A program made the translations under genes and the position numbers. Below the pieces are notes generated by a model that did no database searches, was not told the origin of the DNA, and worked only from the letters and a program-made list of their open reading frames with translations. This document shows positions 1 through 52,020 of a DNA stretch of 52,020 nucleotides, one piece after another. Every line of letters starts with the position of its first letter. The first letter of the stretch is position 1. Source of the DNA: an uncultured Lachnospiraceae bacterium (GTDB lineage Bacteria; Bacillota; Clostridia; Lachnospirales; Lachnospiraceae); assembly GCA_947600145.1 (NCBI GenBank), contig CANQGA010000003.1:1-52020 (forward strand), written 5' to 3'.

Positions 1-326
1 TTATCGCAGTGGTTGACCGGGATCAGGATCCGTTTCGCGCCGCTTTGGGCCACAGCCAGCGCCATGGCGGGAGTGATCTCTCCATACAGCGCGTCGGCGA
101 TCACGATGCCGATGGGCCCGATGATCACATCCGCCTTCCGGCAGCCCACGATCACCGCGTTCTCACCGGTGGCGGCGTGGTCAGCCCCGGCCCTCAGCAT
201 GGCCGATGCCGCCGCCGAATTTGTCCCGACGGCGGTAATGACCGCGTCCGGCAGGCTCTTTTTCACGGCCGCCACCAGCTGCCGCCCGATGCCGCCGCCC
301 TGGGCGTCAATAATAAGCACATTCAT
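1..326 (-). CDS. DUF3842-like protein (C-terminus truncated by window edge)
   Basis: Minus-strand reading from ATG at 326 gives MNVLIIDAQGGGIGRQLVAAVKKSLPDAVITAVGTNSAATSAMLRAGADHAATGENAVIVGCRKADVIIGPIGIVIADALYGEITPAMA..., open to the edge; resembles the DUF3842 family. Confidence 0.75.
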   Translation of the reverse strand, partial: MNVLIIDAQGGGIGRQLVAAVKKSLPDAVITAVGTNSAAASAMLRAGADHAATGENAVIVGCRKADVIIGPIGIVIADALYGEITPAMALAVAQSGAKRILIPVNHCD

Positions 327-348
327 CCTTCCACCGTCCCAGCCCTTC

Positions 349-1470
349 TCAATGGTCAAAACACTTCGAGACCTTCTTCAGGTTCTCGATGACCGGCAGA
401 TGCTGCGGGCATACGCCCTCGCACTGGCCGCAGCCGACGCAGTCCCGCGCCCGGCCGAATTTCAGCGCAAGCACGTCGTAGCTGGCGAAGCTGGAGGTCC
501 AGCCCTTCTCTTCCATATTTTCCCGCTGCACCGCGTTATACAGAGAGAAATACTGGGGGATCGCGATCTTCATCGGGCACCCGGACGTGCAGTAGGAACA
601 GCCCGTGCACGGGATCGCGGTCTGACTGTTGATGATCGCCGCGGCCTTATGGCAGATCTCCTTCTCCTCATCGGTAAGCGGCTTAAAATCATTCATAGAA
701 CTGATATTGTCCTTCATCTGTTCCACGTCCGACATGCCGGATAGCACCACCATCACATGGTCCAGAGAAGCCGCGTAGCGCAGCGCCCAGCTTGGCACGG
801 ACCTGTCCGGATCGTGATCCTTAAACAGCTTCTCCGCCTCCGCCGGGACGCGGGCCAATGTGCCGCCCTTCACCGGTTCCATCACGATCACCGGCTTGCC
901 GTGCTTTGCGGCCGTCTCATAGCAGGCCCTTGACTGGATCCACTCGCTCTCCCAGTCCAGATAGTTGATCTGCAGCTGGACGAACTCCATCTCCGGGTAC
1001 TTCGTCAGAAGCTCATCCAGAAGCTCGGCGGAATCATGGAACGAAAAACCCGCGTGCCGGACAAGCCCCTGGGCCTTCTTCTCCAGAAGCCAGTTGAAAC
1101 AGTCGTATTTCTCATACTTCGGCAGCATTGCGCTCTCGATCCCATGGAGCAGATAATAGTCAAAATACCCGGCGCCGGTCTGCTCAAGCTGCTCGTTAAA
1201 CACCCGGTCCCGATCCTCAAACGAATCGAAAAATCCCGCGTGAAGCTTGGTCGCCAGCGTAAAGCTGTCCCTCGGGTACCGGTCCACCAGCGCCTTCTTC
1301 GCCACGCTCTGGCTGGCGAACCCGTTATACATGATCGCGGTGTCAAAATATGTAAATCCGTTCTCCATGAACAGATCCACCATCTCCTTCACCTGCTCGA
1401 TATCCACGTCGGCCGCGTTTGTCTTATCCAGCGTCGGCATGCGCATCAGGCCAAAACCAAGTTTCTTCAT
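349..1470 (-). CDS. Aldo/keto reductase with C-terminal 4Fe-4S ferredoxin-like domain
   Basis: MKKLGFGLMRMP start, AKR motifs (FDTAIMYNG, VMEPVKGG), C-terminal CTGCSYCTSGCP and CVGCGQCEGVCPQHL clusters. Confidence 0.92.
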   Translation of the reverse strand: MKKLGFGLMRMPTLDKTNAADVDIEQVKEMVDLFMENGFTYFDTAIMYNGFASQSVAKKALVDRYPRDSFTLATKLHAGFFDSFEDRDRVFNEQLEQTGAGYFDYYLLHGIESAMLPKYEKYDCFNWLLEKKAQGLVRHAGFSFHDSAELLDELLTKYPEMEFVQLQINYLDWESEWIQSRACYETAAKHGKPVIVMEPVKGGTLARVPAEAEKLFKDHDPDRSVPSWALRYAASLDHVMVVLSGMSDVEQMKDNISSMNDFKPLTDEEKEICHKAAAIINSQTAIPCTGCSYCTSGCPMKIAIPQYFSLYNAVQRENMEEKGWTSSFASYDVLALKFGRARDCVGCGQCEGVCPQHLPVIENLKKVSKCFDH

Positions 1471-1496
1471 GTTGTTCCTCCTTTTATTTCTTTCAT

Positions 1497-2609
1497 TTAT
1501 TTCAGCATCTCCCCGCACTGCTTCAGGTAATCCACGATCGTAAGATGCTGCGGGCAGGAACGCTCACACTGACGGCACGCAATGCAGTCGGAAGCCCTGC
1601 TGCCTTCCGGAATCCTGCCGTACTGCTCCTTCGCCTGAGCCGTCTGGCCATTGCCCAGCTGCAGGTTGGCGGCGGCGAAGATATCCGGGATGGGGATCTG
1701 CTTCGGACAGCCGTCCGTACAGTAATGACAGGCCGTGCAGGGGATCTCCGCGGAATTGCCCAGGAGCTTCTGCGCCTGGCGGATGATCTTCTGCTCCTCC
1801 TCGTTCAGAGGCTGAAAATCCTTCATATAGGAAATATTATCCTTCATCTGCTCCACGCTGGACATCCCGGAGAGCACGGTGATAATGCCGTCCAGGGACG
1901 CCGCGAAACGGATCGCCCACGACGCCGGGGACATCTCCGGCGCGTAATCCTGCATGAGCTTCCGCACCTCCTTCGGCGGGTTGGCCAGCTTGCCGCCCTT
2001 CACCGGCTCCATCACAACGATGGATTTGCCGTGCCTGCGCGCCACCTCATAGTTGGCGCGGGAGCTGACATTCGGATTGTTCCAGTCGGCGTAGTTGATC
2101 TGGAGCTGGACGAAATCCACCTCCGGATGTTCGTTCAGCAGCTGATCCAGAAGCTCCGGCCCGGAATGGAACGAAAAACCGAAATGCCTGATCAGCCCTT
2201 CCTCCTTCCGCTCCTTGACGAAGTCCCAGATATGATATTTGTCATATCTGGTGTAGGTGTTCGTCATCAGGCAATGGAGCAGATAGTAATCAAAATACCC
2301 CGCGCCGGTGCGCTCCAGACTCTTGTAGAACTGCTCCCTGGCGCTCTTCTCATTATGGCACATCAGAAACGCGTTAAGCTTGGTCGCCAGCGTATAGGAA
2401 TCCCTGGGATAGCGGTCCACAAGCGCTTTCCTGATATCCTGCTCGGAAGTGCCGTAGACAAAAGCGGTATCAAAATAAGTAAAACCGGCTTCCATGAACA
2501 GATCGACCATTTTCTTCACCTGTTCGAGATCGGTAAGCAGAACCTTCCTCGGCAGACGCATCAGTCCGAACCCCAGCTTCGGGGTCTCCCGGCCAAAATA
2601 ATCCTGCAT
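1497..2609 (-). CDS. Aldo/keto reductase with C-terminal 4Fe-4S ferredoxin-like domain (paralog of neighbour)
   Basis: PKLGFGLMRLPRK, YFDTAFVYG, VMEPVKGGKLANPP, CTACHYCTDGCPKQI and CIACRQCERSCPQHL; collinear with the 349-1470 protein. Confidence 0.92.
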   Translation of the reverse strand: MQDYFGRETPKLGFGLMRLPRKVLLTDLEQVKKMVDLFMEAGFTYFDTAFVYGTSEQDIRKALVDRYPRDSYTLATKLNAFLMCHNEKSAREQFYKSLERTGAGYFDYYLLHCLMTNTYTRYDKYHIWDFVKERKEEGLIRHFGFSFHSGPELLDQLLNEHPEVDFVQLQINYADWNNPNVSSRANYEVARRHGKSIVVMEPVKGGKLANPPKEVRKLMQDYAPEMSPASWAIRFAASLDGIITVLSGMSSVEQMKDNISYMKDFQPLNEEEQKIIRQAQKLLGNSAEIPCTACHYCTDGCPKQIPIPDIFAAANLQLGNGQTAQAKEQYGRIPEGSRASDCIACRQCERSCPQHLTIVDYLKQCGEMLK

Positions 2610-2778
2610 GATACCTGTCCTCCTTCCATATCCTGACGCAGACGCGGTCATTCGACCGCATACCCCGTCAGCTTTCCGATGTCCGCCTTGCTCCAGAATT
2701 CATTTTCCCAGTAAAAATCTTCCTGCAGTTCCTATTATAGTCCTTTCTTCTTCTCAATGGAAGCAAATTTTTACGCAA

Positions 2779-2826
2779 AGCAGCGGTTAACGCCCCCGCA
2801 AACGGAAAACGCTGACCGCTGCTTTT
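2779..2826. terminator. Stem-loop, probable transcription terminator downstream of the GH53 gene
   Basis: AGCAGCGGTTAACG...CGCTGACCGCTGCT inverted repeat (one mismatch plus a G-T pair) in the intergenic space. Confidence 0.5.
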
Positions 2827-2857
2827 CTTACGGCAGAACTGCTTGTCATTCCTTACG

Positions 2858-4567
2858 CTATGCGATCCTGACCAGAGAAAATCTTCGCATCATCCCATAC
2901 ATCGGCGGCGCGTCGATCCGCACGCCCACGGTGACCGTCCCTTCTTTCAACTCCAGATCCCCGATCCTGTAAAGCTCAAAGCCATGCTCCGTCGGATGGA
3001 TCACAAGCTCTTTCTCTTCCTCTCCGTACCGGGCAAACAGACGGACGTCTACTCCCGTAGTATCGGTTCCCTGAAACTCCGCCTGAAGACAGTATCGTCC
3101 CGCTTTCGTCACGACCGTCTCCTGGCTGATCCGAAACGAGAAATGTCTCGCGCATTCTACACGCAGCGCGTTGAGCGGCGGCGCCGGATACGGATCCACA
3201 AACTCGGGAAACAGCTGCGCGATCACTTCCTCTCCGCTGCTCTGGACCTGCCACCTGACCATTCCCTCGTCCCAATTCGGATCCTCCACCAGATTCACGC
3301 TGTCCGAAAGCTTCTTTTCCGCCCGGATCTCCATCTGTACAGGCCATTTCTCTTTTCCCACATATCCATGCACGACCGTGCTTCCGGCTTCCGTGCAGGA
3401 AACCGGACCGTTCTGCTGCCAGACTGCCTTCTCCTTCCGGATGCTTCCGTCCGCCAGCAGTACGGATACCGTCTCCGGCAGGGAAACGGTCTGTCCCACC
3501 TGTACCGCGGCCGGCTGCGGATCATATACCTTTACCCACTTATCCCTCTCCACATGCTCGCAGTCGAAGGAAAAGGCCTCGATCGCCTCCATCGCTTTTC
3601 CGTCCTCGTCCAGGATTCCCATATTGGCGGCCCAGTTGCCCACGCCCGCCTTCGGCGTGCATAAGGGTTCCCAGTAGAAGATCCCCTGTCCCATATGATC
3701 CGGCAGAGACGCCAGGATACTGGTGACCAGCTCGACGACCTGCCTCTGACCATGGGGATTTGCCGGGAATCCCGCTATCTTCTCCTGGATCTCGTCAATA
3801 AAGCCGTCTTCGCACTTTCTCCAGGCATGGGCGGTCTCCACGATCATGACCGGTTTATGATAATCCTGGATCAGCCGCTCCATCGTTTCCTTCAGATCCG
3901 TATACGTACCGTGCCAGAAAGGATAGTAAGACAGACCGATCAGATCAAAATCCTTCAGCCCCTCCTGAAAGGACTTCTCGAACCATTCCTTCAGGTAGAA
4001 ATATCTCCCTCCCTGATCCAGGTGGATCATGATCTTCAGATCCGGATCTCCCGCGGCCTTCGCCCCGTCGATCCCGGCATTGACCAGCTTTACCATCTGG
4101 CTGTAATTGGGCAGCTCCCCGTCCGGGAACATCAGACCGCACCGGATCTCGTTTCCGATCTGCACGACGTCCGGCATAACTCCCTGCTTTTTCAGCTCCA
4201 GGAGCGTATCCTTTGTATAATCGAAAACCGCCGCCTGCAGTTCTTCAAAGGACAGGTTCTGCCAGGCCTTCGGTTTATTCTGATGGCCCGGATCCGCCCA
4301 GAAATCCGAGTAATGAATATCCAGCATGAACTTCATGCCGTGCTCTTTGATCCGCTTTGCCATGGCAATGGTATGCTCCAGGTTGCAGTATCCGCCCGAG
4401 TGCTTAATATTTTCCGGAGTATGCCAGATGCGCAGCCGGATCGCGTTCACCCCATACTTCCCCACCAGATCAAACGGATCCATTACGGTTCCGTCCAGAT
4501 CCTTCGTCTGCATTCCTCCCGCCTCGCACTGGGGCAGGAACGAAATATCCATTCCTTTATAAAACAT
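2858..4567 (-). CDS. Glycosyl hydrolase family 53 (arabinogalactan endo-beta-1,4-galactanase), no obvious signal peptide
   Basis: MFYKGMDISFLPQCEAGG, NAIRLRIWHTP, FMLDIHYSDFWADPGHQNKPKAW, VQIGNEI, VETAHAW: GH53 signature strings. Confidence 0.92.
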   Translation of the reverse strand: MFYKGMDISFLPQCEAGGMQTKDLDGTVMDPFDLVGKYGVNAIRLRIWHTPENIKHSGGYCNLEHTIAMAKRIKEHGMKFMLDIHYSDFWADPGHQNKPKAWQNLSFEELQAAVFDYTKDTLLELKKQGVMPDVVQIGNEIRCGLMFPDGELPNYSQMVKLVNAGIDGAKAAGDPDLKIMIHLDQGGRYFYLKEWFEKSFQEGLKDFDLIGLSYYPFWHGTYTDLKETMERLIQDYHKPVMIVETAHAWRKCEDGFIDEIQEKIAGFPANPHGQRQVVELVTSILASLPDHMGQGIFYWEPLCTPKAGVGNWAANMGILDEDGKAMEAIEAFSFDCEHVERDKWVKVYDPQPAAVQVGQTVSLPETVSVLLADGSIRKEKAVWQQNGPVSCTEAGSTVVHGYVGKEKWPVQMEIRAEKKLSDSVNLVEDPNWDEGMVRWQVQSSGEEVIAQLFPEFVDPYPAPPLNALRVECARHFSFRISQETVVTKAGRYCLQAEFQGTDTTGVDVRLFARYGEEEKELVIHPTEHGFELYRIGDLELKEGTVTVGVRIDAPPMYGMMRRFSLVRIA

Positions 4568-4603
4568 TTAAACCCTCCGTCCGCATTTCACAAAATACGG
4601 TTC

Positions 4604-5593
4604 CTACTTCTTCTCCGTCGACTTTCTCATCAGGATCTCATAGTCAAGCATCGTCTTTTTCTGATACTCTCTTCCCTGCAGAAACTGGATCATCTGCTTT
4701 CCGATCACATTGCCTACGATCCGTGCCGAACAGTTTATTACCGTTACCTGCGGCATGAAGCTGTCCAGAGCGGAGCTGTTATACAGCGACGCGACCGCGA
4801 TATCCCCGGGAATGCTGTAGCCCTTGGCCTGAAGCCTTGACATCAGGCTGCTGCACAGGATGTCGTCCCCGCAGATCACGCACTCTATATTCTTATCCAT
4901 CATATCCTGGATCACGGAATCGCACAGATCCTTCCGGACTTTTCCGATATAGACCGCCTGATCCTCTCTCCGGAGCCCGTTTTTTAATATGGCGCTGCAA
5001 AACCCGTTATACCGGCTTCCGTTCACATGGATAGACAGATCGTCCATCACCAGGGCAAACTTTCGGAACCCTTTTCCGATCAGCATGGAGATCAGATTCT
5101 CCGCCGCGCCCTCATTATCGATATCCACCTGAATGACCTCGTCATACTCGCACAGCCCCGTAAGGCCCACCGGACATCCGGCTTTAAGCAGATACTGCAG
5201 CGCCTGATCATTCTCCAGACTGCTGGTCAGCAGGATCCCGTCCACTTTCTTCTGCTCCACCATTTTCCGGATGCTGGAAATATTCTGCGCCATACTGACC
5301 GTGATCATGGTGGTGTAGTCCAGCAGGGCGGTCGTTTCACATATGCCCAGCAGACATTCCAGAAAATACGGGTTCCCATTGACATATATGTCATTCGGAA
5401 ACACCACGCCCAGCGTTCTTGTCGCCGTATCCGTTCTCCTGTTTTCTTCGATGTTCAGTTCCTGCTCTCTCACAAAATTCCGGATCCTGGTCACCGTCTC
5501 CCTGCCGATCCTCCCTTTTCCGGACAATGCCCGGGAGACCGTGCTTTTCGACAATCCCAGTTCTCTCGCTATGTCTTCCTGTCTCATTATCAA
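4604..5593 (-). CDS. LacI family transcriptional regulator
   Basis: MRQEDIARELGLSKSTVSRALSGKGRIGRETVTRI N-terminal HTH plus periplasmic-binding-protein-like core. Confidence 0.93.
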   Translation of the reverse strand: MIMRQEDIARELGLSKSTVSRALSGKGRIGRETVTRIRNFVREQELNIEENRRTDTATRTLGVVFPNDIYVNGNPYFLECLLGICETTALLDYTTMITVSMAQNISSIRKMVEQKKVDGILLTSSLENDQALQYLLKAGCPVGLTGLCEYDEVIQVDIDNEGAAENLISMLIGKGFRKFALVMDDLSIHVNGSRYNGFCSAILKNGLRREDQAVYIGKVRKDLCDSVIQDMMDKNIECVICGDDILCSSLMSRLQAKGYSIPGDIAVASLYNSSALDSFMPQVTVINCSARIVGNVIGKQMIQFLQGREYQKKTMLDYEILMRKSTEKK

Positions 5594-7386
5594 CCCTTAA
5601 CCGTGCGCCCCATATAGGCAATCGTGCCGTCTTCATTCCTGGAGTACCTGCAGAAGAATTCATCCCACACCATCCGGGCCACTTCACGGGTATAGGTATG
5701 CGGCCACCCTTCCACACCGGTAAACCGCACCATCGGCACCTGCTCTGCGTTGCAGGAAATGATGTGGCGGTATATTCCGTTCTCATACCGCTGCGCCTGA
5801 CCCCAGTCTGTATGATTGCGTGCGCACAGTGTCCTGACTCCCGTCAGATTCCTTCCTCCTTCTGTCAGATTCCAGCCTTCGCCCATGTCGAACTCACCCA
5901 TGATGTACCAGACGGGCCTCTCTATACCGTCTTCCGGCACTTTCACTCCCGACCCGGGCAGATAGGACTCCATGCCGCCCACCGGCGCAAATGCCGCAAA
6001 TTTCTCCGGCATCAGCCGCATCAGGCACTGGGTCATCGCCGCGCCGTTGGAATGTCCGGTGAGATAGATCCGGGAGGTATCGATCGGATACTCGCTCTCC
6101 ATCACCTGCAGCAGACGCTTAAAATACAGGACGTCCCTCGCATCGGTATCCTCCTCGGTCACACCGCAGTCCCACCAGTTGGTAGGGCACATCGGCCTGT
6201 GATTCCCTTTGCTGTAAAATCGCTGGTTAAACCGCGGATACGCCGTGGTATACACGACGAAAAAGCCTCTCTCTTCCGCCACCGCGTGCCAGTATGTATT
6301 ATCCGCGAAAAACACCCCGTTACAGGAAAAGCCATGGCTCGCGATCACAAGCGGCAGCTTCCTCTCCGGATCCTTCTTATAAGCCGACGGCTCATAAATA
6401 TGGAACTGCCGTTTCAGCCCTCCGGCCTCGATGTCCCGGCGGATCAGCCCCAGCGTCTCCTCCGTTCCCGCGAACTGAACGTCCCCGTTCCCGCAGTCGC
6501 GCCAGCGCTTATATTGTGTCACGAAGCCCAGCATTCTGTCAACCAGTTCATTTCCCGCAAGCGGATTTTTCTCACTGTACCAGACTCTTTCCGCCCGCGC
6601 TCCCTGAATCGGATGCGCCCCGCCGCCGAACCGCGGGGCCCAGATCTGCGCCGCGTCATTCCGCACAGGCTCCCCTTCGCACTGATTCGCCTCTTTCATA
6701 AAGGCAAGAAGCCGTTTCCCGTCCTCGCTTCCGTCTATGATCCATGCCGGCAAAGAGCACTGCGCCTTCGATACTGACCGGTCGCCATCCGACGGAAGTC
6801 CCCTCAGCAGATGATCCACTTCCTCCGAGAATCCGGATTCCCCGGTCACCGCAAAAGCAGCCAACGTACTCCCATAGAGAATAGAAAACAAAGAGGCCAT
6901 GTAAGCGCCGCTTCCGAATCCCATTGCATAATGGGAGCATACCGTGGGAATACAGTACTGGTTATCCTGGGACTCCAAAAGGATCCTCAGTACAAAATCC
7001 ATGTCCTTTCCGGGTGACTGCCTATTCCAGTCCCCGTCCGGCGCGATAAACACACCTACCGTTTCATATTTCTCCAGAAGTCTTCCCCACTCACAGGTCT
7101 GATACAGCGCTTCCGCCGTCTGCCCCGCCCCCGCAAAGATGAATGCCAGATTTCCCGCGTGACGGGCTGTCGACGGCACATAAAAGCCGTATTCCCGCTC
7201 TTCTCCCTGCTGGTTTCTGACAGAACCATGATAGAATCCGGTATGGATCATACGGTATGGATCCTCCGGATCTACCTGCGGCTGTTCGATCTGTCTGGGC
7301 GGATTCCCGCCTGGCAGCCGCTCCTCCAGCGAATCTCTCAATCTGTTAAAATCCGATTTAAAATAAAAATAATTATAATCAGCCAT
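5590..7386 (-). CDS. PHB depolymerase/esterase-like alpha/beta hydrolase with two tandem hydrolase-like halves
   Basis: C-terminal half LVIASHGFSCNG...TNWWDCG...IYLTGHSNGAAMTQ; N-terminal half LAFIFAGAGQTAEAL...HYAMGFGSGAYMASLF. 4-nt overlap with the LacI gene. Confidence 0.78.
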   Translation of the reverse strand: MADYNYFYFKSDFNRLRDSLEERLPGGNPPRQIEQPQVDPEDPYRMIHTGFYHGSVRNQQGEEREYGFYVPSTARHAGNLAFIFAGAGQTAEALYQTCEWGRLLEKYETVGVFIAPDGDWNRQSPGKDMDFVLRILLESQDNQYCIPTVCSHYAMGFGSGAYMASLFSILYGSTLAAFAVTGESGFSEEVDHLLRGLPSDGDRSVSKAQCSLPAWIIDGSEDGKRLLAFMKEANQCEGEPVRNDAAQIWAPRFGGGAHPIQGARAERVWYSEKNPLAGNELVDRMLGFVTQYKRWRDCGNGDVQFAGTEETLGLIRRDIEAGGLKRQFHIYEPSAYKKDPERKLPLVIASHGFSCNGVFFADNTYWHAVAEERGFFVVYTTAYPRFNQRFYSKGNHRPMCPTNWWDCGVTEEDTDARDVLYFKRLLQVMESEYPIDTSRIYLTGHSNGAAMTQCLMRLMPEKFAAFAPVGGMESYLPGSGVKVPEDGIERPVWYIMGEFDMGEGWNLTEGGRNLTGVRTLCARNHTDWGQAQRYENGIYRHIISCNAEQVPMVRFTGVEGWPHTYTREVARMVWDEFFCRYSRNEDGTIAYMGRTVKG

Positions 7387-7407
7387 CCCCGTTCTCCTTA
7401 ATTCCTG

Positions 7408-9549
7408 TTATTCCGCTTCGATACAGTATTCCGGCAGCAGCGCCGCATCCAGAAGTCCGCACCCTTCCTTCACCGGCAGGTCGTAATATACCTCGGTACC
7501 GTAGCTGCAGGGCAGCGGATTATCGCTCGCATAGATCCGAAGGACCAGCTCCTGCGGATAACCGAACCTCCTCAGGGCAAAATGCCATCTCTCGCCGTTG
7601 GTAAACCAGTCGTCCACCAGCCTGCCTTCCTGATACACCTCTGCCCGGTCCCCCACATAATCCACCGAAGCATAGAGCTGATGCACCGCGTCCTTTTGGT
7701 ATCCGCCCATCCTGAGCCGGTATTCCTTCCAGAGCAGCTTCCCCTGGGCGTCGTGTTCTTCGCGTATAAGCTCGGTCTCCGCTGTCGGGTGGGCGGGTTC
7801 GGCCGCAGATACAGTTATATATTCCGCGTCTCCGTGTTCCCGGTAAACTTTTATCGTCTCCCCGGTCGCTTTTGTGAGCAGATATTTCCTGCCGTTTTGC
7901 TCGATCAGGCAGCTGTCTCCGTTCTCCACAATATACAGAGCGCCGTCCATCCGGAAAGCCCTGTTCGCCTCTTCCGTACGCAGCACCACGATATTTCCTG
8001 CCCCGTCTTCCCACTCAAACAGCGGCTTCTCCAGATCGGTGTAGAAAAACACCCTTTCGCCGATCCTGCACAGGATGCCCGCGTTCGTCGTCAGCAGCTT
8101 CTTCTCCCCCACCGGCAGACCGAACGGAATGATCGAACACTCGCCCGTTTTCAGGCTCAGATGCGGGATCGTCACGGTGCCCTTTTCCGTGACCAGATCG
8201 ACGTAGAAATCCTCGTGAGGCTCCATCCTTCTCCTTCTCTGGTGGTTGCTCAGAAACAGGAAGCCCAAACCCGTTTCATGATCCATCCGGACAGCGGCGC
8301 GGATCGTATGCATATCCTCCGGCGACTCCGGCAGCACGCGCGGGAAATGGATCTCCGCGCCGGCCAGGCACTCCCCGAAATCCTCGATCAGGAAATGCTG
8401 CTTTTTCAGCCTTCCGTAGCTTTCATTCAGCTCGCCTGATTCCCGGATACAGGTCTGGAAATCGTAGCTCTTTACCGGAAGATTGTTGTATACGTCCGTT
8501 GCCTGCGATTCCTGCAGCGTACTGTATTTTCCGTCCGGATTGATCCCGCCGTGATACATATAATAGCCGGGCATGTTCCCCCCGCTGCCCAGAATGCACA
8601 GCGCCTGCGCCTCTATGTCCTCCGGCCAGGGATAGGTCCTCCGGTGGCTGGTAGGCTGGATCCCCGCTCCCAGCTCCGCCGTGATCCACGGATACCGGTA
8701 CATATCGTAGCTCATCGTCCTGCCGTCATGGCTCTTGCGGTCCGAACCGATCGTATTATCTATCTTATAGGAGGAGAACAGGAAATTCCTGCTTGCCGGC
8801 ATTTCCTTCGTATGGGTAGCCCAGGGCGCGTCCACATAGCCGCCCAGCGCCGGGAGCGTTTCATCTTCCAGCACATAGGAGCCCCATCCGGTGGCGGAGT
8901 AATAGGGAACCTCGAATCCGGCCTCGATGACCATTTTCTTAAGCATCTTCATGTGGGCCAATCCCTTTTCGCTCTCGGCCGGTCCGCCGCAGTGTCCGTA
9001 CTCGTTCTCCAGCTGTACGCCGATTATGGGGCCGCCGTCCCTGCACATCATCCCCGCGCACTGCTCGCCCAGCTTTCCGAAATATTTCTCCACATATCCC
9101 AGGTATTCGGGTTCATTGACGCGCACCTTATCCGGCCCCATTTTAGCGATCCAGTCCGGAAATCCTCCGTTCCTGCACTCCCCGTGGGCCCAGGGACCGA
9201 TCCGCAGCCATACCTTAAGTCCGGTTTTCTGACACAGTTCCAGAAAATGCCTCAGGTTCCGGCAGCCGGTGAAATCCCACTCTCCTTCTTTCTCCTCGTG
9301 GTGGATCCAGAAAACATAGCTCGCAACGACCTCTATGCCTCCTGCTTTCATTTTTAACAGCTCTTCTTCCCAGCTTTCCGCTTCATACCTGGAATAATGG
9401 AACTCTCCCATGACCGGAAGGATCCTTTTCCCGTTTTTCAGCAGGCTGATATTATCCACCTGATAAAGATTCCCTTCCTTGTCCCTGCCGCTCATAGGGA
9501 GCAGTTCCGGCGCTTTCTTTCCAGAAATGAGATCGATCTGAACGTTCAT
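7408..9549 (-). CDS. Glycoside hydrolase family 35 beta-galactosidase-like protein
   Basis: GEFHYSRYEAESWEEELLKMKAGGIEVVASYVFWIHHEEKEGEWDFTG, LRIGPWAHGECRNGGFPDWI, GVQLENEYG. Confidence 0.92.
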   Translation of the reverse strand: MNVQIDLISGKKAPELLPMSGRDKEGNLYQVDNISLLKNGKRILPVMGEFHYSRYEAESWEEELLKMKAGGIEVVASYVFWIHHEEKEGEWDFTGCRNLRHFLELCQKTGLKVWLRIGPWAHGECRNGGFPDWIAKMGPDKVRVNEPEYLGYVEKYFGKLGEQCAGMMCRDGGPIIGVQLENEYGHCGGPAESEKGLAHMKMLKKMVIEAGFEVPYYSATGWGSYVLEDETLPALGGYVDAPWATHTKEMPASRNFLFSSYKIDNTIGSDRKSHDGRTMSYDMYRYPWITAELGAGIQPTSHRRTYPWPEDIEAQALCILGSGGNMPGYYMYHGGINPDGKYSTLQESQATDVYNNLPVKSYDFQTCIRESGELNESYGRLKKQHFLIEDFGECLAGAEIHFPRVLPESPEDMHTIRAAVRMDHETGLGFLFLSNHQRRRRMEPHEDFYVDLVTEKGTVTIPHLSLKTGECSIIPFGLPVGEKKLLTTNAGILCRIGERVFFYTDLEKPLFEWEDGAGNIVVLRTEEANRAFRMDGALYIVENGDSCLIEQNGRKYLLTKATGETIKVYREHGDAEYITVSAAEPAHPTAETELIREEHDAQGKLLWKEYRLRMGGYQKDAVHQLYASVDYVGDRAEVYQEGRLVDDWFTNGERWHFALRRFGYPQELVLRIYASDNPLPCSYGTEVYYDLPVKEGCGLLDAALLPEYCIEAE

Positions 9550-9596
9550 ATTATCCCTTTCTATATGGAAACTTCCGATATTCTTAAACTATAACA

Positions 9597-10631
9597 TCAT
9601 TTATAAAAATCACGTATCGCCTGTTTTACAGCGTCATAGGCTTCCTTCGGCTTTCCGTCAACATCCACGATTCCCCAATAGCACTCGGACGGACAGTCCG
9701 AAGCCCCGCAATGATAGCAGTGACGCGCATCCTTATAGCAGAACAGAAAACTTCCTATGACATAGGGATTCTCCGCAAAGATCTCCAGTCCCCGTCTCAG
9801 ATATTTCGCCTGGACCGCTCTCGTGTGCCCGCCTTCCACTTCATGGAACCAGCTCTTCTCGTAGCATACATCCGGAATACCTGCCGGCAGGACCGAGGCA
9901 TCCGGACGGATACTTTTCACCCGGCCTCCGGAGGAATACCCCCATTCGTTTGCCAGAACGGGAAGGTGGTACCGCTCGTGCAGCGCGTTGATGACGTCGT
10001 TCCAGCTCTCCACCGTACGCCCCTGCCAGGAGCCGAAATACTGATCGTCCCCGATATAGCCGAAGCTGTGTCCCGGCGCATAGGCCAGATCCGCCGCCTT
10101 CAGTCCGTCTTCATGGTAGCGGGACAGATTGATCCCGCATTTCGCCTCCGGATTCTCCCGCACAATGCCTCTGGCCGAAGCCCTGGCCGTCATAGTCGTC
10201 ACTTCCATCGAATAATCCCCTGAAAAAGTAGGAATATCGATCTCGTTCATACACTGCCAGAGATATCCGGCGTTTTCGCCAAGATCCCTGCAGAAAAAGG
10301 CGCAGGTCTCCTCCACGTTCCGATAATACTCTTCGCTTCCCTTTTCGCCGACAAACGCGGGCCAATCGTCATGATAATACGTCTCTTTTTTCACCGGATC
10401 ATAACGATAACCGCCCATTCCCGGCGTAGTTACCATCACCTGAAGTCCCGCCGCGTGCGCCCTGCGGATCTCTTCCCGTCTTTTCAGATACTCTTCATCC
10501 AGTTCCCCGAACATTCTGTCCTTCCACGGGAAGCGGACCCCCATCCTTGTCCAGGCAAATCCGATATCCAGAATATCCCGATACGCGCCCTCGCCGCCAT
10601 ATGCGCAGCAGATCCCCAATACCTTATCCAT
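9597..10631 (-). CDS. Clan-A-like (beta/alpha)8 glycoside hydrolase, family not assigned
   Basis: ITRMGVRFPW-type core (FAWTRMGVRFPW), WQCMNEIDIPTF (candidate acid/base), VLANEWGYSSGG (candidate nucleophile). Confidence 0.6.
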   Translation of the reverse strand: MDKVLGICCAYGGEGAYRDILDIGFAWTRMGVRFPWKDRMFGELDEEYLKRREEIRRAHAAGLQVMVTTPGMGGYRYDPVKKETYYHDDWPAFVGEKGSEEYYRNVEETCAFFCRDLGENAGYLWQCMNEIDIPTFSGDYSMEVTTMTARASARGIVRENPEAKCGINLSRYHEDGLKAADLAYAPGHSFGYIGDDQYFGSWQGRTVESWNDVINALHERYHLPVLANEWGYSSGGRVKSIRPDASVLPAGIPDVCYEKSWFHEVEGGHTRAVQAKYLRRGLEIFAENPYVIGSFLFCYKDARHCYHCGASDCPSECYWGIVDVDGKPKEAYDAVKQAIRDFYK

Positions 10632-10674
10632 TCTCCGCACCTCCATATCATCCTTAATCCACAGGAAAAATACC

Positions 10675-10715
10675 GCGTCAGGAGAAGCGGCAACAGACCG
10701 GGCTTCTCCTGACGC
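10675..10715. terminator. Stem-loop (14-bp perfect stem), attenuator/terminator between solute-binding protein and downstream hydrolases
   Basis: GCGTCAGGAGAAGC-13 nt-GCTTCTCCTGACGC; on the minus strand it is followed by GGTATTTTTCC. Confidence 0.8.
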
Positions 10716-10731
10716 TTCCTTAAACTGCTGT

Positions 10732-12351
10732 TTAATTAAGAGTCGCCATGTACTCCTCGAGCTGACGGTTTATTTCGTCCAGAATATCCTGCATGCCCGC
10801 ACTGTCCATGGCCTGACGCAGCGCCTCGATCGAAGCATCCACATCGTCTACCAGACCATTAAGCAGCGGATCGTAGTAACTGCCCATAGCCGCTTCCACA
10901 GCCGCGAACTGCGTGCTCACATTGGTAGGATCAAAGCTGAAGTTCTCATAAGGATGTATATCCTCACGGATATCCGCTTTCCATGTTTCCAGCAATTCCT
11001 TCTGTTTCTCATCCAGAGGCGTCATATCGGCAATGTACTCTTCCCTCCGGATCGTCTCATTGGTCCAGCCCCAGTTGCAGTTGTTATTCACGCCGAAGTT
11101 GCTCTCGTCGATGACTTCATACTGATTGTCGCCTACCGCTCTCCAATGCTTTCCTTCAATACCCAGCATGGCAAGATCCTGAATCGCGGGATTGCAGTAG
11201 AATTCGTTCAGAGCCATCATGGCTCTTTCCTTGTGTTTGCTGCTGATATTGATCCCGATGCCGTTCGTCGTATACTTATTCGGCGCTTTCTGCCGTTCGG
11301 CCAGAGGATCGCATACGGTAATGTTCCACTCAGGATGCTCCGCATTCGCCTGTTTTGCGTAGGTCACGCAGGAGCCCAGGTTCCAGACCATGGTCGCCGC
11401 TCTTCCGGTAAGCAGGCCGGTCTGACGCTCGTCAGCCGAATTCAGCACGTCCGAAGACCAGCAGCCCGCGTCCGCCATTTCTTTCATCTGATGGCAGTAC
11501 TCGCTGAAGCCGTCCCAATCCAGCAGATAATAAACATTCATATCATCCGGCTGATCATAATGGATCATCACGGTTTCTCCTGACTTCGGAGATCCGGCCA
11601 GTCCCGTATAACCCAGGCTTCTGAACCAGGTGTACCAGGGTCCGCCCTGGCCGGCATAAATGCCGTCCGCCGCGCAGGCCAGATAGAACTTACGGATATC
11701 CTCCCAGTTCCGGATATCTGTCATACCGTATTTCTCCAGAAGGTCTCCGCGGACCGCCAGCACATCCTGCCCGAATTCCTGCTGGAAATTGGGGACCATA
11801 TACACCTGTCCGTCAATTGCCGCCTGCTGCCAGGCCACTTCGGGAAGAACCTCCCAGATGCCGGGCGCGTAGGTCTGAATGAATTCCTCCGACAACGGAT
11901 AGAGTCCGCCAAGAGCTACCGTCTGCTGATAATGGCACCAGCCGGGTGCGGTAAAGATCAGGTCGAAATCCTCTCCGCTGGAGAACAGCAGCGAATACTT
12001 GGTATCGTGCTCGCCCCAGGACAGGAAATCAACCGAAATGGAGCAGTTCAGCTTCTCTTCCAGAATCTTATTGATCTCGGCGTACACCTCGTCAAAATCC
12101 GGCGTTCTGTCGCCAATGAGATACATTTTCAGATCCACATGCTCGGACAGATCGATCGCGCCGTCCTCTGCCGCGCTGCTGCCGGAATTATCCGCAGCGC
12201 CGCTGCCGGAGCTTTCCGAAGAACCGCCTCCGGAAGCCGCGGCCGTCGTACTTCCGCCTGCGCTGCTCTGGCCGCTCCCCCCGTTTCCGCAGCCCGCAAG
12301 CAAACCCACTGTCATTGCTGTAGCCAGTAATAACGCCAATCCTTTTTTCAT
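10732..12351 (-). CDS. Carbohydrate ABC transporter extracellular solute-binding lipoprotein
   Basis: MKKGLALLLATAMTVGLLAGCGNGGSGQSS lipobox and Ser/Gly linker, followed by a type-1 substrate-binding-protein-like body. Confidence 0.92.
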   Translation of the reverse strand: MKKGLALLLATAMTVGLLAGCGNGGSGQSSAGGSTTAAASGGGSSESSGSGAADNSGSSAAEDGAIDLSEHVDLKMYLIGDRTPDFDEVYAEINKILEEKLNCSISVDFLSWGEHDTKYSLLFSSGEDFDLIFTAPGWCHYQQTVALGGLYPLSEEFIQTYAPGIWEVLPEVAWQQAAIDGQVYMVPNFQQEFGQDVLAVRGDLLEKYGMTDIRNWEDIRKFYLACAADGIYAGQGGPWYTWFRSLGYTGLAGSPKSGETVMIHYDQPDDMNVYYLLDWDGFSEYCHQMKEMADAGCWSSDVLNSADERQTGLLTGRAATMVWNLGSCVTYAKQANAEHPEWNITVCDPLAERQKAPNKYTTNGIGINISSKHKERAMMALNEFYCNPAIQDLAMLGIEGKHWRAVGDNQYEVIDESNFGVNNNCNWGWTNETIRREEYIADMTPLDEKQKELLETWKADIREDIHPYENFSFDPTNVSTQFAAVEAAMGSYYDPLLNGLVDDVDASIEALRQAMDSAGMQDILDEINRQLEEYMATLN

Positions 12352-12458
12352 ACTTACCTCCTTTAAAATCTGTACTTCTGCAACCTTTCTTATATTTAAC
12401 CGCCCATCGGACGGATAAATACCGTTCGTTCGGATACCCTCCGGTAAATCCGGCTTCT

Positions 12459-13385
12459 TTATCCTTTCACCGCTCCGATCGTGATGCCCTGGATGAAATA
12501 CTTCTGCGCGATCGGAAACGCCAGAATGATTGGTCCCGTTACCACGATCGTCAGTGCCATCTTCAGCGTCTGAGTAGGAAGCGATATGGCGCTCACCGCG
12601 GATGCGGATACCGCGCCGCTGGCGATCAGTTTCTTATAGGCCTCGATGTTGTTTACCTTCTGATACAGGAAATACTGCAGCGGATACATGGTCTCGTCCT
12701 TGATATACAACATGGCGTTGTACCAGTCGTTCCAGTATGCCAGGGCAATGAAGAGGCCCACGGCCGCCAGCGCCGGTTTGATCAGGGGCATGACCACCTG
12801 AAAGAGCGTTCTGAGTTCTCCGCAGCCGTCGATCTTCGCCGCGTCGATCAGGGAATCCGGAATGCCGATGATATAGCTCTTCATGATCAGCAGATTATAC
12901 ACGCTGAACAAAAGCGGAAGCAGCAGCGCCAGATAATTATCCTGCAGATTCAGCGTCCGCGTATAGAGGATAAATGTCGGCACCAGACCGCCGTTAAACA
13001 GGGTGGTAAAGTAGAAGAAAAAGGAAAACGCATTCCTCCACTCAAAATCCCTTCTCGCCAGCACATAGGCTGTCATGGTCTGGATCATAAGGCCAATGAT
13101 CATGCCCACGATCGTAAGGATGATCGTCGTTGCATAAGCCCGCACGATGACGATCGGCTCCCTGAACACATTCCGATAGGCGTCCAGTGTAAAATCCTGC
13201 GGCAATATGGAGAATCCGTTCGCCGTTATCGCCGCCTCCGAAGAGAAGGAGCCCGAAAATATCATAATGAACGGTATCAGACAAAGAGCCGAGATCATTC
13301 CGCAGAACAGATAAGCCATCGTATGCAGTACGATCACGTCCTTGCCGACTTTTACTTTTCCCAGATGACTTTTAGACTTTGCCAT
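12459..13385 (-). CDS. Carbohydrate ABC transporter permease (LplC-like)
   Basis: Multi-TM protein ending IAFPIAQKYFIQGITIGAVKG; EAA-like loop DAAKIDGCGELRTLFQVVMPLIKP. Confidence 0.93.
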   Translation of the reverse strand: MAKSKSHLGKVKVGKDVIVLHTMAYLFCGMISALCLIPFIMIFSGSFSSEAAITANGFSILPQDFTLDAYRNVFREPIVIVRAYATTIILTIVGMIIGLMIQTMTAYVLARRDFEWRNAFSFFFYFTTLFNGGLVPTFILYTRTLNLQDNYLALLLPLLFSVYNLLIMKSYIIGIPDSLIDAAKIDGCGELRTLFQVVMPLIKPALAAVGLFIALAYWNDWYNAMLYIKDETMYPLQYFLYQKVNNIEAYKKLIASGAVSASAVSAISLPTQTLKMALTIVVTGPIILAFPIAQKYFIQGITIGAVKG

Positions 13386-13402
13386 ACTCTCTCCACCTCC
13401 CA

Positions 13403-14338
13403 TCAGAACAGCGTATAGTCTTTGTCATAGATGCTTACCAGCTTGTTGGCCAGCAGAACCGTGATAAAGCACAGGATCGACTGGAAGAGTCCGATCGCCG
13501 CCGACATACCGAAGTTATTGCTGGAAATCAGCGCCCTCATGGCAAGCGTATCGATAACGTCCGTATAGTCGAAGAGCAGGCCGTTATTCCCGACCAGATT
13601 GTAGAACATATCGAAATTCCCGCGGAAAATTCCGCCGATGTTCATCAGGAACAGGATCACCATCGTAGGCATAATCGAAGGAATGGTCACTCTGAAGATT
13701 CTTTGGAACACATTGGCTCCGTCGATGGCCGCTGCCTCGTAAATGGAAGTATCCACTCCCATGATCGCCGCCAGATACATGACCGACCCGTATCCGACGC
13801 CCTTCCAGATATTGAAAAAGAGAAGGATCATCGGCCAGGCCGCCGGCGTCGTATAGAAAGGAATTTTCGTTCCCCCAAGCGCCGTAATAATACGATTAGC
13901 AAAACCGTAATCCGAGCTGAACAGGTTAAAAGCCATCACGCCTACGATAACCCAAGAAATAAAATACGGTAAAAACATCATGGACTGGGATATCTTCTTA
14001 AACCACTTATTATGAATCTCGGTCAGGAATACCGCCACTGCCACCTGCACGGCCGTTCCGCAGACAATAAAGAGAACATTGTACAGAACCGTATTGCGGG
14101 TTACCTTTAATGCCTGGCCGGACTTAAAGAAAAACCGGAAATTCTCGAATCCGTTCCATGGACTTCCCCAAATACCTCCGGCATAATTATACTTTTTAAA
14201 AGCCATCACGATTCCCGTCATAGGGTAGTACGCAAAAACCAGCGTATAGATTACTGCCGGCGCCAGCATCAGAAGGTAAATCCGATACTTAAACAGTTTC
14301 TTCAGAAATTTCTTCACGCTTTTCCATCGCCTCCGCAT
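13403..14338 (-). CDS. Carbohydrate ABC transporter permease (LplB-like)
   Basis: LLMLAPAVIYTLVFAYYPMTGIVMAFKKYNYAGGIWGSPWNGFENF; EAAAIDGANVFQRIFRVTIPSIMPT. Confidence 0.93.
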   Translation of the reverse strand: MRRRWKSVKKFLKKLFKYRIYLLMLAPAVIYTLVFAYYPMTGIVMAFKKYNYAGGIWGSPWNGFENFRFFFKSGQALKVTRNTVLYNVLFIVCGTAVQVAVAVFLTEIHNKWFKKISQSMMFLPYFISWVIVGVMAFNLFSSDYGFANRIITALGGTKIPFYTTPAAWPMILLFFNIWKGVGYGSVMYLAAIMGVDTSIYEAAAIDGANVFQRIFRVTIPSIMPTMVILFLMNIGGIFRGNFDMFYNLVGNNGLLFDYTDVIDTLAMRALISSNNFGMSAAIGLFQSILCFITVLLANKLVSIYDKDYTLF

Positions 14339-14339
14339 C

Positions 14340-14356
14340 GCGCAACCATATTGCGC
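14340..14356. promoter_or_regulatory. Candidate operator palindrome GCGCAA-N5-TTGCGC
   Basis: GCGCAACCATATTGCGC read directly; lies between the predicted TSS and the permease start codon. Confidence 0.6.
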
Positions 14357-14395
14357 TTTATTGCCAAGTTTTTGTGCAACTCTAATCTGTTTTTA

Positions 14396-14424
14396 ATTAT
14401 AATCCATTCATTATTTGTTGTCAA
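14396..14424 (-). promoter_or_regulatory. Consensus sigma70-type promoter for the transporter/hydrolase operon
   Basis: Minus strand TTGACA-ACAAATAATGAATGGAT-TATAAT: both hexamers perfect, 17-nt spacer. Confidence 0.88.
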
Positions 14425-14482
14425 TTTATATATGCTTCAAATATATCCATATATTATTGTGCATTTTTGCTAATTTTCTCGC

Positions 14483-14505
14483 AAATTGCGCAATTTAAAT
14501 TGCGC
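14483..14505. promoter_or_regulatory. Candidate operator: overlapping palindromes AAATTGCGCAATTT and GCGCAATTTAAATTGCGC
   Basis: Perfect 14-bp and 18-bp palindromes sharing half-sites, upstream of the -35. Confidence 0.6.
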
Positions 14506-14750
14506 TCTTGTCGGTTTTGCCCGGCTTGATGGACGCTAAGACTGCTAAAACGAAATCCAAATTTTTTTGCGGCAAAAAGAACTGGGGAGACTCAAGGATG
14601 AAGTAAACGAATTGTCAGTTGACACGAAAAAAAACTGTACATCCAATTGCTCCGTTGTTTTCTCTATCAATCTATCATTTATATTTTACCGAACAAAATA
14701 TATGGAATAATGTCTGATTTATTATAAAAGCAAAAGGGAATATGACCTTC

Positions 14751-14793
14751 AGAATGAAAAGAAAAACGGGAATCGCCTGCTGTGGCTATTCCC
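14751..14793 (-). terminator. Rho-independent terminator of the Rpn-like gene
   Basis: Minus strand GGGAATAGCCACAGCAGGCGATTCCC followed by GTTTTTCTTTTC. Confidence 0.75.
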
Positions 14794-14895
14794 ATTTATG
14801 CTACGCCAGTATATATAAAGAGTGTCAGAGACGCCCTTTTGTATTGCGATACTCGTTTTCAATATAATCTGACATACGATACTGCTTACTGAAAA

Positions 14896-15825
14896 CTATA
14901 GTTTCGCTTTAAGTTCCTTCTGCTCTGCCGCCGGAATACCAAGAGCCTCCATCGCTTGCTCCGCTGTCCATTTAGTAGATTTCATTAGGTTCTTGACAGC
15001 AACCAGCCAGGTATTGATCCTCCCTTTCTGCTCTCCTCTGGCTTCCCCTCTGGCTTCCCCTCTGGCTTCCCCTCTGGCCTCTCCTCTGGCCTCGATCCTA
15101 TCCAATACTTCACACATGGTTCTCGGACCTCCTTCTTTCCTTACCTCATTCGCCGTTTCCTCAAAACGGGGATCTCCCGTCATCACAGTAAATAGTTTGA
15201 ATAACTCGTCATAATGCTTGATCGTATCCATATCCGGAGCCGCAACCGTCTCCGAAGGTTTCTCATAATCGTTCTGCTTCCGCATCTGGACACAGTAATC
15301 AGCCAGATATTTGAAATCGCTCGTAAACATTCCCAGCTGCTCATCAGAAAGCCATGCAATCTCAAACAGATTAATACGGTAATCATTCACATAAGGTTTC
15401 AGATCATCCGGGATCTGGAAGCAGTCATACAAAGTGAGCGGCTTGTTCCAGTGCTTCTTATATCCAAGATATAATACCAGAGTAACAACCGGATAGTACT
15501 TTTTATAGCGAAGCAGCTGGCTCCGGTATGCGGCCCCGTCATAGCCGAGCACACGGATCGGCATATTCCCTTCCGGCTCTGTCTGGTTCTCAATCCCGAA
15601 CAGCGCGATCCGGACGCCGCAGTCCTTCCAGCGCTTAGCGATATCCCGTTCCTCTTCATGAAGTTTCCCATCCGCCTTATACACGGACCGGGGCGTTTCG
15701 TCTTCCAGATCATCTTCTCTCACAAGCCTCCGGCCGCCAAACAGGAGTACGTTAACGATATCAGCAAAAACGTCGTTATACGCTTCCAGCGTCTTCTCAG
15801 TCATATCTTTTCCCGCCATCAGCAA
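14896..15825 (-). CDS. Rpn family recombination-promoting nuclease / PD-(D/E)XK nuclease-transposase-like protein
   Basis: DIVNVLLFGGRRLV..., IALFGIENQTEPEGNMPIRVLGYDGAAYRSQL, YPVVTLVLYLGYKKHWNKPLTLYDCF; (EARG)n C-terminal repeat typical of the family. Confidence 0.82.
   Translation of the reverse strand: MLMAGKDMTEKTLEAYNDVFADIVNVLLFGGRRLVREDDLEDETPRSVYKADGKLHEEERDIAKRWKDCGVRIALFGIENQTEPEGNMPIRVLGYDGAAYRSQLLRYKKYYPVVTLVLYLGYKKHWNKPLTLYDCFQIPDDLKPYVNDYRINLFEIAWLSDEQLGMFTSDFKYLADYCVQMRKQNDYEKPSETVAAPDMDTIKHYDELFKLFTVMTGDPRFEETANEVRKEGGPRTMCEVLDRIEARGEARGEARGEARGEARGEQKGRINTWLVAVKNLMKSTKWTAEQAMEALGIPAAEQKELKAKL
15035..15094. repeat. 12-bp tandem repeat, 5 units, encoding (EARG)n
   Basis: cctctggcttcc x3, cctctggcctct, cctctggcctcg read directly. 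Confidence 0.97.
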
Positions 15826-16034
15826 TTCCCTCCCGTTCCAACAGTCTGCCCGCTATCTTTAGTATACTCAAAATTCGCCTCATATGCAAGACTTTTCTCT
15901 TCGCCGAAACCCTCGCCGGATTCCCTCCGGGACGCCTCTCCCACGGCGGCAGCCGCCGGCAGATACGCCGCGCCGATTACCCAACTTGCGCGATTCGTTT
16001 CCTAACGCGCCGGTCAGTCGGAAACGGATTCCTG

Positions 16035-16060
16035 TATAATGATAGCAGTACGCAGGAGGA
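16035..16060 (+). promoter_or_regulatory. -10 TATAAT and strong AGGAGGAGGG RBS before the priming sugar transferase
   Basis: cctgTATAATgatagcagtacgcAGGAGGAGGGacgcatATG; the -35 is weak. Confidence 0.55.
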
Positions 16061-16069
16061 GGGACGCAT

Positions 16070-17473
16070 ATGCGGAAAGGGTTCCTGAGACATCTCGACT
16101 TTTTAGTGGTTGACTGTATAGCCATCGAACTGGCTGCGCTCGGCACTTATGTTGCAGACATCCTGTATCTGAAGACCGGCATGTTCCCCTACCGGATCTG
16201 GGCGTGCATGCTTCCTTTGCTGCATATATGTTTAAGCGTCATCCTGGACGCCTACAACAGTATCCTGCAGCGCGGCTATCTCCGCGAAATGGGCGCCATC
16301 ATCCGCCTTGAATTCGGTATCTTCGCGATGCTGATCTTTTTGTTTTATTTCCTGAACCTGATGCCGACCGTGCCGCAGAGCATCTTCCTCGTATACTTCG
16401 CGTTTGTACTGCCGATCACGCTCTTTATGCGGTTCAGCCACAAATTTTACCTGCATTACCGTTACGTCAATGTCAAATACTCCCGGCAGATCGTCGTCGC
16501 CGCCACCAAAGAATCGGCGACCCGCATGATCGCAGCCATCACCAAATCCCTCATCCGCAACTACCAGTTCTTCGGTCTGGCGATCCTGGATGAGTCGATG
16601 ATCGGCAAACAGATCGGTACCGTGACCGTAGCGGCGGACCGTTCCACCATCATCGAATACGTACACAAAAATGTCGTTGACGAAGTCCTGATCTGCGTCC
16701 CGGACGATTCTTCGATGACGCTTAAGCTGGCGCGGGAGCTTCTCTCCATGGGCGTAACCGTACATATCTACATGGAAGAAATGTACCACACGCTCCCCAA
16801 CCGCAGCATCAGCAATGTGTTCGGATACGACGTTCTGACCACGACCATCAGCCCCGTTACCTTCCGCCAGTCCCTCGCGAAGCGCGTCATGGACGTGGTG
16901 GGCGGCGTTATCGGATGCCTGATCACTATCCTGCTGACCATTATCATCGGCCCGATCATCTTCATCAAATCGCCCGGTCCCATTTTCTTCACCCAGTACC
17001 GGGTAGGCAAGCGCGGGCGTCTGTTTAAGCTGATCAAATTCCGCTCCATGTACATGGACGCGGAAGAGCGCAAGAAGGAGCTGATGGATCAGAACAAGAT
17101 CCAGGACGGCATGATGTTCAAGATCGACAACGATCCCCGGATCATCAAGGGCATCGGAACATTCATCCGCAAAACCAGCCTGGACGAATTTCCTCAGTTC
17201 TTCAACGTCCTGAAGGGCGACATGTCCATCGTCGGCACACGTCCGCCGACCGTGGACGAGTACGAGCGCTACAGCCCGCAGCACAAGCGGCGTCTGTCCA
17301 TGCTCCCGGGCATCACCGGCCTCTGGCAGATCAGCGGCCGCAGCAAGATCACGGATTTTGAAGAGGTCGTCCGCCTCGATACCCAGTATATCGAGAACTG
17401 GAGCATCCTCGAGGATGTCAAGATCATCCTGAAGACAGTGCATAAGGTGTTCCACAGCGACGACGCGTTCTGA
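16070..17473 (+). CDS. Exopolysaccharide biosynthesis polyprenyl glycosylphosphotransferase (priming sugar transferase)
   Basis: N-terminal TM region; KRVMDVVGGVIGCL, KSPGPIFFTQYRVGKRGRLFKLIKFRSMYMDAEERKKEL, TSLDEFPQFFNVLKGDMSIVGTRPP, PGITGLWQISGRS. Confidence 0.96.
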   Translation: MRKGFLRHLDFLVVDCIAIELAALGTYVADILYLKTGMFPYRIWACMLPLLHICLSVILDAYNSILQRGYLREMGAIIRLEFGIFAMLIFLFYFLNLMPTVPQSIFLVYFAFVLPITLFMRFSHKFYLHYRYVNVKYSRQIVVAATKESATRMIAAITKSLIRNYQFFGLAILDESMIGKQIGTVTVAADRSTIIEYVHKNVVDEVLICVPDDSSMTLKLARELLSMGVTVHIYMEEMYHTLPNRSISNVFGYDVLTTTISPVTFRQSLAKRVMDVVGGVIGCLITILLTIIIGPIIFIKSPGPIFFTQYRVGKRGRLFKLIKFRSMYMDAEERKKELMDQNKIQDGMMFKIDNDPRIIKGIGTFIRKTSLDEFPQFFNVLKGDMSIVGTRPPTVDEYERYSPQHKRRLSMLPGITGLWQISGRSKITDFEEVVRLDTQYIENWSILEDVKIILKTVHKVFHSDDAF

Positions 17474-17489
17474 GGACCTTAACGGCCAT

Positions 17490-18575
17490 TCACTTACGAA
17501 CTACGCTCAGCAGAAGCCGCTCCATTTTTCTTACATTCTGCCTGAGGGAGAAATTCTCACGGATCGTCTGATGCGCTCTCTCACTTAACTTAAGACGCAG
17601 TTCCGGATCCGATGCCAGACTCCGGATCCGTTCCTTTAGCATACTGACGTCCCCCGGCGTTATCAGAAAGCCGTTGGCTCCGTCTTCAATAACCTCAGGT
17701 ATGGAGGCTATCCCGGTGCTGATATTGGGGATCCCCCTTGCCATAGTCTCCAGTATACTCATGGGAAGCACCTCCCTGTAAGAAGGAAGGACATGCATCA
17801 TGGCTTTTTTTAAGTACTTCTCTTTTTCTTCCCCATCGGTCCAGCCTATATGGACTACTCTGTTCTGAAGGCCGTATTGTTGAACCACCGCCCTGACCTT
17901 CTCTGTTTCTCCGTCGCCGCAAAGCGCGACACGCACAGAATCCGGAAGCTCGGAATTCAGATCTCTCAGAGCCTCAAGGATATCATACGTGCCCTTCCGT
18001 TCACCCAAACGGCCCATCGTAATAATGTAATCTGCATCCGCGCTGTATGGATTCTCATCTCCTGCGTCGATCGCATTATACAGATAATCAACCCGCGCAG
18101 CAGGCGCTTTCTCCAGAATATCCTTCACCTGAGAACGGGAAAGAACAATATTCAGATTCACCCGGGTAAGTATCTTCCGCACATATTTTTTTCTGCCCGC
18201 GGATAACGTATCGTAGAAATCATTAAATTCCGCGCCATGATGATGAAAAACCACCGGCACTCCGAAAAAATGGCACAGTCTCATCAGCAGCGCTTTCCTG
18301 TAAAAGCTTCCCCGCTCCGACACGTTAAAAAGGACTACATCCGCCTTGCGCCGCAGAAGATATCCCAGGATCCGGAAAAAGGCGGCAGCAAATACCATAA
18401 GCTTCACGGGAGCAGAACCCTCCCTGTGGGTCGCCACATAGAACACCTCGGCCCGGTTCCAGTAATTCGTCTGAAGGTAATTGCGCGAAACAGATACCAT
18501 TCCGCCTTTTACCGCATTCAGATCAGATCCTGCCATCAGAACTCTGATCTTCCTTTTTTTCTTCTTTTTTCTCAT
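17490..18575 (-). CDS. Glycosyltransferase family 4 protein
   Basis: VVFHHHGAEF, IITMGRLGERKGTYDILEAL, VLPSYREVLPMSILETMARGIPNISTGIASIPEVI. Confidence 0.93.
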   Translation of the reverse strand: MRKKKKKRKIRVLMAGSDLNAVKGGMVSVSRNYLQTNYWNRAEVFYVATHREGSAPVKLMVFAAAFFRILGYLLRRKADVVLFNVSERGSFYRKALLMRLCHFFGVPVVFHHHGAEFNDFYDTLSAGRKKYVRKILTRVNLNIVLSRSQVKDILEKAPAARVDYLYNAIDAGDENPYSADADYIITMGRLGERKGTYDILEALRDLNSELPDSVRVALCGDGETEKVRAVVQQYGLQNRVVHIGWTDGEEKEKYLKKAMMHVLPSYREVLPMSILETMARGIPNISTGIASIPEVIEDGANGFLITPGDVSMLKERIRSLASDPELRLKLSERAHQTIRENFSLRQNVRKMERLLLSVVRK

Positions 18576-19351
18576 TTTTGTCTCCTGTATTTTACCGCCA
18601 TCCGGAATATTTTTATATCGTCAATAAAATACCGCTGAAACAACCGTTTGGGGTCTCTTAAAAAACGGTAAAACCATTCCATCCCAATCTTTCCGATCCA
18701 TCTTGGGCAGCGTTTTACCTTTCCCGCCAGAAAATCCATCGTCGCGCCGGCACATACCGATACAACAGCATTGTACTCCCTGTAATGCTCATAAATGAAC
18801 TTCTCCTGTTTAGGGCACCCGAAGCACACGACCAGAATATCCGGAGCAGCCTGGTTGATCAGATCGATGATCCTTGCCAGCTCTTCCGCATCCTTCTCGA
18901 ATCCTAACGGCGGCGAATACGTCCCTGCCACCTTAAGTCCCGGAATCTTTCGCTTCAAATTATCACGGGCCGCTTCAGGAACCCCCGGCATTCCGCCCAA
19001 CAGAAAAACTTTCCAGCCCTTTTTACCGGCCAGCCTGCAAATATCCGGCACAAAATCGGAACCGGCCACTCTCTCTTTGATCTTTTCCTTATACAATCTG
19101 GAAATCCATACCAACGGCATCCCATCGATCAGGGAAAAATCAGCGCGATTGATAATACGTCTTAAGTACTTGTCCGTGTCCGCCTTCACCGCCACATCCG
19201 CGTTGACGAATACTATGTAGGACTTTTTCTTCTCATCAATTCTCTTTTTGACCTGTAAAAGCAATTCCTTTTTTGTAAGATTATCGCACTGAAAATTCAT
19301 TAATCTCACTTTTCCGCGGTTCTCCGCGGACATCGCTTCGTCATGTTTCAT
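18572..19351 (-). CDS. WecG/TagA/CpsF family glycosyltransferase
   Basis: YIVFVNADVAVKADTDKYLRRIINRADFSLIDGMPLVW, RVAGSDFVPDICRLAGKKGWKVFLLGG, FGCPKQEKFIYEH. Confidence 0.95.
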   Translation of the reverse strand: MKHDEAMSAENRGKVRLMNFQCDNLTKKELLLQVKKRIDEKKKSYIVFVNADVAVKADTDKYLRRIINRADFSLIDGMPLVWISRLYKEKIKERVAGSDFVPDICRLAGKKGWKVFLLGGMPGVPEAARDNLKRKIPGLKVAGTYSPPLGFEKDAEELARIIDLINQAAPDILVVCFGCPKQEKFIYEHYREYNAVVSVCAGATMDFLAGKVKRCPRWIGKIGMEWFYRFLRDPKRLFQRYFIDDIKIFRMAVKYRRQK

Positions 19352-19410
19352 CTTCAGCCTCCCTTTTCTGTTGGGTAGTGATTTGTTGGGCAGTGATACC
19401 TGCCTCCTCG

Positions 19411-20514
19411 TCAGTTCCATATGTTTTTCAGGCCCGTCACAGCCGCCCGTCCGATCAGCTCCTGTCCCGCCCGGTTATAATGAATGTCCGTATAGGAGCG
19501 TGTATAGCTTCCCACGTTCTCCGCTGTAATGCCGCTTCCGGAAAGATCCACCAGCCCCAGGTTATTTTCCGCCGCGACCCGGCGGATCACATCATTCAGG
19601 GCCTGGACATCCGCCGTAAAACTCCCGCCGGATGCAGCGGAACCTACAAAAGGATAAGTGAACAGCGTGATGCTGGCATTTGGATAGCGTGTCTTCATAG
19701 CCGCCGCCATCTGCCCATATTCGCTCTGAATGACTGAAAAGTCTTTGCCGGCAAACATGTCGTTCACTCCCATCAGGACAAAGATATCATCCGGCGTTCT
19801 GGCTGCGGTATGCAGAGCCGTACATCTGACCAGACCGGAATCTCCGGCCCCCTGCCGGGAATCCAGATTGATGCCTGTGGCGCTAACGCTGTTGTTGACC
19901 AGAATATTCATGTCGTAAGTCTTCGCGGCTGCAAACCACCACTTCGTCAGAGCCGTATAGGCGTCCCGGTCGTTATCGTCGCTTCTCCAGGCATCAGACG
20001 CCGAAAAGCTGTCTCCCAGGATCGAAAGATAGCGGCCGCTGTGAGACGTTTCCGCCGGCACTGCTCCAGGAATATGCAGATTCAGCAGATCGACCTCACT
20101 GGTATATACATTAAATCCGATCTCGCTCGTTCCTGCCGGAACAGGAATTTCATAAGTCCCTTTTTCGTAGACGCTTTTCGACAGGGGAATATTGGAGCCA
20201 TCGGACGAAGCGGCCCAGACATAATGGGAACCGTCCTTCACGAACGTCACCTCAATGGATGGAACCGGATGAAACTGCTCTGCCGGAACCAGATAATAAT
20301 AGCTCCGACCCGGATCCTCGTCGTTGACTACCTTATGTCCCCAGAGAGACACTGTCTTACCAGCCGTTCCGGATTCCGCCGTAAACACTGCCCTGAAAGC
20401 CGCTCCCACACCGTATATTGCCAAAGCCGCCCCAAAAGACCTTCCCGCCCCGGAAATGGCCAGGACCGCCGCTGTCAGGCAGATCAATTTCTTTTTCCAC
20501 ACCTTTCTCATCAC
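19411..20514 (-). CDS. SGNH/GDSL hydrolase, secreted or membrane-anchored
   Basis: N-terminal hydrophobic segment; LSILGDSFSAS (block I), VLMGVNDMF, DIHYNRAGQEL. Confidence 0.85.
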   Translation of the reverse strand: MMRKVWKKKLICLTAAVLAISGAGRSFGAALAIYGVGAAFRAVFTAESGTAGKTVSLWGHKVVNDEDPGRSYYYLVPAEQFHPVPSIEVTFVKDGSHYVWAASSDGSNIPLSKSVYEKGTYEIPVPAGTSEIGFNVYTSEVDLLNLHIPGAVPAETSHSGRYLSILGDSFSASDAWRSDDNDRDAYTALTKWWFAAAKTYDMNILVNNSVSATGINLDSRQGAGDSGLVRCTALHTAARTPDDIFVLMGVNDMFAGKDFSVIQSEYGQMAAAMKTRYPNASITLFTYPFVGSAASGGSFTADVQALNDVIRRVAAENNLGLVDLSGSGITAENVGSYTRSYTDIHYNRAGQELIGRAAVTGLKNIWN

Positions 20515-20536
20515 GTTTACCTTCCTCTCTTATGAT

Positions 20537-22522
20537 TCACCGAAAAATACCTGATATCTGCCGCTGGTTGACCGCGAACACAGACCTTCTGTCGTTAAAA
20601 AACTTCATGAATCCATCGATCATCTCATGTCCATACAGGCTTCCGTCGCCGTTGACCGCCTTTACATAGGGGACATGGAATAGTTCCTTATTGTTGGTCC
20701 AGGTGAGAAAATAACTGGCTTCGGAATCAGACAGGACATTCAAAACCTTCTCAAACCACTGCTTTTCCGGATTGCCCGAGCGGCCAAGCGCCGTGGCTAT
20801 ATCTCCCTGAGCGGGAACGGTGCGCATGATCCCCGTCTCCGTTACCGCGAAAACTTTTCCGTGCTGTGCGGCAAACTGCTGCGCGGCGGCCACCTCCGCC
20901 GCAAATTTAGAAAACCAGGGGCCGCTGTCCGTCCCCGGATCTTTATAATACATATCAAAGCCTATCACATCCACATAGGCGTCTCCAGGATATCTTTGGT
21001 CATAGACGGCTATGGAAGCGAGGGTGTTATCCCCGTCAGGGCTGTATACATAGATCAGATTGTGAACCTGCTTTGTATCCCGCAGATACTCTACCGTATA
21101 CTGAAACAGCTCCCGATAAGCAGACGCGTCGCAGACAGACGTTCCCCACCAGAACCAGTCTCCCGTTCCTTCATGGAAAGGCCTGAACAGGATCGGACCG
21201 TTCACCTGTTTTGCGTAATCGGCGATCATGTCCAGATAAGCGTTAAATTTACCGTTACAGGCTCCGCCGGGAAGGATCTGACGAACCGCATCACTGCTTC
21301 GGTCTTTGGCGGAAGAAGCCGCGAAATCGTATTTCGCGTAAGAGGGATCCCGCCCCGGTCTGTAACCGGAAGCTTCTGAAACCCGGGTAAAATTAGGCAT
21401 GTGGCAGGAAAGCGTTACCAGAGCCCCTCTGTCTATGGCCGCATTGGCTACCTGGGCGGCCGCCTTCACATTGGCAGCAGCGGTGCCAAGCCTGCTGACA
21501 TCAATGGCAGGCAGCCCGTTCCGCGCGGCGAAACCTCCGTTGTACTGCTCCGCGCTGAATTCCTGTCCGGTCAGGGACAGAGCGTCCATGCCCATGATTC
21601 CCGCATTGGAGCCGGTCATGTCCTCCACATCAGAACCGGTCAGTCCATTCTGGCTGTCAGGAGCCGCTCCGGCCTTGCTCCACAGTTCATCCTGCATTCC
21701 GAATATCACATGATCCGTAGAGCCTAAAGCCCGAAGGTACGCATATGTCCTCACCGCGGCAGCCGTCGCCTGCGGATCGGCCAGGCTCGCCCGGTTTAAA
21801 TCTATCGGCGACTGTCCTCCGCTTTCCGTAACAAGGGTAAGTCCCGAAAGAGACAGAGACGTCCCGTCGCTTCGTCTGACCGTGGAATTAACGGAATAAC
21901 CGTCGCTTACGCTGCCCTGATCATAAGTAAAACAGGGATCCTCAATGGCAATCTCGCCTGCGTAACTGCATCTGCGCCCGACGAAAAGGATCTTGACCTT
22001 CCCCACAGGCTGCTTTACCGCCTGATCAAAGGGAACAGAGCCTTCCCAATGACCGTTTACATTGGCGCCCACCGTGTCGGAAAATGGGATCGACACTGCC
22101 GCACTGCTGTAAAGCTTCCCGCCGATCGTTACGGTTCCTGAAAAATCATCGGAGACAAGCTCAGCCACGGAATTGGATTGGACCCACTCCTGACTGCTCC
22201 CAAGAAGAAGCACCGCCAGCACCTGGATACGGCCGTCAAAGGAAGGCTTCATCCCGCCGGAAGCGGGAAGCAGGACGTTCATAATCAGCGTGATCCCCTG
22301 CCTGGGAGTCTCACTGGTCGTAAGATTCAGATTCCACTCATCATCATCACTGTCCCATGTACTGTCTCTGTTAAAGCCCACCCTGTATGAAGCGGAAATC
22401 TCTCCTTTCGCCGCTTCCACGCTGGTGTTCGGGCAGACCGCCGCCATAAGGAATCCGCCTGCCAGAATTCCACCTGCCAGCCTGCGCAGCCATCTGATTT
22501 TCCTGCCGCTCTTTGTCTCCAT
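20537..22522 (-). CDS. Secreted glycoside hydrolase family 26-like protein (beta-mannanase type)
   Basis: Signal peptide; VIFGMQDELWSK, LVTLSCHMPNF, PILFRPFHEGTGDWFWWG (acid/base), FAVTETGIM (nucleophile). Confidence 0.88.
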   Translation of the reverse strand: METKSGRKIRWLRRLAGGILAGGFLMAAVCPNTSVEAAKGEISASYRVGFNRDSTWDSDDDEWNLNLTTSETPRQGITLIMNVLLPASGGMKPSFDGRIQVLAVLLLGSSQEWVQSNSVAELVSDDFSGTVTIGGKLYSSAAVSIPFSDTVGANVNGHWEGSVPFDQAVKQPVGKVKILFVGRRCSYAGEIAIEDPCFTYDQGSVSDGYSVNSTVRRSDGTSLSLSGLTLVTESGGQSPIDLNRASLADPQATAAAVRTYAYLRALGSTDHVIFGMQDELWSKAGAAPDSQNGLTGSDVEDMTGSNAGIMGMDALSLTGQEFSAEQYNGGFAARNGLPAIDVSRLGTAAANVKAAAQVANAAIDRGALVTLSCHMPNFTRVSEASGYRPGRDPSYAKYDFAASSAKDRSSDAVRQILPGGACNGKFNAYLDMIADYAKQVNGPILFRPFHEGTGDWFWWGTSVCDASAYRELFQYTVEYLRDTKQVHNLIYVYSPDGDNTLASIAVYDQRYPGDAYVDVIGFDMYYKDPGTDSGPWFSKFAAEVAAAQQFAAQHGKVFAVTETGIMRTVPAQGDIATALGRSGNPEKQWFEKVLNVLSDSEASYFLTWTNNKELFHVPYVKAVNGDGSLYGHEMIDGFMKFFNDRRSVFAVNQRQISGIFR

Positions 22523-22567
22523 AGTCTTCTAAACGCCCCTTTCAGATTAATTGTCAGAGAATCATCA

Positions 22568-24085
22568 TTACTGCTTTAACAGAACCTTCCGCACGGTTTT
22601 TCTCATTTCCGCAAACTCCCTCGTTTTCAGGGAAAACAGAAGGAACAAAAGATTTGGAACGACGCAGCAGATCAGCCCGCGCAGTATCAGCTCCCCGGCT
22701 CCGTTTAACGTCACCAGCCCGCAAAACGCTTCCGTTACAAGACACGCCATCACCGTCGCCGCCGTATAGACAAGCAGGCGGATCACATACGGTTTCATGC
22801 TGCAGCAAAACAGCTTGCGATGGATCATCCAGGTCTGCCAGGGATACGTGATCACCAGCAAAGACAGGACCGTCGACAGCAAAACGCCTTCCACACCAAT
22901 CACCTGTACCAGGATCAGATTGGCAATTAAATTAAACAGATTCGCTCCATAGGAACGCCACATATCCTCCCTCCAGAGCCCTGCGGCGTCCTTATATGTA
23001 CTCTGAACGATCTTCAGCTGATATACGTAAAAATATACGCAGAACCAGACGACCATTCTCTTTCCGAACATCAGGCTCTCGCCGGCCCAGAGCCGGATGA
23101 ACGGCTGATACAGACAATACAGACAGACCGTACACCATCCGATCAGCCAGGCGTTGATATAGGACAAGTTCATGTAATCTCTGTAATTCTTCTCCGGCGT
23201 CTCCAACACGATACTATTGCCCACCGTTGACTGAATGGAGTTAAATATGACCGCGATAACCGCGATCAGCGCGTCCATAACATAATAATAGTTATTGTAT
23301 TTCGCCAGCACAACCAGTCCCAGGAAGGAAGAGATCACAACGCTGTCCACGGAATTATAGATAAGCGAGGTGATCTTAACACCCAGCAGGGCCCTTGTCT
23401 TCCTGCCAATCTGTCTTTGCGTCTCCTGATCAACCGCCCCCCTGCATTCATACTGCGGGTAATATCGTTTGGCAAGATAGGCCGTGATCAGGTTCGTGAT
23501 GATCGATATCGCGGGAATCACCAGCACAAAGCAGTAGTAATTACGTATCGTAAGCAATATCACAATCTGGATCAGATTCTTCGCCAGGTTCGTGATCATG
23601 CTGACCACCGACGGGATATCGTTCCGCTGATGAGCCGTCAGAACGGAGGCCCGATAGGCAAAGAAGAAATATGTCGATACCGTATCCAGCAGATAGATCA
23701 AAAAGAGGACACGCACATTGACATCGCTCGGCACGCTGCCCGCAATCAGATGGGGAATGAACGGAAACAGGAGCAGCCCGATTCCCAGGATAACACTTCC
23801 CACAATCCTGTATATCTTCCTGTACAATCCCAGCAGCGCGCAGACCGTTTCTTCATCATTCTCTGCCACCGGTTTATACATACTGTATGTAATTGCCATA
23901 CCGAACCCCAGATCCGCCAGGCTCAAAATCCGCAGCACAGAATTGAACAGACTGTTAAGCCCCAGATATTCAGCCCCCAGCGTATAGATCATGACGGTTC
24001 TGGCAATAAATGAAACCACCAGTGTAGAAAACTTATAGACCAGTCCCCACTTGATGTTTCTGGCCGCATTCCTCGTTCTTCCCAT
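22568..24085 (-). CDS. Polysaccharide flippase (Wzx-like, MATE/PST family)
   Basis: Multi-TM protein; MIYTLGAEYLGLNSLFNSVLRILSLADLGFGMAITYSMYKPVAE. Confidence 0.92.
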   Translation of the reverse strand: MGRTRNAARNIKWGLVYKFSTLVVSFIARTVMIYTLGAEYLGLNSLFNSVLRILSLADLGFGMAITYSMYKPVAENDEETVCALLGLYRKIYRIVGSVILGIGLLLFPFIPHLIAGSVPSDVNVRVLFLIYLLDTVSTYFFFAYRASVLTAHQRNDIPSVVSMITNLAKNLIQIVILLTIRNYYCFVLVIPAISIITNLITAYLAKRYYPQYECRGAVDQETQRQIGRKTRALLGVKITSLIYNSVDSVVISSFLGLVVLAKYNNYYYVMDALIAVIAVIFNSIQSTVGNSIVLETPEKNYRDYMNLSYINAWLIGWCTVCLYCLYQPFIRLWAGESLMFGKRMVVWFCVYFYVYQLKIVQSTYKDAAGLWREDMWRSYGANLFNLIANLILVQVIGVEGVLLSTVLSLLVITYPWQTWMIHRKLFCCSMKPYVIRLLVYTAATVMACLVTEAFCGLVTLNGAGELILRGLICCVVPNLLFLLFSLKTREFAEMRKTVRKVLLKQ

Positions 24086-24106
24086 AGTTTTTGTTTCCCC
24101 GATCTC

Positions 24107-25315
24107 TTATTTCCTCTGTCCCCTGATCTTATCTAAAAGCAGATCAGCAAGATAGGCGTCTCCGTGTCCGTCCTCTTCAAGTCCGATCCGGACGCAGAAC
24201 TCCTCACATTTCTCCGCATAATCCTTATAGGAAAACCGCGTGACGGCTTCCTCCAGGCGTTCCTCAGAGGTATTAAACGTAAAGGGAAGCTCCTCCTGCG
24301 TAAAATAAAGCCCTCTGTCCCGGCTGCTGTACTCATCCAGGTCCGGCATATAGGAAAACACCGGTTTTTTGACAAAAACCATGTCAAAGACACAGTCGGA
24401 ATAATCCGAGATCAGAACGTCCGCCGCGGCCAGAAGTTCCTGCACATCCGGATACATGGTTGCGTTTTTCACATCACTGCTGTAGAAAAGAGCACCGGCT
24501 TTCTCCGCAACGGTCGGATGCAAGCGCATCAGCATCACAAAATCCGCTTTTTTCTCCTGCCCCATTGACTTAAAGTAATGTTCGTTCAGCGCCGTCAGGA
24601 TGCGGTGATAATCAAAGCGATAAACCGATATATCCCGATCCACACGGAATGTAGGCGCATAAAGAAGGATCTGTTTCCCCTGTGGGATCGAAAAGAACTC
24701 CCGCACTTTTCTGTCTGCTTCTTCTCTTCCATGATACAATACCGAACATCGGGGAACACTGCATTTTAACACAGGCCCATGATAATAATATGTATTTTGG
24801 TAGTTTCTTCTTCGGAAATCATTGTCCGAATACATTAAATCCGTGATCGAAGCGTCGTACTGCGAGGCTTTCAGGTAGGAAGCGGGAAGGACTTTTTCCG
24901 CGTCCCCTTCGTTCCGCTTAAACCCTACGATGGAATGCCAGGTCTGCAGATAGAACTGTCCTTTTCGTTTGCGCGGCTTATATGCCGTTTTTACGTTATC
25001 GACCCAAACTCCGGCTGTAGACAGTTCATACAGGGCGGCAAGAGAGCCGTAGGGAACCTTCCTCACCCAGGTTGGAATGCTCTCCGCCTCTTCCGATTTC
25101 CCGCCTCCCTTAATGAGCCAGACCAGATCCAGGCTTTCATCCTTCCTATGCAGCGCTTCGCAGATATATTTCGGATCATCTCCGTAACCTCTTCCGTGAA
25201 AATTTTCAAATACGATCTTATTTTCCCGAATCGGAAATAATCGGAAGATGACGGCAATTCTCCCCCTCAGGGCCAGGCGGGTCCGTAGCTGTCGGATTCT
25301 CTCTTTTACGTTCAT
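24107..25315 (-). CDS. CDP-glycerol glycerophosphotransferase family protein
   Basis: FENFHGRGYGDDPKYICEAL, YLQTWHSIVGFKR, ILLYAPTFR, DVLISDYSDCVFDMVFVKKPVFSYMPD. Confidence 0.93.
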   Translation of the reverse strand: MNVKERIRQLRTRLALRGRIAVIFRLFPIRENKIVFENFHGRGYGDDPKYICEALHRKDESLDLVWLIKGGGKSEEAESIPTWVRKVPYGSLAALYELSTAGVWVDNVKTAYKPRKRKGQFYLQTWHSIVGFKRNEGDAEKVLPASYLKASQYDASITDLMYSDNDFRRRNYQNTYYYHGPVLKCSVPRCSVLYHGREEADRKVREFFSIPQGKQILLYAPTFRVDRDISVYRFDYHRILTALNEHYFKSMGQEKKADFVMLMRLHPTVAEKAGALFYSSDVKNATMYPDVQELLAAADVLISDYSDCVFDMVFVKKPVFSYMPDLDEYSSRDRGLYFTQEELPFTFNTSEERLEEAVTRFSYKDYAEKCEEFCVRIGLEEDGHGDAYLADLLLDKIRGQRK

Positions 25316-26409
25316 TGTCTTTCCCTCCTGTTCCTTTGATGCCCATTCCTTTGATGGAAAAACCGCTGTACCTTATCCATAACCAGCGGTACTTTCAATA
25401 ACAAGGCCAAAGCTAAAATTCGACAGGTCTGTCTCTTTTCAAGCGCCCGCCAGATCTCCCGATATAAAAACGGAAGTTTCATCCTGCTGACATCGACGCC
25501 TCCCATGCACCGCGCGAGATCCTGGTTCTTATAACACGCTTCTACGTTCTTTCGCCCTCTGCCTGTAAGGACGCTCCGAGTACCGCCGGTACATTCCTTG
25601 ATTCCCACCGAGACCGACCATACCTTATGGTATTTTAACTGTTCCTGTAAACCCTCCCGTTTTTTATTCGCGAAGCACACATCCAGATTATCGTACAGAT
25701 TCCGGTATTTCCGAAAATAATCCTGCTCAAAAACTTTCGTCATGGATTCCAGACGTTTCCGATAATGATAAAAGCACTGGCTTTTATAAATCTCCACGCA
25801 TTTTGCGTCCAATATACAGGCGTACGTACAGACCATGTCTTCTCCTAACGACACATTCTCATTCACCGCAGCTAGATTCGGAATCAGTATATCCCGACGA
25901 AACCACTTGTTCCAGACATTCGGCCAAACCCCCGGCTGATAAAACTTTCCGGCATAAATCATATGATCACGCAGCTTTTCCAGATTCTTCCCGCGGTAAA
26001 TTCCTTCCGGAACAGCAGCCGTATGCCTTATGGGATATCCTCCGTCATAAAAATAATCTGTAGTCAGAACGTCGGCATTATTTTTCCGAATTCGCTCCAT
26101 CATAGCCTGATACATATCGCTGTCAATCCAGTCGTCGCCGTCAACAAACGTAATATATTGGCCGCTACTAAGCTTTACGCCCGCTTTTCTTGCGCTTACC
26201 AGTCCCCCGTTTGATTTATGAATCACCTTAACACGGGCATCCATTTCGGCATAATGATCGCAGATCGCCGGGCAGCCGTCGGGAGAACCGTCGTCCACCA
26301 GGATGATCTCCATATCCTGAAAGGTCTGCTCCAGAATACTCTCCACGCATTGGCGCAGATAAGGTTCCACCTTATAAACAGGTACGACAACGCTTAAAAA
26401 GGGATTCAT
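25312..26409 (-). CDS. Glycosyltransferase family 2 protein
   Basis: MNPFLSVVVPVYKVEPYLRQCVESILEQTFQDMEIILVDDGSPDGCP, FVDGDDWIDSDMY; ATGA overlap with upstream gene. Confidence 0.94.
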   Translation of the reverse strand: MNPFLSVVVPVYKVEPYLRQCVESILEQTFQDMEIILVDDGSPDGCPAICDHYAEMDARVKVIHKSNGGLVSARKAGVKLSSGQYITFVDGDDWIDSDMYQAMMERIRKNNADVLTTDYFYDGGYPIRHTAAVPEGIYRGKNLEKLRDHMIYAGKFYQPGVWPNVWNKWFRRDILIPNLAAVNENVSLGEDMVCTYACILDAKCVEIYKSQCFYHYRKRLESMTKVFEQDYFRKYRNLYDNLDVCFANKKREGLQEQLKYHKVWSVSVGIKECTGGTRSVLTGRGRKNVEACYKNQDLARCMGGVDVSRMKLPFLYREIWRALEKRQTCRILALALLLKVPLVMDKVQRFFHQRNGHQRNRRERQ

Positions 26410-27392
26410 ACGTCTTTTCCTTTCTTTTTCACAGCGGGGAGGAGCGATATCGCCAGGCAGCCGGCCACAGCCGCCAGGAACACGTCCCACCCATAATAGG
26501 CAAATTCTCTGAAACACAGAGTATACAAAAACACAAACATCATATGCAGGTAATAATTGATCTTACTGGCCCTGTCAAGAAACTTCCAGACCGGCGACGG
26601 CTTCAAAACTACAGCCAGCGCCAGACTGACAATCCCCGCCGTCGCCAGAACCGTCATAAAGTCCGACCACAGGGGGATCCGCAGAGTTCCCGCCAGGAAA
26701 GCCGTCACAGCAACGGCAGCGGCAGCCCTTGCAGATACTGCGGCCTTCCTTCTGGCAAGCCACCCTCCCAGAACCAGATACAATGGCGCCGCAAACATCC
26801 GACCCGATTCGAAGGTGCGCACAATCCCGGTGCGGATCAGGGAAACTGCCGGCAGGCTGGAGGGAGCATCCACGATCTCCGACATGGTCACGCCCATAAG
26901 AAACAAAACTGTGGCCGCCAGAAAGATCGCCCTTGCGGACCTGCCCCGCCGGATCAGAAGGTACAAAATGGCCCCGCCGTAAAACACTGCCAGAAGGTAC
27001 CATAAATGCCAGGAATAAAAGTGGGACCCTCCCAGCACCGTCCCCTGAACCAGCAGGTACAGATCGACCAGAACCCCCTTGCCGTCCGTAAAATATCCGT
27101 AAAAGGTGCACGGCAGGTATACAGCTGTCCACAGAAGATACAGGCGCAGGGCCCGCAGTGCGTACCGCTTCACCCGAAGCGCAAGCTCCTTTCTGCCCTC
27201 CCCTCTCTCCCGAAACAGAAAGAAACCGGTGCATACAAAAAACGTAGGCACGGAAAGGGAAAACAACATCGCTTCACATCTTAAAAAGAGCGCGTTATCA
27301 ATACGTTCAAAGGGACGCGTATGCTGCGCGATCACCACGATCGACATGATCCACTTTAAGAGATCAAGACTGTAATACCGCTTCACCTCCAT
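26406..27392 (-). CDS. Acyltransferase family 3 protein
   Basis: MEVKRYYSLDLLKWIMSIVVIAQHTRP, multi-TM. Confidence 0.88.
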   Translation of the reverse strand: MEVKRYYSLDLLKWIMSIVVIAQHTRPFERIDNALFLRCEAMLFSLSVPTFFVCTGFFLFRERGEGRKELALRVKRYALRALRLYLLWTAVYLPCTFYGYFTDGKGVLVDLYLLVQGTVLGGSHFYSWHLWYLLAVFYGGAILYLLIRRGRSARAIFLAATVLFLMGVTMSEIVDAPSSLPAVSLIRTGIVRTFESGRMFAAPLYLVLGGWLARRKAAVSARAAAAVAVTAFLAGTLRIPLWSDFMTVLATAGIVSLALAVVLKPSPVWKFLDRASKINYYLHMMFVFLYTLCFREFAYYGWDVFLAAVAGCLAISLLPAVKKKGKDV

Positions 27393-27403
27393 CGCCGTCC
27401 TCC

Positions 27404-28573
27404 TTACAATGCCTGATCACACGATCTCACCCCGAATCCAGGCTTTGTCTCCCTGCCCCGCAGGATCCGGTCTATGATCTCCAGATAGCGGTCCGCGGAT
27501 TTCTCCACGGAAAAATCGAGGCTCCTGCGTACCAGCTTTTCCCTGTCCGGCTCCCGGGATACCGCTTCCTTTATCCCCTCAGCCAGGGCGCGGCTGTCGC
27601 CTGTCGGAACCAATGTGCCGTAAACACCGTCGCCCAGGATCTCCCTGGGCCCCGAAGGACAGTCCACGCTCACAATGGCACTTCCGCAGGCCATGGCCTC
27701 AATGAGAACCGTGGGAAGCCCTTCAAATCTGGAACTCAGCGCCACACAGTCTGCCGCCGCGAAATAGGCGTAGGGATTTTTCACATATCCCCTGAAATCC
27801 ACCCACTCCTCAATCTGCAGATGTCTGGACAGCTGACGCAGCTCTTCCTCCAGTTCCCCGATCCCCAGAAGGATCAGCCGCCAGTCTCCCTCCGCGCGAA
27901 GCCGCCGCAGAGCCTGGAACATCAGCTGGTGGTTTTTCTGGTAAGATAACCGTCCTGCCAGCACCAGGGTCTTCCACTGTCTGGACGGCGCCAGCCATGG
28001 ATGCCCCGTCTCCTCCCCGGCCATCCGGAAGATCTCGTCAGACACGACCGGATTATATGCTGTAAAAACATGGTTCTCATCCGCTCTGCAGAGACGAATA
28101 TAATCCTCTCGGACCGCCTCCGACACGGCGATTACCCCATCCATGCTTTTGTCCATAAGAGGGAAAAGCCGGCTGCGGATCCTCTGAAAGCTGTGCTTCT
28201 CCTGCGACAGGGTATTATGGATGACCGCCACAACCGGCATCCGGCCGGGATTCAGCCATGACGCGACCATGGCCACCTGACTCATCTCCGCCGTTACGCA
28301 AAGAAGAACGTCAAATTTTCTTTTCGTCATCAGCCGCCGCAGATAAACGACGTTTTTCAGGTTCTTCCGTATTTTGGAAGTCTCGGACACCTTCATATCC
28401 ATCACAGGGATCCCGTCATCCAGCAGTTGCCGCGTCTCCCCGTAATCGTACCTGACGCAGAACGCAACCTTATGTCCCCGGCGGTGAAGCTCATTGGCTA
28501 ACAGCACCGTCATTTTTTCAGCTCCGCCGCCGTCAAAGCGATGCATGAAAATGCAGATCCTCTTTACAGCCAT
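27404..28573 (-). CDS. Glycosyltransferase family 4 protein
   Basis: FDGGGAEKMTVLLANELHRRGHKV, LVLAGRLSYQKNHQLMFQALRRL, SSRFEGLPTVLIEAMACGSAIVSVDCPSGPREIL. Confidence 0.95.
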   Translation of the reverse strand: MAVKRICIFMHRFDGGGAEKMTVLLANELHRRGHKVAFCVRYDYGETRQLLDDGIPVMDMKVSETSKIRKNLKNVVYLRRLMTKRKFDVLLCVTAEMSQVAMVASWLNPGRMPVVAVIHNTLSQEKHSFQRIRSRLFPLMDKSMDGVIAVSEAVREDYIRLCRADENHVFTAYNPVVSDEIFRMAGEETGHPWLAPSRQWKTLVLAGRLSYQKNHQLMFQALRRLRAEGDWRLILLGIGELEEELRQLSRHLQIEEWVDFRGYVKNPYAYFAAADCVALSSRFEGLPTVLIEAMACGSAIVSVDCPSGPREILGDGVYGTLVPTGDSRALAEGIKEAVSREPDREKLVRRSLDFSVEKSADRYLEIIDRILRGRETKPGFGVRSCDQAL

Positions 28574-29844
28574 GTACTGGTCTCCCTCTCTTTCTCAATC
28601 TGCTCTTCGAAATGATGTCCCATCATCAGCACCGCCATGGGGACGTTCCCATAAAACAGGAAATACATATTTTCGGAGAAAAAGGTAACAAATAAAAATA
28701 CGCTGATCGTAAAAGCAATGATGCCCAGCGTGGTGTCGCGGGACAGAAACAGCCGGACTCTTAGGACAAACATGGCCAAAAGCCACAAAAGATATCCCCA
28801 GAACCCCTGCTCTATAAACTGCCGCAGGAAGTCATTATGAAGATCGCCCAGGATACTGCCCGAAATCCCCAGATCCAGTTCGCCTGTCTGGATCATCTTG
28901 GAAACATATCCCAGGCCCTGTCCCAGATAAAATGGGCTGAACTCGTAAAGAGAGCTGGCGTTCGTATACACAAGGGCCCTTCCCATGGTGTCGACCCCCA
29001 GCAGATCCATCAGCATCTCATAAAACCCCGACTTGATCATCCAAATATAGACAAAGCCGACAAGAACCAGCAATAGTCCCCCCAGGCTGACAAAGATCTT
29101 CCTGACGCCGTCGCGTGCAGCACGCAGAACCACGCCCGCCATCATCGCGGCGATCAGGGCCAGCAAAGCGCTCCGCTTGAATTCTACAACAAAAAACAGA
29201 GCGGCTGCCGCAAGCGCCAGAATATCCCGCCTGCGGCCCTTGTTGAACAGTATAAAATACACGATATACATACCGAAGGCATAGGTATGTCCAGTCATCT
29301 CCATACGCCTCATCATCACGCCTGTATCCATGGCACCGCTGACGATAAGCGTAATAAACTGACTGACAAACTCGCCTGCCCCTCCCCCTTCGAGCATCGC
29401 CGAGACCATCGTAATGCTGCTGCCCAGGACAAGTGCGATCAGATTATACACGATCCCTTTGTCCCCGAACAGATAGAGGGTCGACGCCGCCGTCATAACA
29501 GCCAGTATCTGATAGACGGAAAAGAACGTGCCGCGGATGATCACGTTGGGCGCTGATCGGTCTATTACCCAGACGATCAGCGAAATGAATATGTTAAGGA
29601 GAAACGGCATGCAGATCCACATCACATATTTCATCAGCAGCCACGCCCGCGGCACCCGGGGATCGACAAGAAATGCCAGGAGCGCAATTCCGATGATGCC
29701 CATGCCGAACAGATACATATACATGAACGTAAATCCGCCGATGGTCACGCCGCCAGAACTCCAGTCCAGCGCATTATACATCAGCGCCGCCAGTACCATG
29801 TAAATGGTAAAAAGCGTTCCCTTTTTTATCTTCTCCCAGGTCAT
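28564..29844 (-). CDS. O-antigen polymerase/ligase-like membrane protein (Wzy candidate)
   Basis: Multi-TM protein; LGDLHNDFLRQFIEQGFWGYLLWL, typical Wzy/WaaL-like segment. Confidence 0.8.
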   Translation of the reverse strand: MTWEKIKKGTLFTIYMVLAALMYNALDWSSGGVTIGGFTFMYMYLFGMGIIGIALLAFLVDPRVPRAWLLMKYVMWICMPFLLNIFISLIVWVIDRSAPNVIIRGTFFSVYQILAVMTAASTLYLFGDKGIVYNLIALVLGSSITMVSAMLEGGGAGEFVSQFITLIVSGAMDTGVMMRRMEMTGHTYAFGMYIVYFILFNKGRRRDILALAAAALFFVVEFKRSALLALIAAMMAGVVLRAARDGVRKIFVSLGGLLLVLVGFVYIWMIKSGFYEMLMDLLGVDTMGRALVYTNASSLYEFSPFYLGQGLGYVSKMIQTGELDLGISGSILGDLHNDFLRQFIEQGFWGYLLWLLAMFVLRVRLFLSRDTTLGIIAFTISVFLFVTFFSENMYFLFYGNVPMAVLMMGHHFEEQIEKERETSTWL

Positions 29845-29864
29845 GGATTCTCCTTACACCGCCG

Positions 29865-31919
29865 TTATCCGGCTTCCTCTATCACCGGCTCTACCTGATC
29901 CAGCGCATGAACCAGAAGCTGCTTGATCCGATAGATACCGGAGGTTCTGGATTCGGCCATCCCGCACTCATACTCAACCTTGCAGTCCGCGGCGGCATTG
30001 TAGCTCTCGGCCTCTTTTTTCAGATACTGCGCGTAATACTCCATCTGCTCCTTCGATATACCCTTTACATAGATGATATACTGTCCCACGCCGTTAAGAG
30101 CAATGAAGCAGTCGTCATTCTTCGGATAAACCTCCTTGACCATGCTGTTAAACTTCAGCATCATCTTATCCATCGCTTCCCTGCCGTAAACGACGTTCTT
30201 CTCCTGGATCCGAACGAGCCTGAGAACGACGCACCCGAAATCGTCGGGAAGTATACGTTCGGCGTAAGTATCCATGTATTTATCACAGCCGGCCCGATTG
30301 GGAAGCTCAAATTTTCTGTCCTGATATACATAGTAATCAACAATATCCCCCAACCGTCCCAGGACGACAGCAGCCGCGCAGAACATGCACAGGAAAATGA
30401 CGACTACCATGGCCGCGTACAAAAGGACCCTCTGATTGGCAATTACAATAATATTGCTGAGCAGACTGATATTGGCGGATCCGCAAAAAGCATTGTACTC
30501 CTTATTTACTTCCATCATGATCTCGTACAGACGATTGGTTTTCTCCACCAGCTCGGAGATCATGGCATCTGCCGTATCCAGAACCTCCTGAGAAGGTGCC
30601 GCATAAGCAACGGTTACAGCCGGACGCGCCTCCGCAGCCGTTTCTCCCGCGCCTTCTGCGGGAGCCTCTGCCACTTCTTCGCTTTCGGCAGGAACCGCTG
30701 TCTCTTCTTCGTCTTCCGCAGGGGCCGCTGTCTTTTCTTCGCCTTCCGCAGGGGCCGCTGTTTCTTCTTCGCCTTCAGCCGAAGCCTCTGCTTCTTCGAT
30801 CCCCTGTATGTTCAGAGCGGTCCCGATATCTGCGCCGTCTCTGTAGATCCCGAGTATGTACTCGCAATAGGCCACCTCAATAAGCGCCCACTCATAGTCT
30901 TCCTGATCCTCGATATAATTCTTCATCAGGACATCGTATTCGACCGTCTGATCGATCCGCTTCTGGTTTTGGTCCCCTCCGTCCCTTGCATCATGAACGT
31001 CGTCCAGAATATACTCATAGGTAATGTCGGTATTTCCGGACTCTCTCATCATCTCCACATAAGAATCGATCACCCGTTCGATCGCGGCAATCTTAGTCCT
31101 GCTGGCGTTATTGTCCAGCCCATAATCCTCTATTCGGTTCTCATACTTGGCAATCAGGGCGTCCCTGTTTTTCGTCACCCTGTTGCTCAGAATATAGGCA
31201 TAAATGTTGGACAGCTCCACATCCTTCAAATAAGAGAATTCCCGATACAGATCCATGAAGGAATAACCGTTCGCCGCCGCGCGGAACGTATTATTCTCAC
31301 TAAAGCCTTCGCTGGTGCTCGCCATGACGCCGTCCAGAGATTTCTCCAGGATCTCCGCCATTTCCAGATAATCGTAATTTCTTTCATTCAGGCCTGAAAT
31401 ATCGTTTGCCGCCATCAGGTTGTTAATATGCTTCTCCCCATAATTCTCAATATAAATATTCAGAAGATTATCCAGTATCTGCCGTGCAAAAGCCTGCGGA
31501 TTATCGGAATCCGACTGACGGGCCGTAAAAGAGACATAATATCTTGTAGGCTGGGAGGTAGACTGCTCGCCGGTAGCATTCACCGCTTCCTGGATCGCCT
31601 TATCCTCATCCGTCACGATCCCCGTTACCGTTACCCGGGAACGCAGCTCATCCAGGTTATACTCGTTGTAATCCAGCCCCATCTCTTCAAAAACACGGGT
31701 CATAGCCTGAGAAGAATAAATCTCCGACACATCGATCTCGCTTCCGTCCGGCGCGTAGCCCTCGGCCGCGCGGTTATTCGTATAACTGATTACCGCGGAC
31801 GCCGTGTAAGTCTGGTTCGACTGCATATACAGAAAGAAAACCAGTCCGGCCAAAAGAGACAAAACGACGATCGGTATTTGATACTTCTTAATATATTCTA
31901 AAATACGAAATCTTTTCAT
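29865..31919 (-). CDS. Wzz-like chain-length determinant with C-terminal degenerate GGDEF-like domain
   Basis: N-terminal TM, coiled extracellular region, second TM (VLLYAAMVVVIFLCMFCAAAVVL), then LPNRAGCDKYMD...VLRLVRIQEKNVVYGREAMDKMMLKFNSMVKEVYPKNDDCFIALNGVGQYIIYVKG. Confidence 0.75.
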   Translation of the reverse strand: MKRFRILEYIKKYQIPIVVLSLLAGLVFFLYMQSNQTYTASAVISYTNNRAAEGYAPDGSEIDVSEIYSSQAMTRVFEEMGLDYNEYNLDELRSRVTVTGIVTDEDKAIQEAVNATGEQSTSQPTRYYVSFTARQSDSDNPQAFARQILDNLLNIYIENYGEKHINNLMAANDISGLNERNYDYLEMAEILEKSLDGVMASTSEGFSENNTFRAAANGYSFMDLYREFSYLKDVELSNIYAYILSNRVTKNRDALIAKYENRIEDYGLDNNASRTKIAAIERVIDSYVEMMRESGNTDITYEYILDDVHDARDGGDQNQKRIDQTVEYDVLMKNYIEDQEDYEWALIEVAYCEYILGIYRDGADIGTALNIQGIEEAEASAEGEEETAAPAEGEEKTAAPAEDEEETAVPAESEEVAEAPAEGAGETAAEARPAVTVAYAAPSQEVLDTADAMISELVEKTNRLYEIMMEVNKEYNAFCGSANISLLSNIIVIANQRVLLYAAMVVVIFLCMFCAAAVVLGRLGDIVDYYVYQDRKFELPNRAGCDKYMDTYAERILPDDFGCVVLRLVRIQEKNVVYGREAMDKMMLKFNSMVKEVYPKNDDCFIALNGVGQYIIYVKGISKEQMEYYAQYLKKEAESYNAAADCKVEYECGMAESRTSGIYRIKQLLVHALDQVEPVIEEAG
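30661..30800. repeat. 30-bp in-frame tandem repeat inside the Wzz-like gene (about 4.7 units)
   Basis: Units start at 30661, 30691, 30721, 30751 and 30781 (partial); encode E-x-E-E-x-A-A-P-A-E type decapeptides. Confidence 0.95.
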
Positions 31920-33394
31920 CTTCTGTTTTCCTCCACCGCTTCCCCTTCTCTGTTCCCTTTGTCTTCTTTCGCGTGTTTCCTTTTTCTGTTTTTCTTCCGC
32001 GCAGTGCCTCCATAGGCTTCCGCCACGTAGGAAGCGGAATCATTTCTTCCCTTCAGCGCTATGATCAGTATGCATAACGCTACGGCGAAAATAACCGCGT
32101 GTATGACGGCGCTCCTGATCTCAGCCCCGGTACTGACCGCGCGGCCGGAAACAACGCTCACATAATCATTGGTCGTCTTCCTGTCATAATCCGCCAGCGT
32201 GTCCTCGAGAAGCTTTGCGAAAACCTGATACTCGCTTTTCAGAGATTCCAGCATCTCTTCTGCCTGCGCGGCCTGCGCGCTTACATCGCCGGCGGCCTGC
32301 ATCTGCGTGATGGCGTAATCATTAGACTGCATATTCCGCTGCCGTTTAGCGGCGGACTGCATGGACTCCTCCGCGTTCTCAGCAAAATAATCGACGCCTA
32401 TCTTTGTTCTGGACATATAAAACTCCCCGTCCAGATCCTCGCTGGGAATCAGTACGATCGTGGCCATATCCCTGTCATATCGGTCAATGGCAGCCAGATT
32501 GATATTGTGGGTCGCGATATCCTTCAGATACGCCTTGTGGGTGATCGTATTATCATAGTTCAGTTTTGCCACGTACTGATCGGCGTTTTTGGCAAGGCCG
32601 TTCGAGAGAATAAACGCCCGAAAGCCTTCCAGCTGTACGTCCCGGAAGGTCTTGACCTTCTCTGTAATAGAATCAAATGTTTCTCCCGTCGTCACAGACT
32701 GAAAAGCGGCAGCCTCAGCCGACATCGCGTAAGCATAATCCGAGATATCTTCCGCCTTTCTGTCAAACAGCTCGACGATATCCAGATAATCCATATTGTC
32801 CAATTCGGAAAAATCCATCGTCAGGACGTTCGTCTTTCTGGAATACGAGTTGATAAATTCGCGGCGGTATACCTGGGCCACCGAATCCACCACGTCCGCT
32901 GGCTTTAAGTGCAGCGTATTATTATCTGCCTCATAGGTCAGCTGGTATTCCGTTGACATGTATACCTGATTGGTAGATATGGAATCTCCGGCATTCAGAG
33001 GCGTTACCTGAAAGCAGCGTTTCAGGTCGTCCGCGGTGACATTTTTCAGATTTCCCTCCGTGATCGCTTTTTCCAGAATCTCGTCGGAAAGAAGCTCTGA
33101 AATATTAAATCTCGTTCTGTTCGGATTCAGGCCGCTGGAAGCTTCCGGATAATTAAATCCGATGATCACCGACGCCAGCATCGCTGTCTGCGTCTGTTCT
33201 GTTTTCAGACAGATCACCCCATACGCTCCCGCGGCTATAACGATCAGTATCAGCCACCTCTTCAATGTGCGGATGCCGTTTCTGATCCGTCTGAGAAGAT
33301 TCTCCTCGTGACGCAGAAAAAGGATCAGCGCGCACAGGATTATCACCGCCGGAATAGCCGCCAAAATATACTCGAAATATCGAATGTTCTCCAT
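31916..33394 (-). CDS. Second Wzz-like chain-length determinant, no GGDEF-like domain, basic cytoplasmic tail
   Basis: Two TM segments bracketing an extracellular helical domain; tail RKKNRKRKHAKEDKGNREGE; ATGA coupling with the next gene. Confidence 0.7.
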   Translation of the reverse strand: MENIRYFEYILAAIPAVIILCALILFLRHEENLLRRIRNGIRTLKRWLILIVIAAGAYGVICLKTEQTQTAMLASVIIGFNYPEASSGLNPNRTRFNISELLSDEILEKAITEGNLKNVTADDLKRCFQVTPLNAGDSISTNQVYMSTEYQLTYEADNNTLHLKPADVVDSVAQVYRREFINSYSRKTNVLTMDFSELDNMDYLDIVELFDRKAEDISDYAYAMSAEAAAFQSVTTGETFDSITEKVKTFRDVQLEGFRAFILSNGLAKNADQYVAKLNYDNTITHKAYLKDIATHNINLAAIDRYDRDMATIVLIPSEDLDGEFYMSRTKIGVDYFAENAEESMQSAAKRQRNMQSNDYAITQMQAAGDVSAQAAQAEEMLESLKSEYQVFAKLLEDTLADYDRKTTNDYVSVVSGRAVSTGAEIRSAVIHAVIFAVALCILIIALKGRNDSASYVAEAYGGTARKKNRKRKHAKEDKGNREGEAVEENRR

Positions 33395-33413
33395 ATATAA
33401 CCACTCCTTTCTC

Positions 33414-34310
33414 CTATGAACGGCTGATATCTATTACAACAAGCTCCGGCCTGTTGTTGATCCGCGGCAAATGCCCATGACCGCCCAGCCCTCTGCTCAC
33501 GATCAGAATCCCATGCGCCAGGGAAAATTCGCCGTAACAATACTTCGGGAAAAAGCCTTCATCCACATGAAACAGGCCTCTTCCGTCGGGAAGCCGTATC
33601 TGGCCCCCGTGAAAATGTCCCGCGACGCCCAGATCAAAATCCACATCCGCCAGACAGTCGTAATAAAGAGCCGGAAAATGCGTGAGCAGAAGCTTAAAGC
33701 CTTCCTTTTTCTCAAAGGCGGATACGGCATCCCCGGCGACCTCTTCATAATCGTCCGTCTCGGCCGTCACTCCCATGATCTCAAAAGGATTTCCCTTTAT
33801 CGTGGCGCTTACGGAGTTATTATACAGAACTGTCACGCCCTTCTCCCAGAGCGCCGCGTCCAAAGCTACCCGGTGGCTGCCGCCCGCATACTCCAGGGTT
33901 CCCTCATTGTTGCCGAATACGTAATAAACCGGCGCCATTTTGAGAAGCTTTCCGCACAGATCCGTTGCGATCGTTATGTTCGGGTCATCTCCGTTGACCA
34001 TGTCTCCGGCCATTACGATCAGGTCCGGCTCCAGCTGTTCGATCTTTTCCACCAGCTCGCGGTTGGCCCGCCCGAATTCATGGTTATGCAGATCTGCCAG
34101 CAGGACGATCCGAACCGGCTCCTGGATCTTGCCGGAAGTCACCTGGTAAAAGGTCGTCTCCAGGGTATCGTCGTCCGAACATATCCATATAACGATTCCG
34201 AAGGTCAGAACCGCCGCCGCTAAAACCAGAATTACCGAAAGGCAGCCTCCAAAGCGCCGTTTTCTTCTTTTCTCAATTCCATATTTCCCGTCCATCACAT
34301 TCGTTCCCAT
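33414..34310 (-). CDS. Membrane-anchored calcineurin-like metallophosphoesterase
   Basis: VLLADLHNHEFGRAN, DLIVMAGDMVNGDD, YVFGNNEG, LLLTHFPALY, GVAGHFHGGQIRLP. Confidence 0.93.
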   Translation of the reverse strand: MGTNVMDGKYGIEKRRKRRFGGCLSVILVLAAAVLTFGIVIWICSDDDTLETTFYQVTSGKIQEPVRIVLLADLHNHEFGRANRELVEKIEQLEPDLIVMAGDMVNGDDPNITIATDLCGKLLKMAPVYYVFGNNEGTLEYAGGSHRVALDAALWEKGVTVLYNNSVSATIKGNPFEIMGVTAETDDYEEVAGDAVSAFEKKEGFKLLLTHFPALYYDCLADVDFDLGVAGHFHGGQIRLPDGRGLFHVDEGFFPKYCYGEFSLAHGILIVSRGLGGHGHLPRINNRPELVVIDISRS

Positions 34311-34355
34311 TTCCCTTCATTATCCTGTTCTCTTTTCTTGCCCCTGTCAATGCGC

Positions 34356-35771
34356 CTAAAACTGCGCATAGATAAATGCGCTGTCTCCTATATACGCGAA
34401 CACCGTCGTCAGCAGGATAAAGCAGCAAAGTATCACGCGGCTGCCAAATCTGCTTAAGTCAAGAGGGCGCCAGATATCATTTCCCCGATTATAACGGACG
34501 GCGGCCAGCTCCGTTAGCAAAAGACCCATTCCAAAAATAACGGCATATACATATACATAATAGATTCCCGGGGCCCATGTGAAGATCCGCCGCAGGATCA
34601 GAATCGTCTTCCCGAAATCATTGGCCCTGAAAGGGATCCAGAGAACCGCAACCACACAAAAATTAAGGAACACGGAAAATACATGGCGCGCCTTCCCCCA
34701 CGCCGCTGAGGCTGTTTTCTTTCCCTTCCGTTTTCTCTGAAACACCCTGCTGACAGCCGAAACTGCACCGTGAAGTGCTCCCCACACCACGAAGGACCAA
34801 CTGGCCCCATGCCAGAGGCCGCTTAAAAGCATGGTCAGGAACAGATTCCGATAAGTCCTTGCTTCCCCTTTTCGGTTTCCGCCCAGGGGAATGTAGACAT
34901 AATCGCGAAACCAGCCGGACAGACTGATATGCCACCTTCTCCAAAACTCAGAAGGGTTTGCCGCCAGATAGGGCAGATTAAAGTTTCTCCCCAGATCAAA
35001 ACCGAGGATACGGGCAGCGCCGATCGCCATATCCGAATATCCTGCAAAGTCATAATAGATCTGAAGGGCGTAGGCGAGCACTGCCGTCAGGAGACTGATA
35101 CCGCTGTAAGCGCTCGGAGCGGCGTAAACCGTATCCACGCAGACGCCGAGTCTGTCCGCGACCACCATTTTCTTAAAAAGGCCCATCAGAAACCTCTGTC
35201 CTCCCCAGGACAGGTTCTCCCACGTGAGTTCATGGTCCGTCTCAAGCTGCGGAAAAAAATCGCGGGCCTTTACAATGGGACCTGACACGATCTGCGGGAA
35301 AAATCCGATATACAAAAGCACCTTGCGCAGGGAAGCCTCCGCCTTCATTTTCCCCATATAAACATCGGCCAGATAGCTTATGGCCTGAAAGCTGTAAAAT
35401 GACAGGCCGAGCGGCAGCAGAAGCCCCATCGTCGCCCGGGGAAGCCCAAAGGCTGCGGTAAACGTATCCACGAAAAAATCCGCATATTTGAATATGCCAA
35501 GCACCAGCAGGTCCAGGCAGATTCCCAGGGTCAGCCACATTTTTTTCTTCTTCCCGTTCGCGCCGGACTTCTGGCCGATCTCTAAACCGCACTTCCACAT
35601 AGCGAGGGAAATGCCCGCAAGAAGCGCCAAAAACCTCCAGTCGCCGGCGGCATAGAAAACATAACTGGCTCCCAGCAGGACCAGCTGATGAGTTTTGGCC
35701 CCTCTGGTCAGCTTCATGACCAGAAGAAGGATCAGAAAAAATATCCCGAATCTGACTGACAGAAAACTCAC
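34356..35771 (-). CDS. MBOAT family O-acyltransferase (AlgI/DltB-like)
   Basis: LPLGLSFYSFQAISYLADVYMGK, DFAGYSDMAIGAARILGFDLGRNFNLPYLAANPSEFWRRWHISLSGWFRDYVYIPLGGNRKG, LSGLWHGASW. Confidence 0.97.
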   Translation of the reverse strand: MSFLSVRFGIFFLILLLVMKLTRGAKTHQLVLLGASYVFYAAGDWRFLALLAGISLAMWKCGLEIGQKSGANGKKKKMWLTLGICLDLLVLGIFKYADFFVDTFTAAFGLPRATMGLLLPLGLSFYSFQAISYLADVYMGKMKAEASLRKVLLYIGFFPQIVSGPIVKARDFFPQLETDHELTWENLSWGGQRFLMGLFKKMVVADRLGVCVDTVYAAPSAYSGISLLTAVLAYALQIYYDFAGYSDMAIGAARILGFDLGRNFNLPYLAANPSEFWRRWHISLSGWFRDYVYIPLGGNRKGEARTYRNLFLTMLLSGLWHGASWSFVVWGALHGAVSAVSRVFQRKRKGKKTASAAWGKARHVFSVFLNFCVVAVLWIPFRANDFGKTILILRRIFTWAPGIYYVYVYAVIFGMGLLLTELAAVRYNRGNDIWRPLDLSRFGSRVILCCFILLTTVFAYIGDSAFIYAQF

Positions 35772-36778
35772 TGCCCGTTCCTCCCGACTAGTATTTTATA
35801 CAGTTCCTCCGCCATAACACGATGTCCGGCCTCACTGAAATGACCTTTTCCCATCGCCGAATTCATAAAACCGTAAGGGACCGAATAATCCTCCGCGTAT
35901 GCGTCCAGGATCGCCTGGGTGGCGTCCATAAATATGATCCCGTTCTCCCTGCACAGCCTGACAAACACTTCCGTCTCCTCATAACGATCCGGGCTGAGAG
36001 AACCGTCCTCACAAATGGTCACGTCCGGATGATACGCGATGATCAGCGTTCCGCCAAATTCTTCCCGCAGCATTTTAAGGACCTGCTCCAATCGGTCGGA
36101 ATAAGACTCCTCGGCGTCTCCTTCCGCTAGTTCCTCTTCCTCGGACTGTTTCTTTTTCACGGTCTCCGCCTGCCTTTTCAGAATATTCAGAAGCGGCAGC
36201 GCCTCTTTTACCCTCATGGTAAACCGCTTGACCGGAGAAAGCGTCTCCAGTATATTCTCACCGTTCTGGCTTTCATCATATCCTCTCTGGTTCAGCGCTT
36301 CCTCCAGCTCCTCATCGGAAAAAGAGGTTTTGCCGGTCTCGATCACGATCGTCCCTGCATCCGGAAATTCCCCTGTCACAGCCTGAAAGCCGGCGGCAAT
36401 ATCCGGAAAATAATAACCTTCCTGAGACACATTGTATACAAATGACGGGGACAGCATATCATTCAAAAGATCCGTATATCTCTTTCCGTTTTCTACTTCC
36501 TTTCCCTGGGTAAAGGACGCCCCGACAACGACGCAGTATCCTGGCCCGTCCGGAAGACAATCGTTTAGATATCCCTTGCTGTCGACACGATAATGGCCGC
36601 GTCCCTCCATTCCCGCAACCAGCACCGCGCCTGGATCCCAGATGGCCAGCGTCGCGCCGCCTTCCCGATCGATCCATCCGGGCTGGACCTCATACAAAAA
36701 CATAGCCGCATTACATATGCAGAATGCCGTTATAAACGCCGCGACCCATGAAACAGCCTGCCTGACCCATTTTCCCAT
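35768..36778 (-). CDS. SGNH-like/AlgJ-type accessory protein paired with the MBOAT
   Basis: N-terminal TM; YCVVVGASFTQGKEV block I; GHFSEAGHRVMAEEL; 4-nt overlap with the MBOAT gene. Confidence 0.7.
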   Translation of the reverse strand: MGKWVRQAVSWVAAFITAFCICNAAMFLYEVQPGWIDREGGATLAIWDPGAVLVAGMEGRGHYRVDSKGYLNDCLPDGPGYCVVVGASFTQGKEVENGKRYTDLLNDMLSPSFVYNVSQEGYYFPDIAAGFQAVTGEFPDAGTIVIETGKTSFSDEELEEALNQRGYDESQNGENILETLSPVKRFTMRVKEALPLLNILKRQAETVKKKQSEEEELAEGDAEESYSDRLEQVLKMLREEFGGTLIIAYHPDVTICEDGSLSPDRYEETEVFVRLCRENGIIFMDATQAILDAYAEDYSVPYGFMNSAMGKGHFSEAGHRVMAEELYKILVGRNGQ

Positions 36779-36796
36779 AGAGTTCTATTCCTTCCG

Positions 36797-37906
36797 TTAA
36801 TAAACGTTAAAAAGCCTTTTCATAACGATTCCCATGATCCGTATGCGGTTCGCCAGCCGCAGGATCAGGAGCGGAACGGCAAAGCTCAGCACAACACAGA
36901 TCCCATATGCCGCGATCATCGGCCATCCCAGGCCATTATACAGAACCGTTCCAACAAAAGCGCAACAGAAGGGCTGATGAAGCAAATAAATAACATAAGA
37001 TTTTTTCCCTGCATACACCAGCCAGGAAAGATGTCCCTCCAAATGGACTGCCGCCCGCAGGAAGCTGACGCTCACCCCGAATCTGGCGGCCGCAACCAAT
37101 GTATACCTGACCCATCCAAAGAAACCGCTGTCTCCGATGCCCAGGTTAAAGGCAGCGTTCGCAGCTTCCACTGCCAGTATCGCCCAGGACGCCAGGCAGC
37201 AGAGTCTGACAAGAGGAGCCTTCCCGTAAAGGATATTCCTGTGAGAAAGCAGTACCGCGCCGCACACAAAATAAATAAGGTAACCTGTCAGATAAACCCC
37301 CAAAGCCGGCATATGAATCTCATGAAAATCCGCGTAGCCAAGATACCAGCACAGGGCGGCGGAAACAGGCAGCAGGATCCTCCAGTCGACCGAAAGCCTT
37401 TCGCTTATCGCCTGCCACCAGAATATTCCCAGTGAAAACAGGAATAGCATCCAGATATACCAGAGATGCTGCGCATATGGATTCTCCGCCAGAAACGTCC
37501 TGATCAGATAATCCTTCACTCCGCACGGCGCGTAAGAAGAGCCTTCCAGGATCCGGCTGAAAGCCGGAATCTGGTAAGCAGTCATAAAGCATGCGTATAT
37601 TACCAGACTGTAGACCAGAAGCGGAATCAGAAGAGTCCTGACGCGTCCGGCCGTATATCGGGCTTTCTCTGACAGATGCCGGCTGCCTGAGACAGAATAG
37701 GTAAGACCGGATATCGTCCAGAAAACCGGCATATGAAACAGGTAGATCAGCCTGTATATGTATTCACAGACCATGCTTGACGCCCTCATCTCATCCCGAA
37801 AGGCGTGGCCCAGAACCACAAAAACGATTCCGATCCCCTTTGCCAGGTCTATCCATTCAAAATACTGTTTCGTATCGGTCTTTCCCATCTTCATCCAACC
37901 CCGCAC
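36797..37906 (-). CDS. Acyltransferase family 3 protein
   Basis: YFEWIDLAKGIGIVFVVLGHAFRDEM, multi-TM. Confidence 0.9.
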   Translation of the reverse strand: MRGWMKMGKTDTKQYFEWIDLAKGIGIVFVVLGHAFRDEMRASSMVCEYIYRLIYLFHMPVFWTISGLTYSVSGSRHLSEKARYTAGRVRTLLIPLLVYSLVIYACFMTAYQIPAFSRILEGSSYAPCGVKDYLIRTFLAENPYAQHLWYIWMLFLFSLGIFWWQAISERLSVDWRILLPVSAALCWYLGYADFHEIHMPALGVYLTGYLIYFVCGAVLLSHRNILYGKAPLVRLCCLASWAILAVEAANAAFNLGIGDSGFFGWVRYTLVAAARFGVSVSFLRAAVHLEGHLSWLVYAGKKSYVIYLLHQPFCCAFVGTVLYNGLGWPMIAAYGICVVLSFAVPLLILRLANRIRIMGIVMKRLFNVY

Positions 37907-37960
37907 GAAATTTAACCGGATACTATATATGCTTTCCTGCTAATCCGTTTTCAGATCCGG

Positions 37961-38671
37961 CTACTGCCTGCTCCCGAAATAGCGGGCAATCTGGTTCTTA
38001 AACTGCCGGTTGTAACGTCGGCTGAGCGGGATCTGCTTCTGCCCGGTCAGCGTGATATTGTGGTTATCCATCCGCACTACTTTATCAAGATGAATGAGAA
38101 AACTGTTATGGCAGCGGCAGAACTGTCCGCCCGGCATCAGTCCCTCCGCCTGCCTCAAAGACATCCAAAAAAACCGCTCTTCCTGCTCCATCACAAATAC
38201 GCAGCCGTGGTCACGGCTTTCAATGTACTGGATCTCGCCAAGCGGCAGAATCTCTGTCTTTCCTCCCGCGGGGATCAGCACGGCGCGCGCCTGATGGTTC
38301 AGTCTCAGGTCATCGGCGATCGCCTTTTCCAGTACTGCCTCATCCACCGGTTTCAGGAGATACTGAATCGGTCTTACACTATATCCGTCCAAAAGGAAAT
38401 CTGCTGAACTGCTGATAAAGAGAATCGACGTCCTGTCGTCATGCATGCGGAGCTCTCTGGCAAGCTCCAGTCCGGATTTTCCGGGCATCACAATATCGAG
38501 GCAGATAAGATCAAACACTACCCCGGAATGTAACGCCTCCTCCAGACTCTCTGCAGAAGAAAATACCTGCAGCGAATATTCCGTCTCCAGCCGGTTCAGG
38601 ATCTCTCCGCACATACGCGCGTTTTCTTCCCTCACAGGCGCTTCATCTTCACATATGGCAACACGGTACAT
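37961..38671 (-). CDS. LytTR family response regulator
   Basis: VAICEDEAPV, FDLICLDIVMPGKSGLELARELR, LLKPVDEAVLE, IQYIESRDHGCVFVM, FCRCHNSFLIHLDKVVRMDNHNITLTGQKQIPLSRRY. Confidence 0.95.
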   Translation of the reverse strand: MYRVAICEDEAPVREENARMCGEILNRLETEYSLQVFSSAESLEEALHSGVVFDLICLDIVMPGKSGLELARELRMHDDRTSILFISSSADFLLDGYSVRPIQYLLKPVDEAVLEKAIADDLRLNHQARAVLIPAGGKTEILPLGEIQYIESRDHGCVFVMEQEERFFWMSLRQAEGLMPGGQFCRCHNSFLIHLDKVVRMDNHNITLTGQKQIPLSRRYNRQFKNQIARYFGSRQ

Positions 38672-38823
38672 GACCTCAGCTCCCGATCCTCACGCCGCAG
38701 ATGTTCTGTCCGGACTTCCGCCGGCGCATAGTAAGGCATATAAAGTGATTGTATCACCGTGCATATCCTGCCATGTGTCTCGCTACAGATATTTTAGTGG
38801 TTTTTTTAATATTTTTTTGTATT

Positions 38824-39170
38824 TTACATCGTACAATCGCGGTAATAATTGATCAGGCACCCGGCCGTCAGGATCTTCCGCTCTTCGCGCGTCAGATGAT
38901 CCAATGTTTCCCCGGATCTTCTCCAGGATCTCACAGACTCTCGCGTTGCCGTTGATCTCTTCGGGAAGCCCGGTCCCCTTCATGCCGATGTCCTCGGCCC
39001 GCACCAGAACCATCGGATTGGACACGTCCACGATGGTCGCCTCGATCCTGCCGAGCCCGGGGATCAGAAGTTCGTCGATCACATTGCCCGTGGGAAGCAG
39101 CTTCCCTGTCTTGGCGCCGGCCGGATTCAGGAATTTCCTTTCAATGCGGGTTATACGATATTTTTTATAG
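38824..39170 (-). pseudogene. Remnant of a PrpF/YbhH-family gene (central segment), possibly fused to the tail of a second gene
   Basis: KFLNPAGAKTGKLLPTGNVIDELLIPGLGRIEATIVDVSNPMVLVRAEDIGMKGTGLPEEINGNARVCEILEKIRGN matches the PrpF pattern; both ends missing; different-frame HLTREERKILTAGCLINYYRDCTM* follows. Confidence 0.7.
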
Positions 39171-39650
39171 GCACTTCGTCCCCCGCAGTTTTCTCAGAAG
39201 TTCTACACCTCTCCGGATCTCTTCCTCTTCATGCAGCCCCTTCGCCTCAATGATCCGTTCAACCGCCTGCTCCGGATCCAGAGAATGATACGGATAATAA
39301 AGATTTTTAAGCTCTTCCGGCTTGATGATCTTATATACCTGTCTGCTGCTGATTTCCCGCATATAACACCAATATCGATAGATATAACCGATCCAGTACA
39401 GTTCTTCTGCATGATACTTTATCTTCCCATAATCAGATTCCCCATATTCTGCGGCTATCTCATCGATCAGCGCCTCCGGAGGCACCGATTCAAGCAGAAA
39501 ACCCTCTCCATCCATTCTCCGTGCCGCGTCGGAGTACATAAAACGTCTCAGGAAAACCGGCGAACTGCATTCTGCTCTCTTTTCAGAAAGGGAAAACAGA
39601 CCGGCCTGATATCTGCACAGGCTTAATCCGTATTCATCAAATTTTCTCAT
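39165..39650 (-). CDS. Hypothetical 161-aa protein, partner of the HTH-DUF3990 gene (candidate antitoxin)
   Basis: Intact ORF overlapping the upstream gene by 4 nt; strongly helical, acidic, no enzyme motif seen. Confidence 0.6.
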   Translation of the reverse strand: MRKFDEYGLSLCRYQAGLFSLSEKRAECSSPVFLRRFMYSDAARRMDGEGFLLESVPPEALIDEIAAEYGESDYGKIKYHAEELYWIGYIYRYWCYMREISSRQVYKIIKPEELKNLYYPYHSLDPEQAVERIIEAKGLHEEEEIRRGVELLRKLRGTKCL

Positions 39651-40507
39651 TTTAAAATATCCTCAATATATTGTCCCTGTCCCCGATACTGTCTTCTCGC
39701 AATTTTCACTTTATCAAGATTTACATCCATAAATTCTTTGCCGGAACGCAGATAATATTCTTTTTCCTCTGGCGCTAGATAGCAGTGCTCCAGAATATGT
39801 ACCTGATCAAGCGCCTTTTCAGTGAGGAAGACATATTGATTCCCCAGATTTGTAGCGGAAAGGCAGTGCCCGCATTGGATGTCCGTGATCTCACCCGCTA
39901 TAAAGCTGTCAATAATTTCAAACATTCTGTTATCCGCAATCGGCGCTGTCACATAATCCAGACCATTCATACCGGCAATCAGTTCTGTGAGTGCCGCAGC
40001 CCCCTCAAACGCTTTCAGTCTCCCTCTGAAATACGCGATACTCAGCATCCATTCCCTGTCAACTGTAAATTTTTTACTCTTCAGACCTCTCTTATCGAAT
40101 CGTATCACATACAAAGATGACTCAGGAAAATTAGAAACGAACATCGCCGACTGTTCAAGACTTTCACCGCAATAAAAACCCTGCCCAAAATCATTATTCT
40201 TTCTCGATCTCCCTATGTCCGGTCTCCCTTCCAGGCTGGTCTTCGCGCCATGAAATAATATCTTATGAAACTCATCCGAATAATCTTCCCGATATAACTG
40301 CTCTTTGATCTTATTTAAGCGGATTCCCTTCCGAAAGGCCATACTATAAAATGATGTCAGATTAATCCGGCGTATCCTGCCCGCATCATTCTTCCAGTTA
40401 TTGAGCGTCATCCTGGATACGCCTATCTCATCCGCAATCTCACCCGATGTCATACCCAGCAATTCTTTTACGATCTCTATATCCTCCACGATTCTGTAAT
40501 CCGGCAT
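39647..40507 (-). CDS. N-terminal XRE-like HTH fused to a DUF3990 (ADP-ribosyltransferase-like) domain
   Basis: IVKELLGMTSGEIADEIGVSRMTLNNWKN HTH; ILFHGAKTSLEGRPDIGRSRKNNDFGQGFYCGESLEQSAMFV and NQYVFLTEKALDQV DUF3990-type blocks. Confidence 0.78.
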   Translation of the reverse strand: MPDYRIVEDIEIVKELLGMTSGEIADEIGVSRMTLNNWKNDAGRIRRINLTSFYSMAFRKGIRLNKIKEQLYREDYSDEFHKILFHGAKTSLEGRPDIGRSRKNNDFGQGFYCGESLEQSAMFVSNFPESSLYVIRFDKRGLKSKKFTVDREWMLSIAYFRGRLKAFEGAAALTELIAGMNGLDYVTAPIADNRMFEIIDSFIAGEITDIQCGHCLSATNLGNQYVFLTEKALDQVHILEHCYLAPEEKEYYLRSGKEFMDVNLDKVKIARRQYRGQGQYIEDILK

Positions 40508-40529
40508 CTTAAAGGCTCCTCAAACTTAT

Positions 40530-40567
40530 TTGTAAAGTATTTTACAATTATTTTCAGCACTTGTCAA
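40530..40567 (-). promoter_or_regulatory. Promoter with inverted repeat over the -10
   Basis: Minus strand TTGACA-AGTGCTGAAAATAATTG(17)-TAAAAT; TTGTAAAATACTTTACAA inverted repeat at 40530-40547 covers the -10. Confidence 0.75.
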
Positions 40568-40622
40568 TATTGAAGGAATAATACTTTATATATAAGTTTC
40601 AATAAAATGAATCGGTCGTAAC

Positions 40623-41267
40623 CTACTCTTCTTCTCCGAGAATGCCGATCTTTTTCGATGAGGACGCCGTCCCGGGATCATACTCCAGCAGGCGGAATTT
40701 CCCGTTCTCCAGGGCGATCTGCGCGAGCGCGCAGTTTCCCATCGGTTTCTCCCAGAACCGTGCGACCGGGACGTCCGCCAGAGGATTGAGGATGCTCCGG
40801 CCCGCCCCGCCGTGGGCGACGATCAGGACATGACCGTACGCCGTCTCCAGCGGACGCAGCTTTTCATTCATGAACTCCCATGTCCTTCGGTAGAGATCCT
40901 CAAAGGATTCCGCGGTCCGCGGCGCGGCGTACCGTCCCGGCCGCTCAAAGAGGTCGTGCAGCGGATGAGCTTCGTCCGCCCGGATCTCCTTCAGCATGCC
41001 GCCCTCCCACTGTCCGAAATTCATTTCCTTCAGAAGCGGCTCATCCCACGCCGGGACGTTCCGCCCGTCCAGGATGATCTGACGCGTCTGCCTCGCCCGC
41101 GCAAGGCTTGACGAGAACGCGGCGTCCAGCTCGGCTCCCGAAAGTTTCTCACGAAGCTTTTCCGCCTGTTCCCTGCCCTTTTCATTCAGCTCAATATCCG
41201 TCTGCCCCTGAAGCCGGCCCGCCCGGTTCCAGTCCGTTTCACCGTGCCTTACAAGATAGATGATCAT
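40623..41267 (-). CDS. Histidine phosphatase (phosphoglycerate mutase-like) family protein
   Basis: MIIYLVRHGETDWNRAGRLQGQTDIELNEKGREQAEKL, VLIVAHGGAGRSIL. Confidence 0.95.
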   Translation of the reverse strand: MIIYLVRHGETDWNRAGRLQGQTDIELNEKGREQAEKLREKLSGAELDAAFSSSLARARQTRQIILDGRNVPAWDEPLLKEMNFGQWEGGMLKEIRADEAHPLHDLFERPGRYAAPRTAESFEDLYRRTWEFMNEKLRPLETAYGHVLIVAHGGAGRSILNPLADVPVARFWEKPMGNCALAQIALENGKFRLLEYDPGTASSSKKIGILGEEE

Positions 41268-41351
41268 GCCTGTTTTCTCCTGTTCATACGATCTATTCCG
41301 ATCCGATACCCCGGCGTCGGCGCCGTATCCCCACTTTGTACACACTGCCAA

Positions 41352-42380
41352 TCAACGAAACTGATTCCTGTACCGCTCCATCGGCTTTTTCAGCGAACGG
41401 ATCCCGTCCGTCGCGCCCGTATGCTCCACCGCGCAGGACGCCGCCGCGCAGGCAAAGCGCCCGCACTCCTTAAGCGGCATTCCCTCCGACAGCGCCCACA
41501 GAAACCCGGCCGCGAAGGCGTCTCCGGCCCCGGTGGTATCGACACAGGCCGGTACCGGACAGGCGGGGATCTCGTACAGTTCTTCCCTCGTGCGGATCAG
41601 GCAGCCCCTGCCGCCCCGCTTGATCACCGCGCAGCGTACGCCGGCCTCATTCAGCAGCTCCGCGTTCCGGTACGGGTCGCTCTCGCCCGTCAGCAGCGCG
41701 ATCTCCGCCTCATTGGGGAAGAGAAAATCTATGTAGGGAAGAAAGCATTTGATATCGTCAAAGCGCTCTCCCCGCTTCGCCTTCGTCATATCCGCCGCCA
41801 GGATCCGCCCGGGCTTCTCCCTGATCCTGCGGAATATTTCCGTCATAGCCGGAATATCCAGGGCTGTCGAGACAAAAATGCTGGCGAAACTGACGATATC
41901 CGCATCCTGCGGCATCCGCGCTTCTTTCTGCTCCGCATCCTGCAGCCGCGCGTCATGCGGCTGCGCATTCTCCGGCCGCTCGTCCCGCGGCCGGCGCAGC
42001 TTCCCCAGCACATCCTCCTTCGCAAGTCTCCGCTGGCTGCTGTCCGGATCCGTCAGAAAATACCGCTCGCCCTTTTCATCGATCAGCACGATATTGACGG
42101 AGGTGGCTGTCCCCGGATCCACGATCATATCTTCCGCGGATACGCCGTTATCCTTCAGGAAACTCAGGATCCTCGCCCCTGCCTCGTCGCGGCCGATCCT
42201 GGAGATCAGCCGCACACTCTTTCCGAAGCGTGACAGCACCACCGCCTCATTTAACGCGTCCCCGCCGAAGGTCAGCTTTGTCTCCCGGATCGCCGCGGAT
42301 CCGGTCTGAAACACCGCCGGCGTGACCGGCCTTGCCATCACATCGACGACTGAGTTGCCGATGACCGTTATTCTTCCCAT
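41352..42380 (-). CDS. PfkB family carbohydrate kinase
   Basis: GGDALNEAVVLSRFG, VPACVDTTGAGDAFAAGFLWAL. Confidence 0.95.
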   Translation of the reverse strand: MGRITVIGNSVVDVMARPVTPAVFQTGSAAIRETKLTFGGDALNEAVVLSRFGKSVRLISRIGRDEAGARILSFLKDNGVSAEDMIVDPGTATSVNIVLIDEKGERYFLTDPDSSQRRLAKEDVLGKLRRPRDERPENAQPHDARLQDAEQKEARMPQDADIVSFASIFVSTALDIPAMTEIFRRIREKPGRILAADMTKAKRGERFDDIKCFLPYIDFLFPNEAEIALLTGESDPYRNAELLNEAGVRCAVIKRGGRGCLIRTREELYEIPACPVPACVDTTGAGDAFAAGFLWALSEGMPLKECGRFACAAASCAVEHTGATDGIRSLKKPMERYRNQFR

Positions 42381-42705
42381 AGCTTCCTGCAGAACTCCTC
42401 GATCGCCTTCTCATTCTCCGGCTTCTGCTTCTGCTTCGGCTCCACGAGCCAAAGCGTCGGCACATCGCCGCTCACGCCCGGAATCATCTTCCTTCACCCC
42501 AATCCAGATTATTTTTGCAGCTCTGCAGTCTATCATACCACATTCGGGACTCCATTTCACTATCTTTTATTTACTGCCGGCCGCTTTTCCGCGGGCATTG
42601 TAAAACCCGATGTTTTATGATATTATAACTTTAAAGCCGCGAAATCCGCGCCGCCGGGCGGCTCCTGCCGCGGCGCGAAGGGCCGGAGAAGGAGATCACA
42701 AGAAG

Positions 42706-44007
42706 ATGCCGCTGGTAAGCATAATTGTCCCGGTTTATAATGCCGCGAAAACGATCGACCGGTGCGTGAACAGCATTCTGAACCAGGAATACAGGGATTT
42801 TGAACTGCTTCTGCTGGACGACGGAAGCACAGACGATTCGGGGGAGATCTGCGACGCCTTTGCCAAAAAGGATCCGCGCGTCCGGGTGCTTCATAAGGCG
42901 AATTCGGGCGTTTCCGACACGCGCAACCGGGGGATCGCGCGGGCCAGGGGGAAGTATCTGCAGTTCGCGGACAGCGACGACTGGATCACGCCGGAGGCGA
43001 CCAAATTTCTGGTGCAGGCCGTCACCGAACATGGCTGCGATATGGTCATCGCCGACTTCTACCGGGTGATCGGGGAACGGGTCTCCCAGAAAGGGAGCAT
43101 CGAAGAAGAAGGCGTCATGGAGCAGACAGATTTCGCCATCAAGATGATGCAGAAGCCGGCTGATTTCTATTACGGGGTTCTGTGGAACAAGCTGTACAAA
43201 CGTTCCATCATAGAAAAACACCATCTGCGGATGGACAGCTCCGTCAGCTGGTGCGAGGACTTTATGTTCAATCTGGAATACGTCCGGCACGCGAAGACGA
43301 TCTATGCCCTCAGGATCCCGGTGTATTATTATGTAAAGACAAAAGGCTCCCTGGTCTCCCAGGGGATCAGCGTGAAGAAGACGATCCAGATGAAACGCAC
43401 CGTTTTCGCCTGCTACAATGATTTCTACAAGGATGTCTTCGACGATATGGATTACGAAAAGCGGAAAGGACAGGTATACCGCTTTCTGTTCGACGCCGCC
43501 AGCGACGGCAGCGTATCCCCCTTAAACATCCCCGGGACCTACCGGCTGGGCAATGAGCGGACGCGGATCGGCGAAGGCGCTCTGGAAGGGGAAGGCGTTT
43601 TCTTCGACGCCTACCGGGAGCAGAAGCTCCAGGAACGGCTGCTCGATATCGTGGCGCTGCGGAACGACCTGGCCACTGTCGACGTGAAGCTGCTGTATTT
43701 CCTGGGCCAGTCCCATGAGAAATGTACCCTGAAGGAGACCGCGGACATTCTGCATATCACCAGGAGGGAGCTGTCCGCGTCGATCCAGAAGCTTCTCGGC
43801 AAGGAAATGATCGCGGTCATGGAAAAGGACCGCATAAAGGAATACGTCCTGACGCAGGAAGCGGAAAATGTGATGTCCGAGCTTCTGTTCGTCCTGTGCG
43901 ATCTGGAACAGGTCCAGTACGAGGGCTTCTCCCCGGAGGAACGGGCGATGTACGAGAAACTGAACGAGCAAAGGAAACGCAATATCCAGGACGCGCTGAG
44001 GTATTAA
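42706..44007 (+). CDS. Glycosyltransferase family 2 with C-terminal MarR-like winged-helix domain
   Basis: MPLVSIIVPVYNAAKTIDRCVNSILNQEYRDFELLLLDDGSTDDSG ... SDDWI; C-terminal LLYFLGQSHEKCTLKETADILHITRRELSASIQKLLGKEMIAVMEKDRIKEYVLTQEAENVMSELL. Confidence 0.8.
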   Translation: MPLVSIIVPVYNAAKTIDRCVNSILNQEYRDFELLLLDDGSTDDSGEICDAFAKKDPRVRVLHKANSGVSDTRNRGIARARGKYLQFADSDDWITPEATKFLVQAVTEHGCDMVIADFYRVIGERVSQKGSIEEEGVMEQTDFAIKMMQKPADFYYGVLWNKLYKRSIIEKHHLRMDSSVSWCEDFMFNLEYVRHAKTIYALRIPVYYYVKTKGSLVSQGISVKKTIQMKRTVFACYNDFYKDVFDDMDYEKRKGQVYRFLFDAASDGSVSPLNIPGTYRLGNERTRIGEGALEGEGVFFDAYREQKLQERLLDIVALRNDLATVDVKLLYFLGQSHEKCTLKETADILHITRRELSASIQKLLGKEMIAVMEKDRIKEYVLTQEAENVMSELLFVLCDLEQVQYEGFSPEERAMYEKLNEQRKRNIQDALRY

Positions 44008-44037
44008 ACGAAACCGGACATTGAGAAACTGTTTCCG

Positions 44038-45429
44038 TCAGTTGCATTCCAGCGTGATCGCAGCCGCAAATCCCCCGTAACGGCTGCGGCCGACAACGGC
44101 GGTTCCGTGATGGGAATCCGCGATCTGCCTGACGATCAGAAGTCCCAGCCCGTGCCGCGGCTCTGCCGCGGTCTCATCGCAGGCCATAGAATGCGGCGCG
44201 CTGTTCAGCTTTGCGATCTGTTCATCCGACGCGCCGATCCCGTCGTCCTCTACGTGTATAACACAGCTCTCCCCATTCTTTTCTACAGATACATAGATCG
44301 TACAGCCGTCTTCGTTGTGGACCGCGCTGTTCTGGAGCAGGTTGGCAACCGCTCTCCTTAACAATTCCCCGTCGGCGTTTACCCGGCACACCAAAAGCTT
44401 TTCATCAGTCTCCCATCTGATCGGATATTTTCCGTCCGGATCGGCGTTGGCAAAGTCCGCCGCGGCCTGCCGGACGAGCGCCACCGCGTTCTCTTCCCGG
44501 AGCCTGACCGGCTGCATGTTGTATTCCAGTCTGGAAGCCAGGTTGAGATCGCTGACAAGCTTTCCGATTCGTTCGCTCTGTTTCAGGATAATTTCCGCCT
44601 TATGCCGCTCCTCCTCCGTAAGCCCCGGAGCGGCCTGCAGCTGGTCGGCGTAGCCCATGACCGTGGAGAGCGGCGTCCGGATATCGTGGGAAACCCCGGC
44701 GATCCAGCTGGCCCGGGCGGTCTCCCTCTTCTGCAGCTGCCGCTTCTGCGTCTGCAGGACTTCGGAAGTGGAATTGATATGGAACGCTATCTCGGATAAA
44801 AGCCCTGTCTCCCGGATATAAACCGGATCGCCGGACGGCAGGGCCCGGATCGCGTTGGCAATCGGTTTGACCGATCGGAGCAGCTTCGTACTCGCGGCCA
44901 TATAGATCAGAAGGATCACGGCCACATTCGCGATCACAACAACGAGAGCGATCTGCGGCGCATGGGCAATGAGCTGATAGTCCCAGCTCGGCCACATATG
45001 CTTCCAGAAGCTGGTCTTCGGAAATCCCAGCACCACAAGGCCGGACTCTGTACCGCTCGTGAAAGTCGGATATCCGTCGATATAGCCGCGGGTCAGGCCC
45101 GCAATGTCCGACAGGGTGTAACCTGCGGGTACAGATTTGGGAAGGTTATCGCTGTGCCACACGACCGCCTTTGTATCGTTGTCGATCAGGATCGCCCACG
45201 CGCCGGACAAACGCAGAGTTTCCGCGCCTTCATCGGACAGAAGGACGCCGTTTTCCGTTTCCGTTAAGGCCGCCGCAACCTCTTCCGCCGTTTTCCACGG
45301 CCGGGCGTTCGCCATCTGCCGGGAAACGATCACCGCGAAGATCAGGATATTGACGATGACCAGCAGGATGAAGCTCAGAAGCAATAACCCTACAAAACGC
45401 CGGATCAGCTTGGGTACGCTTTTCATCTC
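44038..45429 (-). CDS. Sensor histidine kinase
   Basis: Two TM segments; ASWIAGVSHDIRTPLSTVMGYADQL H-box; HVEDDGIGAS, HGLGLLIVRQIADSHHG. Confidence 0.96.
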   Translation of the reverse strand, partial: EMKSVPKLIRRFVGLLLLSFILLVIVNILIFAVIVSRQMANARPWKTAEEVAAALTETENGVLLSDEGAETLRLSGAWAILIDNDTKAVVWHSDNLPKSVPAGYTLSDIAGLTRGYIDGYPTFTSGTESGLVVLGFPKTSFWKHMWPSWDYQLIAHAPQIALVVVIANVAVILLIYMAASTKLLRSVKPIANAIRALPSGDPVYIRETGLLSEIAFHINSTSEVLQTQKRQLQKRETARASWIAGVSHDIRTPLSTVMGYADQLQAAPGLTEEERHKAEIILKQSERIGKLVSDLNLASRLEYNMQPVRLREENAVALVRQAAADFANADPDGKYPIRWETDEKLLVCRVNADGELLRRAVANLLQNSAVHNEDGCTIYVSVEKNGESCVIHVEDDGIGASDEQIAKLNSAPHSMACDETAAEPRHGLGLLIVRQIADSHHGTAVVGRSRYGGFAAAITLECN

Positions 45430-46132
45430 ATTTGTCCTCCACAAGCAGTTTATAGCCGAGTCCCTTGACCGTGACAAGCGATACCGGGGACGAGGGATTC
45501 GCCTCGATCTTCTCGCGGATCCTGCAGATATGCGCCATCAGCGAGTTCTCGTATCCGAACGGATTGTCGCCCCACGCCGCCTCGCACAGCGCGTCGATCG
45601 TGACGATCCGGCCGGCGCCCCGCCAGAGCGCGGAGAGCAGGGCATGCTCCTTGGCCGTAAGCGGAATATGCTCCCCGTCTCGGATCACCTCCGCGCGGGA
45701 GAAATCGATGACGCTGTTTTTCAGCGGGACTACTGTTTTCTCCTCCCTGTAGGTCCTGCGCAGGATCGCGGCGACCCGGTACAAAAGCTCCCTGGGAAGG
45801 AACGGTTTGACCACATAATCGTCAGCGCCGAGGCCAAAGCCTCTGAACTTGTCTTCCTCCTCGCCGCGCGCGGTCAGAAAAAGAACCGGATAATCGCCGT
45901 CCTGCCTCAGCCGTTCCATCAGGCTGAAACCGTTTCCGTCCGGCAGCATGACGTCCAGGACCGCCAGCTCTGGCGAAAACTCCTTCGCCAGCCGGACCGC
46001 CTCGCCCACACTCTTCGCGGCCGCGATATTCTGATAACCGTCGTTTTGAAAAACGGATATAACCAGATCCAAAAGCGTCTGCTCATCGTCCACGATCAGG
46101 ATCCTCCTGTTCTTCAAACCGGACATCTCCAT
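45428..46132 (-). CDS. OmpR/PhoB-family response regulator
   Basis: RILIVDDEQTLLDLV, LAVLDVMLPDGNGF, GADDYVVKPFLPRELLYRV; C-terminal wHTH (HALLSALWRGAGRIVTIDALCEAAWGD). Confidence 0.96.
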   Translation of the reverse strand: MEMSGLKNRRILIVDDEQTLLDLVISVFQNDGYQNIAAAKSVGEAVRLAKEFSPELAVLDVMLPDGNGFSLMERLRQDGDYPVLFLTARGEEEDKFRGFGLGADDYVVKPFLPRELLYRVAAILRRTYREEKTVVPLKNSVIDFSRAEVIRDGEHIPLTAKEHALLSALWRGAGRIVTIDALCEAAWGDNPFGYENSLMAHICRIREKIEANPSSPVSLVTVKGLGYKLLVEDK

Positions 46133-46232
46133 AGGGATAATCTCCTTTCCTGTTTCCGTTTTCGCGCTTAATTACATTTTCACGCCCCATTATAACATGA
46201 AAACGACGGTTTTTTCTATCGTTCGGTCAAAA

Positions 46233-46286
46233 GTAAGGGAAATGTAAGGCAGAAAGAATTCTGCCGTAAGGCCGGTGAGATACAAT
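46233..46286 (+). promoter_or_regulatory. Promoter of the ABC operon with GTAAGG direct repeats
   Basis: GTAAGG at 46233, 46244 and 46266 (offsets 11 and 22 bp); TACAAT -10 at about 46281. Confidence 0.6.
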
Positions 46287-46317
46287 AACGGCAGCAAACA
46301 AAAGGAGGAGTTCCCCT

Positions 46318-47073
46318 ATGAACATCATTGAAACGCAGGGACTGACCAAATCCTACGGCGGCTTTACGGCTGTCTCCGGGATCGATCTTCATATCCCGCA
46401 GGGCTCGGTATACGGGTTTCTCGGTCCCAACGGCGCCGGCAAATCCACCACGATGAAAATGTTTCTCGGGCTTACAAAACCCACCGGCGGTTCCTTCGTC
46501 ATCGACGGAATGCGGTTTCCTGACAGCCGGGTCCAAATTCTGAAAGAGATCGGCTCATTGATCGAAGCCCCCGGCTTCTATGGCAATCTGACCGGCGAAG
46601 AGAATCTGGACATCATCCGCAGGATCCTGGGCCTTCCGCGGTCGTCCGTGTCAGAAGCCCTTGAGACCGTCGGTCTGACGCCGCACAGAAAGCAGCTGGC
46701 GAAAAAGTATTCTCTCGGCATGAAACAGCGGCTGGGGCTTGCGGGCGCGCTGATCGGCAGGCCGCCCATCCTGATCCTGGACGAGCCGACCAACGGCCTC
46801 GACCCCGTCGGCATTCATGAGATCCGAACGCTGATCCGCTCTTTGCCGCAGCGGTTCGCGTGTACGGTACTGGTATCCTCGCACCTGCTTTCCGAGATCG
46901 AACTGATGGCGGATCACATCGGCATTCTCAATCACGGGCGGCTGCTCTTTGAGGGTACGCCCGACGCTTTGAAGCGCGACGCCACATTTCAGGGATACCC
47001 GACCGACAATCTCGAGGACACCTTTCTCGCGCTGATCGACGCCGACAACCGGCAGAGAGGCGGCGCGCGATGA
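46318..47073 (+). CDS. ABC transporter ATP-binding protein (BcrA/lantibiotic-immunity type)
   Basis: IIETQGLTKSYGGFTAVSGIDLHIPQGSVYGFLGPNGAGKSTTMKMFLGLTKPTGG, LGMKQRLGLAGALIGRPPILILDEPTNGLDPVG. Confidence 0.96.
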   Translation: MNIIETQGLTKSYGGFTAVSGIDLHIPQGSVYGFLGPNGAGKSTTMKMFLGLTKPTGGSFVIDGMRFPDSRVQILKEIGSLIEAPGFYGNLTGEENLDIIRRILGLPRSSVSEALETVGLTPHRKQLAKKYSLGMKQRLGLAGALIGRPPILILDEPTNGLDPVGIHEIRTLIRSLPQRFACTVLVSSHLLSEIELMADHIGILNHGRLLFEGTPDALKRDATFQGYPTDNLEDTFLALIDADNRQRGGAR

Positions 47074-47804
47074 GCACGATGAACTTGATAAGACTGGAAC
47101 TTAAAAAAATCAAAAGGACCGGGTTCCTGCCCGCCTTTCTTGGCGGCGGCATCCTGGCCGCGGCGGTTCCCGCCGTGAACACGGCTTTCCGACCGGAACT
47201 GTTCGCCGGCTTAAGCGCCCCGCCGGTCAGCATTCTTCTCGGCGCCAACTGGCAGATGATGTCCATGCTGAATGTCCTGCTGACCGTCGCCGGGGCCTGC
47301 GTCCTGTATCACATCGAGTACGCAGATAACGCCATGAGGAAAATGAGTACGCTGCCGGTCCGGGAAAGCAGTCTGTTCTTCGGAAAGGCCGCCGTGCTGA
47401 TCCTGGCCGGCGGTCTTCTTCTGGCGATCGAGGCGGTCTCCGTTTTCGGCTGCTCCATTTACTGGTTCAGCCGGGCTGCGGCTCCGTCTGCGGAAATCCT
47501 CAAAAGCTTCGGGTTCTTTCTGCTGATGCTGATCCCGACCGCCCTGCTGTCTCTTGCGCTCGCGTCGGCGTGCAGGAATCTGTGGACCTCGCTGGGAATC
47601 GGCGTCGTGTGCGTGTTCGCGGCCACCATGATCCCGGCGCAGAGGTTTGCCCTGACGCTGTTCCCGTTTGCGATGCCATTCCAGATGCCGGGAAATCATG
47701 CGGCTGATGTGATACGAAATTATGCGATTGCCGCCGCGGCCGAAACAATCGTGATCGGCCTGTCAGAGGTTATAATCCTGAAAGTCAGGAGGATATTTGC
47801 ATGA
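47070..47804 (+). CDS. ABC transporter permease (lantibiotic-immunity type)
   Basis: Multi-TM protein, coupled to the ATPase gene by 4-nt overlap. Confidence 0.85.
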   Translation: MSTMNLIRLELKKIKRTGFLPAFLGGGILAAAVPAVNTAFRPELFAGLSAPPVSILLGANWQMMSMLNVLLTVAGACVLYHIEYADNAMRKMSTLPVRESSLFFGKAAVLILAGGLLLAIEAVSVFGCSIYWFSRAAAPSAEILKSFGFFLLMLIPTALLSLALASACRNLWTSLGIGVVCVFAATMIPAQRFALTLFPFAMPFQMPGNHAADVIRNYAIAAAAETIVIGLSEVIILKVRRIFA

Positions 47805-47850
47805 GCTTTTATCATTTTCGTAAGTCAGGAGGTCATTTGCATGAGTTTTT
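47782..47850 (+). repeat. 40-bp-spaced direct repeat of RBS plus start codon
   Basis: aagtcaggaggatatttgcatgagcttttt-like copy at 47782-47810 and aagtcaggaggtcatttgcatgagttttt at 47822-47850. Confidence 0.93.
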
Positions 47851-48611
47851 TGTCTCTTGTAAGAGTTGAGCATCAGAAAGTGCGCCGCTCAAAAATTTTT
47901 CTGATCCTGATCCTGGCCGCAGTCATCCTCTGGATCCCTTCCGTTCTGAACGCGGATCTCAATTTCGGCATGCAGGCGGTGGGCATATCCCCGGAAAACA
48001 ACTTCTTTATCCAGGGATTTATGGCGATGGCGTGGTTTTTGTTTCCGGCCGCTATGGTCGTAATAACCGTTCTGCAGACACAGACCGAGAGAAACGATCA
48101 CGGCATTCTCAAAATGCTTTCCCTGCCTGTCGGCACCGCGAAGCTCTGCATGGCGAAATTCGCCGTGCTGGTATCCTTCTCGGCCGTCCAGATTCTGATG
48201 TCCGTCGGAATGTACTATATCAGCGCCGCGGCCGCGTCCCATACGCAGGGCTACGCCTTCTGCCTGCCTCCGCTCTTTGTCTTTAAAGAAGCCTGTATGA
48301 TGTGGGCGTCCGCCATCCCGATGCTGGCGTTTTTCTGGCTGCTGGCCGTCTGTATCCGGACGCCGGTCTTCTCCATCGGGATCGGTCTTGCCTCGATCGT
48401 GCCGTCCGTTCTGATGATAAACACAAAAGTATGGTTCGCCTATCCGATGGCCTATCCGTTCTTCGTGACAGCCTCGGAATACGGGAAACTGGCTGCCAAC
48501 CTGGAAACGGCGCCGGTCCGGCTGGTCCCGTGGCTCCCCGCCGCCGCGCTGATCACCGCCGTATGCCTGATCATTTCCTGCCTTTGTTTCGGGCAGGCTG
48601 AAAGGAGATAA
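47841..48611 (+). CDS. ABC transporter permease (lantibiotic-immunity type)
   Basis: MSFLSLVRVEHQKVRRSKIFLILILAAVILWIPSVLNADL, multi-TM. Confidence 0.88.
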   Translation: MSFLSLVRVEHQKVRRSKIFLILILAAVILWIPSVLNADLNFGMQAVGISPENNFFIQGFMAMAWFLFPAAMVVITVLQTQTERNDHGILKMLSLPVGTAKLCMAKFAVLVSFSAVQILMSVGMYYISAAAASHTQGYAFCLPPLFVFKEACMMWASAIPMLAFFWLLAVCIRTPVFSIGIGLASIVPSVLMINTKVWFAYPMAYPFFVTASEYGKLAANLETAPVRLVPWLPAAALITAVCLIISCLCFGQAERR

Positions 48612-48614
48612 TTT

Positions 48615-48686
48615 ATGAAGAGCAAAATGGAAACCGCGATCAGCGCCGTAGTCATCGTACTGATGGTCGCGCAGAGATCTATTTAA
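48615..48686 (+). CDS. Small hydrophobic ORF (23 aa) at the end of the ABC operon
   Basis: AAAGGAGATAATTT-ATG: MKSKMETAISAVVIVLMVAQRSI*; good RBS, 3 nt after the permease stop. Confidence 0.6.
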   Translation: MKSKMETAISAVVIVLMVAQRSI

Positions 48687-48688
48687 CA

Positions 48689-48735
48689 GGATCCGGCCCT
48701 GCGAGACATTTTCTCTGTCCCGCAGGGCCGGATCT
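48689..48735. terminator. Strong stem-loop between convergent operons
   Basis: GATCCGGCCCTGCG ... CGCAGGGCCGGATC (14-bp perfect stem, extendable by GACA/TGTC). Confidence 0.8.
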
Positions 48736-48746
48736 GCTTTCCCGCA

Positions 48747-49319
48747 CTATTTCTTCATCAGTCCCGCGCCGCTGTGCCATGCCTGGCCGATCTTCTCTCC
48801 CACGGCATAGTAGCCGTTCCGCATCTGGTCGAAAAGGAACGCGTTCAGTTTCCCGGCGTCGATCTTTCCTTTCTCATCAAGCACCTTCTCGTCCGCCAGG
48901 ACATTCTCGATCCGTCCCAGCACGCGCAGGCCGTAAGGCTCGTCTTCCATCTTCACGACGGTACACTCCAGCGTGACCGGATATTCCTCAATGACCGGCG
49001 CGTCCACCCGGCTGCTTTTAACCGCATGAAGACCGGTGCGCTCGAACTTATCGGCCATCTTATTCGCCGTGGCGATCCCGAAGAAATCCGACGCCTCCAG
49101 CGTATCCGTTCCCGGAATGGCCAGCGTGAACGCGCCCCTCGCCCGGATATTCGCGACCGTCTTATGGGCGGCCTCCAGGTTCAGCGCCACCATATCCTCG
49201 GCGCAGATACCGCCCCACGCCATCATCATCTCATCTACGGTGCCGTCCTCATTGTAGGTGCCGATCATGTACGTCGGCATCGGAAACAGATACGGCTGCA
49301 CTCCAAAATCTTTCTTCAT
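48747..49319 (-). CDS. Flavin reductase family protein
   Basis: MKKDFGVQPYLFPMPTYMIGTYNEDGTVDEMMMAWGGICAEDMVALNLEAAHKT. Confidence 0.92.
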   Translation of the reverse strand: MKKDFGVQPYLFPMPTYMIGTYNEDGTVDEMMMAWGGICAEDMVALNLEAAHKTVANIRARGAFTLAIPGTDTLEASDFFGIATANKMADKFERTGLHAVKSSRVDAPVIEEYPVTLECTVVKMEDEPYGLRVLGRIENVLADEKVLDEKGKIDAGKLNAFLFDQMRNGYYAVGEKIGQAWHSGAGLMKK

Positions 49320-49430
49320 CGCTTTCTCTCCTTCAAAAATAGAATCGCCCTTCCGCCGTGTTCCGGATACGGACACTGCCATTATAACCGGGACAGTCGT
49401 CAAAAGCAAGGCCTTACCTTTGCGGATCCT

Positions 49431-50741
49431 TTAGTTTTGCCGCTCCCCTCCGCTCATGAATTCTTTCAGTACCCTTCCGTCGGCGTCTTTCAGCTCGATC
49501 CCAAGCGCCCGGGCGAACGTAGGAGCCTCGTCCACCAGATCCGCCCGTTCGAGAACCACATCCGTCCGGAAAGCCGGTCCCTTCGCCGAAAATACCGGCT
49601 GCGGTCCTTTATCCGGCAGATGTCCGTGAGTCGCTTTCCCGTACCGGTAATCCTCGAACCGGAACGATGACACCAGCGGCCTCTTAAGCGACTCTCCGAA
49701 GGAAGTAAAGCCGTCCGTCTCCAGGGCGAAGGCGAAACCGCCTCCCAGATGCTCCTGTCTGCGGATCTCCTCCTCCGTATAAACCTTTTCAAACCCATAG
49801 ACCCCTTCCTCCTCCAGACGGCGCAGCAGCTTATAGGTCTTATCATAGACGTCCCTGTCGTTCGGATCCTTCAGATAGACCAGCGCCTGCGTCCCTCCCG
49901 ACTGGCAGTAAGCCTTCCAGTCCCTGAGCTTCCCGTCCCCGTCCGTCTCGATCAGTCCGGCCTCCGCCAGCAGGACGTTGGGAGAGACGATGCGTTTGAT
50001 ATCGATCTGCCCATGGTCGCTGACCAGAGCCAGATTGGTGCAGTCGGAAAGTCCCGCCTCTTCCACCGCCTCCATCAGTTCCCCGATATAGCGGTCGGTT
50101 TCCTCAACGCCCTTCGTCACCTGGTCATTAAACAGACCGTAATTGTGACGGTACGCGTCGATATTGGCCGGATGCAGCATAAGCAGATCCGGCTGATACC
50201 GGAGGATGAACTCCCTGGCGCAGCGCATGATGAAATCGTCCGTCTGCGGATGGGTGCGGATCCGGATCCCGTGAAGCTGCTCCTCGATGATATCCAGGAC
50301 CTCCTCGGAGGAACCCGCCCTGGCAAACACATGCCGCATGTTCTCATCTCCCGGCTGGGGCCAGTACTCGTCGATCAGATAATCGATCGCCGGGTGGCCG
50401 CCGGTGACCGGCCAGAAAATGGCCGCTGTGGTCAGCCCCGCCCGTTTGGCCGCCGTAAAGAGGTCTTCCTTCCACGAAACGGAGGAATAGAACCATTTCC
50501 AGGGGACCGGAGACGCGCCGGGTATCAGTTCCATATTGCTCAGCACCCCGTGCTTCTCGGGCCACACGCCCGTGACCATCGTCGTATGGCAGGGGTAGGT
50601 GATCGTGGGATAAACGGAGCGGACCCGCTTCACCCTGCATCCGCCTTCCAGATATTTCCGGTAATTCGGCAGTGTTTTCAGATATTCCATATCCTCAAAG
50701 GTCAGCGCGTCTGCCGACAGAACGATCAGTTTCTGCTTCAT
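49431..50741 (-). CDS. Alkaline phosphatase / nucleotide pyrophosphatase family protein
   Basis: MKQKLIVLSADALTFEDMEYLKTLPNYRKYL, YPTITYPCHTTMVTGVWPEKHGVLSN, LALVSDHGQ. Confidence 0.93.
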   Translation of the reverse strand: MKQKLIVLSADALTFEDMEYLKTLPNYRKYLEGGCRVKRVRSVYPTITYPCHTTMVTGVWPEKHGVLSNMELIPGASPVPWKWFYSSVSWKEDLFTAAKRAGLTTAAIFWPVTGGHPAIDYLIDEYWPQPGDENMRHVFARAGSSEEVLDIIEEQLHGIRIRTHPQTDDFIMRCAREFILRYQPDLLMLHPANIDAYRHNYGLFNDQVTKGVEETDRYIGELMEAVEEAGLSDCTNLALVSDHGQIDIKRIVSPNVLLAEAGLIETDGDGKLRDWKAYCQSGGTQALVYLKDPNDRDVYDKTYKLLRRLEEEGVYGFEKVYTEEEIRRQEHLGGGFAFALETDGFTSFGESLKRPLVSSFRFEDYRYGKATHGHLPDKGPQPVFSAKGPAFRTDVVLERADLVDEAPTFARALGIELKDADGRVLKEFMSGGERQN

Positions 50742-50758
50742 ACTTTTAAACTCCTTTC

Positions 50759-52020
50759 TCAATAAAACTCATCGATTATCTCGCATCTGCCTGACGCCAG
50801 CGCCTCCCTGACCGCCGCGGCGAACAATCGCAGGCCGTCCCATTTATCAAACAATTCGATGGAATCCTGTCGTACCCAGACCGCCCATGTCGTCTTGTCC
50901 AGATCTTCCGGCCTGTCTATGATCTCATCAACGTTCACATACAGGATAAACGTATCATGGTCGTCGGAACACATGGCTATGGCTTCCCCGAGGATCTCCT
51001 CCTGCCACGGATACTTAAAAGATATCCCCCCGCCGATGACATAGCTGCCGTCCCTGTTCATCCTGACCGACAGGATCGGCACCTTGCGCCAGTCCATCTC
51101 TTTCGGCGGAAGCTGATACATATGATTCACGACCTTAAACGTGTCGCGATAATAGAGATAGTCCTCATATCCCCAAAACTCCCTGATCATGTCCCTGGCG
51201 GCCCTGTACTCCGCCGCAGTGATCCTGCCTGCCTTAAAGTCTGCCTTAGAAAGATTCAGTTCCCACAGGTAATCTCTGCAGACATATCCGACAAGGCCGC
51301 CGCTGCCCGTCGGCTCGATCATCCGGCCAAACTCAAACAGGGAATAGGTGTCGTCGATCTTCTTAAGCTTCTTAGGATATTCCAGCTTATCAATATAATC
51401 CAGCATCTCGTCCAGGTGCTTCCTCCAGAAGAAACGCAGGATCCCGCCCAGGGCATTGGTATAATATCTGCCGTCGCGGCCAATATACAGATACTTCGCG
51501 ATATCCGTGCCCCCGCGGTCCCCGCCGGGCTTCACAGGACACAAAGGCGTATAGAAACCATCCGTATGATCGATATCGCGGACATGTATGCCGTCGCCTC
51601 CTCCATACGGCAAACCATAAATGATGTATTCCGCGCGCGGCAGCTTACACGACGTCCAGAAAATATCTTCCCATGTACACGCGACCAGGATGTCGAACGC
51701 GACCTTACTGACCGCATTCCATACCGGCTCCTGCATGGACTCCGCCGTGAGAAAGTACCCGGCCCGCGACCGGTCGATCAGAACCAGCGCATACTTAAGA
51801 TCCGCTGAGAGCTCTGAAAAACAGGTCCTTCTCCCCTCGACGATAATGCTGTACCAGTCGTCTTCCACCGGCTCGATCCCGAACGACTCCTTCAGGATCA
51901 TCCGGCTCTCAGCGTCCCTGAAAGGCGGGCGCTCTTCCGCAGCGCCGCCCGCCATAAGTTCCCTGAACATATCCTCGCTGTAAACGACGGTCCTGCCGCC
52001 CAAACCGGCGGAATCGTTCA
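50759..52020 (-). CDS. Conserved-looking protein of unknown function (N-terminus open to window edge)
   Basis: Long ORF overlapping the upstream phosphatase ORF region; no stop before the window edge in frame (..NDSAGLGGRTVVYSEDMFREL). Confidence 0.65.
   Translation of the reverse strand, partial: NDSAGLGGRTVVYSEDMFRELMAGGAAEERPPFRDAESRMILKESFGIEPVEDDWYSIIVEGRRTCFSELSADLKYALVLIDRSRAGYFLTAESMQEPVWNAVSKVAFDILVACTWEDIFWTSCKLPRAEYIIYGLPYGGGDGIHVRDIDHTDGFYTPLCPVKPGGDRGGTDIAKYLYIGRDGRYYTNALGGILRFFWRKHLDEMLDYIDKLEYPKKLKKIDDTYSLFEFGRMIEPTGSGGLVGYVCRDYLWELNLSKADFKAGRITAAEYRAARDMIREFWGYEDYLYYRDTFKVVNHMYQLPPKEMDWRKVPILSVRMNRDGSYVIGGGISFKYPWQEEILGEAIAMCSDDHDTFILYVNVDEIIDRPEDLDKTTWAVWVRQDSIELFDKWDGLRLFAAAVREALASGRCEIIDEFY

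Follow-up and report, generated by a model that had tools for sequence, protein, structure and literature searches.

A 52,020-nucleotide stretch of DNA from an uncultured Lachnospiraceae bacterium, referred to here as the window, features a gene (29865..31919, minus strand) that encodes a two-helix transmembrane (TM) co-polymerase of the PCP/Wzz-like type with a degenerate GGDEF domain on its cytoplasmic side. This 684 aa protein is called WzzB-GGDEF, and it raises the question of what a GGDEF domain does in a polysaccharide chain-length regulator. Bis-(3'-5')-cyclic dimeric guanosine monophosphate (c-di-GMP) is the messenger that enzymes with GGDEF domains make and EAL domains degrade. Together with related nucleotides it controls synthase-dependent polysaccharides post-translationally, the examples being the PilZ domain of BcsA, Alg44, and PelD.

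The Wzz-like protein and its gene cluster

TM helix 1 of WzzB-GGDEF (residues ~14-34, 31818..31880, minus strand) was assigned from the sequence and from helix H14-34 of the AlphaFold2 model. It is followed by the extracytoplasmic Wzz-like region (residues ~35-496, 30432..31817, minus strand), which was assigned from the model and from hhalign comparison with domainless Wzz relatives, and which is modelled as a mixed alpha/beta part followed by long helices with a pLDDT of mostly 70-90. Alignment and model both show a low-complexity (EEETAAPAEGE)n insert at residues ~378-440 (30600..30788, minus strand) that is missing in most homologs and is unstructured (pLDDT < 50 at residues 367-436). The repeat is in-frame and extracytoplasmic, and its length is probably variable; a close relative, L046, is 720 aa long. 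TM helix 2 and a cytoplasmic signalling helix (residues 498-532, 30324..30428, minus strand) form a single unbroken helix, H498-532, in the AlphaFold2 model, and G521, R522, and D525 of the signalling helix are invariant in the full-length alignment of homologs. The degenerate GGDEF domain, located by AlphaFold2, Foldseek, and Pfam searches of the family, makes up residues 530-684 (29868..30332, minus strand). The strand opposite the Wzz gene features an open frame of 496 codons (29907-31397, plus strand), which is probably a by-product of composition. Another Wzz-GGDEF protein of 880 aa (L177:7978-10617, plus strand) features a low-complexity tail of ~250 residues beyond the GGDEF domain.

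Both the sequence and the AlphaFold2 secondary structure place two TM helices on either side of a large extracytoplasmic region. WzzB-GGDEF has no match to the Pfam Wzz family (PF02706) over the cut-off; one of nine proteins in the N-terminal set matches at E 0.55, and the other members score 17-18 bits against a cut-off of 25.5. Alignment of the WzzB family to classical Wzz by hhalign gave a probability of 86% (E 4.7e-6), and full-length alignment to the domainless Wzz relatives gave a probability of 100 (E 7e-51). Five of eight of these domainless relatives match PF02706, one of them over the cut-off at 30.9 bits. No classical Wzz was found elsewhere in the genome by PF02706. When the N-terminal half was searched as a profile against the PDB sequences, no meaningful match emerged, and in a Foldseek search with the full-length model the 50 rows listed were matches to the GGDEF domain. 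By these comparisons WzzB-GGDEF is a distant Wzz-type co-polymerase that lies outside Pfam Wzz by score. We infer a co-polymerase activity, and the protein likely works like a Wzz.

The window contains a complete Wzx/Wzy cluster, in which WzzB-GGDEF is encoded beside Wzy and Wzx. The adjoining genes encode WzzA (31916..33394, minus strand), a 492 aa partner and paralog of WzzB that has no C-terminal domain, a membrane-anchored calcineurin-like metallophosphoesterase (33414..34310, minus strand; PF00149, 4e-13), and a Wzy-type polymerase of the O-antigen ligase/polymerase family (28564..29844, minus strand; PF04932, 2e-10). The rest of the cluster (16070..28573, strand unassigned) encodes a priming sugar transferase, GT4, WecG/TagA, SGNH, GH26, a flippase, a CDP-glycerol transferase, GT2, an acyltransferase, and GT4. 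MBOAT, SGNH, and acyltransferase genes for polymer modification adjoin the module at 34356..37906 (minus strand), and a DUF3990 domain following a helix-turn-helix region is encoded near the cluster at 39647-40507. In gut Clostridia the module phosphoesterase - WzzA - WzzB-GGDEF - Wzy shows strong conservation: of 52 homologous loci, 49 have Wzy, 49 have WzzA, and 43 have the phosphoesterase, generally arranged as in the module and with Wzy beside WzzB in most, and several of the misses fall at contig ends. The Wzz pair is almost always accompanied by the phosphoesterase, which also adjoins EAL-bearing and many domainless pairs and may act on a lipid-linked intermediate.

A first-pass annotation of this DNA had described the cluster as having no BY-kinase and had proposed that nucleotide sensing may replace phosphorylation as the control of polymer length. 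The cluster does lack a BY-kinase, and none was found over the TIGR01007 cut-off in the genome assembly, which is 94% complete (best score 61 against 108 bits), or near any Wzz-GGDEF locus. Within about 8 kb of the domainless relatives a BY-kinase is likewise missing, and the sole pair that adjoins BY-kinases, in genome G301 (L130), is itself domainless. Because the domainless relatives share the absence, it characterizes the family at large and does not show the GGDEF domain to be a substitute. A loss of the BY-kinase tied to the gain of the domain is not supported, and the case for the GGDEF domain as a kinase replacement is weak.

Fold and former active site of the GGDEF domain

The GGDEF fold that had been proposed for the region after TM2 is confirmed for residues 530-684, which carry the motifs named in the first-pass annotation where it had placed them. 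Structure prediction of residues ~530-684, which the annotation had named as a check, returned this fold with a pLDDT of 93.1 and a pTM of 0.88 (domain alignment of 52 sequences). The best 50 matches that Foldseek listed from the PDB consist entirely of proteins with a GGDEF domain (best E 8e-10), with 3mtk, SadC, WspR, and FimX at the top. Homologs were collected from 299 genomes of the family, from contigs of named organisms (49 loci), from the order, and from the class. When each homologous domain was searched alone, 51 of 52 matched PF00990 at E<0.1, the best at 9.8e-16, and a search with the family alignment across the order retrieves GGDEF-type proteins. The window protein's own domain is not matched in a Pfam search. 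NCBIfam gives sub-threshold scores to LapD (15.7 bits against a cut-off of 1020) and DgcS (14.3 bits), and the PDB sequences give a weak match to the 3mtk diguanylate cyclase (E=0.12). These weak scores reflect divergence, because the relatives score well above chance and confirm the homology. Chance resemblance to GGDEF was rejected on the AlphaFold2 fold, the PF00990 matches in 51/52, and the Foldseek matches.

The domain had been predicted to be catalytically dead, and the alignment of 66 homologs agrees with this in that the metal site has lost its Asp and the signature its D/E-E. The motif VLRLVRIQ lies where the first-pass annotation had placed it and features R567 (30219..30221, minus strand), which aligns with the Asp that binds metal in PleD (D327). 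Most homologs have K, Q, or R at this position, and 16/66 have D. The signature had been read as NGVGQ; its coordinates are correct (residues 609-613, 30095-30081), but its register is not, since alignment with G-G-D/E-E-F selects G610-V611-G612-Q613-Y614, giving the degenerate signature GVGQY (residues 610-614, 30078..30092, minus strand). The third letter of GG(D/E)EF (position 370) is G in 60/66 homologs and acidic in 3/66, the catalytic Glu is replaced by Q in 48/66, and the canonical signature is found in 0/66. The signature also differs among members, which have NGxGQ or NGNGSF. The phosphate-contacting K332 position is K in 4/66. The guanine-contacting Asn (PleD N335) corresponds to N575 (30195..30197, minus strand) and the guanine-binding Asp (PleD D344) to D584 (30168..30170, minus strand), and each is kept in 65/66. 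Thus, of the set that makes an active diguanylate cyclase (D327, K332, N335, D344, D/E370, and E371), the N335 and D344 equivalents alone are kept, and by sequence the domain is catalytically dead in 66/66 distinct homologs. The near-invariant positions are N541, R542, D546, N575, R580, D584, F590, N609, G610, G612, and L668, of which R580, N609, G610, and G612 fall on former active-site motif positions.

As a control, 24 dead GGDEF domains that do not belong to the Wzz family were compared; most are found in small proteins with two TM helices from the same bacteria. The N335 position is kept in 24/24 of these domains, and the D344 position is kept in 9/24 and is N in 15/24. The Asn may therefore be kept for structural reasons, and the weight of the argument falls on the Asp; since its position drifts to N in the control domains, the retention of D584 in the Wzz family is not automatic. 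Judged from these alignments, the former active site shows more than simple decay, with the guanine contacts kept and the metal site lost, and a putative guanine pocket in it is put forward with moderate confidence. A family of two-TM proteins of ~230-260 aa with a degenerate GGDEF domain (signature GRNGGN[KE]F) occurs in many Lachnospiraceae-type genomes (loci L010-L023 and L026-L029, also L109-L111 and L120-L122), and these are the closest relatives found of the Wzz-borne domain.

The EAL sister branch and the family tree

A search with the N-terminal part across the class recovered three kinds of C-terminus, namely GGDEF, EAL, and none. The EAL domain takes the place of GGDEF in a sister branch of the WzzB family that consists of 12 proteins (L131:6197-8359, minus strand; L178-L181, L185, L186, L189, L191-L193, and L197), which adjoin the same phosphoesterase. 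Pfam EAL was confirmed in the five proteins checked, with scores of 108 to 203 bits. Alignment by eye shows that the EAL domain is degenerate in 10/12; the usual letters of the metal site are kept in L197 and nearly kept in L193. This branch, like the conserved gene order and the retained guanine contacts, had no place in the first-pass annotation. A family tree of the N-terminal part was built from 97 rows by a quick method. All 63 GGDEF rows form one clade (SH-aLRT 100) that has no domainless member inside, all 12 EAL rows form a separate clade (SH-aLRT 89), and domainless rows lie between the two. The support for the EAL clade is moderate and its branches are long. Because the GGDEF and EAL rows fall in separate clades, the simplest reading of the tree is two separate fusions, in which domains of the c-di-GMP type would have joined this co-polymerase family twice, GGDEF once and EAL once.

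Possible roles of the domain

The role that we favour, at a little less than an even chance, is that of a non-catalytic regulatory domain that controls the polymer, either by binding a guanine nucleotide (GTP, GDP, or (p)ppGpp being the likeliest) in the former active site or by nucleotide-driven re-pairing. WzzB-GGDEF would be a co-polymerase subunit of the Wzx/Wzy polysaccharide assembly system and, outside the membrane, would act with its paralog WzzA in the manner of other two-TM chain-length regulators. The TM2 helix is predicted to run unbroken into the dead GGDEF domain, which no longer makes c-di-GMP but would bind a guanine nucleotide in its former active site or alter its pairing with neighbours in response to one. 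The change would then reach the oligomer by way of the TM2 helix and so affect polymer length or output, a direction of signalling that we infer. The GGDEF fold, the loss of the metal site with the N335 and D344 positions each kept in 65/66, the drift of the D344 position in the control domains, the near-invariant residues at active-site motifs, the retention of a domain of single origin across a clade of 63, the EAL domain at the same place in the sister clade, the unbroken helix from TM2, and the canonical GGDEF and HD-GYP-like proteins of the genome count for a sensor. The Asn kept in the control domains, the loss of K332, and the variable signature count against it.

The same observations bear on a protein-interaction or oligomerisation module that binds no nucleotide and whose partners could be the domain itself, the WzzA tail, a glycosyltransferase, or the real cyclases of the cell, a role that we consider a serious possibility although not the expected outcome. 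For the GGDEF domains of E. coli, two-hybrid experiments show pairing between dead and active copies without catalysis (PMC5635695). In the WzzB family both the metal site and the phosphate-contacting Lys are gone, and the guanine-pair Asn is kept in all dead relatives, so that the pocket residues may be structural. However, the D344 equivalent is kept in 65/66 despite its drift in dead relatives, the invariant positions cluster at active-site motifs, and EAL, a c-di-GMP-binding fold, was placed at the same site in the sister branch. That the domain is a functionless relic under loss is hardly credible; every copy is catalytically dead, but the domain, with its invariant residues, is present in all members of a deep clade of 63 with no domainless member, and a clade full of truncations was not seen in the sample.

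The first-pass annotation had proposed a c-di-GMP receptor, with KNDD as an RxxD-type I-site like that of PelD, and this is very improbable. The precedent is the dead GGDEF domain of Bacillus cereus PelD, which binds c-di-GMP through RxxD (PMC7112168), and KNDD does lie close to the expected place. However, in the canonical site the R precedes the first G of the signature by nine residues and the D by six. WzzB has N601 and C604 at these positions, and K600 and D603 of KNDD are thus one residue out of register. A survey of the homologs found the motif not to be conserved, an outcome that the annotation had named as counting against its proposal: RxxD is present in 0/66, and any [RK]xxD in the I-site stretch in 5/66, three of which are the window protein and its two closest relatives. 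Binding of c-di-GMP by other means, either between two domains or in a pocket as the EAL relatives suggest, is unlikely. The near-canonical EAL domains of L193 and L197 and the c-di-GMP machinery of the genome speak for it, but the GGDEF and EAL fusions lie in separate clades and their ligand need not be shared. The genome encodes canonical GGDEF and HD-GYP-like proteins. Two loci of the assembly, L032 and L033 (G000 contigs C32 and C8), combine by eye a receiver, an HD-GYP-like domain, and a canonical GGDEF domain in one chain, and the same assembly features a GGDEF-EAL protein (L034/L214) and an AraC-type GGDEF frame (L035). No PilZ protein was found in the genome, which is neutral for c-di-GMP binding.

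The guanine-nucleotide sensor favoured here can be compared with several characterized systems. The pairs of a Wzz protein and a separate BY-kinase, such as CpsC/CpsD and YveK/YveL, also feature two TM helices around an extracytoplasmic region and are encoded beside Wzy and Wzx. In contrast to this type, the WzzB family is twice as long with a C-terminal GGDEF or EAL domain, occurs as a WzzA/WzzB tandem with a phosphoesterase and no BY-kinase, and scores below the Pfam Wzz cut-off. PelD, which the first-pass annotation had named as a degenerate-GGDEF receptor that is not a Wzz, is the nearest functional precedent. Like WzzB-GGDEF, it sits in the membrane, belongs to a polysaccharide system, and has a dead GGDEF domain in the cytoplasm. 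However, its system is synthase-dependent, and it features a GAF domain as well as a functional RxxD I-site (PMC7112168), whereas the system here is Wzy-dependent and WzzB has neither GAF domain nor I-site. The degenerate GGDEF domain of Caulobacter CC3396 (PdeA) binds GTP and serves as a nucleotide sensor (PMC7288161). The WzzB family shares with it a dead GGDEF domain and has kept the guanine-contact positions, in 65/66 each, but CC3396 acts on an EAL phosphodiesterase that is part of its own chain, and the output of WzzB would be the co-polymerase. LapD, the best NCBIfam match of the WzzB domain, signals across the membrane through dead GGDEF and EAL domains. It differs in combining HAMP, GGDEF, and EAL domains and in controlling a protease, and it is not a co-polymerase.

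A 2025 review of capsule chain length discusses c-di-GMP only for synthase-dependent systems and mentions no GGDEF domain (PMC12220298). No description of a Wzz-GGDEF or Wzz-EAL fusion was found in the open-access literature searched, and papers that contain both Wzz and GGDEF or EAL terms meant different proteins where checked. On this limited evidence, a known scaffold and a known domain occur here in a combination that was not found described. We propose tentatively, as a possibility that falls short of an expectation, that Wzy-dependent assembly in a family of gut Clostridia may be controlled directly by second-messenger domains inside the chain-length regulator, which would have been gained twice, as a dead GGDEF and as an EAL domain, and that the GGDEF domain may sense guanine nucleotides through its metal-free active site in place of tyrosine phosphorylation. 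If this is true, second-messenger control would act at the chain-length step of the Wzy pathway, and it would concern gut bacteria that do not have the usual tyrosine kinase in the cluster. This suggests that capsule or slime assembly in these bacteria may be wired directly to nucleotide signals.
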